The notes below the pieces were generated by a model that saw only the letters and a program-made list of their open reading frames with translations, did no database searches and was not told the DNA's origin. The translations under genes were made by a program, and so were the position numbers. A DNA stretch of 64,000 nucleotides from an uncultured Methanosarcinales archaeon (lineage in GTDB: Archaea > Halobacteriota > Methanosarcinia > Methanotrichales > Methanotrichaceae), in contig CAIQHB010000009.1 of NCBI GenBank assembly GCA_903871465.1, positions 1 through 64,000 on the forward strand, written 5' to 3'. This document shows positions 1 to 64,000 of this stretch, in pieces; positions within the stretch are counted from its first letter, which is position 1, and each line of letters starts with the position of its first letter.

Positions 1-240
1 CAATTCATCATCGGAGGTCTGGCTGATATCCTGACCCAGTAAAGTGAAGCGGCCGCTTGTGGGCCGGTCCAGGCACCCCACGATGTTCAGGAGCGTGGAC
101 TTGCCACTGCCGGAAGGGCCCATGAGGGCTATGAACTCGCCCGACTCTATTTTCAGGTCTATGCCCTTCAAAACGGGATATTCGCTGTCTCCGATGCGAT
201 AGGTCTTCTGGATTGCATCCAGCTCAATAACATTTGATAT
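1..240 (-). CDS. ABC transporter ATP-binding protein, MacB/LolD type (partial, N-terminal 80 codons)
   Basis: The first 80 or so codons of an ATPase that would power an export or lipoprotein-type ABC permease lie here; the rest is beyond the left edge. The Walker A motif GPSGSGKST is visible, followed by the [12 protein letters not shown] segment typical of MacB/LolD ATPases. The reading frame begins right behind the ABC-2 permease gene, whose stop it overlaps, so the two are co-transcribed. Oddly, no ATG, GTG or TTG lies in frame between the in-frame TGA just upstream and the conserved sequence ([11 protein letters not shown]). A GAGGTGA Shine-Dalgarno-like site sits about six bases before an ATA codon, which is taken here as the start. 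A non-canonical start or a frameshift is therefore possible. Confidence 0.85.
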
Positions 241-241
241 G

Positions 242-1012
242 TCAATTCACCTCGGTAGTATCAAATAAGTATGCTCCCAGGGATAGCAGAGCTATGCAGC
301 TTGACCCCAGAATGACGAAATCCACTGCAGGAGAAAAGGCGCTCGCGCCTATTAAGCTGTACCTCAGGCCGTCAACTCCGTAAGTGAGGGGATTGAGATA
401 CGCCAGAACCTTGACGACTGGAGGGAAGCGGTCCAGAGGGAAGAGAGCCCCGGATAAGAAGAACAGGGGGAAGATGAGGAAGTTCATGATCAGGCTGAAT
501 CCCGACATATCCTCCATCTTAGAGGCAAACGCAAGGCCAAGGCCTATAAATGTTGTCGCTATTAGGACCATGAAGACCAGAGAGAGTAAGAAACCCTGGA
601 GGCTTGGCACCTTCATGCCCAGGAGTATTCCCGAGAGCATTATTATGATCGCCTGGAGGATGCCGGTTGTCAGGCCGCCGGCGGTGCGTCCCAGGACGAT
701 AGCAATTCTGCTCACGGGAGAGACCATTATCTCCTTCAGGAAGCCGAACTCACGGTCCCAGAGGACGGACAGGCCTGCGAAGGTGGCTGAGAAGAGCAGA
801 GTCATGCCTATAATACCGGGCGTGAGGAAGCTAACGTAGCCTATGCCAGGGGGAATCCCGGGAAGGCTCGCACCATTGCCAAATCCCATGCCCAGAAACG
901 CCAGGAAGAAGAAGGGCGAGGCAATGGAACCGAAGAGGCGGCTCTTCAGCCGGAAGAAGCGCAGCATCTCACGGAGCCAGATACTGTAAATGGCATAAAG
1001 GTCCTTTATCAT
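242..1012 (-). CDS. ABC-2 type transporter permease (DrrB/NodJ-like)
   Basis: This 256-residue integral membrane protein is the permease half of an ABC-2 exporter of the kind that expels drugs, lipids or polysaccharides. Six hydrophobic stretches are apparent, starting near residues 25-45 and ending near 230-248. The central segment [20 protein letters not shown] (about residues 81-100) matches the conserved ABC-2 motif containing the E-F-x-x-G/K-x-L-x-E-x-M core. Its ATG directly follows the stop of the ATPase gene upstream, so the ATPase and permease are a coupled pair. The transported substrate cannot be told from sequence; the TetR gene next door suggests an inducible efflux pump. Confidence 0.9.
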
Positions 1013-2044
1013 CTATCCTCGCCCCCTGAACATCATATTCGCCATCGAACTGCCGCTGCCGGGCAAATCTCTTATCTTCCTGCCTGTATACTTGAGAAAC
1101 ACGTCCTCCAATGTGGGTTTATGCAGACTCACGGAAGTTATTACGGCAGAATTTCTATTTGCTTCGAGCATGATCTCCGGTATTCTGGATTGAGCATGAT
1201 CCACCTGAAGCTCGATGGTTCCATTGCTGGCGTTTATCGACTTGATCCAGGGGAACGACTGCAAGATCTGCATCAATGCATCTTTCCCCTCAACAGTCTC
1301 CAGGGTAATCGTCTCAGAACCGATCAAATCTTTGAGGTGCTCTGGAGTGTCCAGGGCAACGATCTTGCCGTTGTCCATTATGGCCACTCGATCGCATAGA
1401 AAATCCGCTTCCTCCATATAATGAGTTGTGAGAATGATGGTAACCCCTAGCTCTTTGTTCATATTGCGGATGTACTGCCAGATGTACCGCCTGGTTTGAG
1501 CATCCAGGCCTATGGTGGGCTCGTCCAGGAAGAGCACATGAGGGTAGTGCATCAGCCCCCGGGCGATCTCGAGCCGGCGCTTCATGCCTCCGGAATAGTC
1601 CTGCATCCTTACCTCAGCTTTTTCAGTCAGGTCCACAAGATCGAGAACCTCTGCGATTCGCGCTTTGCGACAGGAGGCGTCCATTCCATACATTCTGCCA
1701 TGAAAGTCCAGGTTCTCACGGCCCGTAAGCATGCCGTCCACAGCCGGATCCTGGAAGACCACGCCTATTGAGGATCGTACTTCCTTTCTCTCTTTTGCTA
1801 CATCATAACCCCATACCCGTGCCTCACCTGAGGTAGGAGTGATCATGGTGGTAAGCATCTTGATAATTGTGCTCTTGCCGGCTCCATTGGCTCCGAGAAG
1901 ACCAAAGAGCTCGCCCTTTTTTATGTCCAGATCGATTTGGTTTACGGCAATCATTTCGCCAAACTCTTTAGTAAGCCCGCGCATGGAGATTGCAGCATCC
2001 TTGATGACCTCCGTAGGCTTAACTTCATCTGTTATATCGTTCAC
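1013..2044 (-). CDS. ABC transporter ATP-binding protein, DrrA family
   Basis: This 343-residue ATPase energises the downstream ABC-2 permease. Walker A is GANGAGKST (about residues 51-59), the Q-loop is in VVFQDPAVD, the signature is YSGGMKRRLEIARGL and Walker B is VLFLDEPTIGLD, followed by an H-loop in LTTHYMEEAD. The roughly 100-residue C-terminal extension after the nucleotide-binding domain is typical of DrrA-type drug exporters (DUF4162-like). It abuts the permease gene and lies three bases after the TetR gene, forming a tetR-ATPase-permease-ATPase transcription unit. The substrate is unknown. Confidence 0.93.
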   Translation of the reverse strand: MNDITDEVKPTEVIKDAAISMRGLTKEFGEMIAVNQIDLDIKKGELFGLLGANGAGKSTIIKMLTTMITPTSGEARVWGYDVAKERKEVRSSIGVVFQDPAVDGMLTGRENLDFHGRMYGMDASCRKARIAEVLDLVDLTEKAEVRMQDYSGGMKRRLEIARGLMHYPHVLFLDEPTIGLDAQTRRYIWQYIRNMNKELGVTIILTTHYMEEADFLCDRVAIMDNGKIVALDTPEHLKDLIGSETITLETVEGKDALMQILQSFPWIKSINASNGTIELQVDHAQSRIPEIMLEANRNSAVITSVSLHKPTLEDVFLKYTGRKIRDLPGSGSSMANMMFRGRG

Positions 2045-2047
2045 CTT

Positions 2048-2701
2048 CTATATTTCCATAATTACAAATTTGTAATCGTTAACTCCGAGCGCTCTGCCTA
2101 TGAGATCTTCCATGGCACCACGCATGCTTTCTTGAAACTCTCTATTCTTCCGATCGATATCATTCGATTCGCGAAAAGCCTCATTCTGATAGAACATATG
2201 ATAGGCATATCCGATCATCATGAGCAGGAGGTAAGAGGTCTCTAGAGGGCGAAGCACATCGAAGCGACCCTTTTTGCATCCGCTGAAGATTACCCTGGCC
2301 ATTATCGGAGCAATCCTCGCAAAAGGCCTCGCCCTCATCAGCTTTTTTTGCAATGCAGAATTCTTTGCCTGATGTATATAGCCATGAATCGCTTTTCCTG
2401 ATGTAGAGATGCATATGAAGCTATTGATCATGGAGTTAAGCTTTGCCGCTTCATCCAGGTCGCTCCTTTCTGCAATCAGTTGAAAATCATTCTCCATCAG
2501 GGCTATCTTCTTCTCTATTACTGCTACCAAAACGTCTTCTTTTGATTCGAAGTAGTAGTAAAAAGCACCCTGAGATACATTAGCCTCTCTTACTATGTCG
2601 CTAATGGCTGTCTGCTCATAGCCGTGTGCTATGAACAACTGCTCTGCTATATCGATCAGTTCATTCTTTCTCTCTTCCGGCTCTTTTACTATCCTCGTCA
2701 T
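2048..2701 (-). CDS. TetR/AcrR family transcriptional regulator
   Basis: This is a 217-residue one-component repressor. The N-terminal helix-turn-helix (about residues 10-58) contains the family signature ending in SQGAFYYYFESKEDVL; the rest is an all-helical ligand-binding domain with no recognisable ligand specificity. It is the first gene of the exporter operon, so it probably represses the operon and is released by a substrate of the pump. A symmetric 35-bp element overlaps the predicted transcription start just upstream (listed separately), which fits autoregulation. Bacterial-type TetR regulators acting on archaeal promoters are known in methanogens. Confidence 0.92.
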   Translation of the reverse strand: MTRIVKEPEERKNELIDIAEQLFIAHGYEQTAISDIVREANVSQGAFYYYFESKEDVLVAVIEKKIALMENDFQLIAERSDLDEAAKLNSMINSFICISTSGKAIHGYIHQAKNSALQKKLMRARPFARIAPIMARVIFSGCKKGRFDVLRPLETSYLLLMMIGYAYHMFYQNEAFRESNDIDRKNREFQESMRGAMEDLIGRALGVNDYKFVIMEI

Positions 2702-2713
2702 CTTATCGCCTAA

Positions 2714-2748
2714 TGACTGATTGCAAGTCAGTGACTTGACCTAAGTCA
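2714..2748. promoter_or_regulatory. Candidate TetR operator
   Basis: A perfect 7+1+7 inverted repeat (CAAGTCA-G-TGACTTG, 2724-2738) is centred at 2731. A second pair of arms, TGACT at 2714-2718 and AGTCA at 2744-2748, is symmetric about the same centre. Such repeated TGACT/AGTCA arms are a usual form of TetR-family operators. The element lies 13 bases upstream of the tetR start codon and overlaps the transcription start expected from the TATA box at 2758-2764. Confidence 0.6.
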
Positions 2749-2757
2749 GTAGCCTGA

Positions 2758-2764
2758 TATAAAT
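2758..2764 (-). promoter_or_regulatory. TATA box of the tetR-ABC operon
   Basis: The minus strand reads ATTTATA here, an archaeal TATA-like element. Transcription would begin about 25 bases on, near 2733, at the centre of the candidate TetR operator. Bound repressor would block start-site access. Confidence 0.4.
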
Positions 2765-3095
2765 AGCCTTCGGACTCAATCGAAACGCACCACAAGATTT
2801 AAGTGTGGTTTTGCAGTTCAGTTCGTTCGGTTAAATTCGAACGACGAAGGCAACGAGTCGACAATGCTTGAGGATTGGATGTGTAATGCCCTTAGATTGA
2901 ACCCCGGACATGACCTTTTTGTGATCAAATTTATAAACGTAAAGTACATCCATGAAGGATAAGGTAAATGAGATAAGAATGCTATAAATATGGATTCATA
3001 AGGTGCTGAGAATATATGGCAATTCAAGAAACAAAAATATAAATATGAATGATTTGATTAATTAGCTTATTAGGTTCAGTTATAGGAGGAGTTCT
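2765..3095. other. Intergenic region between divergent genes
   Basis: This AT-rich gap carries no convincing gene. The plus strand has TATA-like tracts near 2989-2997 and 3036-3046, suitable for driving the S-layer gene, and a strong Shine-Dalgarno (TAGGAGGAG) at about 3083-3091, just before its ATG at 3096. Confidence 0.5.
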
Positions 3096-6000
3096 ATGGA
3101 TTACGTCAGGATCGGTGGAGTGTGTCTGCTTCTCATGGTGATAGCCGCGGCTCTACCAGTAAATGTATTGGCGCAAACCCCACAGACATCAGCAAATGGG
3201 GCGGCCCCAATCATAAGCCAGAGCCTGCTTTCGGAAAGCAAAGCACAGGGAGAGACGATTTCAGCTGAAACACTGGCAAAACGAAACAGTGGGCTGAAGC
3301 CTCTCGGGACAAAGAGCAGCAGTAAAGCTTCTGGAGTACAGACATCCGCGCAGGCTCAAACCCCGATCTCAACCTCTCCGGCGGCAGCGGCGACGGTAAC
3401 CTCTACGCCATCCACAGTCAGCTCTGCCACAACAGGCTCTTCCATGGCAACTCAGACGCAATCCAGCTCGCAGGCAGCATCCGTTCCAGCGGGAACCAGC
3501 AGCACTACTGCCGCCGCGGCCTCAGTGACCCCGGTCCAGACCACCCAGGAGACTGGAGCTGCCCAGTCAAGCTCAGGGAGCGCAGCCGGAAGTCAAAATG
3601 TTGCTATTGCGAGCGCGACTGTTACGCCTCCGGATAATGTATCTCCGGGGACGGTCGTCTCCAATAACGTAACGACCGGCAATGCACCGACTTCAGGGAA
3701 TGTCTCTCCGAATGAATATGCGTCCTCACCAGAAAACGCCTCTGAAAATGCAACCGAAAAACAGTCCAGCGAAGCGACCCCTGAAGAGACTGAGGCCGGG
3801 ACGGATAGAATTTGGAGAGAAGGAGTAAATCCGCGTGGATCCTACACCTGGACTCCTCAGACCTTCTCAGGATTCTTCTATGACCTGAAAAATAATGTGG
3901 GCACTGAAAGGCTTACGATCGACCTTCCATCGTCTGGGAGATCCATTGATTCCAATGGCTTGACGTATAGCACAAACGCTCAGGATACGGACTTTCAATT
4001 CGGCGACTGGGGAAGCTACCAGGTCATCGGCTTCATGGCCGATAAGTACTTTGCAGGCTATAATGCAGGCGTTGTCTCCAGCACGAACAGAAGCCTGATA
4101 ACTGACGGCCAGCTGAGAAAAGTTCTCGTCGACAGCGATAATGAGAGCACCTTAACCACAGGATCGGCTTTGCCGCTGGAGGAAGGCTACGAGCTGCGCA
4201 TTAAGCAGATAGACATTAACGGAAATAAAGTATTCCTCTCCCTGGCAAAAGACGGAGAAGAGGTGGACAGCAAGGTAGTCTCACCGGAATCAGGCGATGC
4301 CAAGAGCTCGACCTACAAGTATGAGGTGGACGTCACCGGAGAAAAAACCCCCATTGTCCTGGCCCATATCTCTAATGTCTTTGCCAGCACGGAATCGGAT
4401 CTCGTTACCGTGGATGGCCTCTTCCAGATATCAGACAGCTATACCTCCGTCGAGGATGGCGACAAATACGGTAAAATGAAAGTCAGCATCTCCGATCAGG
4501 GAGTAGAGATGAAAAACGAAGATTCATTCTCACTTCGGAGAGACAGCACTGTCAATATCTTCGGAAATGTTGGATTCCAGGTGGCAGATGCCGATGCATT
4601 GCGCTTTGCTCCCATTGTAGAGAGAACTGGAATCTACGATGTAAGGGGCACGGTGATAGACCCATCCACTACCAATGAATTCACCTGGACTCCCTACAAC
4701 TTCGAAGGCTTCTACTATGACATAGACAACGATGTCGGTACAGAGAGTCTGAAGGCGACTATTAGCGGCGGCAATAAGATCGAAGAGAAGGATCTGATCT
4801 ACACCACCAGCCCCCAACCTGTGAAGTTCAAGTTCACGGACTGGGGCAAGTACGATGTCATAGGCTTCATGGCTGACAAGTACTTCGCAGGCTATGACAA
4901 CCAGACAGCGTTTACGGATGAGGCCAGCGTCATCAATGAAGGCCAGCTGAGAAAGGTTTTGCTGGATAGCGATGACAGCCAGACCATTGCCAGCGGATCG
5001 GCTCTACCTCTGCAAGAAGGCTATGAGCTGCGCATCAAGCAGGTGGATCTGAATGGAAATAAGGTCTACCTGTCGCTCGCGAGGGATGGAAAAGAGGTGG
5101 ACAGCAAGGTCGTTACTCCTTCCGGCGATCCGAAGGACAGGGCATCCAACTACATGTACAAGGTGGATATGGGTTCACAAAAAGATGTACCCATGATCGC
5201 AGCCCATATTCAAAGCGTCTTCACCAGCACCGAATCGAATCTGGCCACAGTGGACGCAGTCTTCCAGGTCTCAGATAGCCCCGAGTCCGTGGAAGAAGGC
5301 GAGGTTCACGGCAAGATGAAGGTCGAGACTCTGGGTACGGATGGTATCACCATGCGAAATTCCGACTCCACCATCAGCCTCAGCCGGGACCGCGTGGTCG
5401 ATATCATGGAGAACCTGAGGCTCGAAGTTGCAGATAATGCCAAGAGGCTGACTGCGCCCATTGCCACCAAGACGGGAGAGGGGAGCACAATAGCTTTGAC
5501 TGTTCCCGTTGCTGTATTGAACAGGCCGGTCGCAATAAGCACCAAATCGGGAAGCCAGGCTTTGACAGGGGTTCAGATCTCAGTCAATGGAAGCAACATC
5601 GGAACCACGGACATCACCGGATCGATCAGCTACACGCCTGATAGTACCGGTACTTTCTCAATAATTGCCAGGAAGAGCGGCTACCTTGACGGCACAGCCA
5701 GCATGACCGTAACAACGGCGGCTGAAGCTTCGACCCTGGCTGCAATCCAGGAGGCAAATGCAACATTATCCTACCGTCTGACCCTCAATGCACCCTCAGA
5801 GGTTGTCAAAGGTGAAAACTTCTTGATAACCGTTGTTGAAGGCATAAACCAGACTCCTGTGGACAAGGCTTTGATCTCACTGGATGCAGAGAACATAGGA
5901 GACACAAATGCCGAAGGGACGATGACCTATTCTGCCAATGCCACCGGCGAGCATACCTTGAAGGCGGAAAAGAAGGGCTTCAACTCCACCACCAGGAAGA

Positions 6001-6413
6001 TTACAGTGACATCTTCTTTGAAGGTGGTGAACCTGACGGTTCCAGAAATTGCATATGTCTCACAGGCGATGAAGATCTCGGCCGTAGTACAGAATGTCGG
6101 GAACGTGAACGACTCCCGCATGCTGGAGCTCAAAGTGAATGACACGGCTGCAGACAGCAAGAATGTGACTGTCGATGCCGGTAAGAATACTACAGTCAAC
6201 TTCAGCTATAAGCCAAAGGACCCGGGATTGTGCAGACTCAGCGTGGATGACATCACAAGGACGGTTAATGTGGAGAAAGCACAGAACAGCAACTGGCTGA
6301 TTGTCCTAATCCTCGTGCTGCTCATCGCAGGCGGAGCTGGATTCTATCTGCATAAGACAGGAGAGCTGGACAAACTCCAAAAGCAGGTAAAAAAAATGAT
6401 GCAAGGGCGATGA
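3096..6413 (+). CDS. S-layer-type surface protein with two Methanosarcinales S-layer duplication domains
   Basis: A 1105-residue cell-envelope protein. Residues 1-26 form a signal peptide ending near VLAQ. Residues 27-235 are a Ser/Thr/Ala-rich low-complexity stalk. Two homologous units of about 270 residues follow (about 236-510 and 511-785), each beginning with a W-T-P-x-x-F-x-G-F-x-Y-D motif and containing DWGxYxVIGFMADKYFAGY; this is the S-layer duplication domain (DUF1608 type) that forms the methanosarcinal S-layer lattice. Residues about 790-1055 look like Ig/PEGA-type and CARDB-like beta modules. A transmembrane helix (about 1066-1085) and a short basic tail anchor it. Many N-x-S/T sites are present. 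The stalk precedes the lattice domains, whereas the main S-layer proteins usually start almost directly with them, so it may be an accessory layer protein. Confidence 0.9.
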   Translation: MDYVRIGGVCLLLMVIAAALPVNVLAQTPQTSANGAAPIISQSLLSESKAQGETISAETLAKRNSGLKPLGTKSSSKASGVQTSAQAQTPISTSPAAAATVTSTPSTVSSATTGSSMATQTQSSSQAASVPAGTSSTTAAAASVTPVQTTQETGAAQSSSGSAAGSQNVAIASATVTPPDNVSPGTVVSNNVTTGNAPTSGNVSPNEYASSPENASENATEKQSSEATPEETEAGTDRIWREGVNPRGSYTWTPQTFSGFFYDLKNNVGTERLTIDLPSSGRSIDSNGLTYSTNAQDTDFQFGDWGSYQVIGFMADKYFAGYNAGVVSSTNRSLITDGQLRKVLVDSDNESTLTTGSALPLEEGYELRIKQIDINGNKVFLSLAKDGEEVDSKVVSPESGDAKSSTYKYEVDVTGEKTPIVLAHISNVFASTESDLVTVDGLFQISDSYTSVEDGDKYGKMKVSISDQGVEMKNEDSFSLRRDSTVNIFGNVGFQVADADALRFAPIVERTGIYDVRGTVIDPSTTNEFTWTPYNFEGFYYDIDNDVGTESLKATISGGNKIEEKDLIYTTSPQPVKFKFTDWGKYDVIGFMADKYFAGYDNQTAFTDEASVINEGQLRKVLLDSDDSQTIASGSALPLQEGYELRIKQVDLNGNKVYLSLARDGKEVDSKVVTPSGDPKDRASNYMYKVDMGSQKDVPMIAAHIQSVFTSTESNLATVDAVFQVSDSPESVEEGEVHGKMKVETLGTDGITMRNSDSTISLSRDRVVDIMENLRLEVADNAKRLTAPIATKTGEGSTIALTVPVAVLNRPVAISTKSGSQALTGVQISVNGSNIGTTDITGSISYTPDSTGTFSIIARKSGYLDGTASMTVTTAAEASTLAAIQEANATLSYRLTLNAPSEVVKGENFLITVVEGINQTPVDKALISLDAENIGDTNAEGTMTYSANATGEHTLKAEKKGFNSTTRKITVTSSLKVVNLTVPEIAYVSQAMKISAVVQNVGNVNDSRMLELKVNDTAADSKNVTVDAGKNTTVNFSYKPKDPGLCRLSVDDITRTVNVEKAQNSNWLIVLILVLLIAGGAGFYLHKTGELDKLQKQVKKMMQGR

Positions 6414-6427
6414 ACTCGCTCTATGCA

Positions 6428-6439
6428 TTTCTTTTTTTT
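6428..6439 (+). terminator. T-tract terminator after the S-layer gene
   Basis: A run of eleven T interrupted by one C starts 15 bases after the stop codon. Oligo-T tracts without a strong hairpin are the usual archaeal terminator. Confidence 0.5.
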
Positions 6440-6557
6440 AGAAACATACATTTAGATGTTAGCGATTTGGCGTTAAGAGATTTCCGGATTCAAACCGGTT
6501 CCTATCCGAAATCTAATTAAGCAGCAATGCGCATCAATGCCGAAAGGAGGGAATCGA

Positions 6558-7430
6558 ATGATAAAGCGGTTAATCGTTTTGGCGGTATTGGCCATAGCCC
6601 TGGTGGGCATGGCGGGAGCTGCCAATTATATGTACGAGAAAGCCTCGGTTAAAGGAGTCGGATATAAGAATGTGGAGATGATCGTCTCGACTCAAACCGG
6701 CTTTAACGGGGACAAGCTTGTAGAAAAGGAGTCAGGCTCGGGTAACGTCATCACTGAGAAGACCGAACTGGAGACGGAGAGGCAAATAGGTAGCCACTGC
6801 GGATACTGCCCAGGCTGCCTTGAACCTTGGTTTCAAAAACTATATGGAAACTTTTTCAATAATTTCGGGCCGGTCAGCGAAACTCAATTGGGGTGGTCTA
6901 CTGGATTCGGGCCGATGGACTATATAAATTTTACGAAAGAGGCCGAGTTTGAGTACATGCCGGTGAGCTACCAGACCGGAACCTACGACCAGAAATGGAT
7001 CGAGAAACTGTGTGTGCAGAATTACGTGATTGGAGCCGTACTTACAGAAATGTACACTCATGCCGAGCATCTACAGAAGAGCACTGAGGTCAAGACAAGA
7101 TCCTATGACCCCAATATCATACCTGGAGAATACTCTGGGAGTGCACCATGTAAGGCTGACCCATATCGTGAATTTGATGGGCTATACCCGCCGCAACCTT
7201 GCTGCACAGGTGTCCTGGAAGCCAATCTGAACAGTAATGTTATCGGCGTTGCCCATATCGGATGGATCTCCAGAAACCCCTCCGCTGACGCGCAGCTGAA
7301 AGGCCGTCATGCCGAATATGGCCGCAGCGTGGAAGACCTTACCGGCGTCTTTTCCATTGAGAAGTTCATCCAGCTCTGGGGTAACTCTACCTGCGGAGCC
7401 ATCAGCGTCGATTGGTTGCCCTGCGTGTAG
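6558..7430 (+). CDS. Secreted Cys-containing protein of unknown function
   Basis: The best start is the ATG at 6558, seven bases behind a strong Shine-Dalgarno (AAAGGAGGG, 6543-6551), giving 290 residues; an upstream ATG at 6537 would put the ribosome site inside the gene. Residues 1-21 (MIKRLIVLAVLAIALVGMAGA) are a signal peptide. The mature part is rich in aromatic residues and has Cys clusters HCGYCPGC, CKADPY, PCCTG and CGAISVDWLPCV, suggesting disulfides or a metal site outside the cell. I recognise no family. It follows the S-layer gene on the same strand but has its own upstream region. Confidence 0.75.
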   Translation: MIKRLIVLAVLAIALVGMAGAANYMYEKASVKGVGYKNVEMIVSTQTGFNGDKLVEKESGSGNVITEKTELETERQIGSHCGYCPGCLEPWFQKLYGNFFNNFGPVSETQLGWSTGFGPMDYINFTKEAEFEYMPVSYQTGTYDQKWIEKLCVQNYVIGAVLTEMYTHAEHLQKSTEVKTRSYDPNIIPGEYSGSAPCKADPYREFDGLYPPQPCCTGVLEANLNSNVIGVAHIGWISRNPSADAQLKGRHAEYGRSVEDLTGVFSIEKFIQLWGNSTCGAISVDWLPCV

Positions 7431-7449
7431 AATAGACTCTCCCAATTGC

Positions 7450-7458
7450 TTTTTTTTT
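7450..7458 (+). terminator. T-tract terminator
   Basis: Nine consecutive T lie about 20 bases after the stop codon of the secreted protein gene, suitable for archaeal termination. Confidence 0.45.
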
Positions 7459-7831
7459 CGGAATCCTGACTCCATTGAACTCCGATTCCACTCGATCTTG
7501 GATCTCAAACGGGGATTTTTTCGCGATCAGAAAAATCATGGTTGTTAATAGCCACGGAGTTTGGGTTGAATACGGCCGGAACTCCAGGGTCGTTCTGCTT
7601 GCTTAAGGCGATTTCGTTCTGAGAGGTCTTGCGGCAGAATGCCATTCGAGGATCTGGTTGAAAGGGCAGCCATATAGCGTGACTCCATGAGGCCGCGGCT
7701 CTCCTTGCGTTGAGCCTTGCCCCGGGCGAGCGCAGCGCCCGGAGCACCTGCGGCAAGGTCACTGAACCGAGCCGACAGCAGAGCGCTGCAATATCTTTCC
7801 TTCTTAGATATGTCAACTATCGCGGCGTCAA
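7459..7831. other. Intergenic region with a GC-rich nested hairpin
   Basis: No convincing gene is seen. The middle is distinctly more GC-rich than its flanks and holds two nested inverted repeats: an outer stem CCTTGCC (7715-7721) with GGCAAGG (7752-7758), and an inner stem CCGGGCG (7722-7728) with CGCCCGG (7736-7742) around a 7-base loop. This could be a structured RNA, a repeat-element remnant or a two-way terminator. Confidence 0.4.
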
Positions 7832-8161
7832 TTAGTATCGCCTATCTTTACAGCATTTTTTAATTGCTGCAGTAAGTATCTCGCCATCAGAGAGATTCCC
7901 GGAGGATTTCATCCTATCAACCTCGATGAGCAAGCTCTCAATGGTTTCAATGCTCATTTTATTTTTCTCTGCAAACCTCATGGCGATGCTCTTCAGTTCA
8001 ATCTTTGAAGAATATCGCTTGGGCATCTTTCCGTCGACGAAGTTGAATATGTTTCCGCATTTTTGGTGTCCTATGGTCGGTGTTGATGGATTTGCAGATG
8101 TTTTTATATAATCTTTAAACGTACCACCGTCTACAATCTCACCACATTCGCACAAAAGCAT
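7832..8161 (-). CDS. Small Cys-containing hypothetical protein
   Basis: A 109-residue protein starting MLLCECGEIVDGG, with a further CG pair in HQKCGNIFNF; the two CxC/C pairs resemble a small zinc ribbon at the N-terminus. The rest is Lys/Ser/Glu-rich and helical, ending KKCCKDRRY. A GGAGGGG-like Shine-Dalgarno (reverse of cccctcc) stands just before the ATG. I recognise no family. It could be a small regulatory or adaptor protein, but that is only a guess from size and Cys content. Confidence 0.6.
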   Translation of the reverse strand: MLLCECGEIVDGGTFKDYIKTSANPSTPTIGHQKCGNIFNFVDGKMPKRYSSKIELKSIAMRFAEKNKMSIETIESLLIEVDRMKSSGNLSDGEILTAAIKKCCKDRRY

Positions 8162-8760
8162 TGAACCCCTCCTGGTTAGTATCGAAAGAAACCTCTAAAT
8201 TAATGAAGGACCAGATCCAGCACACTCTTCTATAATGCAGTAACTTCTTAGCCTTATGCTAATAACCAATATATTCGTATTTATCTATTACGCTGAAGAG
8301 AGCGGTCTTCTTCTTCTAAAATTACTATTTAAGTGGTGAGATAATGAATTGATTCCAAGGAAACTCTCCAAAACGGATGAATTCTTCCTGTCAAAGACAT
8401 AAAAAGTCCATGTTTCGTGATCAAAAATCTATTTACAGAAATAGGGTAATTTGGAAGGAAAATATCGGTTTTTGCTGCAAATGAGAGATTATGAAGAGAT
8501 TGATTCATTTGATTCCTGATGTTAGGATTCCAAAAAGGCAATGTCTTCAAATGTTTGCAATTGCTGTCTAGCAAAAAAGTAAGGAATATCGCGAGCAAGG
8601 TGAAATCATTCGAATAGCTCTAATTCGAAAAGAGAATACACGGCACGTCAGCCAAGTGAAAAATAGGGCCTATACGATACCAATGATCTTGCAGCTGGCA
8701 ATACGCATAGCCGCCACCTAGCAGGCCAATCAAGGAAGCCTTCGCTCTCGATAAGTGTGC
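8162..8760. other. AT-rich intergenic region
   Basis: About 600 bases with no gene I can support. A 270-base open frame on the minus strand (8329-8598) has no ribosome site and an unlikely amino-acid composition, so it is not called. Confidence 0.5.
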
Positions 8761-8897
8761 AGGCGTGACCAGGAGTCGAACCCTGCGGTAGATCAAGTTT
8801 TACGCTTTACCTTGCGAAGTTTTGGGGAACGCAATCTCAAACGCTACTCCTAAACACCCCGCTCATACCACGTCTCGGCAGAAAGCCGTGTCACGCC
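8761..8897 (-). ncRNA. tRNA-like element, non-canonical
   Basis: Read on the minus strand, a perfect seven-base acceptor-like stem (GGCGTGA at 8891-8897 with TCACGCC at 8762-8768) encloses 123 bases. Next to the 3' half is a T-arm-like sequence, GCAGGGTTCGACTCCTGG, whose loop fits the GTTCGA consensus but whose 3' stem seems to lack one C. Behind the 5' half is a hairpin CGGC-TTTCT-GCCG, too small for a normal D-arm. No anticodon arm is evident. It may be a decayed intron-bearing tRNA, a tRNA-derived repeat or an attachment-site remnant. Confidence 0.4.
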
Positions 8898-8967
8898 ACT
8901 CTTAAATTGGCTTCAATGATATTTAAAATTTTTGGTCAAGAGGACTATTCTTCTGCCCAATTCCTCC

Positions 8968-11889
8968 TTAGGCTTTTGTAGCCGTTAATCTCTTTGGGTT
9001 ATTGGGATAATTGTTCTCAATTTTTATCAGAGCATAGAGGGCATCCGGCACTTTGGCAGGTATCAGGATTGCATTAACCGATCCGGATATCATATTTTCC
9101 GCGACAACCCATTGAGGCGGCAGCGTTTCTACGAAGATCTTTCTTATTGGAGCAAAATTGACGCCGACAGAAGCTTTCTCAATATAATTCTGTCTAACTA
9201 TAGCCCTCCTGCCTATATGACCGTAGATCCTTATGCCATCAATAGATTCTTCTTTGGTCGGGCCAGATTTTCTTACCTCTATATGATTGTCTTTGATATG
9301 CAAAGCCTGGCAATTTCCCACAAATATGCCATGCCGCTCCCTTGCTCCCGGGACCAGGTTTATCTTCACCTCATTGCCCGCGATCCAGACATCTCCAGCA
9401 AAATCAAAATCCAGAGGATTGGCAGTGCGTTTTCTCATGCCGATATGAACTCCTTGGATTACTCCGAGTATGCTGTTATTTATGATGCGAACCTCAGAGG
9501 CTGTACTTCCGCCAATTACCACTCCCTGCGCTGCTGTAACTGGAACGTCTTTTGCCAGGTCATCGTTCCAACCCTTGAATGGAGAGAACTCAGGGCTCGA
9601 TGGAGATAGAAGGATATTATCAGCCAAATTTTTAACATAGGACAGAAGATCTGCATTGCTCTGGATGCCGTTGGAGGGAGGATTGTTCTTAAACCATGCG
9701 TTCCATGCCCCAGCGAGCTTAGGATGGGTTCCAAAGCGGATAGAGAAATTGCCGGATGCGACCGTGATAACATTGACGTCCTCTGTCTTATCCTTAGGCT
9801 TCCCAAGGACCGCAGAGCTTATCATCTGAGATCGAATTCCACCTCTGTATACCTTATTCTGTAGCATTGTCGCCTTATCAGAGACACCTGGTATCACTTT
9901 TATGATGTTCCTCTCCAGACAGATGAAAGCGGCATCAACCATCAAAACTCCAACCTGCATACTCCCAGGCATTATATCGCAATCAAGAATACGGACGGAT
10001 TCGGCCTCTCCAATCTTGATGCACGCCGAAGCCCTGGCAGTCCCAGATCCGCAAACCAGTTCTAAATCCCTCAGCCTCACCCGATTGCATTTGGAGAATG
10101 TCAGAGTCCCATTTAGATGCGTGGGTCCCGTCCCTTTGGGGCCCATAGGACCCAGGGCCGACTCCATATGGAGGCTCTCAACATCCACGCTCTCGCATTC
10201 CTCGAAGCTGAATGCTGTCTCTGCCTTGGAGGCTATTATCTTTGTACCGGGACCGCACCCACAGATCTTGACGCTCTTTTTCTTCAAAGATATGGGCAAA
10301 TCCACATTGAAGGTTCCGACCTGGAAGAATATGTAAATGTCAGTGCAGTCCCCAATTGTATTAAATATATCCGCCCATTTATTCCCGGGCCATATGGTCA
10401 GAGTACACTTGCTCTTCTCTTTCAGGCATATGCAGTCTAGAGCTTGCTGGACGGTCGTAGCATTGGGGAATTTGCAGGTGCTGTCGCCTGGGTTCAGAAA
10501 CACATCGCTCGCTGTGATATTCGTGAGCGATGGGAATTTGGGCCTGCAATCACTGAGCAAAGCCAGTAATCCCTGGTTGAAGCTCACCAGTGCTAGAGGG
10601 CAATAGTGGTGATATGTACCATGTCGAGGCTGAGACAAGGCCTTAGGTGGAGTATTCTCATCCATGGGCCACTCTATTTCCCCAATCTCATCACCAATAG
10701 CAGTCCTGGCAGGAATCAGCCAGTAGTCTCCTGGATAATAGGTGCCCTCAGAGAAGCTGACCTGGATCTCCCCCTCCAATTCTATCAAAACTTCCGAATC
10801 CAGGCGGATTCCGTCAGAATCCGGACTCTCATGATCCCAGCGACGGAGCCTGGGGTGAAGCTTCATATCCGCCATTTTCTTGTCGATATCTATCGAGATC
10901 CCAGAGTCTGATGCTAGAGTGATTTCAGGCTTGGACTCGTGCACAGTATATGATTTGACCATCACCCCTTGAGGCTTAGTGGTGTCGTCAGGAAGAGTCA
11001 GGACTCCTTTTCCGAGCTCCCTGTCGTCTGTCACTATCTCCATCCACTGGTTATTGCCAAATCCAAGTGCTTCGTCGCGGCTCATTTTCTCCAGGGTAAT
11101 CGTTTTACCGGAGACGCTCCTGATTGGAGCCTCTATTGATCCATTCTCCCTTGACCATTTGAACGTGGCCTGGCTCCTCTCCCCGCCTTTATGAATCTCC
11201 ACCCTGTAGAGCTGGTTCTCCAACCTTCTGTAGCCAGATGTGGGTGGAATCGGTGTGCACAAATTCGATGCATCTGAGACATCCTTCAACCCTGCCGCCA
11301 TCATTCCAGTTGGGGAATCGAGTGGCTGCCAGGAGGGAGATGAGAAGTTGCTGCAAACATCTTCGCTCTTGACTTGCTTGAGCTTCACCTGCCAGACGAT
11401 CTTCTCTCGCACAGATGTATCCGCGCCCCCAAGGGCCTTCTCCCTGATTATGGGATCATCTATAGCTGTGATGGTCCTGGAAAATACATCCAGGTAAACG
11501 AGATATTTGCCCTGATTGGTGGGCAAAGAAGCGCCCGGTAGGTCATCCTGATTCAGGTAGGTCGCTGTCTTTTTGCTGCGAGTCAGGATGCCGGCGATAT
11601 AGACATCCTTTGTCTTTTCATTCTGGCATAGGATGCCGTCGACGTAGATATTCCCTATGCCGATGGCTAAATCAGTACCGTTCGCATCCAGGCTGATCTC
11701 AAATCCACCGCCCGTCTTGGGAATCCCTCTGGTTCCTATAATGTCACTGGTCCTGTCTTCTATCTGTTGATGAACTATCGCCTGCTGCTCATTGATATCG
11801 GCATCGAGCTGGACCCGTCCTTGCTGCATCAGAACGCGCTTATAATGTTTCCCCTTATTGAAGGTGAAACGACTGAAATCCCCTTTCAT
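8968..11889 (-). CDS. DUF6519 / right-handed beta-helix protein of the injection system
   Basis: The last gene of the eCIS operon, about 973 residues from the preferred ATG at 11889 (MKGDFSRFTF); an ATG 15 bases upstream is also open. The N-terminal half matches the DUF6519 type found with phage-tail-like clusters (about residues 1-450, with LDADINEQ and the HxxxxxxALV region). From about 480 to 930 there are short strand-turn repeats with many I/V-x-N/D-N elements, as in parallel beta-helices of tail spikes. I infer a distal baseplate or fibre component that could contact the target. No catalytic pectate-lyase motif stands out. Confidence 0.75.
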   Translation of the reverse strand: MKGDFSRFTFNKGKHYKRVLMQQGRVQLDADINEQQAIVHQQIEDRTSDIIGTRGIPKTGGGFEISLDANGTDLAIGIGNIYVDGILCQNEKTKDVYIAGILTRSKKTATYLNQDDLPGASLPTNQGKYLVYLDVFSRTITAIDDPIIREKALGGADTSVREKIVWQVKLKQVKSEDVCSNFSSPSWQPLDSPTGMMAAGLKDVSDASNLCTPIPPTSGYRRLENQLYRVEIHKGGERSQATFKWSRENGSIEAPIRSVSGKTITLEKMSRDEALGFGNNQWMEIVTDDRELGKGVLTLPDDTTKPQGVMVKSYTVHESKPEITLASDSGISIDIDKKMADMKLHPRLRRWDHESPDSDGIRLDSEVLIELEGEIQVSFSEGTYYPGDYWLIPARTAIGDEIGEIEWPMDENTPPKALSQPRHGTYHHYCPLALVSFNQGLLALLSDCRPKFPSLTNITASDVFLNPGDSTCKFPNATTVQQALDCICLKEKSKCTLTIWPGNKWADIFNTIGDCTDIYIFFQVGTFNVDLPISLKKKSVKICGCGPGTKIIASKAETAFSFEECESVDVESLHMESALGPMGPKGTGPTHLNGTLTFSKCNRVRLRDLELVCGSGTARASACIKIGEAESVRILDCDIMPGSMQVGVLMVDAAFICLERNIIKVIPGVSDKATMLQNKVYRGGIRSQMISSAVLGKPKDKTEDVNVITVASGNFSIRFGTHPKLAGAWNAWFKNNPPSNGIQSNADLLSYVKNLADNILLSPSSPEFSPFKGWNDDLAKDVPVTAAQGVVIGGSTASEVRIINNSILGVIQGVHIGMRKRTANPLDFDFAGDVWIAGNEVKINLVPGARERHGIFVGNCQALHIKDNHIEVRKSGPTKEESIDGIRIYGHIGRRAIVRQNYIEKASVGVNFAPIRKIFVETLPPQWVVAENMISGSVNAILIPAKVPDALYALIKIENNYPNNPKRLTATKA

Positions 11890-11923
11890 TGTATGCCTCC
11901 ACAACTGCCTAAGAAATATGAGA

Positions 11924-14008
11924 TCAATTTACGTAAATTATTCCGGCCCCCAGGCCGAAACGAAGATGCTCTCTTAGCCGCTCACAAAGATTGGCCTCGC
12001 GCCTCGGCTGCTGGAGATCATGGAAAGCTCCCATCTCTGCCCCGTCGTCAGCGCCGGTGCGAATCTCCAAAGGACAAGAGGCCTGAAGCTGGGCATATCC
12101 AGGCCTTGTGCGGTCGAGATCGGTAAAAATTGGCTTCAGCCAGATCTCTATCTTCTTCACTATCTCTTCCTGTTCTGCCTGGCTGATAGACTGTACCTTC
12201 TCTGCCTTCGCCGCATCGTCAATGGCATGCCTGATGGTCATATCAGGCTGGCAGGAGCATCTGCGGGGGACCTCGGATTCCCGAGGGAGATAGCAAAAAC
12301 GGATGCACCTGTTCTGCCTCCGCTTGCTTCTGACAATTCCTGTGAAGATACTGTTAGTAGCATCTATCTCTCTGACATCAACCCTGCCGATGATGGTGCT
12401 ATCTGAGAAGCTTGCTATAACTGTCTCTTCACCGTCAATGGCCAATAGGGAATCGTTCAGGGCATCGATTATGCAGCCGCTGATCTCCAAATCAATTTCC
12501 TTTCCCAGCAACATTCTGCCACTGATAGTCCTCTCCAGAGATAGGGCACTGCCTATCTCCGGTTTTTCCCATATTATTGAAACCTTTTGTAATGTATGAT
12601 TTCCCTCCACGTCCATAGCCTGCCCTGGGTCAAGGGTACAATGGCTGATCTTTAGCGTCATGGCTGCGCCGTCCTCTACGCGAATATTTCCCGATATCAA
12701 GAGACCCTTCAGAGTGAGCTCTGCGCCTGTTGCCGGAGTTACAACTATCGATCCGTCTATAACTGGTCTCTTTTTGATCACGCCCTGGATCGTCAATTTC
12801 TGACCCGGTTTCATCTTGATATTCAGTCCTTTTGATGAAGTCGAGCTGTCATCTGCAATATTCGTGATCTTGGCATCGACATCGATTTCCGGAAGCTCCA
12901 ATCGATCATAGCCGCCACCGCCCATCGGGAAAGAAAATCCGTACGAGTAATCGACTGTAACCTTATCGGGATTTATTCCCGTAGGAAAGGCAACCCTGCC
13001 GAGGACTGGGTCCACTACAACCTTGAAGGGATAGTCTAGGGGGTTTGAGGCATCCTCAGGACTCAATTTAGGCCGGGTCCATTCAGAGAGATTGCCTACG
13101 AAGACTTTCCATGATGCTACTGGCTTGACTTCGCCATTGACGTAGATGTTTAACACCGGATCGTCTCCAAAGTAAAGGCTTCCCTTTTTAGCTTCTGAGG
13201 AAGCGTAATCAATCTGATAACCTTCTGCTATTGCCTCAGTCCTCTTTTTTCGTAGCTCCTCAAGATCTTCATAAAGAGGCCTCCGGTTTAAGGGCTCGGG
13301 GACGTTGAAATGCTCTGCAATGTGAGTAATCTCCGCCTCCTCCCGAGGAGAGTTGAAAAGGGGTATGTCTACGCCCAGAGGATGGAAGGTGTAGCACCCA
13401 TCTTTGATCTTCCTGGCAGTACCTCCTTCTATACGAAAGGATTGGAGCCGCCAGAGGAAGATTCCAACATTGGGGATGTTGTACCTTCCTCTGCGCATGG
13501 TGATGCTTCTAATATCTGCGAAATGAGCCGTATCATCGAAGGGGGTGGCCAGATCCTCAAGGGCCCGCCAGCTCCTGAGGCTTGTCAGAGATGTATTTTC
13601 CGGGCGGATGTGGTTGATATGCTGGGTCGTGGCCAGGAGCCGGAAGTACTCTACCACGCGAGCAGGCCAGCCGGTTGATGAACGGGCCAGCTCTTCCAGT
13701 GCAGAAGCCGTTCCCTTTCGCCGTCTCAGGGATATGGCGTTGGCTACCTCGGATCTTGGGATTGCGGAATCAGGTGAAAAGCCCTCAGCAGATCTGAGCC
13801 CAACCAGATCTCCGATATATGGAATTGCCCAGTCGGCACAGGTCTCAATGAACTGGTCGTCGTAGAGCTGAGATAGATCTTCTTCAACGACTTCAACCTG
13901 CTCTGCTATTACCGAGATGATCGCCTTGAGAGGCTCTCCCTTCTGGGCATCGCGTAGTCTGTATATGGCAGGCAAGAGATTGTAAAGCCCTTCCAGGTCG
14001 AAGCTCAC
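11924..14008 (-). CDS. Phage tail protein I (gpI)-like baseplate protein
   Basis: A 694-residue protein. The N-terminus (about residues 1-120: YNLLPAIYRLRD, QLYDDQFIETC, WAIPYIGDLVGLR, then RRKGTASALEELAR) is the gpI-like module that follows baseplate J genes in tail-like clusters; the remaining part is beta-rich and family-specific. Its ATG overlaps the stop of the second J gene by four bases. By analogy with P2 gpI and the Afp baseplate it would sit at the baseplate periphery and hold the fibre. Confidence 0.8.
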   Translation of the reverse strand: MSFDLEGLYNLLPAIYRLRDAQKGEPLKAIISVIAEQVEVVEEDLSQLYDDQFIETCADWAIPYIGDLVGLRSAEGFSPDSAIPRSEVANAISLRRRKGTASALEELARSSTGWPARVVEYFRLLATTQHINHIRPENTSLTSLRSWRALEDLATPFDDTAHFADIRSITMRRGRYNIPNVGIFLWRLQSFRIEGGTARKIKDGCYTFHPLGVDIPLFNSPREEAEITHIAEHFNVPEPLNRRPLYEDLEELRKKRTEAIAEGYQIDYASSEAKKGSLYFGDDPVLNIYVNGEVKPVASWKVFVGNLSEWTRPKLSPEDASNPLDYPFKVVVDPVLGRVAFPTGINPDKVTVDYSYGFSFPMGGGGYDRLELPEIDVDAKITNIADDSSTSSKGLNIKMKPGQKLTIQGVIKKRPVIDGSIVVTPATGAELTLKGLLISGNIRVEDGAAMTLKISHCTLDPGQAMDVEGNHTLQKVSIIWEKPEIGSALSLERTISGRMLLGKEIDLEISGCIIDALNDSLLAIDGEETVIASFSDSTIIGRVDVREIDATNSIFTGIVRSKRRQNRCIRFCYLPRESEVPRRCSCQPDMTIRHAIDDAAKAEKVQSISQAEQEEIVKKIEIWLKPIFTDLDRTRPGYAQLQASCPLEIRTGADDGAEMGAFHDLQQPRREANLCERLREHLRFGLGAGIIYVN

Positions 14009-16944
14009 GGGATCACCTTTATGTCCGCAAGGGGAGCCGGGTCCAGAGTTATCAGCTCAGCTGGCATCACATTGCTTTTCGATCCCGCCTTAGGAACACA
14101 TGCCACCAGATCTTCAGGCTGAAGTGAACCTTCACCGGGTCCTTCCTCACTTCTATAAAGCTTGGTGACGCTCACTGCAGCCACTCCCAAGACGCTCTGA
14201 ATCGTTGCTACCACCTCACTCAGAGCCACACTCTGTCCCAAAGAGCGGGCCTCGAAAGAGAACCTCGACCTGAGAGCGTTCTCCACATCTCTCTGAACAG
14301 CCTCCATCAGATGGTCCTTCTCTACCCATATGCTGGCAGTTATCTTGAAGAACGACTTGGTATAGGACTGGATGTTGAGAGGAACTGTGGGATCGCCAGT
14401 ACTCAATATGGCGCTTCTGAGGTTAATGTGGACCTGACTGCTCTCACCAACCTCTATCCCTTTTGGCCCTGCCACCGATATGAGGATCTCCCTGCCACGA
14501 TCTGTACTGGTCCAGGTGGCATGGGCTTTGGCGATGCCGGCAAAGGACCTGGCGAAGTCCTCGTAGTCCTGCAGGGAGACTATTCTGTCCAGTGTCATCA
14601 CCCGGAAGGGAGCATTTGATCTGGCCTCCTCTATGCTCTCTGGATCAGCTCCTCCCTCTGTTGCCAGAGGGTTAGTGGCTTCTTTGACTCCCAGGGGACG
14701 GGAGAGAAGCAGGCTCAGCTTATTTTCGCCTACCAATCCATCTGTCCCAATGCCGCTCCTGTATTTGGCCCGAATATTCTCTTTGCCTGTCGGTACCCTG
14801 GAACCAGTCCTCCCATCGCCAAACTGAACTATGGTCCTTCCATCATCTCCCTCGCGGGTGATATAGACTCTATCATTTTGACCCTGATCGAAGAGGGATT
14901 CGACCTCTTGCCAGAGCACCTCGTTCACCCTCACTTCAAGCGTGGAGCTGAGGCCCGAAGGGCTCGGGGAGCTTAGATAGGTAAGAGGCGGTTGGCGGAG
15001 GGCGAACCTCTGGTAAGTCAGTCCTGCATCCCCGCTCCCCAGGATCTCTTGCTTGGTCTCTCCATGGCTTGCGCTAGATATATTAGCCATTATAGAGACA
15101 GTAGACCTGACATAGGTGTGCTTTAAACCTGGGATAGAGATCCTGGTGCAGCCATTGTCGGTCAGAAAGTGATCGACCTTGTCGATCAGAACGACCTCAG
15201 ATACCTTCGTCCCTCTGGCGAGGTAATCCTCACCAGAAACCAGGATCTTCTGATTTGGTCTGAGGCCTTCTATCCAGTCGTCCAGCTCTATCATGTTATC
15301 CTCAGGCGGCTCCTTCTGGAGAACGGGCAGGTCCTCTTCTTTGCTGGCTAGTGGCAGAAGTTCGCTCTGGGCATAGACCATTGTGGTCCTTATTATAATC
15401 TTGTCGAAGTGCTCACTGCTTTCTAAATTGAGCACGGTCACCTTGGAAGTGAGCGTGAAATCCGAAATGGAGGTATCCTTAACTCCGTTGACCCGATAGC
15501 CTGCCAGTATACCATTATCATCGTCTCTGAGCACAATGGTGCTTCCCTTTACAAGTCCTGGGTAGACATTATCTAGGTAGATATCGCTGGGATCTGGCGG
15601 ACATATATTAGGATTCTCTTGCATCTTGCCTCTTTTCTGAATCCCTGCCGTCCTGGCTTCAGCGAGTCTGACTGCATTATTGGAGGCTTTCGGCAAATCG
15701 TCCTTAAGAGAATAGGTCTTCTTTGGCAGATAATTCAAGAAATTCAGATAGGTTTGAAGGCTTCCATCAGTCCATGTATGTTGTCGATTCTTATAGGGAC
15801 CTGGATATATATTTGATACGCTGATCCTCCCGCTGTCATCCGTAGCATAAACAGGCTCGAAGTATCTCAGCATCGAGGGCAAAGACTCCCATGCGGGTGC
15901 ATTATGTCCAAAGACCGCAGCGTGGGCCCGGAAGACCATGACCACATCCGGCCCGGCCTTGCAGGTTCTCAGGTTCTCGAAGATATCCTTGACTCTGAGT
16001 CCTGCTTTTGTGGCCTTGACCTGAAGATCAAGCTCAGTGATAGGGTCAATAGGGTCATCATTGCCGATCTTCTCATTCAGACGTGTCTCGCATGGTGAAT
16101 CGCGGGAGGGGATATTGACATTGCCAGAAAAGAGTGGCAAGATCTGAATTTGGACCTCTGTCATCATCTTCTCAGAAAGAGGCTTGACATCAGATACCGT
16201 CCCGAAGATGCTCTTTCCGTTCTCTTTGAAGAGCACGCCGTCGCCCGACTTGAGCCCGGTTGAAGTTCCCTGGAAGAAGAGTTTGTCTTCACTCCCTATT
16301 GGCTTCTGTGGCCTGGTCAGCCTAGGCTTTATGTTATTCCACTCTACCCGGGCCTGGATACGTTCATCGGTCTCAAATGTCTGAGCCTTCTCTCCAGGCC
16401 CTGGTATGCTCTGGACCTTTAACCCGAGCTCTATCTCCGAGACCTCCGGGATGTTGGTGCTAGGCAATATGGGCACAGGAATAGAAGTCGCCTGGAGGCC
16501 TGGCAGCGAAGGGATCTTCGGCGGCTCATCCAAAGTGAAAGCCAGATAAGTGCTGGCAGCCACCCCAGGCCGAAGCCTGTAGCCTATTAGTCGGGCCATC
16601 TGCATAAGGGATATCCTCTCTTTGGCAGTTCGAATATAAGACTCATTAGCTATCCTCTCCTGATAGAAGGTGAGGATGTCGGCTATGATCGCCCAGCAGT
16701 CCAGCAGAGCAATGGTCAGGTCGTCGTCCTCTCTGGTCTTTAGATCGAGCAGGGCAGAACAGAATTCGGTTCTATCTTGACCTGGACAGGATAGCCTGGC
16801 AAGCATGGACTGCTTGAATCGGTAGTAGTCTCCAGCCCTGTAGCTTATATCATCAAGGCCAGGCCTGTTGTAGATCTCCAGAGGCGTCTTGGCATCAAGA
16901 CCCTGACAGCACTCACATCTATCCCGGATGTTCGCAGCTACCAT
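14005..16944 (-). CDS. Baseplate assembly protein J-like 2 (Afp12-like)
   Basis: A 979-residue wedge protein. The N-terminus ends in the region LLDCWAIIADILTFYQERIANESYIRTA, shared by this family; the C-terminal third holds the J/gp6 core, with VQFGDGRTGSRVPTG, then APFRVMTLDRIVSLQDYEDFARSFAGIAKA and a final domain for ring contacts. These are hallmarks of P2 gpJ/T4 gp6-type baseplate wedges. It overlaps the upstream J gene by seven bases and the downstream gpI gene by four, so it is translated in step with them. Confidence 0.9.
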   Translation of the reverse strand: MVAANIRDRCECCQGLDAKTPLEIYNRPGLDDISYRAGDYYRFKQSMLARLSCPGQDRTEFCSALLDLKTREDDDLTIALLDCWAIIADILTFYQERIANESYIRTAKERISLMQMARLIGYRLRPGVAASTYLAFTLDEPPKIPSLPGLQATSIPVPILPSTNIPEVSEIELGLKVQSIPGPGEKAQTFETDERIQARVEWNNIKPRLTRPQKPIGSEDKLFFQGTSTGLKSGDGVLFKENGKSIFGTVSDVKPLSEKMMTEVQIQILPLFSGNVNIPSRDSPCETRLNEKIGNDDPIDPITELDLQVKATKAGLRVKDIFENLRTCKAGPDVVMVFRAHAAVFGHNAPAWESLPSMLRYFEPVYATDDSGRISVSNIYPGPYKNRQHTWTDGSLQTYLNFLNYLPKKTYSLKDDLPKASNNAVRLAEARTAGIQKRGKMQENPNICPPDPSDIYLDNVYPGLVKGSTIVLRDDDNGILAGYRVNGVKDTSISDFTLTSKVTVLNLESSEHFDKIIIRTTMVYAQSELLPLASKEEDLPVLQKEPPEDNMIELDDWIEGLRPNQKILVSGEDYLARGTKVSEVVLIDKVDHFLTDNGCTRISIPGLKHTYVRSTVSIMANISSASHGETKQEILGSGDAGLTYQRFALRQPPLTYLSSPSPSGLSSTLEVRVNEVLWQEVESLFDQGQNDRVYITREGDDGRTIVQFGDGRTGSRVPTGKENIRAKYRSGIGTDGLVGENKLSLLLSRPLGVKEATNPLATEGGADPESIEEARSNAPFRVMTLDRIVSLQDYEDFARSFAGIAKAHATWTSTDRGREILISVAGPKGIEVGESSQVHINLRSAILSTGDPTVPLNIQSYTKSFFKITASIWVEKDHLMEAVQRDVENALRSRFSFEARSLGQSVALSEVVATIQSVLGVAAVSVTKLYRSEEGPGEGSLQPEDLVACVPKAGSKSNVMPAELITLDPAPLADIKVIP

Positions 16945-19526
16945 CTTCCTCCCTCCATTATGATGCTCAATAACCCTCGATCAGGAAAGTTGGGATCGTT
17001 GTCCAGGCGGGCGATCTCCAGCCTATTCATCTTCAGCTCGCCGTTATTGAGAGGCTCATCGCTCGACATGTCCTGCCGCTGGAACTTAGTTATGCGCACG
17101 GAAGCCACACCTGACAGAGCCTGAGCCTCTTTATAAAGTGGGCTCAAAAATACCGACTGGCCGAAGGTGAACCTGTCCGGATGGAAGAGTCCCTGCCTGC
17201 CGTCGGAAAGATTGCGATTGCTGAATATTTCCAGGAGTTCCGCTTTCACTGAGCTTCGGGAGTAGCCTGATTCGACCGTGACGTGCATCTCGATCTCCAG
17301 TGGAACGGGCCATGGGTTATCTATTTCCAGGTCGTGGCCAATAAGCCTGTACCTCTCCAGGTAGATCCTGAGGTCTGCCTCAAACTCGGGGTCAACCCTC
17401 TTGCCATCCAACCTGTCCACCGTCAGAAAGACGGTGTTCCAACTCCCAGTCCAGCGGAAGGTGGCAGCAGCCTTCTGGACCCCAGGATACATCTGGGTCC
17501 TAACTTCATAGTCCTCGGGGGTGACTGCCCTCTCCTGAGACCGGAAGGCAAAGGGCGCTCTCTGCCGGACGTCCTCGATTCCCTCCGGTTCTCTTCCACC
17601 GCGAGCCGGCAAGGGATTGGACACGGCCTTTATTCCCTGAACCTCTGTGATTACATAAGCCAGTGAATCTGCACCGATGTTGCCGCTGGTACCATTTCCA
17701 ATGCGATAGGATGCATAGAGATTGGTGCCTTCGAGCGGCCTTGGGCCAAATACGCCATCTCCAAACCTGATAACCGCAGTTCCATCGTCTTCCACCTCTG
17801 TCACAAAGATATTCCCTCCCCCTGAGAACAGGTCCCGCCGTGGGCTCCATATCGTGCCCTCGCTATCCAGGATGGTGACGACAGGAATGAGGTCTTTCAT
17901 CTCCCAGAAAATGGCTAAAGATGCTGGTCCCTGAGGGTTAAATGCCTCTATTAGTCCTTCTGTTGTAATCTTCCCGGCTGCCTGGGTCAAAGGGCCCTTC
18001 TTCAATCTGGGCCTGAACCTGGGAGGAGCTGCTATGCGACCGGACCTGTTACAGATTCCAGCTTCCTTCAATGGAATCTTGAAGATCCTTGGGCCTGGCA
18101 CTGTGCCGAGGTACTCCAGGTTCTCCCTTATCAGACCGAGCTTTTGAAGTGAATCCCGCATCCTCGGTTTGATCTCTTCTTCAGTCGGTGGCAGATCTGA
18201 GCGGATCGTTTGCCCGTGATCGACCAGGAGATTGTTTCCCAAAGCAACACTCGATTCTTCGCACTGAGGCGTCGATATGCATAATGGAAAAGGCAGTGCA
18301 TCCGACTCATTCCATTCTATCTCGGTAATCAATACTTCTTTGCCCTCGTCATTTTTAACCGGGTCTTTAAGAGGTATGGAATTGCCTTGATCGTCCGTTT
18401 CATCGAACCTGATCTTCGTCAACCGGACTGCATGACGGTGTTTTGGATCAGCGTCCGCCTCCCTGCCGCTCCTGGGTCCCCGCACCTCCTTGAAGATAAG
18501 AACATCCCCTTCCTTCAGATGGACATATCTCCCATTCAGCGTGGCTTTAGTCGAGCCCACGGCAAGACAGCAGCGACTGGATCCCCAGGTGTAGAAGGGC
18601 ATCCCATTGTGTTTCTCGAAGAGTGTTATGTCATGCATGGGTTCGAAGACCTCAAAATGGAGATCCGCAGCACTCTGAAGCTCCTCCTGAGATATGTACG
18701 GAGGATACGGAGGAAAACCTGGTAGTCGGGAGAGAAATCTAATCTGTCCCCTATCCAGGTGGAGACTATCCTGTTCCTTTTTGAGGTCAATGTGAGCCCA
18801 TGTTCGAGAATTGCTCCCATCATGCATGAAGTAGTCCACCAGCCTGGCATGACGGCGGACTGAGATCCTGCGCCTGGCAGTGCCAAGATATGCTTCTGTT
18901 GCAATGGCATCCTGAGAATAGCTAAGATAATCTCCCACGTAGGCCAGGATCTCAACCAGGGCTACGCCCAGATCAGAAGCATTCCGCTCCTTCCATTCAG
19001 GGACGAGGCAAGAGATGCGATCCAGGAGGATCTGGCGGAAGCTTGCATAATCCTTGGCCAGGTAGTTGATATCCAGCCCATTACCGACCTCTCTCGGGCA
19101 TGCAACATCTCGCTGGCAGTCCAAATCGCTGGGACACCCTGCCTTGAATGAAAATTTGATCTGGGATAAGATAGGATCGAAACCGGCTATCGGCCTGAGA
19201 TCCTCATTGCTTCTCACCAACCTGAGCGTGTATGTCGAGAAATCTCCAGGCCTGTCCACCTCTATTATTCTAGTATCAGGGGATGTTTTCTGGACGTCCA
19301 ATACATCCAGGTCCCTTATCCTATCGCCCCCTTCAATCTGTACGTTCTCTTTGGACATAGAGATGGAATCATCTAATGACTTGAGGAAGTGAACCTCCAG
19401 AAATCTCTGGGCGTCCTCATTGGGCACTGCAGGGAAAGTTTGGACCTCAATGAAATCTATACCATTGAGGCTGCTTCGGTTAATTAGCTCCCGACGTGCC
19501 CCCTCATTGCAACAGAAGTACGTCAT
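16938..19526 (-). CDS. Baseplate assembly protein J-like 1 (Afp11-like)
   Basis: An 862-residue baseplate wedge protein. Residues near 145-220 (NYLAKDYASFRQILLDRI, DLGVALVEILAYVGDYLSYSQD) and the motif VIRFGDGVFGPRPLEG followed by APFAFRSQERAVTPEDYEVRT define the J-like family. Together with the second J gene it should form the heterodimeric wedge that surrounds the hub. Its ATG overlaps the gp25 stop by four bases. Tandem large J genes are the usual eCIS arrangement. Confidence 0.92.
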   Translation of the reverse strand: MTYFCCNEGARRELINRSSLNGIDFIEVQTFPAVPNEDAQRFLEVHFLKSLDDSISMSKENVQIEGGDRIRDLDVLDVQKTSPDTRIIEVDRPGDFSTYTLRLVRSNEDLRPIAGFDPILSQIKFSFKAGCPSDLDCQRDVACPREVGNGLDINYLAKDYASFRQILLDRISCLVPEWKERNASDLGVALVEILAYVGDYLSYSQDAIATEAYLGTARRRISVRRHARLVDYFMHDGSNSRTWAHIDLKKEQDSLHLDRGQIRFLSRLPGFPPYPPYISQEELQSAADLHFEVFEPMHDITLFEKHNGMPFYTWGSSRCCLAVGSTKATLNGRYVHLKEGDVLIFKEVRGPRSGREADADPKHRHAVRLTKIRFDETDDQGNSIPLKDPVKNDEGKEVLITEIEWNESDALPFPLCISTPQCEESSVALGNNLLVDHGQTIRSDLPPTEEEIKPRMRDSLQKLGLIRENLEYLGTVPGPRIFKIPLKEAGICNRSGRIAAPPRFRPRLKKGPLTQAAGKITTEGLIEAFNPQGPASLAIFWEMKDLIPVVTILDSEGTIWSPRRDLFSGGGNIFVTEVEDDGTAVIRFGDGVFGPRPLEGTNLYASYRIGNGTSGNIGADSLAYVITEVQGIKAVSNPLPARGGREPEGIEDVRQRAPFAFRSQERAVTPEDYEVRTQMYPGVQKAAATFRWTGSWNTVFLTVDRLDGKRVDPEFEADLRIYLERYRLIGHDLEIDNPWPVPLEIEMHVTVESGYSRSSVKAELLEIFSNRNLSDGRQGLFHPDRFTFGQSVFLSPLYKEAQALSGVASVRITKFQRQDMSSDEPLNNGELKMNRLEIARLDNDPNFPDRGLLSIIMEGGRW

Positions 19527-19882
19527 AGACCTCCCGGTCCAAACTGGGCGACCTGGCGCTGCTGCGTTCGTCTGACGGTATACTGAACTGTGACCTGGAA
19601 TGTCGATTCATGGCTCTCAACGTTCACTCCCTCTACCAGGATCAAGTCGCCGAGCCACTGTTGAAGAGATCCTTGAACCAAGAACTGAGCGGTTGCCGCC
19701 AGTTCGTCGCTGTTGGGAGCGAAGACGAGTTGCAGAAGACCGCTGCCAAAGTCGGGTCTATTTACCCTCTCCCCGGGCCTGGTAAATAGGAGTTGCTCTA
19801 TGAGATCTCTAACATGGTCGTCATCGTTTGTCGAGGCTGTTCGCCCACATCCATCGAAATGGAAAGGATAGTCTGGATTCAT
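19523..19882 (-). CDS. Baseplate wedge protein gp25-like (Afp9-like)
   Basis: A 119-residue homologue of T4 gp25, which links hub and wedge and starts sheath polymerisation. Diagnostic segments are DHVRDLIEQLLFTRPGERVNRPDFG and GLLQLVFAPN; the E-P-x-R/E-R-V pattern is typical of gp25/GPW proteins. It lies between the PAAR and J genes, as in Afp and PVC clusters. Confidence 0.95.
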   Translation of the reverse strand: MNPDYPFHFDGCGRTASTNDDDHVRDLIEQLLFTRPGERVNRPDFGSGLLQLVFAPNSDELAATAQFLVQGSLQQWLGDLILVEGVNVESHESTFQVTVQYTVRRTQQRQVAQFGPGGL

Positions 19883-19890
19883 CCGTCCTC

Positions 19891-20241
19891 CTAGATCCCG
19901 CTAACGCGGGGCTGAGTTACAGAGACAATGGGCGGCCCCTGGGGCGCCTGCTCCGGGCTGAGGCAGAGAGCTGCGCTGGTATTCAGTATGGCTGGCTGGC
20001 CGTTGACCAGGACCCGGACAGCGGGAGCCAGCCACTGAACCTTGAGACAGGGCTGGGGCTTGCCTGGAGGCACAGTGAAGACGCAGCCTGCCACAGTGCA
20101 CTGATCGGCAAGGGTCGCCACCGGCTGGCCGCTGACGAGAACGCGAACGTTGGAGGTGATGACATTGACCATGCCGCCGTGCGGACAGGTGGCAGCCGCA
20201 CCGAGATGGAATAAAAATCCAGGCATCGATATCCTCCTCAA
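19891..20241 (-). CDS. PAAR-like spike tip protein (Afp10-like)
   Basis: A 116-residue protein with the glycine/proline-rich PAAR fold pattern: MPGFLFHLGAAATCPHGG near the N-terminus, VLVSGQPVATLADQCTVAGC, and VLVNGQPAILNTS near the end. His and Cys residues (CPHGG, DQC, AGC) may bind the metal that sharpens the cone. It would cap the spike encoded by the gene just upstream, which it overlaps by four bases. Confidence 0.9.
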   Translation of the reverse strand: MRRISMPGFLFHLGAAATCPHGGMVNVITSNVRVLVSGQPVATLADQCTVAGCVFTVPPGKPQPCLKVQWLAPAVRVLVNGQPAILNTSAALCLSPEQAPQGPPIVSVTQPRVSGI

Positions 20242-20780
20242 ATTATGGTGAGAGCTCCCTGGTTTATGTCCACAACTTTGCCGAGCATGATGATGCTGGC
20301 ACCTTTGCCGTTCTGTATATAGATCCCGGTGTCGTTTACAATCAGAGTGGCCCCGGTGGTACTCTTTAGGACTATTCCACCTGTGGGTCCAGGGACATCG
20401 CTTATGACCATTCCATTCTGCAGGACGGTCTGCATAGTGATGCCTGGAACTGCCGGCGGCACCAACCTGGCCATTGCCGGAACCTCAGCCATGCTTCCAT
20501 AAAAGCATCCAGTCCATATCGGATAGTCCGGGTCTCCCTGCTCGAACTCAACCCATACTCCAGCACCTATGGGCGGAACAGAGAAAATGCCCATTTGTAT
20601 GCCGCCCACAGGCAGGCAGGGCATCGCCCAGCTCGACAGCATGATGTTTAAAACATCAGGCACCATGACGGTTAGCCTCCCAATCTGCATAGGATCTATA
20701 TTGTTGACTACTGTGCCTCGATACTTGCCATAGTACTTCTTCTTCTCGATATCACTCTCGGTTGCAGCGTTCTGACTCAT
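20238..20780 (-). CDS. Spike protein gp5/VgrG-like, OB-fold (Afp8 C-terminal part)
   Basis: A 180-residue protein with the phage baseplate assembly V/VgrG OB-fold (YRGTVVNNIDPMQIGRLTVMVPDV; VPPIGAGVWVEFEQGDPDYPIWTGCFYG) and a short C-terminal beta-prism-like stretch. In Afp the hub and spike are one protein, whereas here they are two overlapping genes. It forms the piercing spike with the PAAR tip. Confidence 0.93.
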   Translation of the reverse strand: MSQNAATESDIEKKKYYGKYRGTVVNNIDPMQIGRLTVMVPDVLNIMLSSWAMPCLPVGGIQMGIFSVPPIGAGVWVEFEQGDPDYPIWTGCFYGSMAEVPAMARLVPPAVPGITMQTVLQNGMVISDVPGPTGGIVLKSTTGATLIVNDTGIYIQNGKGASIIMLGKVVDINQGALTII

Positions 20781-21916
20781 ACTGGCACCTTCTGGAATGT
20801 GGATATCAAGCCGTTGCGGCTGAGGGTGAAGCTCTGCTTGTACTCGCCACGCTTGATATTGTGGGTCACGCTTTTTACATAGTATAATCCATCAAAGGCA
20901 TTTCCGGCACCCCTTACGCTCACGAGCTTGCGTGCCTTCAGGACATGACCGTATCTCAGGACATCCAGGTTTCCTGAGGCAGAGACCGCATCAGCGCTCT
21001 TAGCAGCCTTGGATAGTCCTATTACAGCAGCCCGGATCGGAGAAAGCTTTGCAGTCCCAGTAATCCACTCTATATCCTTGGGAATCGGTGGAATCAGTCC
21101 CAGAGGAGGGCTGAGGGGAGTTATATCCGGTACCGGAATCGGGATCAAGAGCTTCGATATACTCTCCTGGATCAGTATCACGGGAAGCTTCTTGGACTCG
21201 GTGTCGAAGCTGAAGCTCAGAGACTCTACGTTGGTGTGTGCATCCATGTCCACGTTAAGAGGAGGCTGGGGTGGTCCAACCTTGATCTCGGGACCCCAGT
21301 AGGCTATGCTCATTCCAGGTACGGGTCCAGGATCGATATAGAAGACATAGCCCACCTCATCCGCCAGGCTCTTGATATATTGTAGATCTGTCCCCTGATG
21401 AGTGGGAATTCTGTCCAGGGGAATGGGCAGGTCTATCAGAACGCTCGGGATTACCAGGGGCACTATGCCCAGGAAAGCGTACTTGGCGACAGCCAGAGCG
21501 ACCCTGGCCTCTGCAGGCATGGCTGGATATGGCAGGCCGCTAAGATCGATGTAGTCCATTACAACCGATAGATCTTTGCCCTTGATAGTCAGAGTTGAGT
21601 TCCCGCCATCAGCTCCTGGGGAGAGTGCATATTCTGTCATGACTCCATCCATCAGTACGTCGGGAGTCCCATTGACGGTTACGATGATCACTACCCTCAC
21701 AATTGGCAAGATTGATCCTCCGGATAGGAGAAATAGAGTTATGAGCGGAGAGTTCTTCTGGATGTTAAATGTCAGCTCAAAGCCGTTGGTGCTGGTTCCG
21801 GCAGTGACCATCACTTGAACGCTTGCCAGCGCATCCAGAACATCCTTGGAGACGGGAATGGGCACTGCAGGTCCTATCATCAGGGAGAGATAGAATCCGC
21901 TAGACATAGTTGACAC
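20777..21916 (-). CDS. Hub protein, gpD/gp27-like (Afp8 N-terminal part)
   Basis: A 379-residue late-control-D type hub protein. The region GTDLQYIKSLADEVGYVFYIDPGP and the closing part (KARKLVSVRGAGNAFDGLYY, VTHNIKRGEYKQSFTLSRNG) are characteristic of phage gpD/gp27 hub proteins. It would form the trimeric hub joining tube to spike. It overlaps the LysM gene by 17 bases and the spike gene by four. Confidence 0.9.
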   Translation of the reverse strand: MSTMSSGFYLSLMIGPAVPIPVSKDVLDALASVQVMVTAGTSTNGFELTFNIQKNSPLITLFLLSGGSILPIVRVVIIVTVNGTPDVLMDGVMTEYALSPGADGGNSTLTIKGKDLSVVMDYIDLSGLPYPAMPAEARVALAVAKYAFLGIVPLVIPSVLIDLPIPLDRIPTHQGTDLQYIKSLADEVGYVFYIDPGPVPGMSIAYWGPEIKVGPPQPPLNVDMDAHTNVESLSFSFDTESKKLPVILIQESISKLLIPIPVPDITPLSPPLGLIPPIPKDIEWITGTAKLSPIRAAVIGLSKAAKSADAVSASGNLDVLRYGHVLKARKLVSVRGAGNAFDGLYYVKSVTHNIKRGEYKQSFTLSRNGLISTFQKVPV

Positions 21917-22259
21917 CGGTCATGCCTTCAGGCAGGGTTATACGAAGCCTGCGGCCAATAACATCCGTCATATCATTCGGGTCAATTACCCGGTTGGCAT
22001 CGCACAGTCTCCAGAACTGCTCAGGATCACCCAGGTATTTGGCTGCCAGGATATCAGGCCTATCCCCCTGGACTACAGTATGCTCCTGGATGAGTACAAA
22101 CCTCTCTGGCTCCGGGACGAACCTGCGCCTCAGGTAGATTATCTCCCTTCCGTCACATATCTCCATGCTTGCTGTATCAATGCCATGGTACCTGCTGTTT
22201 GGCGGAAACATGCTGGCCTTAGCATTGAGACCCAGGATGGTTTGCAATGGATCGTTCAT
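21900..22259 (-). CDS. LysM-domain baseplate protein (Afp7 C-terminal/gp53-like)
   Basis: A 119-residue protein. Its second half carries the LysM pattern VVQGDRPDILAAKYLGDPEQFWRLCDANRVIDP, which in contractile systems clamps the tube initiator to the baseplate. It overlaps its neighbours on both sides by 4 and 17 bases. In Afp7 and PVC7 this part is fused to the tube-initiator domain, which here is the separate gene just upstream. Confidence 0.88.
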   Translation of the reverse strand: MNDPLQTILGLNAKASMFPPNSRYHGIDTASMEICDGREIIYLRRRFVPEPERFVLIQEHTVVQGDRPDILAAKYLGDPEQFWRLCDANRVIDPNDMTDVIGRRLRITLPEGMTGVNYV

Positions 22260-22936
22260 AGCATTCCGCCTGTGATCCCACTTATGCCCTGAAAGCCGAA
22301 GCTTCCACCTTTACTCATGGATGCAAGACGCTCTTTTTGCTGATGATATGTCATGTAAAGGCTGCCTCCTTTGTGATCGAATCCAAGATCATTGACGCTC
22401 AGAACGCGCATCCCCAGGCTGACTTTGGCACGCAGGGGATTGAGAGAAGGATCGAAGGCCTCCTCAGTGACGCTGAAGTCGGTAAGCCGCACTGGAACTA
22501 TGCGGTTCCTGGACCAGATGAACAAGGTAAGGGGCGCCTCCATGGGTGCTATCTCGAGGGTCCCTGATTTTGCCAGGTTGTTGGTGGCAATGAGCTGGTC
22601 GCTTCTGGGATAAATGATGGTTTCCAGGGCAGCGAGCTGGGCGTGAATGCCCATCTCGGCCACTGTCGGGTTCTGGTCGGGAAACTCCATCTGGTCAGCT
22701 GCGTCTATCTCTGCATCGAGCTTAATGGTCTCCACTGGAGGGCCCTTGAGGCGCAGGGCTTGAGAGCGATCTCCTCCGTCGCCGATAGCCTGGACCTGGA
22801 GGGTGCGGCTGAGGGTGTCCGGGTTGTACTGCAGGGTGATTATCCTTTGGACCGCCGAAGTGTCGGGGTCTATTAGGACTAAGCCTCCTTTAAGGAGACG
22901 AGGGGAACCGGGGAAGGTAGTCATGAATTCAATCAT
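22256..22936 (-). CDS. Tube initiator protein (CIS_tube N-terminal domain, Afp7-like)
   Basis: A 226-residue protein matching the contractile injection system tube protein N-terminal domain: ITLQYNPDTLSRTLQV, RLKGPPVETIKLDAEIDA and SVTEEAFDPSLNPLRAKVSL. It is expected to seed polymerisation of the inner tube on the hub. A second ATG four codons in is equally open. A 150-base gap separates it from the upstream cargo gene, the largest gap in the operon. Confidence 0.9.
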   Translation of the reverse strand: MIEFMTTFPGSPRLLKGGLVLIDPDTSAVQRIITLQYNPDTLSRTLQVQAIGDGGDRSQALRLKGPPVETIKLDAEIDAADQMEFPDQNPTVAEMGIHAQLAALETIIYPRSDQLIATNNLAKSGTLEIAPMEAPLTLFIWSRNRIVPVRLTDFSVTEEAFDPSLNPLRAKVSLGMRVLSVNDLGFDHKGGSLYMTYHQQKERLASMSKGGSFGFQGISGITGGML

Positions 22937-23086
22937 CTCATATTCTTTTGGTCATATGTTGAGGTGCATATTGCCGTTGCTTATTGTTAATGTGATTCTG
23001 AGTCTAATGCCTACTTTTGGGGCGCTTACAGATTCATACCAAAAACTTGCCACCTCACTACGAGGATAATCCTCACTTAGCCCCGC
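22937..23086. other. Largest gap inside the eCIS operon
   Basis: No gene is seen in the 150 bases. A perfect 13-base palindrome, GAGGAT-A-ATCCTC (23061-23073), lies just after the third DUF4157 gene and could attenuate or process the message between cargo and baseplate genes. I see no clear TATA box for the downstream part. Confidence 0.35.
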
Positions 23087-25345
23087 TCATTTTAGTTGAG
23101 CTGGATCGGACCTTTCAAAGCCAGAAGAATTCGGGGCCGGGCTAAATTCCGGCAAAGGACCAACCAATTCGCCATCTATGCGATCATATAAACGCTGGAT
23201 TGCTTGTGCTAAATTTGAGAATCGCGGATGCGATTCTCCGATGACGTCTTTAGCGACAACAGATGCAATTTTATAGTTGTGTACATTCCTATCGAAGACC
23301 GCAAGTTCTCGCTGATAAACAGCTTTCTCCTCCAGGACAATCTGATATTTCCTTTCAATTTCATCGCCGACCGCCATTTTCACGTCGTTCCTTTCCTTTA
23401 TGAGCTGAGGCGAATTGGCAACTTTTTCTATCTGGCTGTATGTTGCTTGCATGGGCGACATGCCCTGCTGCTGCGCAGCCTCACCAGGCGTAGCGCGATT
23501 TATATAGAGATGTGCATGGAGCAGCTCATGATACAAAATTTCTGCATACTTCTTATCTGCAGCTTCTTGTGGATTTCTTGACTTTGCTAGTTCCTCAGGT
23601 TCAGGACGCTTTATTTCCGTATTTAAGATTATTTGCATATAATGCTCATCTTTATCTTTTGATGACCTTACTATTGGCGGGCGGAACTGATTAGGCACAT
23701 TTTGTAAAGAGATGCTTAAGAGGAAAACAATAGGCTTACCATTGACTACTGAACGAGCTACTTCGCGGTCTTCTCCCTTCAAAAGATTTTTATCAATGAG
23801 CGCATATAATTTAGAATCTTTATCCTTGATAATTCTGTATATCTCCCTTCCGCGAAAAAGCACCGCTGTGCGATCTATGCTTGTAGGGGGAGAATTACCT
23901 AATCCCTTGCGCACCTGACGTGAGATTATAGACCCCGGTAAGTATTCCAATGAGGATACACCATGCGTCAAAAAATCACTTGAAGCATCGTCTGCCTCTC
24001 TATCAGCAGACTCTTGCGGATAGGTTGTACGTGAAGGCTTGTTTAAGACCGTCGAACTAGGTCCCTGCTGGACTGTATGTGCCAGCTCATGCGCCATCAA
24101 CTTCATGCCTTCAGCCGTACCAGGACGGTATTGAGAATCCCTGAATACTATATCTTTTCCAATCGTGTATGCTAAAGCATTTATCGCCCATGTCGATTCC
24201 GCAGCTTTTCCGTTAGTATGTACCCTCACCCTGCTGAAATCGTACCCAAAGCGCGCCTCCATAAAGGCCCGCGCACCAGGCTCCAGGGGCTGCCCAGGCG
24301 ACCTTATAACCTCGTGAACAATGGGCGGAATGCCAGCCAGAGGCTTGGATCCTATCGCCTTCCTCTGCAGTCCCTCTTCCTCTCGCTTGGGCCTGACATC
24401 TCTCATCTCAAGCGACGGCTTCGTTCCTTCGTTAACCAGGCCCGGAATTCTGATGGGATCTAACCCCAACCGATTCTTCCTTCCCCAGTAGGCGTTCATG
24501 AACTGATCGTGCTCCGCCGCCTTCTGCTCAGGGGTCTTCAACCCTTCTCGGAACTTGGCCTGATCCTCGGCTATGCGAGCTGTCTCAGCCCTGAACTTCT
24601 CCCGTTCGGTAAGTTCACCCTTCTTTTCCTTCTTCTCCACCTGCTCCACGTAGGTGAAAGCCAGAGATGCAGAGGTAGGATTTCGCACAGGCCCCTCATA
24701 ATTGAGCTTCACCTTGAGACCGGGAGTGATGAAGTCCAGGGGAATCTCCGGCACCTGCATGGGAAGCTTGGAGTTCGTGGCGGCAAGCGTTGATACCACA
24801 CCGGCTGCGGCTGCGCCTGTTACGATCTTCCCCCGCAATGTGGATATGAAATCCTTGCCCAGCTTCAATGCTTTATCCTTTACATCCCTACCCAGATCAG
24901 TCTTGAGAAAGGCCTCTCCTGCCGTCTCAGCCGCATTCTTATACTGCTCCTCCTGAGAAGGCTGAGGGCTGCTTTTCTCCTGGCGCTGTAATAGAGGCAA
25001 ACCACTGTGATGGATGAGAGATGCGTTCCTGGCTCTGTCCAGGTTAACCACTTCATCTGCAATCCTATCCGCCTCCATCTCGTATTGATCGCCTGGCTCG
25101 CTGATGGCGGATTTTCTCTGCATCCCGGAAAACCCGATACCATCATCTGACCGACTGCAGATCGTCTGGGAATGAGGACAGATCGCTCTATGTTCAAGCA
25201 TCTGGTTTTTCTTGTTAAGTTCATCACGATCGCCAATTGCTGTTCGATCACGATTACAGCATGCTCGTTGTAGGGTCCCAGTAACAACAGGCGTGAAGGA
25301 TATCGCCGGTTTAAGGCTTATGTGAGTCTGCTGTGAAATTGACAT
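23087..25345 (-). CDS. DUF4157 protein with C-terminal zinc-protease motif, putative eCIS cargo 3
   Basis: A 752-residue protein. A short EPGDQYEMEADRIADEV motif (about 83-99) is the usual prelude to DUF4157. The DUF4157 core spans about 335-430, with PPIVHEVIRSPGQPLEPGAR and HELAH (419-423). A second HExxH, HELLH (606-610), lies in a C-terminal domain with YAEILYHELLHAHLYIN, typical of a zincin. Known: DUF4157 marks proteins loaded by extracellular contractile injection systems. Inferred: the C-terminal zincin is the toxic enzyme and the DUF4157 module the loading or maturation part. It lies between structural genes in the same operon. Confidence 0.82.
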   Translation of the reverse strand: MSISQQTHISLKPAISFTPVVTGTLQRACCNRDRTAIGDRDELNKKNQMLEHRAICPHSQTICSRSDDGIGFSGMQRKSAISEPGDQYEMEADRIADEVVNLDRARNASLIHHSGLPLLQRQEKSSPQPSQEEQYKNAAETAGEAFLKTDLGRDVKDKALKLGKDFISTLRGKIVTGAAAAGVVSTLAATNSKLPMQVPEIPLDFITPGLKVKLNYEGPVRNPTSASLAFTYVEQVEKKEKKGELTEREKFRAETARIAEDQAKFREGLKTPEQKAAEHDQFMNAYWGRKNRLGLDPIRIPGLVNEGTKPSLEMRDVRPKREEEGLQRKAIGSKPLAGIPPIVHEVIRSPGQPLEPGARAFMEARFGYDFSRVRVHTNGKAAESTWAINALAYTIGKDIVFRDSQYRPGTAEGMKLMAHELAHTVQQGPSSTVLNKPSRTTYPQESADREADDASSDFLTHGVSSLEYLPGSIISRQVRKGLGNSPPTSIDRTAVLFRGREIYRIIKDKDSKLYALIDKNLLKGEDREVARSVVNGKPIVFLLSISLQNVPNQFRPPIVRSSKDKDEHYMQIILNTEIKRPEPEELAKSRNPQEAADKKYAEILYHELLHAHLYINRATPGEAAQQQGMSPMQATYSQIEKVANSPQLIKERNDVKMAVGDEIERKYQIVLEEKAVYQRELAVFDRNVHNYKIASVVAKDVIGESHPRFSNLAQAIQRLYDRIDGELVGPLPEFSPAPNSSGFERSDPAQLK

Positions 25346-25370
25346 GCTAACTCTCCTAAAGCATCAGAAA

Positions 25371-26930
25371 TTAGGCCTTCGTTGAAGGACATCGCCATGC
25401 TTGTTTGGGAATCTCACGCTCTTTGATCAACCTTGGTGGTTTGGCCAGATATACGTCCTTATTTTCTATGGGTTCACGGGAATAAGTCGAGCCATCTTGA
25501 CGCTTGACTACCGATTCTCCTTTCTCATTGTGGCCTACGAGTTCATCGCCGGGCGTTGCCTCAGATGATCCATACTTCTGTCGAACATTGCGATCGATCC
25601 CGGCAGGATCAGGAACTACCTGCTTGCCCTGCATCTTGCGCAAGTTCGCTTGCCCTGGAAGTCCGCGAGCGATAGCCCAATTTTCTGCGTAAGTATAGGC
25701 ATCCATCTCCTTATTATACGTTGTCTGGCCAGATGGCTGGCCTAGATGTCGCACTTCGTGGATAAAGGTCTGTGCGACATTCTCGCACGATTTATCTCGT
25801 GTTATGCCGATCAGTTTATTCTCCCCTTTGCGGGCAAGCCCATCAGGATGCACAACTTCCGATCGCCATTGTCCGCCGGTGAAGGCCCATCTGTCCACAT
25901 CAATATCATCAAAGGTCTTAACGATGAATTCGGGAAGCTGGCTCACCACATCTCGATCTTTAGAACAGAGAATTCCCAGAATACATCCTTCGTTCCAGCC
26001 TTCAGCCGCACCTGGTAATGGTATGCCTTCTTTGAGATCGACTCCCAAAGGCGCGGCTTCCCCTACCGGATGGACTTCGCCTTTTCGTAGTGCCTCCATC
26101 CCTCCCTCGAAACGACGTTGAAAGAAATCCACTAAGAGATCCAGCTCATGCCCATCGAAGTCTGAATAGAGCTTCTTTGCACTCACACCACCCGCGCCGA
26201 AGATATGAGACAGCTCGTAGTTATGGGATCGCTCCAATATCTCCAGGATAGCATTTTCATCGTCATCCCCGCAAGCGCCTGACTGCATTTCTCTGATCAA
26301 GAGAGCTTTTCGTTGATCAGTTAAGATGTACTTGCCTCCACCAAGACGCCAGACTTTGACAATAGCCCGTGCTTTATTATCGCTATCTGTATTGTCCTCA
26401 ATCTGGCCCTTGTCAAGAAACTCCAGGTAATCTTGTAGCTCCCTTTCAGGGATATCGTCACCGCGAAACAATCCCAGAAAACCCTCGATTATGCTTCGCC
26501 GCTGCAGTCGCGGACCGGAAGCTTCCTGCTGGACGATATGCTCCAATTCATGGGCCAGCAATTCATTTCCGGTCGTTTCATGCGGGACATATTTCCCAGC
26601 CCCGAAGACGACGCTCTCACCCATCGCATAGGCCTGAGCTTTCAATGCCCTGGCCGACGTTGCGGCCTTCGCATCTGTATGAACTCGAACCCGGCTGAAG
26701 TCATGTCTGAAGCGCGGCTCCATGAATGCCCTCGTATCAGAATCGAGAGGCTGGCCTGTCGAGCGTAACACCTCGTGGACGATAGGAGGGATAGCATTAT
26801 GCCATTCGTGATCGTCTTTCCCGAGCATCTTCCTGCATGATCGACATTTATGCTGCCGTGCTGCAATTGGCCGCGATTCAGCCTTTGGTCCTTGATTCAC
26901 TAGAACCTGCTGCTTCATCTCGCACCTCAA
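25371..26930 (-). CDS. DUF4157 protein with C-terminal HExxH domain, putative eCIS cargo 2
   Basis: A 519-residue protein. Near the N-terminus is a CRSC pair, then the DUF4157 core (about 46-136) with HEVLRSTGQPLD, MEPRFRHDFSRVRVHTD and HELEH at 127-131. After a 250-residue middle region with no recognised fold there is a second zinc-protease motif, HEVRH (391-395), with EMDAYTYAENWA further on that could supply a third ligand. The ATG overlaps the stop of the previous cargo gene by four bases. It resembles the neighbouring cargo proteins in the core but not in the C-terminal part, as expected for effectors with exchanged toxin domains. Confidence 0.8.
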   Translation of the reverse strand: MRCEMKQQVLVNQGPKAESRPIAARQHKCRSCRKMLGKDDHEWHNAIPPIVHEVLRSTGQPLDSDTRAFMEPRFRHDFSRVRVHTDAKAATSARALKAQAYAMGESVVFGAGKYVPHETTGNELLAHELEHIVQQEASGPRLQRRSIIEGFLGLFRGDDIPERELQDYLEFLDKGQIEDNTDSDNKARAIVKVWRLGGGKYILTDQRKALLIREMQSGACGDDDENAILEILERSHNYELSHIFGAGGVSAKKLYSDFDGHELDLLVDFFQRRFEGGMEALRKGEVHPVGEAAPLGVDLKEGIPLPGAAEGWNEGCILGILCSKDRDVVSQLPEFIVKTFDDIDVDRWAFTGGQWRSEVVHPDGLARKGENKLIGITRDKSCENVAQTFIHEVRHLGQPSGQTTYNKEMDAYTYAENWAIARGLPGQANLRKMQGKQVVPDPAGIDRNVRQKYGSSEATPGDELVGHNEKGESVVKRQDGSTYSREPIENKDVYLAKPPRLIKEREIPKQAWRCPSTKA

Positions 26931-28093
26931 TACTTAACGCTGAAAGAGAGACCGCCCCCGCTGAAATCAGTCAGGATGACCAGATCCAACTGGTAAGAGG
27001 CTCCTGGGCGGCCAGCCGGCGTCGTGAGCCTGCTGGTGATGTTCCTTGCCAAATCGGGCGCAATTCTGGTGGAGAAGATACCCCACAACGCTCCTGCCAA
27101 TTGGGCTTTGTCGATTGCCTCCCAGGTGGAGGGAAGTCTCCCCGTGAGCATCTGATTCATCATCTCACCCCGGCGAAGTGTGGATGCCAGTGCAGACTCG
27201 GGCATGCCAGGGATCTCCTTCACCTCGGCAGAAGAAAATCCCAGAGTTACGCCTAGGCTGAAGCTGCCACTGCTTGCAAGGGAAAGCCGTGAAGGCATCT
27301 GGGGAGTCGGTTCTTCTTGCTGCTTAGACGGACCTGCAGGCGGGAGCGTTGGACCAGGACTCTTTGAGGAAGGACCCAGGGGAGAGGCCAATGTGATCTG
27401 GGAAGGGGGTAACGGTGGAATCAGCGATGGCGGCGTCAGAGCAGGAGCTCCAAAAGAAGGCGCTCTCAGTTGGAAGACTCCGGGTTGAGCCATGGCATCC
27501 CAGCTCAGGCCGAAAGCTGGCCTGGTAGTAGGGGCGCTTCGCTCCTTGCGCTCCTCATTCCCCTGAGGATATAGCCCGATAGGAGCGCTGCCGATCATCT
27601 CGGGGGTCACATAGCCACCAGATGCTATCCTCCCTGCCGCCCTTTCTGCGGATAATTCAGGATCTGAGCCGATAGATCCGCGGCTCTGCTGAACGACATG
27701 GGTCAGCTCGTGAGCAATAAGCCTTTGTCCATTCTCGGAATCAGGGACATAACGGCCCCCTGCAAAAGCTATATTATCTCCAACAGTGAAGGCCAAGGCG
27801 TTTACCATCCTGGCAGACTCATCTGCTTTTTCGTCATTATGGATTCTCACTTCGCTGAAGTCGTGGCCGAAGCGGGGTTCCATTAAGGTGCGGACATTTG
27901 CGTCAAGGGGCTTGCCTGGAGAGCGAAGCGCTTCATGAACAATAGGCGATGCGATCTCAGGTTTATTCTGCAAAGCAGAACGCTGCAGAATTCGCTTCTT
28001 ATGACAACTACTGCAATTGCGCTGCAATAAGCCGGAGCTTACAGCCGTAAAAGACGCCTTGGGCTTGGCTTCCATCTGGTTTTCCATGCTCAT
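26927..28093 (-). CDS. DUF4157 protein with unrecognised C-terminus, putative eCIS cargo 1
   Basis: The start at 28093 overlaps the preceding stop by four bases and gives 388 residues; a longer open frame upstream is in the shadow of the small gene. A CSSC pair (27-30) is followed by the DUF4157 core (about 46-136; HEALRSPGKPLD, MEPRFGHDFSEVRIHND, HELTH at 128-132). After that comes a Pro-rich linker (about 215-270; PPLPPSQITLASPLGP) and a 110-residue C-terminal region, beta-rich and Leu/Ser-rich, with no motif I know. It could carry a novel effector domain or act as an assembly factor for the other two cargo proteins. Confidence 0.75.
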   Translation of the reverse strand: MSMENQMEAKPKASFTAVSSGLLQRNCSSCHKKRILQRSALQNKPEIASPIVHEALRSPGKPLDANVRTLMEPRFGHDFSEVRIHNDEKADESARMVNALAFTVGDNIAFAGGRYVPDSENGQRLIAHELTHVVQQSRGSIGSDPELSAERAAGRIASGGYVTPEMIGSAPIGLYPQGNEERKERSAPTTRPAFGLSWDAMAQPGVFQLRAPSFGAPALTPPSLIPPLPPSQITLASPLGPSSKSPGPTLPPAGPSKQQEEPTPQMPSRLSLASSGSFSLGVTLGFSSAEVKEIPGMPESALASTLRRGEMMNQMLTGRLPSTWEAIDKAQLAGALWGIFSTRIAPDLARNITSRLTTPAGRPGASYQLDLVILTDFSGGGLSFSVKY

Positions 28094-28356
28094 CGATTCA
28101 GCCCTCCATACACCGCCCCTGCGATCTGTCTTCCGAGGTTTCGAGGATGGCTTTTCTCTCCGATCTCGATGCTTCCTCCAGGCACCGACGGCACAGCGCC
28201 GCCGCTCGCCAGCTCGTGCCCTATGCCACCATCGACAAGGAGCCTGGAAAGCTCGGCCTCTACCGCCTTCCGAACGGCGTTCCCCTGTCCAGGCTCTATC
28301 GGAAGGCCATCCAGGACCAGTCGCTCTATGCTCACATTTATCCTGGCTCTTTTCAT
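28090..28356 (-). CDS. Small conserved eCIS operon protein
   Basis: An 88-residue protein, MKRARINVSIERLVLDGLP at the start and RQIAGAVYGGLNR at the end. Its ATG overlaps the ATPase stop (ATGA) and its TGA overlaps the next ATG, so both ends are set by translational coupling. The pattern (short, IERLVLxGL near the N-terminus, a helical AEL-rich middle, RQIAxAVYGGL C-terminus) resembles small proteins often found next to the eCIS ATPase and DUF4157 genes. Function unknown; a loading chaperone for cargo is an inference from position. Confidence 0.65.
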   Translation of the reverse strand: MKRARINVSIERLVLDGLPIEPGQGNAVRKAVEAELSRLLVDGGIGHELASGGAVPSVPGGSIEIGEKSHPRNLGRQIAGAVYGGLNR

Positions 28357-30398
28357 GGCTCACTCCACCGGAAATCGGCCTCGTTTATGGGCCTCTCCAG
28401 CTTCCTGAACTCCGTCCTGACCGAATCCAGGACCAGAGGCATGGTCACGACCCCTCCATTCCCAGCGGCCATGAAGGCAGAGCTCAGTGCTATGCTGTGA
28501 ATGCTTCCTCCGGTCAGGTTGAACCCAGACAGCTTACCTAAGTCCAATTCAGATCTGGGTACATCCTGAGGGAAAGCCCTATCCCAGATCTTCCTCCTCT
28601 CGGAAGCATCTGGAAAGGGAAAGTTGACTATAAAGCGCAATCTCCTCAAAAAAGCCTTATCCAGGGACCCTTTCATATTCGTGGCCAGGATGGCGAGGCC
28701 CCTGTAAGCCTCTATCCTCTGGAGAAGATAGTTGATCTCAATGTTCGCATACCTGTCGTGGCTATCCTTTACCTCGCTTCGCCTGCCGAAGAGAGCATCG
28801 GCCTCATCGAAGAAGAGAATGGCGCCACCGTCCTCTGCAGCATCGAATACCCGTCGAAGATTCTTCTCAGTCTCTCCTATGTACTTGCTAACCACCGCGG
28901 AAAGATCAATCCTGAAAAGGTTCAGATCCAGATCGTTGGCTATGACCTCTGCAGCCATGGTCTTTCCAGTCCCGCTGTCACCTGCAAATAGGGCGCTTAT
29001 TCCGAGGCCCCTGTTCATCTTCCTGCCAAATCCCCAGTCGCCATAGACCTTGCTTCTCTGGCTCACCTGGTCCACTATCTGCCTGAGGATTCTCTCTTCC
29101 GCCTCGTGAAGAATCAGGTCATCCCATGTCGCCTTGGCATCGATTCTATGCGCCAGGGCATCCAGGCCCGGCCTGGTGCTTGCCAGGCACTCACCCCATA
29201 TTCTGCGGTGAAGGCCTTCGCAGGAATCACCCGAAAGTGCATTCTTCGATGTTTCTTGGATCGCGGAAAGGCTGAGGTTGAACTGACCTGCCATGAGAGA
29301 AGGAATACCTCCGGCATCCTGCCCAAGAGCTGATGCCCAGGCCTCCTTCTGTTCTGCTTCAGTCGGCTTGGAAACCTCACTGGCAAAGCTCTCCCTTCCT
29401 GGAACATTCCAGACGTCGCTGACGTCAAGGAAGGTCACGCAGTTAAGGCGGGAGAGGAGCCTTCTGGCCAGGGATGCAGGCACTTCTGTCGGCCCTATAT
29501 CATGGGCATCAATGTAAAGGGCTATGGGAATGAGCAAGCTCTCCCTTTGCCATAGCCTTGCCAATGTCTCTATCTCCGACGGCTGGGATGGAAGAATCTC
29601 GACTGGTAATCTGCATAGATCCAGGCCAAGATCTGCGGCAGCTTGTTGAGCTATAATCTGCTTACTTAAGCAATCTCTTCCCAGAAGCTGAACCACTGGC
29701 AGAACCCATGCCTTTGAGCCCTGCCTCAGGCGATGGACTATAGCATCCACTGCAGAACGCTGGGATGAAGGAATAGACTCATAGCCACAAGTCACATCAA
29801 TAGGCATCAGGAGAGGCGTCAGCCTATCGTCAAGATAGTTTAAACCCTTTATATAATTAACGATTCTCTCATCAGCTCTAAGAGGGCTCGAGATTAGAGG
29901 CTGAGTGGCATTCTGGTGGATCTCGATGAGATGCCATTGGCGTAACGGTCTCTCTGGGGATAGGACATCCCAAGCAGGATTGTCGAAAAGAGCCATAGCT
30001 AGTGCGAAGGTTGGATAGCTTTTGGCCGAATCTCCCTGAGCTTTGGCACAGAGGAATGGCATGATCGTATCCTGCTCCATGGCAGTGCATAGCATTATCA
30101 CCTCCATCTCAAAGCGGGAAAGCCCCAGGCGTTGGCTCATAAATATCAAAGCAGGGGGAGGTATTTCTGCTTCTGCAGCCGCCATGGCCTTAGATGCTTT
30201 TTGGACATATTCATCCATAGAACCCACATCTGAAGGCGATCTTAAGGAAAGCGGAACCTGCGGATCAAGCGTTATCTCTCGTACACCAGCTGAACATTCC
30301 TCAATTCCTGCCAGCCGCTCCAGCCTCAGACGCAGCCAATTTATGGTCTGAGACAGGTAGGAACTGTTGAACTCCTGCCAGGCATTGGCCTCTCTCAT
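28353..30398 (-). CDS. AAA+ ATPase of the injection system (Afp15/PVC15-like)
   Basis: A 681-residue protein. The C-terminal AAA+ module has Walker A GDSGTGKT (about 476-483), Walker B ILFFDEADALFG and an RR arginine-finger pair in FLRRLRF. The N-terminal 400 residues are a Leu-rich helical domain with an apparent degenerate AAA-like fold. Known: Afp15/PVC15-type ATPases are a defining eCIS gene and are implicated in particle assembly or cargo loading. They are unlike the ClpV of type VI secretion. It overlaps genes on both sides by four bases. Confidence 0.92.
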   Translation of the reverse strand: MREANAWQEFNSSYLSQTINWLRLRLERLAGIEECSAGVREITLDPQVPLSLRSPSDVGSMDEYVQKASKAMAAAEAEIPPPALIFMSQRLGLSRFEMEVIMLCTAMEQDTIMPFLCAKAQGDSAKSYPTFALAMALFDNPAWDVLSPERPLRQWHLIEIHQNATQPLISSPLRADERIVNYIKGLNYLDDRLTPLLMPIDVTCGYESIPSSQRSAVDAIVHRLRQGSKAWVLPVVQLLGRDCLSKQIIAQQAAADLGLDLCRLPVEILPSQPSEIETLARLWQRESLLIPIALYIDAHDIGPTEVPASLARRLLSRLNCVTFLDVSDVWNVPGRESFASEVSKPTEAEQKEAWASALGQDAGGIPSLMAGQFNLSLSAIQETSKNALSGDSCEGLHRRIWGECLASTRPGLDALAHRIDAKATWDDLILHEAEERILRQIVDQVSQRSKVYGDWGFGRKMNRGLGISALFAGDSGTGKTMAAEVIANDLDLNLFRIDLSAVVSKYIGETEKNLRRVFDAAEDGGAILFFDEADALFGRRSEVKDSHDRYANIEINYLLQRIEAYRGLAILATNMKGSLDKAFLRRLRFIVNFPFPDASERRKIWDRAFPQDVPRSELDLGKLSGFNLTGGSIHSIALSSAFMAAGNGGVVTMPLVLDSVRTEFRKLERPINEADFRWSEP

Positions 30399-31690
30399 GG
30401 AGTTGTTCCCACCTTGACTATCAACTTCTGATCGGGATCGAACTCAACTTCGGCTGTCGATGCACTGCGTATAATAGGAAGGCTGTCTATGCCATCCACC
30501 CTGAGACGGACTATGTACTCACCCTCGTCAACTTGGGGGATGAAAAATTCGAGGGTTGTAGCTTGCGAGAGTGCAACGGGATTGACAATACTAATCGGCT
30601 TAATCTGGCGGTCGCCAAGGAGAAGATACGCCTTCTGACCGTCTCTCAACCTGGGAGTGCAACTTATGGAGAGGTTGATGCTTCCGGGAGCCGCCGTTTG
30701 GGGATTCAATTTTATAGTGGGCGAAAGTGCGAAGGGCAGCTCGTTCGTAACCCAGGAAGGAAGGTCGGGATGATTGACGACTGCAGAGATTGTATAGAAA
30801 CCCGGTGACCAATCCGACATAACGCCTGAATCAGAAGGACCCGGCAGATCAACCCCGATCGCACCCTTCTGATCTACTGATGAGGTTTTCATCGATATGG
30901 GTTTAGGAAGATACTGGCTGTTTACTATCAAGGATAGACCCTCTGCATTCAGACCGGATCCAGTGATCAACAGTTGATCCCCGAGCCTGGCGCTTGGTTG
31001 GGGCTCCGGAGGCTTCACGCTGTATAGAACTGGTGTGAGAGAGGTCGACGAGAATACTCCTCTATCGCCTTTTCCGCGCATTAATACCGGCAGTGCAGCC
31101 GTGCGTTCATGGCTGCTCTCTATCAGCAGAACCGATACTTCATAGGCTGCGGAGGTCCTGTAGTTGGTTTGGAAGGTTGTCCATAGCTTGGATAGCTCCT
31201 CCAATGATAGCGGCTGAAGAGTTATACGCACCCTCTCGATCTGGTCGAAGGGATGTTCGGTCCTATCAGTCTCAGGAAGCATGTCATTGATTGTATCAGC
31301 ATTAAGAAGGGGATGATCGTGAAAGATGCTCATACCTCGACCAAGGAGCCTCTGGCTTCCAACCAGATGCTTATCAACAGTTGTGCTGTCAATACCGTCC
31401 TCAGACCCACCTGAATAGGCAGTCATAAGATAATACAGTTTCAATGGAAGAAGGGGATAGCTTCTCTCTCCTGATCTGCTCTTCACAGGATTATCCATAT
31501 TTCTCCAGGCTGCGTCAGGAGTCATGTGATATAGGAAGAGGTTGATCTGGGATTTGCTAGTCATATTCTCCCTGACTTTATCAGGAGGCCTCGATGTGAT
31601 ATCTATGCCAGAGGCATCGTCTCCCAGATTACTGTGAAGCAGGCCGCATAGGCCTGATGTGATAGAAGCTATTGCCAGAAAGTCCGTCAT
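30395..31690 (-). CDS. DUF4255 protein, tail terminator/cap (Afp16-like)
   Basis: A 431-residue protein whose N-terminal 190 residues are DUF4255: NLFLYHMTPDAAWRNMD, LPLKLYYLMTAYSGG, AQRLLG-like SQRLLGRGMSIFHDHPLL and ERVRITLQPLSLEELSKLW. Afp16 caps the tube and sheath and ends their growth. The C-terminal half has Ig-like beta domains (ITGSGLNAEGLSLIVNSQ and a second near 320-430), longer than the plain Afp16, so the cap may carry surface decorations. It overlaps its neighbours by four bases on each side. Confidence 0.92.
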   Translation of the reverse strand: MTDFLAIASITSGLCGLLHSNLGDDASGIDITSRPPDKVRENMTSKSQINLFLYHMTPDAAWRNMDNPVKSRSGERSYPLLPLKLYYLMTAYSGGSEDGIDSTTVDKHLVGSQRLLGRGMSIFHDHPLLNADTINDMLPETDRTEHPFDQIERVRITLQPLSLEELSKLWTTFQTNYRTSAAYEVSVLLIESSHERTAALPVLMRGKGDRGVFSSTSLTPVLYSVKPPEPQPSARLGDQLLITGSGLNAEGLSLIVNSQYLPKPISMKTSSVDQKGAIGVDLPGPSDSGVMSDWSPGFYTISAVVNHPDLPSWVTNELPFALSPTIKLNPQTAAPGSINLSISCTPRLRDGQKAYLLLGDRQIKPISIVNPVALSQATTLEFFIPQVDEGEYIVRLRVDGIDSLPIIRSASTAEVEFDPDQKLIVKVGTTP

Positions 31691-32739
31691 CCTCTACCTC
31701 TCGGTCTTCTAAGGTATTCCTCAAGGCTCAGGATATTCCGGACCTCATTCCTCTTTTCCTGAATAGGCGGCTTTTGGCTGGCTTTCACTTCAACCCGGCC
31801 TATAGTGACATGAATGACAGGATCCGATTCCGGGGAGGATGGACTATTAGCGAACGCCTGCGGCCTGAAGGGATCCTCCTTGCTGGACTGAATCGATGTA
31901 GTCCTCATCATTGCGGAAATCTTTCTCCTTCCTGGCTCAACATCGGGGGAAATTGACTCATTGCGCTCATCATGGACTGGGAGTTGTGATGCGAATGGAC
32001 GAAAAGCATGCCTTGATTGAGCGGTCTCTTCAAAGATTGATTCCGCTTTCGCTTGTGGCACGACCTCCGGTACAGCCTCCTGCACACCCCTATGGTTACC
32101 CTCATGATCCTCGCGAATCGGTTTCCAGAGGGGATCGCCTCCAGACAGATGCCCATCTCTCACATCTTCAGGCATCGTTGCAGGCTTAATATCCAGCTTA
32201 AAATTTGAATGTGATCTGAGGGTCCTAGTGGAAGGCTCGTTGGATCTCTCCTCCAGGGCATTAGCGCTTGATTCTCGAATCGGTTTCCAGAGGGGATCGC
32301 CTCCAGACGGATGCCCATCTCTCACATCTTCAGGCATCGTTGCAGGCTTAACATCCAGCTTAAAGTTTGAGTGCAATCGGAGAGTCCTGATGGAATAATC
32401 GTCGGATTTCTCATCCAAAGATGAATCTGCAGAAGTTTGAGAGAGGGACCTTTCAGAAGAATTCTCCCGAGATTCGTATTCATCCCCAGCTGGCTTCACA
32501 AACGCATCCTGTGGCGGTCTCGACCCTCTCCTCAAAAATGATCTTCGAGGAGTGATCATCGACCTTTCTTCCTTTGCCCCAGGGATAAAGGCTTCTGCAC
32601 CAGCTTCATCAACAACGCCTCGTCCCGAGATGAATCCCTCAACAGAGCGTTGAGGTTCAAAAATAGATACAGTCCTCGGCCTGACCACATCTGCCTTATT
32701 CATGCTTCTGGCTGCCAGCCGGCCGACGTAGCCCATCAT
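31687..32739 (-). CDS. Disordered eCIS operon protein with in-frame tandem repeat
   Basis: The preferred ATG at 32739 overlaps the TGA of the previous gene by four bases (ATGA), like the other junctions; ATGs upstream at 32763 and 32922 are open but less likely. The 350 residues begin MMGYVGRLAARSMN, followed by VVRPRTVSIFEP, a start common to proteins at this place in eCIS clusters. The rest is low-complexity, charged and Pro/Ser-rich. A 54-residue unit with NFKLDVKPATMPEDVRDGH and GGDPLWKPIRE occurs twice. The C-terminus has a conserved-looking DPVIHVTIGRVEVKA followed by RNILSLEEYLRRPRGRG, which could bind a partner. Function unknown. Confidence 0.7.
   Translation of the reverse strand: MMGYVGRLAARSMNKADVVRPRTVSIFEPQRSVEGFISGRGVVDEAGAEAFIPGAKEERSMITPRRSFLRRGSRPPQDAFVKPAGDEYESRENSSERSLSQTSADSSLDEKSDDYSIRTLRLHSNFKLDVKPATMPEDVRDGHPSGGDPLWKPIRESSANALEERSNEPSTRTLRSHSNFKLDIKPATMPEDVRDGHLSGGDPLWKPIREDHEGNHRGVQEAVPEVVPQAKAESIFEETAQSRHAFRPFASQLPVHDERNESISPDVEPGRRKISAMMRTTSIQSSKEDPFRPQAFANSPSSPESDPVIHVTIGRVEVKASQKPPIQEKRNEVRNILSLEEYLRRPRGRG
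32114..32211 (-). repeat. Tandem repeat unit, downstream copy
   Basis: A 98-bp segment nearly identical to 32276-32373, with a handful of substitutions and no gaps. The copies are 162 bases apart, a multiple of three, so the duplication keeps the reading frame of the disordered eCIS protein. Confidence 0.85.
32276..32373 (-). repeat. Tandem repeat unit, upstream copy
   Basis: Partner of 32114-32211. The near-identity at DNA level points to a recent internal duplication or gene conversion within the gene. Confidence 0.85.
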
Positions 32740-33479
32740 CTGCTCACTATTTCCAGATAGCATCTTCGCCTCCAGGAACTCATGCCAAGGATGCTTTCCT
32801 CGCTCCAGCCATAGGCTGCGGCCAATGTATGAACATCCTGTATTGTGCGGCGTGCCCAGGAATCGATCTCTCTCCAGAGGAAGGAAGGGATATCGAAGAC
32901 CGCATCCCACTCGTGTCTGCATGAATCGCAGACTGCTCTGAGAAGCACATCCGCCTGGGGGTCAGCACCCGCCATTCTCTCTTCTATGGAATCGAGTAAG
33001 TTTGGCGGGAGATCTTCTATTGAAGCGTCCATCCCCTGGTAGAGAATTCTCTGAATGCAGCGCCTAAGTATCAGATAGCGCGCCTCAGATACATCCTCAC
33101 AGACGGAGATGGCCCCCAGATCGGCGCAATCCGGTAGCCTAAAGCTTATCTCATAGCCCTCAGAGACCAGGTGCAGGCATCCTTCTGCATCTGATGGTTC
33201 GATACTTGATTCGATCCTTATATCGGATACATCGAAGGATACCTCCAGGAGCTCGCTGCATTCAGGACATCTGATCAGCCCAGTGATACACGGGCCGAAG
33301 ATTCCCTCCCTGAGCTGAAGCAGAAGCCTGTCCCTCTCGCCTATGCTGAGATTGGATAGCTCCTCATAAGAGACATCATGAGAGGTGGCAGACAGAAGTG
33401 AGAGCCCAATCTGAGCCGGTCTCAGAATCATTTCCCTCTCCCAGGCATCCAGGAGATCCGGGTCAGATATCGATCTCAT
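32736..33479 (-). CDS. Baseplate hub assembly protein (T4 gp51/gp26-like) with zinc-ribbon Cys pairs
   Basis: A 247-residue protein placed directly after the tube gene, where eCIS and related tail clusters encode a T4-type baseplate hub assembly chaperone. Visible features: an N-terminal helical part (LLDAWEREMILRPAQIGLSLL), a CPEC pair (about 76-79) and a CDSC pair (about 195-198) that could bind zinc, and LSIGERDRLLLQLREGIFG, conserved in this family. By analogy it helps build the hub and is not in the finished particle. Assignment rests on position and general pattern. Confidence 0.7.
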   Translation of the reverse strand: MRSISDPDLLDAWEREMILRPAQIGLSLLSATSHDVSYEELSNLSIGERDRLLLQLREGIFGPCITGLIRCPECSELLEVSFDVSDIRIESSIEPSDAEGCLHLVSEGYEISFRLPDCADLGAISVCEDVSEARYLILRRCIQRILYQGMDASIEDLPPNLLDSIEERMAGADPQADVLLRAVCDSCRHEWDAVFDIPSFLWREIDSWARRTIQDVHTLAAAYGWSEESILGMSSWRRRCYLEIVSR

Positions 33480-33481
33480 GC

Positions 33482-33991
33482 TTATATTGGCACCTCAACA
33501 GGTTCTGCGACCTCAATATCCCTCTCCCAACCCTCGTTCTCCAGCTTGATGTGCTGGATGGCAACGGCATTGGCATTGGCATCCAGATCGGGCAGGGCCT
33601 GGTACTCAGAGACCCAGCAGCGATATATCTTATAGGCAAGGGCCACCTGACCTGCCTCATTGTAGACCTCGATTATTATGTCCTTACGAAAGTCCTTCAA
33701 TGAGACCTCGCTTCCCAGGCCGGCCTTAAAATTCCAGACCTTCTTGGCCCAGTTTTCGAAGTCAGGATCGTGGGTGACGCCTCTCTCCAGAGTGATGGCC
33801 TCATATTCAGTCCTTCCAGGCGACTTTCGGCTGCTGCTCGGATCTCCACCTTCCCTGTGCTTGACCACCTCAGTGGTCCTCTTCAATGATCCCACCTTGC
33901 TAATTCCTGCCACATAACGCCCATCCCACTTGACCTTGAACTTGAAGTTCTTATATGGATCGAACCTATCAGTATTGACGTTGAACTGCAC
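33482..33991 (-). CDS. Inner tube protein (gp19/Afp1-like)
   Basis: A 169-residue protein of the T4 gp19 tail-tube family: NFKFKVKWDGRYVAGISKVG, then a K-H-R-E-G-G-D segment, YEAITLERGVTHDPDFENWA and a C-terminal IQHIKLENEGWERD. It would stack as hexamers to form the channel that carries the cargo. Only one tube gene is present, where Afp has more than one. The gene begins 15 bases after the sheath gene. Confidence 0.95.
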   Translation of the reverse strand: MQFNVNTDRFDPYKNFKFKVKWDGRYVAGISKVGSLKRTTEVVKHREGGDPSSSRKSPGRTEYEAITLERGVTHDPDFENWAKKVWNFKAGLGSEVSLKDFRKDIIIEVYNEAGQVALAYKIYRCWVSEYQALPDLDANANAVAIQHIKLENEGWERDIEVAEPVEVPI

Positions 33992-34006
33992 TATCTCTAC
34001 CTCCTT

Positions 34007-36289
34007 TTATGTCTGGATCTGCCCAGCCATCTGTTGTATCTTTATCACAACGAACTCAGCCGGCTTGAGTGGAGCAAACCCCACCATGACATTCACGATG
34101 CCGAGGTTGACCTCAGTTTGAGTCGTGGTCTCTTTATCGCACTTGACGAAATAGGCATCATGCGGCGTCTTGCCCTGAAAAGCTCCCTGGCGGAACAGGT
34201 TCTGCATGAAGGCCCCCACATTCAGCCTAATCTGAGACCAGAGTGGCTCATCGTTTGGCTCGAAGACTACCCACTTGAGCCCGCGGTAAAGACTCTCCTC
34301 CAGGTAAAGCGCTAGACGCCGGATCGGTATGTACTTGTATTCATCTGCCATCTCATCCGCTCCGCTTCTAGTCCTCGCTCCCCAGGCAATTATTCCATAG
34401 ACGGGGAAGCTGCGGATGCAATTCACTCCCTTCTGGTTCAGGGGGCCATTCTCCATATCAGTGAGATTTTGAGAGAGATCCTGAGCACCGTTCACAACTG
34501 CCTCTGTACCAGCCGGAGCCTTCCATATCCCACGCTGGCTGTCGGTGCGGGCAAATATTCCTGCTATCGCCCCCGAGGGTGGCATATCCCTGAACCTGTA
34601 TTCATTGAGGGGGTCTGATATCCGAATCTGAGGGAAGAAGACCGCAGCATTTCTGCTCACGCTAGCCTTTTCGGACCAAACTGCTATGTCTGTTTTGCTC
34701 TTCCTTGGATTGGGATCTATAATGAAAAAGGCTCTCCTTTGTTCGCAGAAGGCCGTCGCTTCTGATATGATGGCAATGTCCGGATCCCCAGGACCCAATA
34801 TAATGCTCGTCTCTGGTATGCAAAGGATATTGAAGAGATCTACATCCTCTAAGGCGTAGATTCCAGTTTTGTCGATTGGTTTTCCGAGAATTTCTGTAGC
34901 AGTTGGCAGTCCTCCGTCCAAGCCTCTGACAGCCTCTATCTGGGCTCCGTAGCTTATCCCGGTCCCAAGGCGATATTGCTGGACATTGAGATAGGCATTG
35001 GTTCCAAACAGTAGATTCAGGGGATCGACGATGGAAATGACTGCATTTGGAGTATCTGCACTGGTCACAATCCTAAGGAACGGCCCAGAAAGCTGAACTA
35101 TGGCTCCTTTGGTAGAGGGATTTTTTACGTCCCTGATAGCCTCTTGCAGCTTCATTGGAAGATCGGGACCTGGATTGATGCTTTCTATGGAAATGATTGT
35201 AGAAGATAGAATTTCTGACAACGATCCTTTATTCATGACAGAAATCGAGATACTTCCACTAATTTGAGCATTCAAGTCCAAAATGTCGGATAGATCCCCA
35301 CTGGATGTTCCTGTGACAACTGGCCTATGAAGGCTCGAACCATCTCTTTCTCTGCCTCCATTGGCGAGGCCTAGTTTTATCTTATTGGCAACCGTTTTGG
35401 ACGGAGATTTGAAGATCTCGATGGATGAGCGCTCGTTAGAGGCTGGATCGCCATTGGCAACGAGCTTTATGAAATTGCCATTTTGTGAGTCTTCGCCTCT
35501 GGCGTTAGCTCGGTTAACAATGATCTGGTTTGCCAGGCCGGCCACTGTTATGGCATCATTCAGAACGCTAAATAGCGCGGATATATCTACAGGTATACTG
35601 GCGAGGCGAATGGTAAAGGGTTTATCTCCATTCAATACACCGCTTATATTCTCATCGCATTCACTCATATCAGGCAACGTAGAGAGATTTCCACTGAGGC
35701 ACCATCCTTTTTCAACAAAATTGAGGCCATCTATACGCTCTAGATTTATAAGCTTAGATGAGGTTTTTACAACATCCACTGCGTATGTTGGGGAACTCGC
35801 ATTCATGCTGAGATTGATGTGTCTCTCTACCTCTGCAGGAACTGATTCGTTGTTTCTCGTCTCATAGCGGGTCACGATGAGGTTGAATTCGCTCTCAGGA
35901 TTTCTTGTATTGTAATCCACGTCAAGGCCGATTTCGTTTCCCCATATGCCAGGACTATAGGCCATTACGTGCAGAACCGGAGTGCCTGAGTGGTCTTTTA
36001 GTGTGATCTTGGCTATCTCTGAACCTTTGGAGACTCTCACAACGTAAGCATCCGAACCTCCATTGAGGAAGAACTGCTTGACGGAATAGCTTACCAAGCT
36101 ATCCCTATTAAGGCCTCCATACTGGCGCTCAAAGTCTCCAAAGTTTTGAATTCGCACCGCTTTGTTCAGATCGCCTCTCATGGTATAGCCCACAAAAGCA
36201 GTAATGGATGACGCCACCCCTGTGACAGTTCGCACGCCACTAGGGATCTCTTCTATATACACACCAGGATATGTTAATGTAGCCGGCAT
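34007..36289 (-). CDS. Contractile tail sheath protein
   Basis: A 760-residue sheath subunit. The N-terminus (TYPGVYIEEIPSGVRTVTGV, TAFVGYTMRG) and C-terminus (WVVFEPNDEPLWSQIRLNVG, QGAFQGKTPHDAYFVKCD, GFAPLKPAEFVVIKIQQ) are classical. At 760 residues it is longer than most eCIS sheaths (about 350-530), with an insertion of about 250 residues in the middle (roughly 130-400) that should face outward. Its ATG is preceded by AAGGAGGT with seven-base spacing. It is the first gene of the 20-gene operon. Confidence 0.95.
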   Translation of the reverse strand: MPATLTYPGVYIEEIPSGVRTVTGVASSITAFVGYTMRGDLNKAVRIQNFGDFERQYGGLNRDSLVSYSVKQFFLNGGSDAYVVRVSKGSEIAKITLKDHSGTPVLHVMAYSPGIWGNEIGLDVDYNTRNPESEFNLIVTRYETRNNESVPAEVERHINLSMNASSPTYAVDVVKTSSKLINLERIDGLNFVEKGWCLSGNLSTLPDMSECDENISGVLNGDKPFTIRLASIPVDISALFSVLNDAITVAGLANQIIVNRANARGEDSQNGNFIKLVANGDPASNERSSIEIFKSPSKTVANKIKLGLANGGRERDGSSLHRPVVTGTSSGDLSDILDLNAQISGSISISVMNKGSLSEILSSTIISIESINPGPDLPMKLQEAIRDVKNPSTKGAIVQLSGPFLRIVTSADTPNAVISIVDPLNLLFGTNAYLNVQQYRLGTGISYGAQIEAVRGLDGGLPTATEILGKPIDKTGIYALEDVDLFNILCIPETSIILGPGDPDIAIISEATAFCEQRRAFFIIDPNPRKSKTDIAVWSEKASVSRNAAVFFPQIRISDPLNEYRFRDMPPSGAIAGIFARTDSQRGIWKAPAGTEAVVNGAQDLSQNLTDMENGPLNQKGVNCIRSFPVYGIIAWGARTRSGADEMADEYKYIPIRRLALYLEESLYRGLKWVVFEPNDEPLWSQIRLNVGAFMQNLFRQGAFQGKTPHDAYFVKCDKETTTQTEVNLGIVNVMVGFAPLKPAEFVVIKIQQMAGQIQT

Positions 36290-36967
36290 TAATGTACCTC
36301 CTTAAGATCGCCTTCTCATCTTCCTTACAGATGTCGATTCTCTTAAACTAATCACTCTTCTTTTCATGCAACCTATCTCCGTAAACTGGTTCTAAGGTTC
36401 ATCAATAACTGACATAACTAAGTATTTTATTGAGCCTGTCGTGCTTTTCATGATATCCCATTAATCATTTTACTTTTATAATTTTTATCTGATGCCCCGA
36501 TTGAAAATTGGGTTTACATTATTAAAATTCTATGTATTGATTATATGTAGCTCTGACAGGAATTTCGATCCAAGGATATCAAATGGCAGTGCTTATCTGG
36601 AACATTCAATTATTGTCGAGTCTATTTTGACCATGATTTTTTTATAAATCTCAAGAAATCATCTTTCCAAAATTGAACATTTAATGGACAAAATTAGAAC
36701 GCCACGTTTCCAATGCTTTGTGATACGGAGCTCAGGCTGTCTGGAAGGAGTTTCATCGCCCATGCGCTCGCTCCAGTAATACGACTGATTGAATAGCTAA
36801 AAAGCCAAATGATTACTATTACTATTTATTAGTTTTGATCTACTATTCAAAGGTAAATAAGCATAATTCGTTCGTACTATTAATTCGTATTAATCTCACT
36901 AGTAGACTTACAATAGATTAACCCACACCGATCGATTTAAGGCTGTAAGAAAACATGCATACCAATC
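36290..36967. other. Long AT-rich intergenic region upstream of the eCIS
   Basis: About 680 bases without a convincing gene separate the divergent sheath and HDAC-like genes. It is markedly AT-rich compared with both neighbours and holds the candidate eCIS promoter. Confidence 0.5.
36473..36481 (-). promoter_or_regulatory. Candidate promoter of the eCIS operon
   Basis: The minus strand reads TTATAAAAG with A-rich sequence before it, a good archaeal TATA box. Transcription would start near 36450, leaving about 160 bases of leader before the sheath gene; such a leader could hold regulation. The assignment is by sequence alone. Confidence 0.35.
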
Positions 36968-37732
36968 GTGAAGATCGTATACAGCAAGCATTTTGAAGCC
37001 AAATACCCCACCAACCCCGTAGAAAATCCCGACCGTGTCAGGCTCCCCGCCCAGGAGCTATTAGAAGCAGGTTACGAGTTCGTAGAGCCGTCACCTGCGA
37101 GCCAGAAGGACATCCAAAAGGTTCACGGCCTGCAACACATCGAGCTTGTCAGATCGAGAGGCCTATACGATGCCGCAGCTCTTGCCGCCGGCGGTGCAGC
37201 ATGTGCCGCAAAGCTGGCACTGCAGGGCGAGCCCGCCTTCGCACTCGTGCGCCCGCCCGGGCATCATGCAGCGGCCAACCGGGCCTGGGGAATGTGCTAC
37301 TTCAACAATATGGCAATAGCTGTGCAGAAGATCAGGCCAAAGGCAAAACATGTTCTGATCATTGACATCGATCTTCATTATGGCGACGGCACAGCAACCA
37401 TCTTTCGAGGAGACCCGGATGTCAAGATCGTCAACCCGTGGTCGGTTGATGAGAACTTTGAGTATCTTAACATGGATGAGAGCCGCTATTCAAGCCAGGT
37501 GAAGGAAGCCTTCAAGGGATTTGATTTCGATATTGTGGGCGTCTCAGCAGGTTTTGACACTTACCTCGAGGACTGGGGCAAGCTGTTGAAGATGGAGGAT
37601 TACCAGAAGATCGGCAAAGCCATCCGGGAGGGGTCGGAGCGATGCGGTGGCCACAGATTTGCCGTGCTGGAGGGCGGATATCACCCCAATTTAAAGTATT
37701 GCATAAAGAGCTTTATTGTTGGCTTTGAGTGA
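36968..37732 (+). CDS. Histone deacetylase family hydrolase (HDAC/AcuC/HDLP-like)
   Basis: A 254-residue zinc hydrolase that would remove acyl groups from lysine or polyamine amines. Motifs: RPPGHHAA with the catalytic His pair (about 97-104), the metal-binding D-x-H in DIDLHYGDGTATIF, and a third Asp in SAGFDTY; a glycine-rich EGGYHP stretch closes the site. It begins with GTG at 36968. It is shorter than most AcuC proteins (about 340-370) and lacks the C-terminal extension. The context gives no clue to its substrate. Confidence 0.92.
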   Translation: MKIVYSKHFEAKYPTNPVENPDRVRLPAQELLEAGYEFVEPSPASQKDIQKVHGLQHIELVRSRGLYDAAALAAGGAACAAKLALQGEPAFALVRPPGHHAAANRAWGMCYFNNMAIAVQKIRPKAKHVLIIDIDLHYGDGTATIFRGDPDVKIVNPWSVDENFEYLNMDESRYSSQVKEAFKGFDFDIVGVSAGFDTYLEDWGKLLKMEDYQKIGKAIREGSERCGGHRFAVLEGGYHPNLKYCIKSFIVGFE

Positions 37733-37839
37733 GCTGTAAGGATACCCGTGTCCGGCTTCCGCTTCTTCTGCCTTTCCTAAAGCCATGAAATTTTCGTGGA
37801 ATTTCCTCTTGGACTGCGGTCCTTAAGGCTTGCCGGATC

Positions 37840-38355
37840 TCAGGACATGCCCAAGCGTTCTTTTATCGCCTTGACATCCGCCTGCACCTGCCTGAAATGG
37901 GTTGCATTTCAAGGCCAGATGTCTTCTCTCATGCCTTTGGTTTCTTCCAGGGTTGCTTCGGTGATCTTCCGCACTGCTTTCATATCGCCCTTCATTTCTT
38001 TCAGATCAGCCCTCATATCCAACAGAAGAGGTATAGCCTTATCTAGTTGAACGAAAGAGCAAAACGTGGCGACTTCACTGGTCAGACCAACTTAGCCGCT
38101 GTAATCCTCGAAAGTTATGTTGGATACTTCCGCAAACTCCAGTTTATTCTTTTCAACTGTTTGCCGGAGGACTGCAATCCTTGCTTCATCTCCCTCCACC
38201 AAGATGATAACCTCTTGTCGTCCGTTCTCTTCCCAGTTGTAGCTAGACAATCCTGGCAGGGCAAGGTTCATAGCGTGTTTCATCAGAAATACGCGATAGC
38301 CCACGTTATGCACATTGGGACCTGTAATCTTGATTTTTGTTTCAAGCCTGACCAT
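37840..38355 (-). pseudogene. Acylphosphatase-like protein with C-terminal helical tail, broken by two in-frame stops
   Basis: From an ATG at 38355 the frame reads an acylphosphatase-type domain (TGPNVHNVGYRVFLMKHA, then QEVIILVEGDEARI) to ITFEDYSG. After a TAA at 38092-38094 the same frame continues with a helical tail (LDKAIPLLLDMRADLKEM, ITEATLEETKGMREDI), meets a TGA at 37909-37911, and ends with QVQADVKAIKERLGMS and a final TGA at 37840-37842. There is no frameshift. The N-terminal 87 residues could still be made. The usual GRVQGVGFR active-site loop is altered here. Recent decay is the simplest reading. Confidence 0.65.
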
Positions 38356-38439
38356 GATACGTCTGAAAAATTATTTGGTTGTTTCCGTTTCAGGTTCCAA
38401 TCCTTATTTTCGTAAACTTGCCCCTGGACACCTGGTGTT

Positions 38440-38601
38440 TCATAGGGTATCCAATATCGAATCTATCTCATCAATTACATGGTCCCTTGTCATTGTCGGA
38501 TTTTCAACGGATTTCATAAGCAACATAAGTATAGCTTCTCTTGCTATCCTTTTTCTCCTTACAATGTCGAAATCAGCTACTATTACCATATCGTCATCCA
38601 T
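38440..38601 (-). CDS. Small hypothetical protein (53 aa)
   Basis: A short frame reading MDDDMVIVADFDIVRRKRIA at the start and HVIDEIDSILDTL at the end, with an AGGAG Shine-Dalgarno about ten bases before the ATG. The composition (acidic start, basic middle, amphipathic end) looks like a real small protein, perhaps a DNA- or partner-binding regulator; no family is recognised. Confidence 0.4.
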   Translation of the reverse strand: MDDDMVIVADFDIVRRKRIAREAILMLLMKSVENPTMTRDHVIDEIDSILDTL

Positions 38602-39001
38602 ACCGGCCCATCTCCTGTTTCAATCATTACTTTCCTGGAACTCGCTCCAGGACAAATACATTTTGCTTTTTACCGTTCACTACCTTGGAGTACCGCGCGC
38701 GAGTGTTGCACACGGGGGAAAGGGGACGCCTTCAACGCCGGGCAGGTTTGGTGAAAACGATAGAAAGGGTGTCAATGGCAATCTCAAATTCCTCAATAGT
38801 GGCAAAATCTAACTGCGTACGGCGCACCCCGCTGCAAGCAGGCGGGGCATGCGAGGCGCCACCGTTTGACCCCGATCAAATTTTCCCAGCTCGATGATTG
38901 CCTTGGGTGCCACCAATTGCAATCCTCTCCCGGAGACCTTCTATCGTGTCCTAAAAGCTTTGCGGTATGCAATTGGATAATATATCAGAAGAGGAAATAA
39001 A
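38602..39001. other. Intergenic region, no supported gene
   Basis: The stretch contains a GC-rich patch (about 38690-38870) with a six-base stem, CCCCGC and GCGGGG, around a nine-base loop (about 38828-38848). The rest is unremarkable. It may be the remnant of a mobile element, but no termini can be shown. Confidence 0.35.
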
Positions 39002-39086
39002 TGCGGGAGACGGGATTCGAACCCGCGAACGCCTGCGCGACAAGGCCCTCAACCTTGCTCCTTTGACCTGGCTTGGAAACCCCCGC
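39002..39086 (-). tRNA. tRNA-Leu (anticodon GAG)
   Basis: The minus strand folds as a class II tRNA: acceptor GCGGGGG (39080-39086) with CTCCCGC (39003-39009), anticodon stem CAAGG/CCTTG with loop TTGAGGG giving GAG, a long variable arm, and the T-arm GCGGGTTCGAATCCCGT. The discriminator is A and no CCA is encoded. It lies just downstream of the polymerase subunit D gene on the same strand. Confidence 0.95.
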
Positions 39087-39126
39087 TCGAAATATGGGTT
39101 TGATCGGCTTGAAGCCGATCCTAATT

Positions 39127-39921
39127 CTAAGATAACTCTGCTAGCTTCGCGTCTAAGTCCAGAGCTCGCTTACGAATCTCTGAAGCTGCCTTTGCCACCA
39201 TATCTTTGGCCACAATGCATCCACTGCCCTCAATGGAGACCACGAAGGAATCCAAGACAGGCGAGAGCGTTATGGCTGCGGCCTCACACGCCCCTATACA
39301 GAGCTTGCACAGAGAGCATTCCAGGATATTTGTAGCTTTCGCTCTGCCCTCTTCTATGACTAGAATATTGCGGGGACAGACCTCGACGCACTTTCCGCAT
39401 CCGTCACAGGCTTCACTTATGGCGAAGCTCGGCTGATTCTTGTAGCCGCACAACGTTCCAGCCTGCCACTTGGTATGATCTTTGCCCACGCGTTTTGTAG
39501 CAAAGCCTTCCATGACCAGCTTCTCTCCATCACCTAAGATGACGATGGGAATCTTCTTGAAGGCGGACTTCACACCCGGATCGGTGAACTGAATGTCCTC
39601 GGAGTAGACCATGCCCGGCCCTTCCTTTGAGAGCATAAAATCCACTCTGCATCCCGGACAGCCTGTGCCGCCACACTGGCATTCCTCCGGCTGGGAGAAC
39701 ACATCCAAGTCCTCTGCACGCAAGGGGATCTCTCCGATTCTTAGAGAGAGCTGCTCATCGAAAAGCACCGAAGTGTTGTCATAGAGGTTGATCTCATCTA
39801 TGGCCAGCACCGGCACCTCACTCATGCATGCCCGACGGATGCCATTGGCGAAAGCGGCTGTAACGCCGCTGAGGAGGTACCGGATGCGGTCCTCCCTCAG
39901 CTCAAGCAATTCGAACTTCAA
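39127..39921 (-). CDS. rpo3: DNA-directed RNA polymerase subunit D (Rpo3) with ferredoxin-like domain
   Basis: A 264-residue homologue of bacterial alpha and eukaryotic Rpb3, which together with subunit L starts polymerase assembly. The N-terminal core reads VTAAFANGIRRACMSEVPVLAIDEI. A Cys-rich insert holds CQCGGTGCPGC, then two ferredoxin-type clusters, CDGCGKCVEVCP and CSLCKLCIGACE (about 165-215), typical of Rpo3 with 4Fe-4S clusters in methanosarcinal archaea. It closes the uS13-uS4-uS11-Rpo3 operon, starting three bases after uS11. Confidence 0.97.
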   Translation of the reverse strand: MKFELLELREDRIRYLLSGVTAAFANGIRRACMSEVPVLAIDEINLYDNTSVLFDEQLSLRIGEIPLRAEDLDVFSQPEECQCGGTGCPGCRVDFMLSKEGPGMVYSEDIQFTDPGVKSAFKKIPIVILGDGEKLVMEGFATKRVGKDHTKWQAGTLCGYKNQPSFAISEACDGCGKCVEVCPRNILVIEEGRAKATNILECSLCKLCIGACEAAAITLSPVLDSFVVSIEGSGCIVAKDMVAKAASEIRKRALDLDAKLAELS

Positions 39922-39924
39922 GCT

Positions 39925-40314
39925 TTACACCCTTCGACCCCTCTTTCCTCCCTTGGGCTTCGTTCCATCGTGAGGTATGGGGGTCGCATCTTCAATCCTG
40001 CCTATCCTCAGTCCCGCTCGCGCCAGAGCGCGTATGGCTGCCTGAGCGCCCGGTCCTGGAGACCTCTGCTTGTTACCGCCGGGTGCGCGCACTTTAACGT
40101 GAACCCCGACAATTCCCTTATCCTTCACAGCATCAGCGACCTGCATGGCCATCTGCATGGCTGTGTAGGGAGAACTCTCGTCCCTGGCTGCCTTTACCAC
40201 CATGCCGCCCGAGATCTTCGCCAATGTTTCGGCTCCGGTCTGGTCGGTAATAGTAATAATCGTGTTGTTAAAGGACGAGAAAATATGGGCAATGCCCCAT
40301 TTTCCTTCTGCCAT
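39925..40314 (-). CDS. rps11: Ribosomal protein uS11
   Basis: A 129-residue 30S platform protein. Signature segments are [20 protein letters not shown] near the N-terminus and [30 protein letters not shown], with a basic C-terminal tail [13 protein letters not shown] that binds rRNA. Second-last gene of the operon. Confidence 0.98.
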
Positions 40315-40851
40315 TTATCCTTCCACCCTGGGTGTTCTGGATGCCCTTTCCGGATGGCCTTCCTTGGCCATGGGGGAACCCATGTAATAGTCAATGCTCA
40401 TTTCCTCGCCCCGCTTTACCAGATAGCCCGGCACATCTACTCTGCGCCCGGATACCTGGACATGGCCGTGAACGATGAACTGCCTGGCCTGCTTCAAAGA
40501 ATTGGCGAGCCCCTGACGGTAGACTTGCGTCTGCAGTCTCCTCTCCAAAACGTCGTTGACCTTCATGGAGAGAATGGCGTCAATATCTCCTTCCTCTTTC
40601 AGCATACCCAGCTTCTTGAGACGGTTGAGAATGGCTTCCGCTTCGGGAGGCGCCTGTCCCATAGATACTGCAGCGAGCATATTACGGCTGGCCTGTCTGT
40701 ACTTCCTGAGCACAGCCTGAGCCTTCCAGAGCTCTCTCTTGTTGCGCAGTCCATAGGCCTTGACGATCTCTACTTCACCAGCGATGCGTTCCGCTTGCCA
40801 GGGAGTGCGTGGCCTGGCATACATCTTACGATTCTTGCCTGGATATCCCAT
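40315..40851 (-). CDS. rps4: Ribosomal protein uS4
   Basis: A 178-residue 30S assembly protein in the archaeal form: YPGKNRKMYARPRTPWQAER at the N-terminus, LQTQVYRQGLANSLKQARQF and the S4 RNA-binding motif HGHVQVSGRRVDVPGYLVKR. The start of uS11 abuts its stop. Confidence 0.98.
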   Translation of the reverse strand: MGYPGKNRKMYARPRTPWQAERIAGEVEIVKAYGLRNKRELWKAQAVLRKYRQASRNMLAAVSMGQAPPEAEAILNRLKKLGMLKEEGDIDAILSMKVNDVLERRLQTQVYRQGLANSLKQARQFIVHGHVQVSGRRVDVPGYLVKRGEEMSIDYYMGSPMAKEGHPERASRTPRVEG

Positions 40852-40861
40852 CTTTTACCAC

Positions 40862-41464
40862 CTACTCCTTGGTTGCTGCGGGTGCAGCTGCTGGTGCTAC
40901 TGCCTTTCGGCTAACGCCTACGATGGCGCCTGTTCTTCCACTGGATCTGGTTCTCTGGCCCCTTACACGCAGGCCGCGTTCATGCCTGATGCCCTTGTAG
41001 CTCCTCATCTTCTTCATGAGGTCCAGGTCTTCGCGAAGGGTCATATTGAGGTCCAGGCCCATGACGTGGATATCGGTGCCGGTTTCAATATCGCCGCGCC
41101 GGTTGACCATCCAGGGGGGCAGAATCTTGGTGGCGTCCTCTTCGATGACCTTCTTCAGCTTATCAATCTCCGTATCGGGAAGCAAGCCGAGGGTTGCGAA
41201 GGGATCTACACCTGCTCTATCGGTAAACAGCTTGGCGCATCTGCGGCCCACACCCTTGATGCCCGTCAGGGCCATGTGGACCTGCTTCTTTCCGGCCAGG
41301 TCTGTATTAAGAATACGAACTATATGCCTGAGATCTTCATCTACGGCCTTTTTAACAGGCTTATCATCGCCCTTTTTGGGCTTGGCCGCTTTCTCTTTTG
41401 TTACTTTCTCTTTTGGATCCTTATCTTTTGTTTCTTTCTCTTTTGTCTCTTTCTCTTTTGCCAA
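40862..41464 (-). CDS. rps13: Ribosomal protein uS13 with Lys/Glu-rich N-terminal extension
   Basis: A 200-residue protein. The conserved part begins at DLRHIVRILNTDLAGKK (about residue 44) and includes GIKGVGRRCA and GIRHERGLRVRGQRTRS, the head-domain RNA contact. The first 42 residues are an unusual low-complexity stretch (KEKETKEKETKDK repeats). The start is TTG at 41464, seven bases after a clear GGAGG; no ATG or GTG occurs before the conserved part, so the extension is probably translated. Archaeal uS13 is usually about 150 residues. The C-terminus also has an Ala/Pro-rich tail. Confidence 0.96.
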   Translation of the reverse strand: MAKEKETKEKETKDKDPKEKVTKEKAAKPKKGDDKPVKKAVDEDLRHIVRILNTDLAGKKQVHMALTGIKGVGRRCAKLFTDRAGVDPFATLGLLPDTEIDKLKKVIEEDATKILPPWMVNRRGDIETGTDIHVMGLDLNMTLREDLDLMKKMRSYKGIRHERGLRVRGQRTRSSGRTGAIVGVSRKAVAPAAAPAATKE

Positions 41465-41595
41465 GTTAGTCCTCCAGAAGTTTAGTACTTTCTGGATCAG
41501 CCCCGGGTCAGAGCCCGACGCCGCCCGCTTACCACGTTGTGGGGCGAATTAAATCCATTGAGCCAAAGTGAAGTTATGCTTCTCGTATAAAAGAC
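41465..41595. promoter_or_regulatory. Leader and promoter region of the ribosomal operon
   Basis: The 131 bases hold the GGAGG ribosome site and a GC-rich inverted patch. On the minus strand a weak TTTAAT-like element (about 41547-41553) lies upstream. The exact promoter cannot be fixed by eye. Confidence 0.3.
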
Positions 41596-42012
41596 TTATG
41601 AGGTTTTCAGCTCGATCTTGTTATCCTGGGCCCACTCACGCAGGGCCTCTTCTTCTCTTTGGCTCTCGAAATCGTACCAGTCCTGAAGGAGGTTCTTCTG
41701 CTCCAGGAAGTCTTTGAACCTTCTGTAGGCTCCCCTTCTGCTGAAGATCTGCCGGACGCGGTCAAGTTCGTCAGCCAAATGCTGCTCAGCAAAGTCGAAG
41801 ACAAGCCGCTGGCCCAAATCGAGATCGTTCTTATGGGGGATCACAACGAAGTTATCGCAATCAAACTTGTCTTCATCAAGTTCATCGAAGGTCCCCATCT
41901 CGGAATGGAAATATATTTCACCATTATCCAGACAGAGAACCGCTCTATTCATCCCGTATGCGTCTGAGCTTACGAAGGAGAATGCATTCTGGATTTCGTC
42001 TAATGTGACCAT
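41596..42012 (-). CDS. UPF0158 family protein
   Basis: A 138-residue acidic protein with the family pattern: LDEIQNAFSFVSS, a strand-turn with CLDNGEIYFHSE, NFVVIPHKNDLDLGQRLVFDF and RRGAYRRFKDFLEQKNLLQDWYDFE near the end. Its function is unknown; relatives are found in scattered bacteria and archaea. It forms an apparent pair with the coiled-coil protein gene 15 bases upstream. Confidence 0.75.
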   Translation of the reverse strand: MVTLDEIQNAFSFVSSDAYGMNRAVLCLDNGEIYFHSEMGTFDELDEDKFDCDNFVVIPHKNDLDLGQRLVFDFAEQHLADELDRVRQIFSRRGAYRRFKDFLEQKNLLQDWYDFESQREEEALREWAQDNKIELKTS

Positions 42013-42027
42013 ATTTTTCCCTCTGAT

Positions 42028-42369
42028 CTACTTATCTTTTTCTATAATTTTTTCCAGCTCAGCCTTCCTGGCTTGAAGCACGCTTATTTTTTGTTTGATT
42101 TCAGCTATCTCTTTCTTGATCTTCCGCAGCTCGTTCTTGCCCTTGGCTTTCTCCAGGTATTCCGATCCCAGCTCCGCCGTAATATACTCTTCGAGCTGGC
42201 GCCTTAGAACCCTGACAAAAGGGCTTCCCCATACGCAAGCGTACCGGCATTCAAGTTTGCCTGCCTCTATGCCTTTGATGATGAATTCCTGATCAACCTT
42301 GTACTCTTTTCTTGCCGTTTTATCGCTGAGCGTCGCGCCCTTCCGATTCCATTCGCCATATTCAGCCAT
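42028..42369 (-). CDS. Conserved hypothetical protein with C-terminal coiled coil
   Basis: A 113-residue protein. The N-terminal two-thirds (MAEYGEWNRKGATLSDKTAR, FIIKGIEAGKLECRYACVWG, FVRVLRRQLEEYI) look like a compact nucleic-acid-binding domain of the type found in many prokaryotes, and the last 40 residues form a heptad coiled coil rich in Lys, Glu, Ile and Leu. No function is known. It is likely co-transcribed with the UPF0158 gene. Confidence 0.7.
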   Translation of the reverse strand: MAEYGEWNRKGATLSDKTARKEYKVDQEFIIKGIEAGKLECRYACVWGSPFVRVLRRQLEEYITAELGSEYLEKAKGKNELRKIKKEIAEIKQKISVLQARKAELEKIIEKDK

Positions 42370-42446
42370 TGTCCTCTTTCAGCATACCTTCATGCAATGA
42401 TGGAAGTTCCAGGATCAAAGGGCCTGCCCATGCAGAAAACATGTAA

Positions 42447-42596
42447 TCAGGTTCTCGACCTTGCCAGCTCTCTTATCCTTTTGGAATCAGCTTCAAGCTT
42501 ACCCAATAATGGATCGTCCTTGAGAACTCCAAAGTATTTGGACAAATCCGTTCCGTCTTCAGAAGCCTTCTTATACAGATCAGCTGCCGAATGCAT
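42447..42596 (-). CDS. Small hypothetical protein (49 aa)
   Basis: A short open frame beginning MHSAADLYKKASEDGTDLSK and ending ADSKRIRELARSRT. The helical, charged composition resembles small antitoxin-like or regulatory proteins, but there is no clear ribosome site and no neighbouring toxin in the same direction. Support is moderate. Confidence 0.35.
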   Translation of the reverse strand: MHSAADLYKKASEDGTDLSKYFGVLKDDPLLGKLEADSKRIRELARSRT

Positions 42597-42910
42597 GTTT
42601 CATTCACTCAGTAATTCTTGGTTTTGGCATATCATTTGCCGCATGAACCAGTCAGTAATTTCTGTCATCGGAGCCAAACCCCTGAAGATCTAGCTGGCTG
42701 AATAGTACAACCTGAATCCGGCATAAAGTTTTCGGCGCTTCATATTGGATTACGAATCTGCCTCTACCACCCTAATCTATGCCCCAGCACCACCAGGCCA
42801 AGACTGCCGTTGGCTATGTTGAAGCAAGCCTTTCGGGGCGAGCTTTGAATCGAGCAAATCGATTTTGATCTCTCGAAAGCTTTTTTAGCTTCAGGCAGCA
42901 ATCTACTATC

Positions 42911-43120
42911 ATGAATCTCAAGGTTGTTCTTCAGGAGGCCGAAGAGGGCGGCTACATTGTGAGCTGTCCAGCACTTCCCGGATGTCACTCCCAGGGCGAT
43001 AATGCTGAAGAGGCTCTGAAGAACATCAAAGAAGCAATAGTGGGCTGCCTGGAGTCCCTGGCAGAAGAGCGAACAAGGTTGCCAGGTACTTCCGGACGGA
43101 TCGTAGAAGTAACTGTCTGA
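42911..43120 (+). CDS. HicB-family antitoxin
   Basis: A 69-residue protein: QEAEEGGYIVSCPALPGCHS and DNAEEALKNIKEAIVGCLES, the HicB partial RNase H fold that binds and blocks the HicA toxin. No DNA-binding domain follows, so this is a minimal HicB. It precedes the hicA gene by six bases. It may be part of the toxin-antitoxin pair that marks the left edge of the accessory island. Confidence 0.9.
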   Translation: MNLKVVLQEAEEGGYIVSCPALPGCHSQGDNAEEALKNIKEAIVGCLESLAEERTRLPGTSGRIVEVTV

Positions 43121-43126
43121 CCTCAG

Positions 43127-43366
43127 ATGGCCCCAAAGCTGCCGCTGATTTCCGGCAAAGATGCTATCAAAGCCTTCACCAGAGCAGGCTGGCATCTGGA
43201 TAGGATCTCGGGAAGTCATGCCATATTGAGGAAAGAAGGATCTGCTGTTACTCTTTCGGTTCCATTACATCCAGAATTGAGAAAGGGTCTGCTCCGCTCT
43301 TTAATAAAGGATGCTGCTATTGATTTAGAAGAGTTCCTCGCTTACTTGATCGTTCTAGGACTATGA
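43127..43366 (+). CDS. HicA-family mRNA interferase toxin
   Basis: A 79-residue double-stranded-RNA-binding-fold protein: KLPLISGKDAIKAFTRAGWH and ISGSHAILRKEG, with the catalytic His in the GSHAI motif, and HPELRKGLLRSLIKDAAID. It would cleave mRNA in the ribosome when the HicB partner is lost. It follows hicB on the same strand. Confidence 0.9.
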   Translation: MAPKLPLISGKDAIKAFTRAGWHLDRISGSHAILRKEGSAVTLSVPLHPELRKGLLRSLIKDAAIDLEEFLAYLIVLGL

Positions 43367-43370
43367 ATTT

Positions 43371-44156
43371 TCATACTATTATCATTCCTTCCATATAGAG
43401 AGCCGCCAGGCCCGATATCTTCACGCGCTCGCCCGCATGGGTGCAGAAGAGTTCGCCGCCCCGTTTCGAGACCTGGAAGGCATGCAAATCGTTCTTGCCC
43501 AGCTTTCCCGCCCAATAAGGAGCCAGGACAGAGTGGCTGGAACCCGTCACCGGGTCCTCCGGTATGCCCAGTCGGGGCGCGAAGAAGCGTGATACGAAGT
43601 CAAACCAGTCCCCGCGGGCTGTAATGATGATGCCTCGACACCCTATCCGGGCCAGAGCGAGGAAATCGGGCTGCACTTCTCTGACAGTCAAATCGGTGTC
43701 CAGCACAACCAGCAGATCCTCTGCGCTGCCGAGCGTTTCTTGAGGCGTGACTCCCAAGGCCTCCTTGAGCCCGGCGGGAGGGCTTATGATATGGGCGGTA
43801 ATTGCGGGAAAGTCCATTTCGAGGAGATCATTTCGCCTGGTCACGACAAGCTCTCCGCTCCGGCGAGTCTGAAATCGGATGCATTCCCCGGGCCAGTTCT
43901 GACAATTGAAGAGAACAAAAGCGCTCGCCAGTGTTGCATGGCCGCAAAGCGCAACCTCTGTGACCGGAGTGAACCATCTGAGATCAAAGCCATCGGCATT
44001 GGGGACCAGGAATGTCGTTTCAGAAAGGTTGTTCTCGAAAGCTATGGCCTGAAGGATCGGGTCGTCGAGCCAGCGATCCAGGAGGCATACTGCAGCCGGG
44101 TTGCCGGAAAAGATCTCGGATGTGAATGCATCGACCTGGTATATCGGAATTTTCAT
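43371..44156 (-). CDS. PhzF family protein
   Basis: A 261-residue protein with the PhzF fold of two pseudo-symmetric domains. Motifs: QVDAFTSEIFSGNPAAVCLL, NNLSETTFL with the conserved catalytic Glu, DLRWFTPVTEVALCGHATLA, and GIPEDPVTGSSHSVLAPYW near the C-terminus. PhzF-type enzymes isomerise small metabolites such as a phenazine precursor; the substrate here is unknown. It overlaps the VOC gene upstream by four bases, so the two may act on one substrate or on a self-made metabolite. Confidence 0.93.
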   Translation of the reverse strand: MKIPIYQVDAFTSEIFSGNPAAVCLLDRWLDDPILQAIAFENNLSETTFLVPNADGFDLRWFTPVTEVALCGHATLASAFVLFNCQNWPGECIRFQTRRSGELVVTRRNDLLEMDFPAITAHIISPPAGLKEALGVTPQETLGSAEDLLVVLDTDLTVREVQPDFLALARIGCRGIIITARGDWFDFVSRFFAPRLGIPEDPVTGSSHSVLAPYWAGKLGKNDLHAFQVSKRGGELFCTHAGERVKISGLAALYMEGMIIV

Positions 44157-44557
44157 TGCTTCACGCTTCTTTTCACAAGCTGGATGGTGTTGCCCCAGGG
44201 GTCGCTCAGGACTATCAGGTTCTCACCGGGCCTCTTGACTGGACATTTTTCGATGAACTTTGCACCCTTTGACACCAGAAATTCGGCATCTTTGTCCGGG
44301 TCGTCGCTCTTCAATGCGATATGCAATTGCAGGTGGTGACTCATCACTTTTGTCAGAGGCTGGACATCAGGAACCTTTCCCAGCTCGAGCATAACCCGAT
44401 CGCTGCCATCCGTGAGAAACGCCACTCCTTTTTCTTCATCCTCTGCTGAGAACTTGATATTGAAACCCAGGGTATCCCTATACCAGTTCGCCATCTCGAT
44501 GGGCTTCTCTACGGCGATTCCGATGTGCTCGATATCATACTTCTTCATGGTTAACAT
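44153..44557 (-). CDS. VOC (glyoxalase/bleomycin resistance) superfamily protein
   Basis: A 134-residue protein with two beta-alpha-beta-beta-beta units: HIGIAVEKPIEMANWYRDTLG and HHLQLHIALKSDDPDKDAEF, then LSDPWGNTIQLV. His and Glu at the start and end of the units may bind a divalent metal. The family includes methylmalonyl-CoA epimerases and glyoxalases; the exact activity cannot be told. It forms a two-gene unit with the PhzF gene. Confidence 0.85.
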   Translation of the reverse strand: MLTMKKYDIEHIGIAVEKPIEMANWYRDTLGFNIKFSAEDEEKGVAFLTDGSDRVMLELGKVPDVQPLTKVMSHHLQLHIALKSDDPDKDAEFLVSKGAKFIEKCPVKRPGENLIVLSDPWGNTIQLVKRSVKQ

Positions 44558-44587
44558 CTATATTTTAATAACAGAAATCATCGGCAC

Positions 44588-47500
44588 TCAGAGTTCCCTT
44601 TTGCCCACAAGCGACTCGCGCAAATCTATGGCGACTGGATCTTGAGGCTGGATCTGGAGAAGGCTCAATAGAAGCTCAAACATCGTGTCAAAGTAGGCTT
44701 CTATGTTACGGAAGTCGGCATAGACGCGGCCCTGTAACAGAAGAGGAAAGGCTGACTCATCGGTGCCCTCCAGAAGGACAGGCAGCACGCTTTCCTTCTC
44801 CGCCTCAGTACCGATCATCCGTTTGCCGATGAGGTCTCCCTCCGCTGCTACGACGAAGCTTCGCATCGGCTCATTATTATCGTACTTCTTCCGGTAGAGC
44901 GGCGTGCCTACTACTACGACTCGGTCTGTCTTTCCTGCACGCTCCACGAATCTCGGCACGTTGGCACCGATGCGCGCATTCTCCCACCGATCCAGTACAA
45001 CCATGACACCAGCTTTCTGTAAATCCGTTGCCAGCCTCCTCTCCACCCAACGCTCCTGGTCTGGATTGCCCCAGGCATAGCTAATGAAGCATTCCGGCAC
45101 GGCGATCTTCTGCTCCGTCACATAATTCTTCAAGCGGAAGAGCACCTGCTCGAACCGGGAGCGCTGATCAGCGGCCCGGCGATTCGCCTCCAACTCCTCT
45201 GCCTGCTGCTTGCTAAGGTGAATCGGCTGGTCGGCTTTCGGCAGCATGATCTTCTCGCCACATCGGCTACAGAAAGCGAACTCTGCACCACTGGCCATCT
45301 GCTCGCGGATCAAAGTACGGTCTAGTGGATGACCCTTCGAGCAGACCACGGGTTCAAAGCGTTGCACTGTGAGGTTGCGTCGGGCCAGGAAGGCCTCGAA
45401 GAGAGCCTGAAAAAGCGTTCGAATTGAGGCAGGCGTGCTTGTGCCGAAGTATAGCACGAAATCCAACTCGCCTTCCCGCTCTGCTTCCAGGCGGAAACCG
45501 CATACATGACCTTTTCCAACCTCGTAGCGGGCGTGATCGCTCCATTGATTCGTTCGAGTGAAGGTCTGCGTATAACCCATGAGAACCATCAGCGAATCAT
45601 ACACGTTCCCCACTGCACCGCTCATTCTGTAGGCAACACCATCCTCGGTGGGAGCATCGTCTGCGATCAACGGCTTCTTCAAGTTGATGAGTTCAGGGAA
45701 GACAATATAGATGCCGCCATTCAGCGGATCCGTTTCGCGGAAGCAGATGTTGTGTTCAAGGAACAGGATAGCTGCGGAGTCAAGCAGGATGTCTTTCTCG
45801 GCCTCAGTGAGCTTCTCCAACTCGGGAAACTCGTATCCGCCCGATAGCAGTCGCTGCTCCTCTAGGGAGCCTAGCCCTTTCTGATTGCGTCGGGCTTCCT
45901 GCACTAAGGACGCCATTAGGTTGTTGAGAAGTTCCGGTGCGAGCAGTATGCGTGGCTCACCTTTTGATGTCTTTAACAGTGTTACAAAGCCTTGGGTCGC
46001 CAGATGTCCGACTGCAGTCAGCATCTCATCGCCACTAAACTTCCAAGTGCGATCCGTCTTTTCCAATCGCTGGCGAAGTTCTTCAGGCGTCAGGACCACC
46101 TCAAGACGGCGGCTATCCTCTTTAAGATTGAGGACGAGGTCCCTGATTCGCTTGAGCGTCTCAGTGGTGATAGTTGCCGGTTTTGCGTCCCAGTGAATCA
46201 GGATGTTCATTTGCTGAATCAGCTTATCTATTCCTTCGCCAGTTTTCGCACTAGTGGACAGGTAGGCAGCGATGCCGCGTTGTTTGCAGAAAGCATCCAG
46301 CTCTTCCTGCGTTAGACGTGGAGTGCCGAGATCAGATCGTGCGGCAATCAAGATCGTCGGCGTTCCACCGGGTGGATGAGCTTCGACCTTCAGTTGCTTA
46401 AGCCAGAACTCGACGCCACTCAGCGGTTCGTCATTGCGGGTCGGGTCGAAGAGCACGAGCGCCAGATCAGCGTCATCAAGAAATAGCGCATGGGTGAGAC
46501 GATAGTCAGGTTGGCCTGCAAGATCCCACAATACTGCCTCACACTGTGCGCCATCGAGCCTTTGCTTGCAGAGTTGTTTTAGCAGCCAGAACTGCTGGCC
46601 ATGCGTAGAGGAATGCTCCTTGAACTCGCCATGGGCCAGCCGCCAGCCAAGTCCCGTCTTGCCGACCCCGGAGTCGCCCACAAGCACGATCTTCGCGCTG
46701 GCATAACGCGTAACCTCTGCGGAAAATAGGTTCGGATCTAGTGAATAGATTTGTCCATCAATAGTTCGAATCCGAATCCTGCTCGATTGTGTTGGAATAT
46801 CAACGAATTCTCCAGGTGAGATAACTAGCGAACTCGCGGCATCGCTGGAACCATCAGGTTGTAAAATGTCGATCGTGATCGGTTGGATATTGAGAACGCG
46901 AATGCCGAATTGGCCTGATCCAGAGAGATAACCTACGCGCAAATCGTCTCCAATTTTTAGCACATCAAGAACCACTGTAGACATGTCTGAAAAATCCAAT
47001 TCTGCAAGATTCGAAGGACTACTCGATGTTGATGGAAGTGAATTGCGCCGGATTATTCGCCTAGTGGAAAATTTTCGCAGTTGTATCAATAACGGATTCA
47101 GATTTGCAGTTTTTGGCAATCGATTCCCCATCTCCACAACCCATTCCTCGAGAGCAGGGCGATCATTCTTGGAAATGGCTTTGACCGCACGCCAGATATT
47201 TTGTTCAAATACTTTCTTGCTTTCAGGATCCAGGGTATTTTCGTTCAGGCTCAGGTAGACCAATTCCTCTTCCCAACGAATGATGGGGGAGATTGACTCA
47301 TGGCAGTTCTTAATCACATTATGAGCCGCTTCGATGAGCTCTTGGTCTTCCCGAAGACATTCACGCAGCAATTGGCTAAATTCAGGGAGTAAGGTTATGT
47401 TATCCGGACCACGGCTTTCGACAAAAAAGCTAAACCATAGAGCCGCTTCAGTTGCCACGGTGGGACGATGGTCCGCCGAAAACCTATCACCTAAAGCCAA

Positions 47501-47662
47501 ACGTAACGCACGAAGAAGTTCAGGCTCAATTCTTCTTGCCAGCGATGCAAGCATCCCCAATGAGACAACGTCAGGTCGTATGGAAGAGTATTTTTTCAGA
47601 TGCTCCCTTGCAGAATTCATCTCCTTGAGGGTCAATAATCCAAATTCCATCGTCTCTCCCAT
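44588..47662 (-). CDS. Roc-like GTPase - zinc ribbon - TIR domain protein
   Basis: A 1024-residue multidomain protein. Residues 1-200 are helical, HEAT-like. About 225-310 are beta-rich. The GTPase holds G1 GDSGVGKT (329-336), G3 WDLAGQ (379-384), a G4 site changed to ARSD (441-444) and G5 STSAKTG (469-475). About 500-760 resemble a COR-like region. A zinc ribbon (CSKGH and CSRCGEK) comes next, then a coiled stretch and a C-terminal TIR domain (about 854-1010; CFISYAWGNPDQERWVERRL, LDRWENARIG) that may cleave NAD+ when triggered. It is the last gene of a six-gene operon. Start may be M5 at 47650. Analogy: ROCO and STAND-type conflict proteins. Confidence 0.82.
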   Translation of the reverse strand: MGETMEFGLLTLKEMNSAREHLKKYSSIRPDVVSLGMLASLARRIEPELLRALRLALGDRFSADHRPTVATEAALWFSFFVESRGPDNITLLPEFSQLLRECLREDQELIEAAHNVIKNCHESISPIIRWEEELVYLSLNENTLDPESKKVFEQNIWRAVKAISKNDRPALEEWVVEMGNRLPKTANLNPLLIQLRKFSTRRIIRRNSLPSTSSSPSNLAELDFSDMSTVVLDVLKIGDDLRVGYLSGSGQFGIRVLNIQPITIDILQPDGSSDAASSLVISPGEFVDIPTQSSRIRIRTIDGQIYSLDPNLFSAEVTRYASAKIVLVGDSGVGKTGLGWRLAHGEFKEHSSTHGQQFWLLKQLCKQRLDGAQCEAVLWDLAGQPDYRLTHALFLDDADLALVLFDPTRNDEPLSGVEFWLKQLKVEAHPPGGTPTILIAARSDLGTPRLTQEELDAFCKQRGIAAYLSTSAKTGEGIDKLIQQMNILIHWDAKPATITTETLKRIRDLVLNLKEDSRRLEVVLTPEELRQRLEKTDRTWKFSGDEMLTAVGHLATQGFVTLLKTSKGEPRILLAPELLNNLMASLVQEARRNQKGLGSLEEQRLLSGGYEFPELEKLTEAEKDILLDSAAILFLEHNICFRETDPLNGGIYIVFPELINLKKPLIADDAPTEDGVAYRMSGAVGNVYDSLMVLMGYTQTFTRTNQWSDHARYEVGKGHVCGFRLEAEREGELDFVLYFGTSTPASIRTLFQALFEAFLARRNLTVQRFEPVVCSKGHPLDRTLIREQMASGAEFAFCSRCGEKIMLPKADQPIHLSKQQAEELEANRRAADQRSRFEQVLFRLKNYVTEQKIAVPECFISYAWGNPDQERWVERRLATDLQKAGVMVVLDRWENARIGANVPRFVERAGKTDRVVVVGTPLYRKKYDNNEPMRSFVVAAEGDLIGKRMIGTEAEKESVLPVLLEGTDESAFPLLLQGRVYADFRNIEAYFDTMFELLLSLLQIQPQDPVAIDLRESLVGKREL

Positions 47663-47663
47663 C

Positions 47664-48671
47664 TCAACGAATCTGGTGCTTGTTTCGCATCACTGTTGCG
47701 ATTGAAGTATCATAATCCCAAACGAATGAATTGGGAATGCGTCGTTTCAATGCATTAGGCCAATATGAAATAGGAGCAGGGATCAGCGACACCATTGGGC
47801 AGTTATTTCTTCGTGCTATATCTATCAAAGGATTCCATGGATCAAGATCGATTCGGCCAAGTGACAGTTCTCCACTAATTCCAAAATCCGAAACTAACAG
47901 TAAGGATGCATTCCGTGGAAGTTGAAGTGGGGGTGGGGAAAACCACCTTATTCGCGGTCCATCAATCAACCAGTGATCGACTTCAAACCACCATGCTTCA
48001 ACCTTGAATCGCCCGATAAGCCTCTGAAGCTTTTCTACGAGTTCCTTTTCATCTCTCCAGAAGGGCTGCAATGATTCGGATCGATCTAAGAATAATAAGA
48101 TACCACGTTGCAGCGTCGGACGTTTTCGAAAAGGCAGCCGATCCAATAGCTCTCCTCTAATCATTTTTCTTTCGAGCATTTTCCAGTCGATCTTATCTGA
48201 AGCGATTAATGTTGACAACATTATGCTCATAAGGCCTCTGAACCATTTATCCTGCAATAATGGCTGATAGCTTGGCCTTCTCATATGCGAGTCTATGTTG
48301 GTTGGTTCTAGTGCTTCGGTGGTCGCAAGGATAGGATCGTCAAGGATCTCGAAGGTTTGATCTTCATAGCCAATCGGCTCAAGAATTTTTGCGGGCAAAT
48401 CTGTCAGGAACTTAGGATCAGGAGATGGCATAGATACATTCAACTCCGGAGCAACATCCGCATCAACTTTTTCCAGTGAATCTTCAATCAACGGCAATTG
48501 CCCTTCAACTCCAGAAGGCTGTAGTGCATCGATTCCCCTCCAGTTGAGCCCCAATGACTCAGCAATCAAGGCAAGAGTCTCATTGCTTTCTGGCTTAAGT
48601 AATTTCAGAGCCGTCAGTAGTTCCGCAAGGCCGACTTTAGAGCCATTATGACTAGTCAACGCATTCACCAT
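47664..48671 (-). CDS. vWA-like protein of the TIR operon (SAV_2336-type)
   Basis: A 335-residue protein. The N-terminal 60 residues (LAELLTALKLLKPESNETLA) form a helical adaptor as in SAV_2336-related conflict proteins. After an acidic linker, a core begins at LQRGILLFLDRSESLQPFWR; the D-R-S-E-S (196-200) matches the MIDAS metal site of vWA domains, followed by FEVDHWLIDG and SLLLVSDFGISGE. It sits between a MoxR ATPase and the GTPase-TIR gene. Known: MoxR and vWA proteins often work as a pair in which the ATPase remodels a partner held by the vWA protein. Confidence 0.72.
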   Translation of the reverse strand: MVNALTSHNGSKVGLAELLTALKLLKPESNETLALIAESLGLNWRGIDALQPSGVEGQLPLIEDSLEKVDADVAPELNVSMPSPDPKFLTDLPAKILEPIGYEDQTFEILDDPILATTEALEPTNIDSHMRRPSYQPLLQDKWFRGLMSIMLSTLIASDKIDWKMLERKMIRGELLDRLPFRKRPTLQRGILLFLDRSESLQPFWRDEKELVEKLQRLIGRFKVEAWWFEVDHWLIDGPRIRWFSPPPLQLPRNASLLLVSDFGISGELSLGRIDLDPWNPLIDIARRNNCPMVSLIPAPISYWPNALKRRIPNSFVWDYDTSIATVMRNKHQIR

Positions 48672-48729
48672 TCAGACACTGTTCTATTCAAACCTTTCAC
48701 CTATGTACCGAAGTTACAGTATACCTATT

Positions 48730-49758
48730 CTACTTAATGAACACATTTTGTTCAACTTGATGCCAGAGCTCCGACTCGGGGTCAATCTCGAGTCTAAAGC
48801 ATACCTTAAGCGCATCTAAGAACTCGGCGGTGCTAGGTTCCCTTCCCAGGCGTCTTTTTTTTGCCTCTTGTCGCAACTTGTAATGAGTTCTTGCCACCTT
48901 GCAGACCAGTTTCTCCCCGTCATGATGGGATTCTATTAGAGTGCTCATGTGTAGCTTTGCAATTTCCGTCAAACGTTCAATTTGCTTATTTTCATCTTCT
49001 GGTTCTTCAATGATATGAACCACACATCTGCGAACGAAAGCGTCTGGAAGATCGCGTTCTTGATTTGTTGTGATAATAATTAATAAGCCTCCAAAATGAT
49101 TCGGCGAATTTTTTCTAGGATCAGGTTCGAGAGTTTTTCTCTCTATCAGCAGATCCAATTCGTCAATCCTAAAACGATTTAGGCCGAGGACTTCCAATAG
49201 ATCGTTGGGCAATTCAGGATCTGCTTTGTCAATCTCGTCTATGAGGACGACCGCACGAAAGGGGTCGCGTTTATAATTGATCTCCGCGAGCGGCTCGTCT
49301 TCATTGTCTCTCACAGCGACTTTCCCTTTAGGGAGCGACTTTCTCTGTGATATAAAATCTATCGCATTCTCGCGATTGAACGCCCACCACATAACACCAG
49401 GAGTAACGTAACGCCTAGGGTCAATATCGGATTTCGCCTGTGCATCTCGCAAGCGAGCCAATGCGTCGAATTTCCAGAGCAAGTCTTTGGCTTCAGTTCG
49501 ACCGGTAATGGTTGTTTCATAATAGCGCCAATTGAGGTTCCGAGCGACAAAAGGAGCAAATGATGACTTGCCCGATCCAGGTTGACCGCGAATGAGCAAC
49601 GGGCGTTGAGTAACAATAGCGATCTCGGCCGCTAATTGTAGATTAGGATCATGCAAGTAAACCATGCCGGAACGATCGTCCGGTCCTACCTCGACTGCTG
49701 ACGCACCAAGATTATTCTTCCACGGGAGGAATTGGTTATAATCGACAATGGACTTCAT
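48730..49758 (-). CDS. MoxR-family AAA+ ATPase
   Basis: A 342-residue AAA+ protein with Walker A GQPGSGKS (58-65), Walker B AVVLIDEIDKAD (169-180), sensor 1 LLIIITTNQERDLP and a following RRC arginine element. The order and spacing match MoxR ATPases, which remodel protein complexes together with vWA partners. A GAGGT ribosome site lies six bases before the ATG. It follows the second TIR gene by 11 bases and precedes the vWA gene. Confidence 0.85.
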   Translation of the reverse strand: MKSIVDYNQFLPWKNNLGASAVEVGPDDRSGMVYLHDPNLQLAAEIAIVTQRPLLIRGQPGSGKSSFAPFVARNLNWRYYETTITGRTEAKDLLWKFDALARLRDAQAKSDIDPRRYVTPGVMWWAFNRENAIDFISQRKSLPKGKVAVRDNEDEPLAEINYKRDPFRAVVLIDEIDKADPELPNDLLEVLGLNRFRIDELDLLIERKTLEPDPRKNSPNHFGGLLIIITTNQERDLPDAFVRRCVVHIIEEPEDENKQIERLTEIAKLHMSTLIESHHDGEKLVCKVARTHYKLRQEAKKRRLGREPSTAEFLDALKVCFRLEIDPESELWHQVEQNVFIK

Positions 49759-49769
49759 TTTCTACCTCG

Positions 49770-51083
49770 CTAATCTCTCAAATACACTTGCGAAATTGCA
49801 GCTTCTAAACGACTTTTCAACTCTGATAATTCATCGCGTTTCTTTTCGTCTAAGGGTGGTAATGGTATCCCACCGATGGCATTAAAACTCTTCAAAACTC
49901 GGGCAGAATTCCCAACTTGCACAAGAAAAATGATCCTTGGATATAACTGACGCAATTCCTTGAGAATCGGTTCTCTAGCGTACTCCGGCGGAAGCGCGCA
50001 GATTGCGACATCACTCGGTTTGTTCAATCGTTCTGCAATATCCTGGGGAAGATGCGACATATCGCTATCGTCCTCATTTAGAGGCTTAATAATTTTATCT
50101 CGAATCGTTCGCTCAATCTGACATCTGATTGCACCGGGACCTTCGCCAGCACCACCTCCTACGGAAAATGCCCATATTGAACCGGTTTTATAGTAAATCT
50201 CGATCTTTGCTCTATTCAGATACTCATCTATTATCGCTTGCTCTCTTGCATTAACTATTAAAAGTCCAATTTCCTCGGGCTTGCGGGATGCACACAGAAT
50301 GATTTCCATCGCCTCATTTGGAACCCATTTGGCTGTTAGACGCTTCTTGAAATAATATGCGTCATCAATATCTAATTCACGTAATAGTTCACGAAATGCT
50401 CCAATGCTTTCTATTGAAGATTTGTGATGCATGAGTTCTACTAAGGATCGGCATAAGCAGTTCTGCTTGCGATCTCCAAGTTTATTCCACAAATCCGCTC
50501 CGATTGGTGACTCGAACTCCAACTGCTCTGCAGCATCCTGCAGAGCAGTTATATTGACATTTCGCAGTAATCCAACCACTTGTTGAACCCATGGGCTCAT
50601 TTTTGGTTTCTTAGCTCTATTGCGATCTAGTTTTGATAAAATAAACTCCGCAAACTCTTCAGGTGAACGCGAGTGATCATCCGTGATAACCTGAATCTCC
50701 TTCAGTTGAAACGGCTCATATTGCCTAAAACATGTCTCACTAAGGCACTTATCATCCAGCAAAACTGGTATGACCTGGAAATCTGGATCAATAAACTTGT
50801 GGAAGCAAAGGATTAATGCCTCATCCCTAACCCATGTAGACTCGGAAACCGCCCTCTTGTTGAAAAGAATGATTCCCGCATGTGCTTCCGCGAGATTATG
50901 TAGGATCTCCATTCGCCATTTGACTCCAGGGCTTATGCTGCTATCAATGAACACAAACCACTTCTTTTCTTCTTTGTCTTCTTTAGACAAAGCGGCACAT
51001 AGGCATTCTTTAAGCCTGACAGAGCGATCCTCAGGAGGCAATCCGTTCGTCGAATGACTTATGAACAATGTTGGATTACTCAT
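49770..51083 (-). CDS. TIR domain protein with unknown C-terminal region
   Basis: A 437-residue protein. Residues 1-150 are a TIR domain: LFISHSTNGLPPEDRSVRLK, FVFIDSSISPGVKWRMEI, GIILFNKRAVSESTWVRDEA (a W-x-x-x-E pattern that includes the likely catalytic Glu) and ILCFHKFIDPDFQVIPVLL. Residues 155-250 are helical and 250-420 contain alternating helices and strands (EEIGLLIVNAREQAIID, DVAICALPPE, IIFLVQVGNS), possibly a sensor. AAGGTGG precedes the ATG. It lies 18 bases after the membrane protein gene. Confidence 0.8.
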   Translation of the reverse strand: MSNPTLFISHSTNGLPPEDRSVRLKECLCAALSKEDKEEKKWFVFIDSSISPGVKWRMEILHNLAEAHAGIILFNKRAVSESTWVRDEALILCFHKFIDPDFQVIPVLLDDKCLSETCFRQYEPFQLKEIQVITDDHSRSPEEFAEFILSKLDRNRAKKPKMSPWVQQVVGLLRNVNITALQDAAEQLEFESPIGADLWNKLGDRKQNCLCRSLVELMHHKSSIESIGAFRELLRELDIDDAYYFKKRLTAKWVPNEAMEIILCASRKPEEIGLLIVNAREQAIIDEYLNRAKIEIYYKTGSIWAFSVGGGAGEGPGAIRCQIERTIRDKIIKPLNEDDSDMSHLPQDIAERLNKPSDVAICALPPEYAREPILKELRQLYPRIIFLVQVGNSARVLKSFNAIGGIPLPPLDEKKRDELSELKSRLEAAISQVYLRD

Positions 51084-51101
51084 GATTCTCTTGCCACCTT
51101 T

Positions 51102-51539
51102 TTATAAGACGACCTTCTTCGCTATCAATACCATCACAAAAAGAGTCGTGTAGAATGGCCAGATTGAAAACGACAACACACTAGCCCAGATAGTCTTGCT
51201 CATGCTCCCTGAAGGCACTACCGCATAGAGATCTGATGCGACGATCTTGCCTTGGTGAAGCTTGTCGATGAACTTGTTATACGACAAACGGAACATCTTC
51301 TCCAAGGCGAGGTAATAGGCATCGAGAGCAAAGAAAAGGATAATGGGTATGAGGGCAAGCCAAGCATATTCAGGTTTCCCCTTGTCTGCTATGAGAACTA
51401 GAATGGCAGACACCAAGGTGATGCACCATGTCTTGCATGATGCACTGTTCGACGCCATGCGCTGGATGACAGTCTGCGTGATTCCCAGGTGGGCATGAAC
51501 CGCTTGCGAGTTCTCTCGGAACGAATTTTCTTCAGTCAT
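51102..51539 (-). CDS. Three-helix membrane protein paired with a TIR gene
   Basis: A 145-residue protein with a soluble N-terminal helix (AVHAHLGITQTVIQRMASNS), hydrophobic segments at about 37-51, 58-79 and 115-140, and a linker rich in charged residues between the second and third. It starts 12 bases after the ThsB-like TIR gene. Small membrane proteins next to nucleotide-signal enzymes commonly act as pore-forming effectors; here that role is inferred from the pairing alone. It contains no enzyme motif. Confidence 0.7.
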   Translation of the reverse strand: MTEENSFRENSQAVHAHLGITQTVIQRMASNSASCKTWCITLVSAILVLIADKGKPEYAWLALIPIILFFALDAYYLALEKMFRLSYNKFIDKLHQGKIVASDLYAVVPSGSMSKTIWASVLSFSIWPFYTTLFVMVLIAKKVVL

Positions 51540-51551
51540 TATCTCATTGCT

Positions 51552-52049
51552 TCAGTAGTTGCTTCGAATTCTGATCGCTTCTTCTACCCATGCTGCCAAG
51601 TTTTGCCTAATATGGTCATAAACAGTTGCGCTCGTATAGCAGGACGGATCGTAAGCCTTGACAATAGAGGATAGTCGCGTGGTTCCATTTCCAAAGGGAA
51701 TACTGTCAAATGGGTTGCTTCCCCTTGTACACTGTTTCTGATCTCGATCTTTTAAGTTGTGAATGTGCACACCCAACACGCCTTTGCCGCTGTTCCAAGC
51801 CTCAACGATTTCATGATTGATCCACTTGCGACCTGCCGTATTCTCGCCGATGAGCACTACTGTACATGATGTTCCATTCATTTGGTCGTTGATCCAGCGT
51901 TTGATGGCGAAATCTCCATTACGCGTGATGGTCTCCCAGTCGTTATCAGTAGCAGGACGGTTGCCTTCAATTACGCCCATATTCCTTACCTGCGACGCTC
52001 TCCAATTATCTGGTTTATAATGGAAGCTGTAGAATATCCTACGTGCCAT
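51552..52049 (-). CDS. ThsB-like TIR protein (DUF1863)
   Basis: A 165-residue TIR protein of the type found in Thoeris defence. It begins ARRIFYSFHYKPDNWRASQV, then TSCTVVLIGENTAGRKWINH with the W-I-N-H-E pattern (catalytic Glu), and WNSGKGVLGVHIHNLKD. Known: ThsB TIR enzymes sense infection and convert NAD+ into a signal that activates a separate effector. There is no ThsA-type gene nearby; the adjoining membrane protein could be the effector. It is the first gene of the operon, with a TTATAA-like element about 80 bases upstream (near 52132). Confidence 0.85.
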   Translation of the reverse strand: MARRIFYSFHYKPDNWRASQVRNMGVIEGNRPATDNDWETITRNGDFAIKRWINDQMNGTSCTVVLIGENTAGRKWINHEIVEAWNSGKGVLGVHIHNLKDRDQKQCTRGSNPFDSIPFGNGTTRLSSIVKAYDPSCYTSATVYDHIRQNLAAWVEEAIRIRSNY

Positions 52050-52328
52050 AGAATGCCCCTTTCATCTTCTTAGCGATGTTGCGTGATAAAGATCATCTTC
52101 GCCATTGCATCAAGCTATTATTCCATAAGAGGTTATAAGGTTACTCCATTCTTTTCTGGCCAAAAGCTTGGAAATTGCTCACAGAAGACTGGCTCCTTTC
52201 TTCGATCATCACCGCCTCTGACAGAATGCGACCCATCGGACCGAAGGCGATGATTTTAACTCGCCCTTGTGCCCTTCAAATTTGCGCCTTCACTTGCGGC
52301 AGCAATTCCACAGCCGGATCGTCATCTC
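52050..52328. other. Promoter region of the TIR operon and convergent spacer
   Basis: No gene is seen. The minus strand has a CTTATAACC element near 52128-52136 that could start the six-gene operon, and an AAAGGGG ribosome site just before the first ATG. The right part is the 3' end of the AlkZ-like gene region. Confidence 0.4.
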
Positions 52329-53426
52329 CTACGATGACAGTGAAACCGGCATCCCCAGAAATGTTCCATATCGATCTGCGGCCATGGATAAGGCATCCTT
52401 TTCAGCCCCATCGAGCGGTCTGAATAGCTTTGTCCTGACAACAACCCTATCCGTCTTTCGCTCTCTTCTCCAGCCCCCGACTATGATGCCATCGATAATA
52501 ATCGTGTGATTAAGGGCGATCCTGCCATAAGCTTGTGGGTCCAACTTTTCAGACAATACCGGGAACATGGCACTCCGATCCTTATAGCCGATCATATATT
52601 CGTCATAATTGGGCAGCAAACAGGCGATTGGCGGCTCATCTTCCCCGGCAGGAATAGAAGACGGCTTGAGCCAGTAGTGCTTGCCATCAATTTCCTCCTG
52701 CATGAGATCCACCTCCACTATCTCTAAACCCGCCTTCGCTTCGGATGCCGCAAGCCCCGTCCACCAGGTGAAATCCTGCAGCGTCGCCGGACCGTGACTG
52801 GCAAAATAGCGTCTGGCAATTTCCGCCAGTGCTTCATCCAGTTCCAGCCTCCGGCTCTCGGCCACCCACTCATCGAACAGCGCAAATGTCTGCTGCTTGT
52901 CTTCCCGGGCACCCAGGCAGATGACTCCTTTTTGAGCCAGGTATCCGAGAATATGATAACTGCGCTGACCTTCTGGGTTGATGCCCCCTTTGGCAAGCAC
53001 ATCAGACAATGCCTCGCGCGTCAGCTGCCTGCCGCCAACGAGCGCCTGGGAGATCAGCTCTTCACTTCGTCTAAATATCTCATCATTCAGGCCCAACTCC
53101 TTGTAGCGCCTCGCACTCTGTCTGATAACGCGCGGGGTCAGTAGCTCCAGCATCCATCTGGCGTCCCGTGCCGGGACAAGATGCAGTGTGCCTCGCATGG
53201 GCCAGGTGCGAATGATCTTTCGCTCTTTCAGTGCCTTCTCGATACCGGCGAGCGTCGAGCCCGGCAGACGGAGCCCAACTCCCCACAGGCCTCCGGAATA
53301 GTCCTGCGCCTGCACAGCACCCAAGGCATCGACTATCTCCTCCGGCTTACGAAACTTCGTGCCAGCGATCTGCTGGTTGTGGAGCCGATAGCGAATGATG
53401 TCATAGCTCTTCATCATCTTTATCAC
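52329..53426 (-). CDS. AlkZ/YcaQ-like winged-helix protein (HTH_42 family)
   Basis: A 365-residue protein of the family that includes DNA glycosylases acting on crosslinked or alkylated DNA (AlkZ, YcaQ). Motifs: ALGAVQAQDYSGGLWGVGLR, RTWPMRGTLHLVPARDARWM (conserved WxMRGTLH core), a QxQ-like catalytic stretch is present near VQAQD, and LLPNYDEYMIGYKDRS. Start may also be the Met five codons in. It is not linked to the TIR operon by a common promoter, though it lies on the same strand upstream of it. Confidence 0.88.
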   Translation of the reverse strand: MIKMMKSYDIIRYRLHNQQIAGTKFRKPEEIVDALGAVQAQDYSGGLWGVGLRLPGSTLAGIEKALKERKIIRTWPMRGTLHLVPARDARWMLELLTPRVIRQSARRYKELGLNDEIFRRSEELISQALVGGRQLTREALSDVLAKGGINPEGQRSYHILGYLAQKGVICLGAREDKQQTFALFDEWVAESRRLELDEALAEIARRYFASHGPATLQDFTWWTGLAASEAKAGLEIVEVDLMQEEIDGKHYWLKPSSIPAGEDEPPIACLLPNYDEYMIGYKDRSAMFPVLSEKLDPQAYGRIALNHTIIIDGIIVGGWRRERKTDRVVVRTKLFRPLDGAEKDALSMAADRYGTFLGMPVSLSS

Positions 53427-53481
53427 GTCCGTCCGCTATCTGGTCACTTCCATACATCCTTACCGTAATCATAGCCGCAAG

Positions 53482-53489
53482 TTATATTT
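53482..53489 (+). promoter_or_regulatory. TATA box of the second hicBA pair
   Basis: TTATATTT lies 16-23 bases before the first ATG of hicB. With the usual 25-base spacing, transcription would begin at about 53505, on the start codon itself, so the message is probably leaderless. No Shine-Dalgarno is seen. Confidence 0.4.
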
Positions 53490-53504
53490 CTTTATCTGCA
53501 ATTT

Positions 53505-53747
53505 ATGCTTACTATGAGGACTCTTAGTTATCGAATCACTCTTAGAAAAGAACCAGAAGGAGGTTATACCGTGATCGTTCCGTCACTTCCCGGATGCGTC
53601 ACTTACGGAAAGACCGTGGAAGAAGCCATAGAGATGGCCAGGGACGCTATCACCGGTTATATTGAGAGCCTCGTTGAGGATGGCGAAGCGGTCCCCATAG
53701 AGGATGACCTCATCGAGTGTAGAGTGACAGTGGAGGCTCATGCCTAA
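53505..53747 (+). CDS. HicB-family antitoxin (second pair)
   Basis: An 80-residue antitoxin: RKEPEGGYTVIVPSLPGCVT and GKTVEEAIEMARDAITGYIE, the canonical HicB fold. Another ATG three codons in is open. Its last codons overlap the hicA start by eight bases. The segment 53598-53708 is repeated as a remnant 749 bases downstream. Confidence 0.92.
   Translation: MLTMRTLSYRITLRKEPEGGYTVIVPSLPGCVTYGKTVEEAIEMARDAITGYIESLVEDGEAVPIEDDLIECRVTVEAHA
53598..53708 (+). repeat. 111-bp repeat within intact hicB
   Basis: This part of hicB recurs at 54347-54457 without gaps and with only a few substitutions, mostly at third codon positions. It is the intact copy. Confidence 0.9.
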
Positions 53748-53964
53748 GCTGCCACCTCTTTCACCTCAAAAAGTAATAGCCATACTGGAAAAGAAAGGCT
53801 TCGTACTGAAGAAAGTTACAGGGAGCCATTATATCTTCACGCATGCTGAGACCAAGAGACGAGTGACTGTTCCTTTTCACAGCCAGGATGTGGCCAGAGG
53901 GACTCTTCTCCAAATTCTAAAAGATGCCGGAATCAGCAGAGAAGAACTGCAGGATCTTCTCTAA
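53740..53964 (+). CDS. HicA-family mRNA interferase toxin (second pair)
   Basis: A 74-residue toxin: KLPPLSPQKVIAILEKKGFV, VTGSHYIFTHAE with the catalytic His, and VPFHSQDVARGTLLQILKDA. It follows hicB with an eight-base overlap and closes the right edge of the accessory island. Confidence 0.92.
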   Translation: MPKLPPLSPQKVIAILEKKGFVLKKVTGSHYIFTHAETKRRVTVPFHSQDVARGTLLQILKDAGISREELQDLL

Positions 53965-54346
53965 TAGTCTGCAGCTTGATCGTCGTCGCTCGGCCGGCCG
54001 CGGCCTGGAGCGGCGCCCCCTTCCATCCGCGGGAGGCCCGCAGGGCCGACTCGCGGCACCCCGGAAGAATGCGCTGATGCTCTACTTGTTTGCATCTACG
54101 AAGTCCAGTCTGCAGTTGAACGACCTCTAATTAGTCGCAAAGATCATCCACTAAATCTTCCGGTTCCGCGCGGGTGTTACGCGCTTGGTCGACGGGGGGC
54201 GCACTCAAGGCCGTGCAGGCCCCCCTGACCCCGCGTCCGCGGGGAACGATCTATGAAGCTTTGCCCTTTTTCCTTTGGCTTGATCAGGAAGGAGTCCCTG
54301 GGCAAGGCTGGTGCCAAGAAGAAGATGTGACCATGCCAGTAGGGTT
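53965..54346. other. GC-rich intergenic region between hicA and the hicB remnant
   Basis: Two GC-rich patches, roughly 53988-54065 and 54165-54245, stand out from the AT-richer surroundings. They contain short inverted sequences such as CGGCCGGCCG but no supported gene. They may come from a mobile element or from the recombination that copied hicB. Confidence 0.35.
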
Positions 54347-54457
54347 GTCACTTACGGAAAGACCGTGGAAGAGGCCATAGAGATGGCCAGGGACGCAATC
54401 ACAGGTTATGTTGAGAGCCTCATTGAGGATGGCGAAGCGGTCCCCATAGAGGATGAC
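54347..54457 (+). pseudogene. hicB remnant
   Basis: Reads VTYGKTVEEAIEMARDAITG and then YVESLIEDGEAVPIEDD, nearly identical to the central part of the second HicB, but has lost its start and the N-terminal GYTVIVPSLPG part, and ends in unrelated sequence. No hicA follows. It is the relic of a duplication or of recombination between hicBA copies. Confidence 0.8.
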
Positions 54458-54508
54458 ACTGAAAGTAGCAGCAGAGCCCTAATTCTCATGTATCCTCATA
54501 TGCACCAT

Positions 54509-57142
54509 TTAAAGGTCTGGATCGTTGTCCTGACGCATTTTTTCGAGATCTTTTTGCAGACCTGCGCTCAATTTGGCCCCCTCAAGATTGGAAACGGCGA
54601 AAAAGCCAAGTGCTATTGAATCGTACTTGATCCCCTCGAGATTTGCACCCCTGAAATCAGCGTTTTCGAAGGCTGACGTGTCGAAGATGGCCCCCCTCAG
54701 ATCTGCACCCGAAAAGTTTGTATTATTCATATAAGTCTGGGCGAAACGGGTATTCCTTAGATCGGCACCACTAAAGTCTACACCCAAGAAGTTCATCAAA
54801 ATTATTCTGGAACTCCTCAAGTTCGCTTTGTGCCAGACAGTTCTATTTAGGGTCACTCCATACTGATAGGATTCTGCAAGGTTCGCGTTCGAAAGGTCTG
54901 CGTCATCCAAATATACGTTCACGAATCTGACGCCAAATAGATCTGCATTTCGCAGATTTGCATCAGTAAGATCCGCATAATCCAATTTAGTATCTTTCAG
55001 TGTGCATCCTGTTAGATTAGCCCTCACCAAGTAAGCACGGGTGAAGTCCGAACCTGTCAGGTCGCAATTACTGAGATTGGCACCAAAAAGTTCTGCTCTG
55101 GAGAACTGGCAATTTGTGAGCATGCTATCGCCTAGATCCGCCCAATTTAGCTTGGCACCTAACAAGTTGGCTCCGCTCAGATAAACACCCTTCAGAACAG
55201 CGAGACTTAGATCAGTTCCCAGGAGCCTGGCTCCTTTTAGATATTCACCGGTAAGGTTGCATCCGCTGAGCAAGGCATTGGTCAGATCGGCCCTTTCTAG
55301 ATTGGAGTTCGATAGATCTGAGTCATCCAGATGCGCTCCGGAAAGAGTCGCTTTTGTGAGATTGGCCTCAACAAGCCTGACTCGGTGCATTAAGGCATTT
55401 TCGAGGTTCGCACCTGTTAGATTCGCTTTTGTGAGATTGGAATATGATAGAAATGAAGCCACAAGATACGAGCCGGATAAGTTCGCCATGCTGAAGTTTG
55501 TGCCGGTCAGGTTGGCAGAACCCAAATTTGATTTGACCAGACTGGAGCCAAAGAAATTCGCTCCCGAACAACGCGAATCAGAGAGATCCGCCCCGGAGAG
55601 GTCAGCATTAGAGATTGTGGCATCGATCAGGTTCGCTCCAACCAGACCGGCTCCGGCGAGATTGGTCCCATTCAATTGGGAATTCTGGAAGGTGGCACGA
55701 TCCATGAGGGCTTTTACGAAAGAGGCTCCTGTCAGATTTGCATAGCTAATTTTCACAGCCCACAAGCTGGCGCCATTCAGCTCTGCGCCAACCAGAGTTG
55801 AATTATCCATCATGGACTGATCCATAACAGAACCTGATAGATCCGCTTCGGTCAGATTTGAATAGATCAAATAATTAATCGGCAAGTAGGCACCACGAAG
55901 ATCGGCATGGGAAAGGTCGGAGCCGTGAAGATCAACAGCTGGCATGAAGGCGCCACGGAGATTGGCCCCTTTGAGCTTGGCGTTTGAAATGGTTGCCTGT
56001 ACCAAAGAAGACCGGCTCAGGTTTGTACCACGGAGATCAGAATCTTGTAGCTCAGAATTATTCAAGTCTGTCCCGGATAAATCCAAGCCGCGGAGGTTAC
56101 AATCACTGAGATCGGCACGAGGGTGGTATGGCTGATTGATTATCTCACTATCGGGAGGTAAGCCTGTGGTGGGAATGCCGAGACGATTCAGCTCAAATCT
56201 ATCAAACATGTAATGGTTGAAGTTATCTCTTATTACAGGAAGATTCTTCACGGGTTCGCCCCCTAAGATGCGGAGGGCAAGCTCCGCCGCCTTGCTTCCC
56301 TGAGACGATCCCGAGAGCATCTTTCCCCCTACAACTCCATATCCCATGAGGAAATCCCACAATCCATAAATTGGAGCGGAGCTTGCTTCATGAATTAGGC
56401 TTGTCGCATCTTCATAAGTCAAAATCTTTCCCGTCCTGTCACGATTGAAGGTCATCTCCAATATGAGGCTGTCATTAGGCAGGGAAGAGACACGCTGCGA
56501 GAGCTCCTTTGCCGTGAGGTTGTCAAGGTACTCAAAGGAGATCTTGTTATCGAATTCTGGAATTACCGTATCCATAATCTTTCGATTGGCCTGGCCTGTT
56601 GTTGTGTTATCATTTACAATAGCAATAAGCTTTGTATGGGGATGCAATTTGAGCATCAATGAAATGGTATCCCGGATATCGAATGCTTCCATTACGCCCG
56701 TAAAATTTCGTTTTCCTCGAAGCATCTTATCTTCGAAGTTGATAACGCCGCAGAAGACTACTGGTGTTCCCGGAAAAATTTCCTCGCTGTTATTGAGCAG
56801 GAATTTGAATGCATCGGTATCGGTAGAAATGATTACATCGAAGTGCCTATCTTTGTACTTTTGGAGATACATCGTCTTCAAGTCAGCCAGACGGGCAACA
56901 TTTGGATCTATTCGCTTTGTGTCCATGAACTCGACATTGATAGCAGCCGAAGGCAAATAAATTGCAAATTGGTGCTTTATCTCGGATATAATACTGTCAT
57001 CCCATTTCATCCCGAGATTATAGGATGCAAGAATTAGAACTTGCTTTGGTGTCTTATCTTCAGCTGCCGAAGAACCAGCAACAAGAAAAGCTATCAGAAG
57101 AAGTCCGACAGTAAATTTTATCATATAGGCCCACAAGCGCAT
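54509..57142 (-). CDS. Secreted ABC-substrate-binding-domain / pentapeptide-repeat protein
   Basis: An 877-residue exported protein. Residues 1-27 are a signal peptide (FTVGLLLIAFLVAGSSAAED). Residues about 33-330 match the ABC-type substrate-binding fold often found in sensors (KQVLILASYNLGMKWDD, VIISTDTDAFKFLLNNS, TPVVFCGVINFEDKML, KLIAIVNDNTTTGQANR). From about 343 to 865 nearly every five residues follow A(D/N)LxX, about 100 pentapeptide repeats that form a four-sided beta-helix. The pairing of a periplasmic-type binding domain with such a long helix outside the cell is uncommon. It is encoded 238 bases downstream of a hybrid histidine kinase gene on the same strand; a joint sensing role is inferred. 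Confidence 0.85.
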   Translation of the reverse strand: MRLWAYMIKFTVGLLLIAFLVAGSSAAEDKTPKQVLILASYNLGMKWDDSIISEIKHQFAIYLPSAAINVEFMDTKRIDPNVARLADLKTMYLQKYKDRHFDVIISTDTDAFKFLLNNSEEIFPGTPVVFCGVINFEDKMLRGKRNFTGVMEAFDIRDTISLMLKLHPHTKLIAIVNDNTTTGQANRKIMDTVIPEFDNKISFEYLDNLTAKELSQRVSSLPNDSLILEMTFNRDRTGKILTYEDATSLIHEASSAPIYGLWDFLMGYGVVGGKMLSGSSQGSKAAELALRILGGEPVKNLPVIRDNFNHYMFDRFELNRLGIPTTGLPPDSEIINQPYHPRADLSDCNLRGLDLSGTDLNNSELQDSDLRGTNLSRSSLVQATISNAKLKGANLRGAFMPAVDLHGSDLSHADLRGAYLPINYLIYSNLTEADLSGSVMDQSMMDNSTLVGAELNGASLWAVKISYANLTGASFVKALMDRATFQNSQLNGTNLAGAGLVGANLIDATISNADLSGADLSDSRCSGANFFGSSLVKSNLGSANLTGTNFSMANLSGSYLVASFLSYSNLTKANLTGANLENALMHRVRLVEANLTKATLSGAHLDDSDLSNSNLERADLTNALLSGCNLTGEYLKGARLLGTDLSLAVLKGVYLSGANLLGAKLNWADLGDSMLTNCQFSRAELFGANLSNCDLTGSDFTRAYLVRANLTGCTLKDTKLDYADLTDANLRNADLFGVRFVNVYLDDADLSNANLAESYQYGVTLNRTVWHKANLRSSRIILMNFLGVDFSGADLRNTRFAQTYMNNTNFSGADLRGAIFDTSAFENADFRGANLEGIKYDSIALGFFAVSNLEGAKLSAGLQKDLEKMRQDNDPDL

Positions 57143-57379
57143 AATTTTAATCTCCTTGTCACGTGGTTATTACGCTAGTTGCTCGGTAATATTTATCATG
57201 TCTTCTTATTTTTTAAACTTTATTTGGAGATCCATGTTTTATAACTTATTACTTTAATATACGGTGTTCGTATTAAGAACTATCTGTGAGTATTTAATCT
57301 CAATAGAGTCTCGGTGTTTTGACCGGAGTTTAAAAGATCCCTGACTACAAAAACCAAGTTTCTCATATACATATCGGGA
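57143..57379. other. AT-rich spacer between the kinase and pentapeptide genes
   Basis: No gene is seen. On the minus strand the AT-rich part (about 57200-57260) provides TATA-like tracts for a separate promoter of the pentapeptide-repeat gene, so the two genes may be transcribed independently. Confidence 0.4.
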
Positions 57380-60300
57380 TCAAAGACCCGATTCAGATTG
57401 CCGGTTGTCCTTCGTTGTTATTGCCAACCACCTGGCAAGCAATTCCGTCAGTCCCTTTTGTAGGACCGGTTTGGCAATGAAATCGCTCATTCCGGCCTGA
57501 ATACACTTGTCTCGATCACCTCGCATAGTAAAGGCAGTCATGGCAATTATGGGAATCTCTGGGTTGAGGGCCTTTGAGCCTCCCTGACGGATGGTGCGAG
57601 TTGCCTCGAAACCGTCCATCTCGGGCATTTGGCAGTCCATCAGCACCAGGTCGTAGGGGATGATCCGGAGCGCATTGATGGCTTCTTGACCATTGGCAAC
57701 CACATCAGCCCGAAGGCCCATCTTTTTCAGCATGGCCTGTGCTACTTTCTGGTTTACTGGATTATCCTCCGCCACCAGGATACGTATCTTGCTCTTGGCA
57801 GATTCGGAAATGGAAGGTGCATTGGCAGAGGAGAGGTGCTCTGCCTGTCCCTCTCCATTTATTTCGTGGAGCGACCCACCGATTGCAGGCCCTGCAGGCT
57901 GCTTCTCAAAAATGGCAGTGAACCAGAATGTGGATCCCTTGCCCTCCTGACTTTCCATGCCGATCCTCCCCCCCATCAATTCGGCCAGCTGTTTGGAAAT
58001 AGCCAGTCCTAAACCTGTTCCGCCGTATTTGCGCGTCGTCGAGCCGTCTAATTGAGTGAAAGGCGAGAAAAGAATATCCCGCCGGTTCGCGGGGATGCCG
58101 ATGCCCGTATCCCTGACCGAGAAGCGAAGCCATACGTTTCTTTCGTCTTCGTTCTCCATAGAGGCTTGAATCGTGATCTTGCCGCTTCTCGTAAATTTCA
58201 CGGCATTGGTTCCCAGATTGACTAAAATCTGGCGCAGACGTCCTGGATCGCCCCGCAGGAGCAAGGGGACCTCAGGATCCACCTGGCAGACCAGCTCCAG
58301 CCCGTTCTCATGAGCTCCAATGGCCAGGAAATCAGATGTGTCCTTCAACGTAGAGCGCAGGTCAAAACTCAGGATTTCCAGCTCCAGTTTGCCGGCCTCG
58401 ATCTTGGAGGAATCTAGGATGTCGTTTACGAGAGAAAGGAGGGTCTCGCCGCTAATACGAGCGATTTGCGCATATTCACGCGCTTCAGCATTTAGATCCG
58501 TATCCATCAGCAGTCCTATCATGCCGATGACTCCGTTCAATGGGGTACGGATCTCATGAGACATGTTGGCCAGGAATTCGCTCTTAGCAGCATTGGCCCC
58601 CTGAGCCTGCCTCGCCATCTCGTTGGCTCGTGCCGTCTGCTCAGCGAGACCCTCGTTGAGTCTGGTGGCTTCTATTAGAGACTCAAGCAACTCTTCATCT
58701 ACGCGGGCCGTCTGGATGACCTGGGTGGTCATATTGCTCAAGTTGTCAAGTTGGGCATCATCCTCGCTGGTAATAGGTTTCTTGCTGAATAGCGCCAGGA
58801 CGCCTAAAGTTTCTCCACCCGGTGGGCGCAGCTGATAACCGGCAAACGAAACAAGACCCGTCTCCTTTGCCCATTCGCGGTTGTGGACCCTGGGATCATT
58901 CTGAACGTCGTTGGAGAGAAATTTGTGTTCCTGCCCCGACGCTACACGCCCGATCTTATAGCAACCGAAAGGCACGCGTCTGTGAACCTCACCGTCCGTA
59001 TGCGTATACCGTCCCGAACTCGAAATGAGCCGGAGACACATGTCCCGGTGGCGGCAGACGTGCGGCCCCTCTGTCACCTTTGCATGTACGCATCCCGTCT
59101 CGCAGAGGTCTCCGGAACCGGCAACCCAAATACGGCAAAAATCGGCCCCGAAGATGTCCACCACATCGTCGGTGATTTTCTTGAGTTTCTGCTGCAATTT
59201 TCCAGGGCTCAGCAGAGTCTGTTGAAGCTGATTCAACCGCACCTGGCGCTTCAAGGAATGGTTGCGGCTTAATTCGGCCTGCTTGCGCTTTGTTATATCC
59301 AGCATTACGCCGACGATGCCTGCCACCTCACCGACAAAATTTCTAAAGGGCGCTTTGGTGAAGTGGAAATCTCGCAATTCGCCTTCGACGCATTGCACCT
59401 GCATTTCGTACACCTGGATGCCCAATTCACGGAACAGTCTCTGGTCCTGCTCGTAATACTTATTCGCCAGGTCGGCGGGGATTTCCTCCGGCAATTCATG
59501 GACCGTTTTGCCTATGATATCTTCTTTAGGCATACCAATAATCTGCCTGGCAAATGCATCGTTGCAGCCCAGGTATCGACCATGTATATCTTTGAAGAAG
59601 ATCGGGCTAGGGATGGTCTCGATCAATGTTTCCAGGAATTTCAGGTTGTTTTGGAGCTCTTCTTGCTCAAGTTTGCGCTCAGTCATATCGCGAATTGATT
59701 CTATGGCGCCGATTCTGTTTCCTTGATCATTAAAAATCGCTCCTGCTGTTGCCCAGACATATGCCCCTTTGCCCTGGCGCAATGCCGGTGCAAATGTTTC
59801 GGCGTAGAGAATGTCTCCAAACCTCTGCACATATTGATAATTGGAGACGATCTCGTTATCGTCTTTATCCAGGAGATCCAGCAACTGCGGCCTTCGGACA
59901 CCATAGAAGGGAATTGTGTAGGCATGGTCTTGCTGCCCGATCATGTCGTTCCTGCCCACCCCCGTCATCTCTTCCATTGCCCGGTTCCAGGCGATGACCA
60001 AACCAGCTTTATCCACAGCAAATGTGGCATCCGGCAGGAAATCAATGATATCGGCAAGGCGCTGTTCTGATTCCCGCAGTGCATCTTCCGCTTGCTTGCG
60101 CATCAGTGCCACTCCGATGTGCGATGCGATTCCTTCCAGGAGTTCAACCATATCGAGGGTGAAACGTCCTTTGCGCCGATCATTGAGCTGGATCAGACCA
60201 ACAATCCTATCCATGTTCCGAATGGGCACCAGTGCCATGGAGGCATAGCCTTGATGTATGCATTGGTTGCGTGGATGAAGCCGGGAGTCAACGCCCGGCG

Positions 60301-61135
60301 GGATGTCCAGGAACGGGGATGAATCGTTCGTCCAGGCGCTTCCCCCCGGGGTGAAGAACGAATTGGCCGGGTCGGTCTTGCCGGAAATTATCAGGCCGCA
60401 GGTACATTCCAGATTGACGTTGCCGTCTTTATCCCGGCACACCCCACCATCCGCGGCACGCTCGATCAGCGTGTTTTCCGTCACCAGAAAATCCTTGGAA
60501 AAGCCCTCCTGGGCTAAATACGGGAAATCATCTCCATCTTGCAGGCGAATGCCCACGGCATCGAACCCGGTCCTCGTCTTCAATTCGACGAGAACGCGCC
60601 GTATGGAATCCCGCAGATCTCCCGGCTCGTTTAGTATCTGTAGGACTTCCCTGCCCATTTCTCTATATGCTCCCGCCCACTTGCGCTCGGTGATGTCACT
60701 GGTCGTGCCAAAGATGCTAACACTGCCGTCCGGTTGGAAATAAGCCGAACCTCTGGAACTAACCCAAATCGTCGTGCCGTCGGCTTTTCGCAGACGGTAT
60801 TCGGCGGTCTTGCCCGTCATTTGCATTCTTATGCCTTCGAAAAGTATCCCCTGCACGACCGGCAAGTCTTCCGGATGGACATAGGAGAAGTATTTCTCGA
60901 AGCTGTTTCCTATTGTCCCGGCTGGCAAGCCCAGCATCCTGTCCGCAACCGGCGAGATGTAGGTGCCGGCAGGCTCTCCATTGGCTGATACATCATAGCG
61001 CCAGATGATATCGGATATCATCGAAATTGCCTGCTCGTATTGGACACTGCGGGCGTTTGCGGCTCGCAAAGCTTCCTGCAACTCTTCCAGAGCCTGGCAG
61101 CGGTCGATGGTGTCATTGCCCATTACTCTCACCAT
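57380..61135 (-). CDS. Hybrid sensor histidine kinase with PAS and GAF domains
   Basis: A 1251-residue protein, apparently cytoplasmic since no transmembrane segment is seen. Order: PAS (about 30-155), GAF (about 160-350), PAS (about 360-490), PAS (about 495-625), a Cys-rich GAF-like domain (about 640-800; C-x-G-C and CRHRDMC could bind a cofactor), then HisKA with H860 in [11 protein letters not shown], HATPase (N-box [17 protein letters not shown]) and a C-terminal receiver with the phospho-acceptor D1167 in [13 protein letters not shown]. It resembles bacterial BarA/ArcB-type hybrids acquired by methanogens. No separate response-regulator gene is in the window. Confidence 0.93.
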
Positions 61136-61320
61136 TTAATAGTTCTGATTGATAGATCTTATGGAAGATTTGCCAGAGCTTCAAGCTTCATCTCCTTGCC
61201 GAACACTACTTGCCTTCTGCCGGATAGCCCGTGAGTCCATCTTCCCTGATATCGACCCTATATGAAGAATAAGACTTTATCCTTATGCAATATACGTACT
61301 ATAGAATAAGGAAAAAGAAT

Positions 61321-62289
61321 ATGAATAATATTTGGAAATCGTTTGTTCTCATCATATTGTTGATGGGATGTGCCTCTGCATTAGATGCAGGCAGCGTAGC
61401 GATGCTACCTGGAGAGGCAACGGCAGAAAAGCTGTTTAACAATGGAATCGGTCAGCCATGGGTAGGAGGCAATCCACCGTCGGATAGTGCCTCTAATTCG
61501 GTCTATTCTCAATATTCTCAATATTTCTCGATGCACTCAGGGTCTGCACCACAAAAGCATATTGAGGCTCCGAAGAAGAGCGATATAAAGAACAAGACAC
61601 CAACTACGGTTTACTTCAGCTATCAAATGCAGGCAGTGCCGTACACACAGTTTCAGACTTATGCCACATACACCGGCGGCAATTCACTGTGGATACAGGG
61701 CTCTTCCAGCTGGTCCCAGTATGCCAAAGTTCCACAAGGATCAAGCCTGTCGTTAATGGGGACGTCTTCTGCTGGAGGTAATGGCAATCTCTACGAGATA
61801 AATCCCGATGGAAAGTTGTATACAAACGCCTACTACTTCTACCCGGGATATAATCAAATAAACTTCTATGCAGACACCATTGGACAGCACATATTGCTCT
61901 TCGTTATCGGCGGCCAGGTGAGCAATTCAATAGTCATCGATGTTACGAGCTACTATCCGCCATCAAACCCGCAGCCAGTTCCAACTTATCCACCCATTCA
62001 GACTCTGCCTCCGGCAACCACACCATCAACAACCTATGGTGACACGCCGGTCACAATCGTGTCCCAGGGCATGCGCGGATATCAAGTGTTCTTGGATGGC
62101 ACATTAATCGGAACTGAAGGCACTGCAGGAGATCCTCTGGACGGAAGGTTCAGCTTTAGCGTTGTTGGCAATCAGAACCATGCTGTGAGAGTATACGACG
62201 GTCAATTCAATTACCCGAAGACCATGTTCTTCACCACGGGAGTCAAGAAGATAATCAATGTGGAGCCGGGAACTGCGGTCTATATCTAG
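61321..62289 (+). CDS. Putative lipoprotein or secreted protein
   Basis: The preferred start is the ATG at 61321, giving 322 residues; an ATG at 61285 would place charged residues before the signal sequence. Residues 1-18 form a signal peptide ending in LLMGC, a lipobox-like site, so the protein could be lipid-anchored. The mature part is Ser/Tyr/Gln-rich (SVYSQYSQYFSMHSG), with a beta-rich domain, a Pro/Thr linker (about 225-250) and a C-terminal PEGA-like module (VFLDGTLIGTEGTAGD). Relatives occur in several Methanothrix-like genomes as I recall; no function is known. Confidence 0.7.
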   Translation: MNNIWKSFVLIILLMGCASALDAGSVAMLPGEATAEKLFNNGIGQPWVGGNPPSDSASNSVYSQYSQYFSMHSGSAPQKHIEAPKKSDIKNKTPTTVYFSYQMQAVPYTQFQTYATYTGGNSLWIQGSSSWSQYAKVPQGSSLSLMGTSSAGGNGNLYEINPDGKLYTNAYYFYPGYNQINFYADTIGQHILLFVIGGQVSNSIVIDVTSYYPPSNPQPVPTYPPIQTLPPATTPSTTYGDTPVTIVSQGMRGYQVFLDGTLIGTEGTAGDPLDGRFSFSVVGNQNHAVRVYDGQFNYPKTMFFTTGVKKIINVEPGTAVYI

Positions 62290-62299
62290 GCCCCAAAAT

Positions 62300-62310
62300 T
62301 TTTATATATT
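62300..62310 (+). promoter_or_regulatory. TATA box before the next secreted protein
   Basis: TTTTATATATT is a strong archaeal TATA-like site 11 bases after the preceding stop. It implies transcription from about 62326-62335, downstream of the ATG at 62317, which argues for the ATG at 62395 as the true start of the next gene. Confidence 0.5.
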
Positions 62311-62394
62311 TTTAACATGATCATCCGGCAGATGAAGTTTCATGAGTCTCGATGGCATACGCCAGAGAAAAGGTTGCAGATATGGGTTGCAGAT

Positions 62395-63150
62395 ATGAGA
62401 TTCAAGAATCTTTTCGTGATAACTTCGCTCCTGGTTGCTCTATGCGCCAGCAATGCATACTCGATAGGAGACTCCATAGGCAAGTCAGCGGATCAATTGA
62501 TCGATGAGAGCAATGGAATCCACAGCCACGATATCTATCACCCTGAAAATCCCCAGGAAGCCAGGACGCTCTGGAGCCTGCAGCACGGGACGAACTTCAC
62601 GATGCCCGACACGGTATTGGAGAACAGCATCGGTACCAGCACCGGTTTCAGAACCGATACCAGAACCAGTACCAGTCCCGAAGAGCCTCTGTATTCTGCA
62701 AATAGCAGCGAAAGTCTGCAAAACCAGATAGCAGGCGCTACAAACGCATCCCAAACCACATTATCTCAGGGAGTTGCGGCATTGAATGCTGCAAACGCCG
62801 CTGGAAACTGGTCTTTTCGACTGAGAGATAGCAAAAAGAATAGAGTCTTGGCCCTCACACTTTTCCAATCGTATAATGCCGTCTTCGGAACGGGGAGAAT
62901 CAATGACGGAGGAGACACGCTGGAGGTTATGGCTTCCGGGTCGGTCGAAGGAGACAAACTGTACCTGGAAGCAACATCTTCAGGAACCATTATCCTTTAC
63001 AGGCTTGCACTCACAGAGAGCGGCAACACTGCATCTGGTGAATACAGGGCGTTCTCGACGGGCAATGAGACCTGGAAGGGGCTCGCGGATGGTGTGCGAA
63101 TTCCATCCGGGCAGCCCTTGTCAAGGATAGAGAAGAGTCCGAGAGAATAG
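62395..63150 (+). CDS. Secreted protein of unknown function
   Basis: From the ATG at 62395 there are 251 residues: a signal peptide (MRFKNLFVITSLLVALCASN), a Thr/Ser-rich middle with a TSTGFRTDTRTSTS repeat-like stretch (about 75-95) and a 120-residue C-terminal domain starting NWSFRLRDSKKNRVLALTLF that alternates strands, as in a lipocalin- or calycin-like barrel. An ATG at 62317 is open but lies upstream of the likely transcription start. It is not recognised as a known family. Near-neighbour of the putative lipoprotein gene. Confidence 0.65.
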   Translation: MRFKNLFVITSLLVALCASNAYSIGDSIGKSADQLIDESNGIHSHDIYHPENPQEARTLWSLQHGTNFTMPDTVLENSIGTSTGFRTDTRTSTSPEEPLYSANSSESLQNQIAGATNASQTTLSQGVAALNAANAAGNWSFRLRDSKKNRVLALTLFQSYNAVFGTGRINDGGDTLEVMASGSVEGDKLYLEATSSGTIILYRLALTESGNTASGEYRAFSTGNETWKGLADGVRIPSGQPLSRIEKSPRE

Positions 63151-63339
63151 ACTAGCCCGGGCAGTTCGACCTGGCCAGTTCACCAAAAAAAAAGCAAATT
63201 CATTTTTGAGCATGATCTCAATATTGTCCTCCTTACCCAAACGTTTTTCTGCAAATGTTGCAATGGTTGATACGGAGGGAAAATTATTCTGAAGAAGGCG
63301 CTTTCATTCATCAATTGGGGAGAGATTCGTTCTGCAAAA

Positions 63340-64000
63340 ATGAAGAGAGAATATGTATATTATATTATTCCACTCATTGCAATTGGTATTGTTCCCCAAT
63401 TTGATTTCTTATTTCCTTCGATCGATACAGATAGTGCAAGGAATATGATAAGTGCGCTGGTTCAGAGCGAAGCTGCGATTATGGCGATTGTTGTATCACT
63501 TAGCCTGGTTGCAGTTCAACTTGCGGCTTCTGTCTATTCGATACGAATAATAAAAATTTTTAAAAGGATGAGTCTCTACTGGTTTCTCATATATTATTAT
63601 ATTCTTTCGATGAGTTACGGCTTGTGGGTAATTATAGGCATCAGAAAAGCAGATTTGGGATCGGACGTACTCGGGTTTCTCAGAGCAGATATCTATCTTT
63701 CTTACTTCTTGGGCGCATATGCACTTATATTATTAGCAATATATATCAGGAATGTTCTCGATCTTCTCGATTTAACTAAAATTTTAAGCATATTATCAAG
63801 AGACGTGACCAAAGAAGGGATTCTTTTGGTAGAGAGATCAGGAGATACGAATGATCCTTTGAAGCCTATTGTTGATATTGTAATCAGCTCTATGAATAGA
63901 TTTGATGAGGGTGCGGCAGACGAGGGATTATCTCTAATCGGAGAGATTATTATAAAAGTATTAGATGATCATAATTTCAATGATATGGAGCAAAAAAAGC
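63340..64000 (+). CDS. Multi-spanning membrane protein, DUF2254-like (partial, C-terminus beyond window)
   Basis: The ATG at 63340 opens a frame of 220 codons that runs off the right edge. It reads YIIPLIAIGIVPQFDFLFPS, then IMAIVVSLSLVAVQLAASVY, YYILSMSYGLWVIIGI and LSYFLGAYALILLAIYI, four hydrophobic helices, followed by a soluble region. The loop LVAVQLAASVYS resembles the LVAxQLASSxxS motif of DUF2254 membrane proteins. Codons upstream of the ATG keep the frame open with no stop for 50 or so bases, and a CGGAGGG site lies near 63275, so a slightly earlier non-ATG start cannot be excluded. Confidence 0.65.
   Translation, partial: MKREYVYYIIPLIAIGIVPQFDFLFPSIDTDSARNMISALVQSEAAIMAIVVSLSLVAVQLAASVYSIRIIKIFKRMSLYWFLIYYYILSMSYGLWVIIGIRKADLGSDVLGFLRADIYLSYFLGAYALILLAIYIRNVLDLLDLTKILSILSRDVTKEGILLVERSGDTNDPLKPIVDIVISSMNRFDEGAADEGLSLIGEIIIKVLDDHNFNDMEQKK

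What the first reader, a model, noticed from the sequence alone, without database searches (positions are those of the whole stretch)
44588..47662. GTPase with altered G4 motif fused to a zinc ribbon and TIR domain
The order is HEAT-like helices, Roc-like GTPase, COR-like region, zinc ribbon, TIR. G1 and G3 are intact, but the guanine-specificity motif reads ARSD instead of NKxD, so nucleotide preference may differ. The zinc ribbon between the switch and the TIR is unusual.
Basis: partly seen in the sequence, partly recalled or inferred. Interest (0 to 1): 0.5.

Follow-up and report, generated by a model that had tools for sequence, protein, structure and literature searches.

The report
Archaeal Roco–SEFIR protein in MoxR–vWA operon
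A methane-making archaeon carries a probable antiviral cell-suicide gene in which a GTP-controlled switch and a TIR-like enzyme appear to have been joined to the front end of an executor from a different defence operon.

Summary
The 1024-aa gene is real and sits in a Methanothrix genome. Its Ras/Roc GTPase, zinc-ribbon ligand pattern and TIR-type domain are confirmed. The C-terminal domain is closest to the SEFIR subtype. The COR region has no Pfam match, but a low-confidence model matches solved Roco COR domains. "HEAT-like" is unconfirmed: helices plus a small β stretch, modelled poorly.

The two features called unusual are ordinary among relatives. G4 reads A-R-x-D in 13 of 17 family members, with the aspartate in all 17. 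The ribbon ligands are in 17 of 17 and align with a cysteine cluster after COR in 7 of 11 classical Rocos.

What stands out is the chimera. Residues ~30-308 match a module at the same operon slot in two Streptomyces plasmids, there carrying TPR-CHAT or NB-ARC-TPR. The rest is 72-74% identical to WD40-headed Rocos from another Methanothrix and a Verrucomicrobiaceae MAG. GC3 is 0.43 before the join and 0.62 after. The gene closes an operon with MoxR, vWA-like and TIR genes.

Most likely a MoxR-vWA conflict system whose executor is a Roco-gated SEFIR NADase; function is inferred. AP-GTPase/COR proteins with swappable effectors were already predicted (eLife 2020, 2021): a new variant of a known kind.

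The parts
44588..47662 (-). Roco-SEFIR gene, 1024 aa
   Evidence: ORF; only match in own genome, no internal stop
46739..47662 (-). N-terminal module 'Ndom' or dock (aa 1-308), helices plus small beta stretch; aa 30-308 shared with Streptomyces MoxR-vWA operons
   Evidence: BLAST E 2.8e-22 (28% id) and 1.1e-7 (22% id) to L017/L018 proteins; alignment A2; GC3 0.425
46715..46753 (-). fusion boundary, aa ~304-316
   Evidence: L014 homology starts at aa 304, Ndom homology ends at aa 307-308, GC3 rises here. Against: the L013 match begins earlier, at aa 239
46208..46693 (-). Roc/Ras GTPase domain (aa 324-485), G1 and G3 intact
   Evidence: Pfam PF00071/PF08477; VIA Z up to 14.6 to Rab32
46331..46342 (-). 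G4 motif ARSD (aa 441-444)
45353..46192 (-). COR domain (aa ~491-770), divergent, no Pfam COR hit
   Evidence: hhalign, Foldseek to 6hlu/3dpt/4wnr
45260..45343 (-). zinc ribbon, C774 H778 C798 C801
   Evidence: four possible ligands in 17 of 17 family members
44636..45097 (-). SEFIR/TIR effector domain (aa 856-1009)
   Evidence: PADLOC bSEFIR; PDB 5y8f SEFIR E 2.6e-7; Pfam scores TIR_2 above SEFIR
44840..44842 (-). E941, glutamate aligned with the conserved SEFIR Glu
47664..48671 (-). vWA-like protein, 335 aa, D-x-S-x-S motif; 1 nt before the Roco start
   Evidence: homologous to L017/L018 proteins; vWA identity weak (VWA_CoxE E 0.034 for the L017 homologue); gap
48730..49758 (-). MoxR AAA+ ATPase, Walker A/B intact
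   Evidence: AAA_5 E 5.7e-10, bpMoxR just at cutoff; 44% and 41% identical to Streptomyces MoxR; motifs in A3
49770..51083 (-). TIR protein with unclassified C-terminal region (TIR-X), 437 aa
   Evidence: TIR_2 E 2.2e-7; homologues at same slot in L017/L018
51102..51539 (-). small protein of PDC-M50A type, hydrophobic stretches by eye
   Evidence: PADLOC E 4e-32
51552..52049 (-). ThsB-type TIR protein (PDC-M50B/ThsB)
   Evidence: Pfam ThsB_TIR E 1.7e-28; PADLOC ThsB E 1.3e-72

Best explanation
The gene is the executor of a MoxR-vWA conflict (antiviral, probably abortive-infection) operon. Its front (aa 1-308) is the constant dock that couples it to the vWA/MoxR pair. Its back (aa ~309-1024) is a Roc-COR-zinc-ribbon switch carrying a SEFIR-class TIR enzyme. 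Proposed working: an infection cue is sensed through TIR-X and the MoxR-vWA chaperone; MoxR-vWA remodels the dock; the Roc domain changes nucleotide state and COR rearranges the dimer; the SEFIR domains are brought together and cleave NAD+, stopping the cell and the virus. Shown by sequence: domains, motifs, operon order, the chimeric architecture, three kinds of module after the dock and four kinds after Roc-COR-zinc. Inferred: sensing, direction of the GTP step, NADase activity, antiviral role.
For: Dock homologues at the same operon slot in both Streptomyces loci found: SLATT - TIR - MoxR - vWA-like - [Ndom-TPR-CHAT] (L017; CHAT by Pfam, TPR by the record) and TIR - MoxR - vWA-like - [Ndom-NB-ARC-TPR] (L018). 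The vWA-to-dock-gene junction is tight in all three: 1 nt gap here, 4-nt overlaps in L017 and L018 (coordinates). Switch-plus-effector half 72-74% identical to WD40-Roco-SEFIR proteins L013 and L014. GC3 0.425 in the dock, near vWA 0.42, MoxR 0.46 and TIR-X 0.40, versus 0.62 in the rest of the gene. COR fold supported by Foldseek. SEFIR by PADLOC and PDB 5y8f, with E941 at the position of the conserved Glu. Among the 17 related cores the C-terminal domain is SEFIR/TIR (4), cyclase (3), metallophosphoesterase (5) or DUF4365 (5). The same chromosomal site holds a Roco-cyclase in G010 and an LRR-Roc-COR-TIR gene in G021. MoxR-vWA and AP-GTPase/COR conflict systems with swappable effectors are predicted in PMC7159879 (sections 9, 15, 20, 22 read) and PMC8195603 (section 15 read).
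Against: No experiment on this family was found in the searches made (listings). The 335-aa neighbour's vWA identity is weak: no Pfam hit, hhalign to the Nostoc vWA P 0.12. TIR-X shows no VMAP-C match, so membership of that named class is not met. The two first genes of the operon do not share the low GC3 (PDC-M50A 0.61, ThsB type 0.49). A GC3 step at the same boundary also exists in WD40-headed L013 (0.39 vs 0.56) and L014 (0.54 vs 0.77), so composition alone does not prove a recent graft. The L013 match by BLAST starts at aa 239, inside the dock. Dock identity to Streptomyces is only 28% and 22%. Effector class follows the core clade, 5 changes for 6 labels, so C-terminal exchange is old, not frequent. 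The AF2 models are of low confidence (pLDDT 52 and 48).
Confidence: 0.58

Rival explanations
1. The Roco-SEFIR protein is an independent single-gene immune receptor (like its WD40-headed relatives) that merely lies downstream of a MoxR-vWA operon; the N-terminal module is its own sensor.
For: 15 of the 16 other family members have WD40 in the same frame and the 16th (L009) has it as a separate upstream frame; four of them (L006, L007, L008, L031) also have an N-terminal TIR. No MoxR or vWA was seen in the flanks read of L013, L014, L050 (tblastn of the window proteins) or among the annotated genes around L020 and L021.
Against: The module is homologous to the N-terminus of proteins that directly follow the vWA-like gene in two Streptomyces operons, its GC3 is near that of vWA, MoxR and TIR-X, and the start codon is 1 nt from the vWA stop.
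Confidence: 0.22
2. The SEFIR domain is a non-catalytic adaptor that recruits the TIR proteins of the same operon (TIR-X, ThsB type) by TIR-TIR contacts; the enzyme is one of those.
For: Three TIR-type proteins lie in one operon. The window SEFIR has A-A-E where the other SEFIRs aligned read GYE or GTE. TIR-X and the ThsB-type protein carry W-x(3)-E, an arrangement I recall from TIR NADases.
Against: E941 is kept in both close relatives, L013 and L014, and other relatives carry outright enzyme domains (cyclase, phosphoesterase) at the same place.
Confidence: 0.25
3. The altered G4 makes it a switch for another nucleotide (e.g. XTP, ATP or a viral-infection signal) rather than GTP.
For: N and K of NKxD are replaced by A and R in 13 of 17 family members.
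Against: The Asp is kept in 17 of 17, L042 keeps TKLD, G5 is SAK in 11 of 17, and eight archaeal classical Rocos also lack NKxD; the Roc fold matches ordinary Ras/Rab chains.
Confidence: 0.07
4. The chimera is an assembly artefact of a fragmented genome assembly.
For: The genome is in 81 contigs; sharp composition step.
Against: The open frame runs through the join, the operon order matches Streptomyces, the contig is syntenic with three other genomes of the genus on the ribosomal side, and the dock and L014 homology boundaries meet within a few codons.
Confidence: 0.06

Closest known systems
Prokaryotic AP-GTPase(Roc)-COR conflict proteins with variable C-terminal effectors (PMC8195603, section 15 read)
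   Same: Roc GTPase plus COR as switch, swappable effector at the C-terminus, TIR among the effectors
   Different: Those are described with LRR N-termini; here an operon-linked dock stands where relatives have WD40 repeats. COR has diverged beyond Pfam detection and is followed by a zinc ribbon. The word SEFIR does not occur in the main text of this paper or of PMC7159879 (word searches)
MoxR-vWA ternary systems, vWA-linked AP-GTPase/COR (PMC7159879, sections 9, 15, 20, 22 read)
   Same: MoxR then vWA gene order, TIR-bearing first gene possible, AP-GTPase-COR associated with the vWA component (reported there for cyanobacteria and verrucomicrobia); a passage notes a few archaeal occurrences of such systems, e.g. 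Methanosarcina mazei
   Different: The executor is a separate gene headed by a dock module instead of a fusion to vWA; the first component shows no VMAP-C match; the dock matched no Pfam model
LRR-Roc-COR Roco proteins (CtRoco 6hlu, M. barkeri Roco2 4wnr, LRRK2)
   Same: Roc-COR tandem fold; cysteine cluster after COR in seven of the eight archaeal members compared, the eighth having no sequence there
   Different: No LRR, no kinase; sequence similarity of COR alone only marginal
Bacterial SEFIR domain (PDB 5y8f; PADLOC bSEFIR)
   Same: C-terminal domain aligns over 109 residues including the conserved Glu
   Different: Here behind a Roco switch; local motif AAE instead of GTE/GYE
Thoeris / PDC-M50
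   Same: The two first genes of the operon match ThsB and PDC-M50A/B
   Different: No ThsA match among the six operon proteins scanned; relation to the Roco gene is by position only

Membership tests
Roco (Roc-COR) proteins | Roc-type Ras-like GTPase domain | tested here: met
   PF08477 E 1.5e-18, above cutoff
Roco (Roc-COR) proteins | COR domain directly after Roc | tested here: met
   Foldseek 3dpt (COR only) E 1.6e-8, 6hlu E 4.6e-12 with 524 columns. hhalign with classical Rocos over Roc-COR-zinc E 5e-29, score 226, of which Roc alone gives score 178. Caveats: no Pfam COR-A/B, COR-only hhalign P 0.036 against P 0.17-0.52 in six controls, low pLDDT
Roco (Roc-COR) proteins | GTP binding and nucleotide-dependent dimer cycle | not testable with these tools
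   needs biochemistry; CtRoco cycle known to me from the abstract of PMC5714945
SEFIR/TIR NADase | TIR/SEFIR fold by sequence | tested here: met
   SEFIR E 4.2e-7, TIR_2 E 2.1e-12, 5y8f
SEFIR/TIR NADase | conserved glutamate | tested here: met
   E941 aligned by MAFFT and phmmer, kept in L013 and L014; that this Glu is catalytic is recalled from TIR enzymes
SEFIR/TIR NADase | NAD+ cleavage | not testable with these tools
   assay needed
MoxR-vWA ternary system (VMAP type) | MoxR AAA+ gene | tested here: met
MoxR-vWA ternary system (VMAP type) | vWA protein next to MoxR | tested here: inconclusive
   no Pfam hit; homologue VWA_CoxE E 0.034; D-x-S-x-S present; hhalign to Nostoc vWA P 0.12, aligned at the motif strand
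MoxR-vWA ternary system (VMAP type) | VMAP-C domain in the first gene | tested here: not met
   none at E<=0.1 in TIR-X or its two homologues, while the Nostoc control scores 4.5e-38; hhalign P 0.34
MoxR-vWA iSTAND ternary system | inactive STAND domain in the first gene | not tested
   no dedicated model or comparison was run; the general Pfam scan of TIR-X gave only TIR_2 at E<=0.1
MoxR-vWA beta-propeller ternary system | vWA with C-terminal beta-propeller | tested here: not met
   vWA-like gene is 335 aa with no Pfam hit at E<=1, although bpMoxR scores at its cutoff (27.2 vs 27)
Thoeris | ThsA effector beside ThsB | tested here: not met
   no ThsA among the six operon proteins

The most novel reading that the evidence does not exclude
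A Roc-COR-zinc-ribbon-SEFIR cassette has been transplanted, across a sharp module boundary, onto a MoxR-vWA operon in place of STAND or CHAT executors. AAA+ chaperone triggers and Roco switches would then be plug-compatible parts, with the MoxR-vWA pair acting as a dedicated loader (exchange factor) for a low-affinity Roc GTPase: a defined upstream regulator for a prokaryotic Roco protein.
Probability: 0.3. Interest if true: 0.68.

Novelty: new variant of a known kind. Interest (0 to 1): 0.5.

Why it matters
A 2019 Roco review says that very little is known of what bacterial and archaeal Roco proteins do, and that all prokaryotic ones identified so far belonged to the LRR-Roc-COR group (PMC6337361, passages seen). 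Here a Roc-COR switch sits behind a dock shared with STAND and CHAT executors; its relatives have WD40 heads and five effector types; and three Roco genes of different kinds, this one included, occupy one chromosomal site in three genomes of the genus. That makes the immune-switch idea directly testable: add GTP analogues, MoxR-vWA and an NAD+ assay. It also gives an example of how modules of AAA+-triggered and GTPase-triggered immunity may be recombined.

Tried and rejected
Viral collection: profiles of the Roco core (A1), MoxR (A3) and the dock (A2) found no relatives in viral contigs, so no phage carriage is claimed. Dock as C-terminal extension of the Nostoc vWA component: no similarity (hhalign P 0.62), rejected. 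TIR-X as VMAP: not supported. The VIA-align second look lists only Ras/Rab chains among its 50 rows because the GTPase fills the list, so it neither supports nor excludes COR. The dock model is of low confidence; no fold search was made with it, and HEAT is neither shown nor excluded. Altered nucleotide specificity: rejected as the main reading on the family alignment. Frequent shuffling of the C-terminal effector: rejected, effector follows core clade. Searches for SEFIR NADase papers (listings only) returned nothing I used, and the archaeal immune survey PMC12988326 holds none of the words Methanothrix, TIR, Thoeris, MoxR or Methanosarcin- in its main text (word search). Searches for Roc-COR or Roco with anti-phage terms (15 of 92 papers listed, 12 of 23 listed) showed no Roco defence experiment by title or abstract start.

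Dropped rows: L035 has no sequence in the zinc region and was removed before the COR-only and zinc-only comparisons (it counts among the 11). L032 (partial core), L038 (one TGA inside), L043, L011 and L012 were in neither the 17 nor the 11. The second hit of G016 (C111) and other weaker Roc-only hits were not analysed. L002, L022, L023, L024, L027, L028 repeat loci already held. In some searches several Pfam lists were cut at 25 rows; one search scanned the missing ends.
Full report
WHERE IT IS. The window is contig C9 of a 3.13 Mb genome in 81 contigs. It encodes archaeal S13, S11 and RNA polymerase subunit D. A same-genus genome (G012) holds a contig C47 of 14,371 bases, the number and length of the named record behind L013, Methanosaeta sp. 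PtaB.Bin018, so the host is a Methanosaeta (Methanothrix; synonymy recalled). The reported gene is a single 1024-aa frame on the minus strand.

WHAT THE PROTEIN IS. Pfam gives Ras/Roc within aa 324-485 and TIR_2/SEFIR within 858-995; PADLOC gives bSEFIR 1.4e-28; the best solved relative of the C-terminus is a bacterial SEFIR domain, 5y8f, E 2.6e-7, although Pfam's TIR_2 scores above its SEFIR model. The segment between has no COR-A/COR-B hit even at E 1 (list for the window core). Three other members whose full hit list was printed (L003 and L042 at E<=0.001; L050, the same gene as L009, at E<=1) also show none. Two other tests support a COR. Profile-profile alignment with 11 classical prokaryotic Rocos runs through Roc, COR and zinc region (E 5e-29, score 226, 467 columns); Roc alone gives score 178. 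With Roc removed, the COR part alone scores 21.5 over 224 columns (P 0.036) while five column-shuffled and one reversed control score 13.1-17.0, and COR plus zinc scores 39.3 (P 1.5e-4). And Foldseek of an AF2 model has only CtRoco, LRRK2 and M. barkeri Roco2 entries in ranks 1-15, the COR-only CtRoco entry among them. The model is weak (mean pLDDT 52, 4 sequences), so this is support, not proof.

THE TWO 'UNUSUAL' FEATURES. G4 is A-R-x-D in 13 of 17; the others read AGSDFD (L013), SQVD (L006, L031) and TKLD (L042); Asp is present in all 17. All 17 have four possible zinc ligands: 13 C4 and 4 C3H, the window among the latter. Of 11 classical Rocos, eight archaeal ones read SKx[NR] at G4, two from the Verrucomicrobiaceae genome NRQK and NKWC, and Nostoc NKSD; 7 of 11 have C-x-C-x3-C...C where the ribbon lies, 3 lack it and one has no sequence there. 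The homology of that cluster to the ribbon is plausible, not proven (zinc part alone: P 4e-4, probability 35%).

THE MODULES. Of the 16 other cores, 15 have WD40 repeats in the same frame and the 16th (L009) as a separate upstream frame; L006, L007, L008 and L031 have a TIR in front as well. After the zinc ribbon Pfam finds TIR/SEFIR (window, L013, L014b, L020), guanylate cyclase (L009, L029, L014a), metallophosphoesterase (L003, L004, L021, L030, L042; L021 also has a CHAT domain further on) or DUF4365 (L005, L006, L007, L008, L031). On a maximum-likelihood tree of these 17 and three classical Rocos the effector follows the core clade: 5 changes for 6 labels, the minimum (the long branch of L042 is of unsure place). 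So effector exchange is old.

THE CHIMERA. The window protein is 72% identical to L013 from aa 239 and 74% identical to L014 (Verrucomicrobiaceae MAG) from aa 304; both of those have WD40 N-termini. The window's aa 30-308 instead match the N-termini of two Streptomyces plasmid proteins (E 2.8e-22, 28% identity; E 1.1e-7, 22%). In both plasmids these proteins directly follow a vWA-like gene that follows MoxR that follows a TIR gene, the same order as here, and all four gene pairs are recognisably homologous by BLAST. What follows the dock differs: TPR-CHAT (CHAT by Pfam; TPR by the record), NB-ARC-TPR, or Roc-COR-zinc-SEFIR. GC3 is 0.425 in the dock, 0.40-0.46 in TIR-X, MoxR and vWA, and 0.62 in the rest of the gene, like four flanking chromosomal genes (0.63-0.64). 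The observed GC3 split is matched or exceeded by 20 of 1024 circular shifts and 0 of 2000 shuffles. Cautions: the first two genes of the operon do not share the low GC3 (0.49 and 0.61); WD40-headed L013 and L014 show a GC3 step at the same place too; and L013's match reaches back to aa 239.

DISTRIBUTION. With the core profile, matches at E <= 1e-120 occur in 5 of 392 Halobacteriota genomes sampled, the window's own included, and one partial match in G368 (2.9e-48) (phylum name recalled); in the phylum sample around the L014 genome, 1 of 387, that genome itself, matches at E <= 1e-60. With the whole protein, 9 of 60 relatives, own included, match at E <= 1e-58. The dock is found only in the window's own genome among 119 relatives and among 392 of its phylum, in 0 of 288 of the L014 phylum (no positive control there), and in 2 of 72,556 plasmid records. 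None of the three profiles found a relative in viral contigs.

THE SITE. The S13-S4-S11-RpoD cluster (S4 named by recall, the rest), a UPF0158 gene and a PhzF-like gene (named by recall) flank the operon. The PhzF-like gene matches at E <= 1e-30 in 4 of 26 genus genomes including the window's. In G010 the neighbour is a Roco-cyclase with a separate WD40 frame; in G021 it is an LRR-Roc-COR-TIR protein; in G020 no part of the 17 kb read matches the window Roco at E <= 1e-5. This looks like an exchange site for Roco-type genes; n is small.

MECHANISM. From the papers: CtRoco cycles between dimer and monomer with GTP (abstract of PMC5714945); [quoted passage not shown] As reported in PMC10907252 (passages), Kaur et al. 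predict that MoxR passes a signal from the VMAP sensor and that effectors are freed from the vWA protein, whereas the authors of PMC10907252 propose the reverse, with the vWA protein as sensor and the N-terminal domain of the VMAP as effector. Either direction fits here, since both TIR-X and the last gene carry TIR-type domains. My reading, dock as coupling and SEFIR as executor, is inference.

KNOWN OR NEW. PMC8195603 (section 15) already describes AP-GTPase-COR conflict proteins with at least 24 C-terminal effector domains including TIR, with LRR N-termini, and PMC7159879 (section 15) describes AP-GTPase-COR joined to vWA components in cyanobacteria and verrucomicrobia; my Nostoc locus L019 is of that type (EAD10-VMAP, MoxR, vWA-Roc-COR). 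New here, as far as the papers read and the searches show, are the divergent COR plus zinc-ribbon clade with WD40 or dock heads, the dock as a shared socket for three executor types, and an archaeal example with an apparent graft. That is a new variant of a known kind.

Noticed in passing
window 8968-36289 (-): A long minus-strand cluster with phage sheath, baseplate J, eCIS core and AAA proteins: a probable extracellular contractile injection system in a methanogen (seven of its ORFs scanned); DUF6519 and large unassigned proteins lie at its end.
   Followed up: partly
window 51102-52049 (-): ThsB-type TIR gene plus small protein matching PADLOC candidates PDC-M50A/B, just upstream of the TIR-X gene; in Streptomyces L017 a SLATT-type membrane gene takes the corresponding place.
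   Followed up: partly
L050, L051, L052 (and window 39127-53426): The same chromosomal site in four genomes of the genus holds the dock-Roco-SEFIR operon, a Roco-cyclase, an LRR-Roc-COR-TIR gene, or no Roco match.
   Followed up: partly
L014 3786-10172: Verrucomicrobiaceae MAG carries WD40-Roco-cyclase and WD40-Roco-SEFIR in tandem; the second is 74% identical to the archaeal protein, suggesting transfer between domains.
   Followed up: partly
L013 1-6865: The Methanosaeta PtaB.Bin018 relative lies directly after genes that look like type III CRISPR RAMP proteins (by eye; no family search made).
   Followed up: no
L018 5438-7510: The annotated TIR gene of the Streptomyces plasmid begins with a stretch matching DpdA (E 1.2e-47), perhaps a remnant of a DNA-modification gene or a wrong start.
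   Followed up: no
L050 8417-11584: WD40 and Roco-cyclase stand as two separate frames in G010, whereas relatives have them in one protein.
   Followed up: no
L021 4014-8345: The Nostoc plasmid relative carries two possible effectors after the zinc ribbon, a metallophosphoesterase and a CHAT domain.
   Followed up: no
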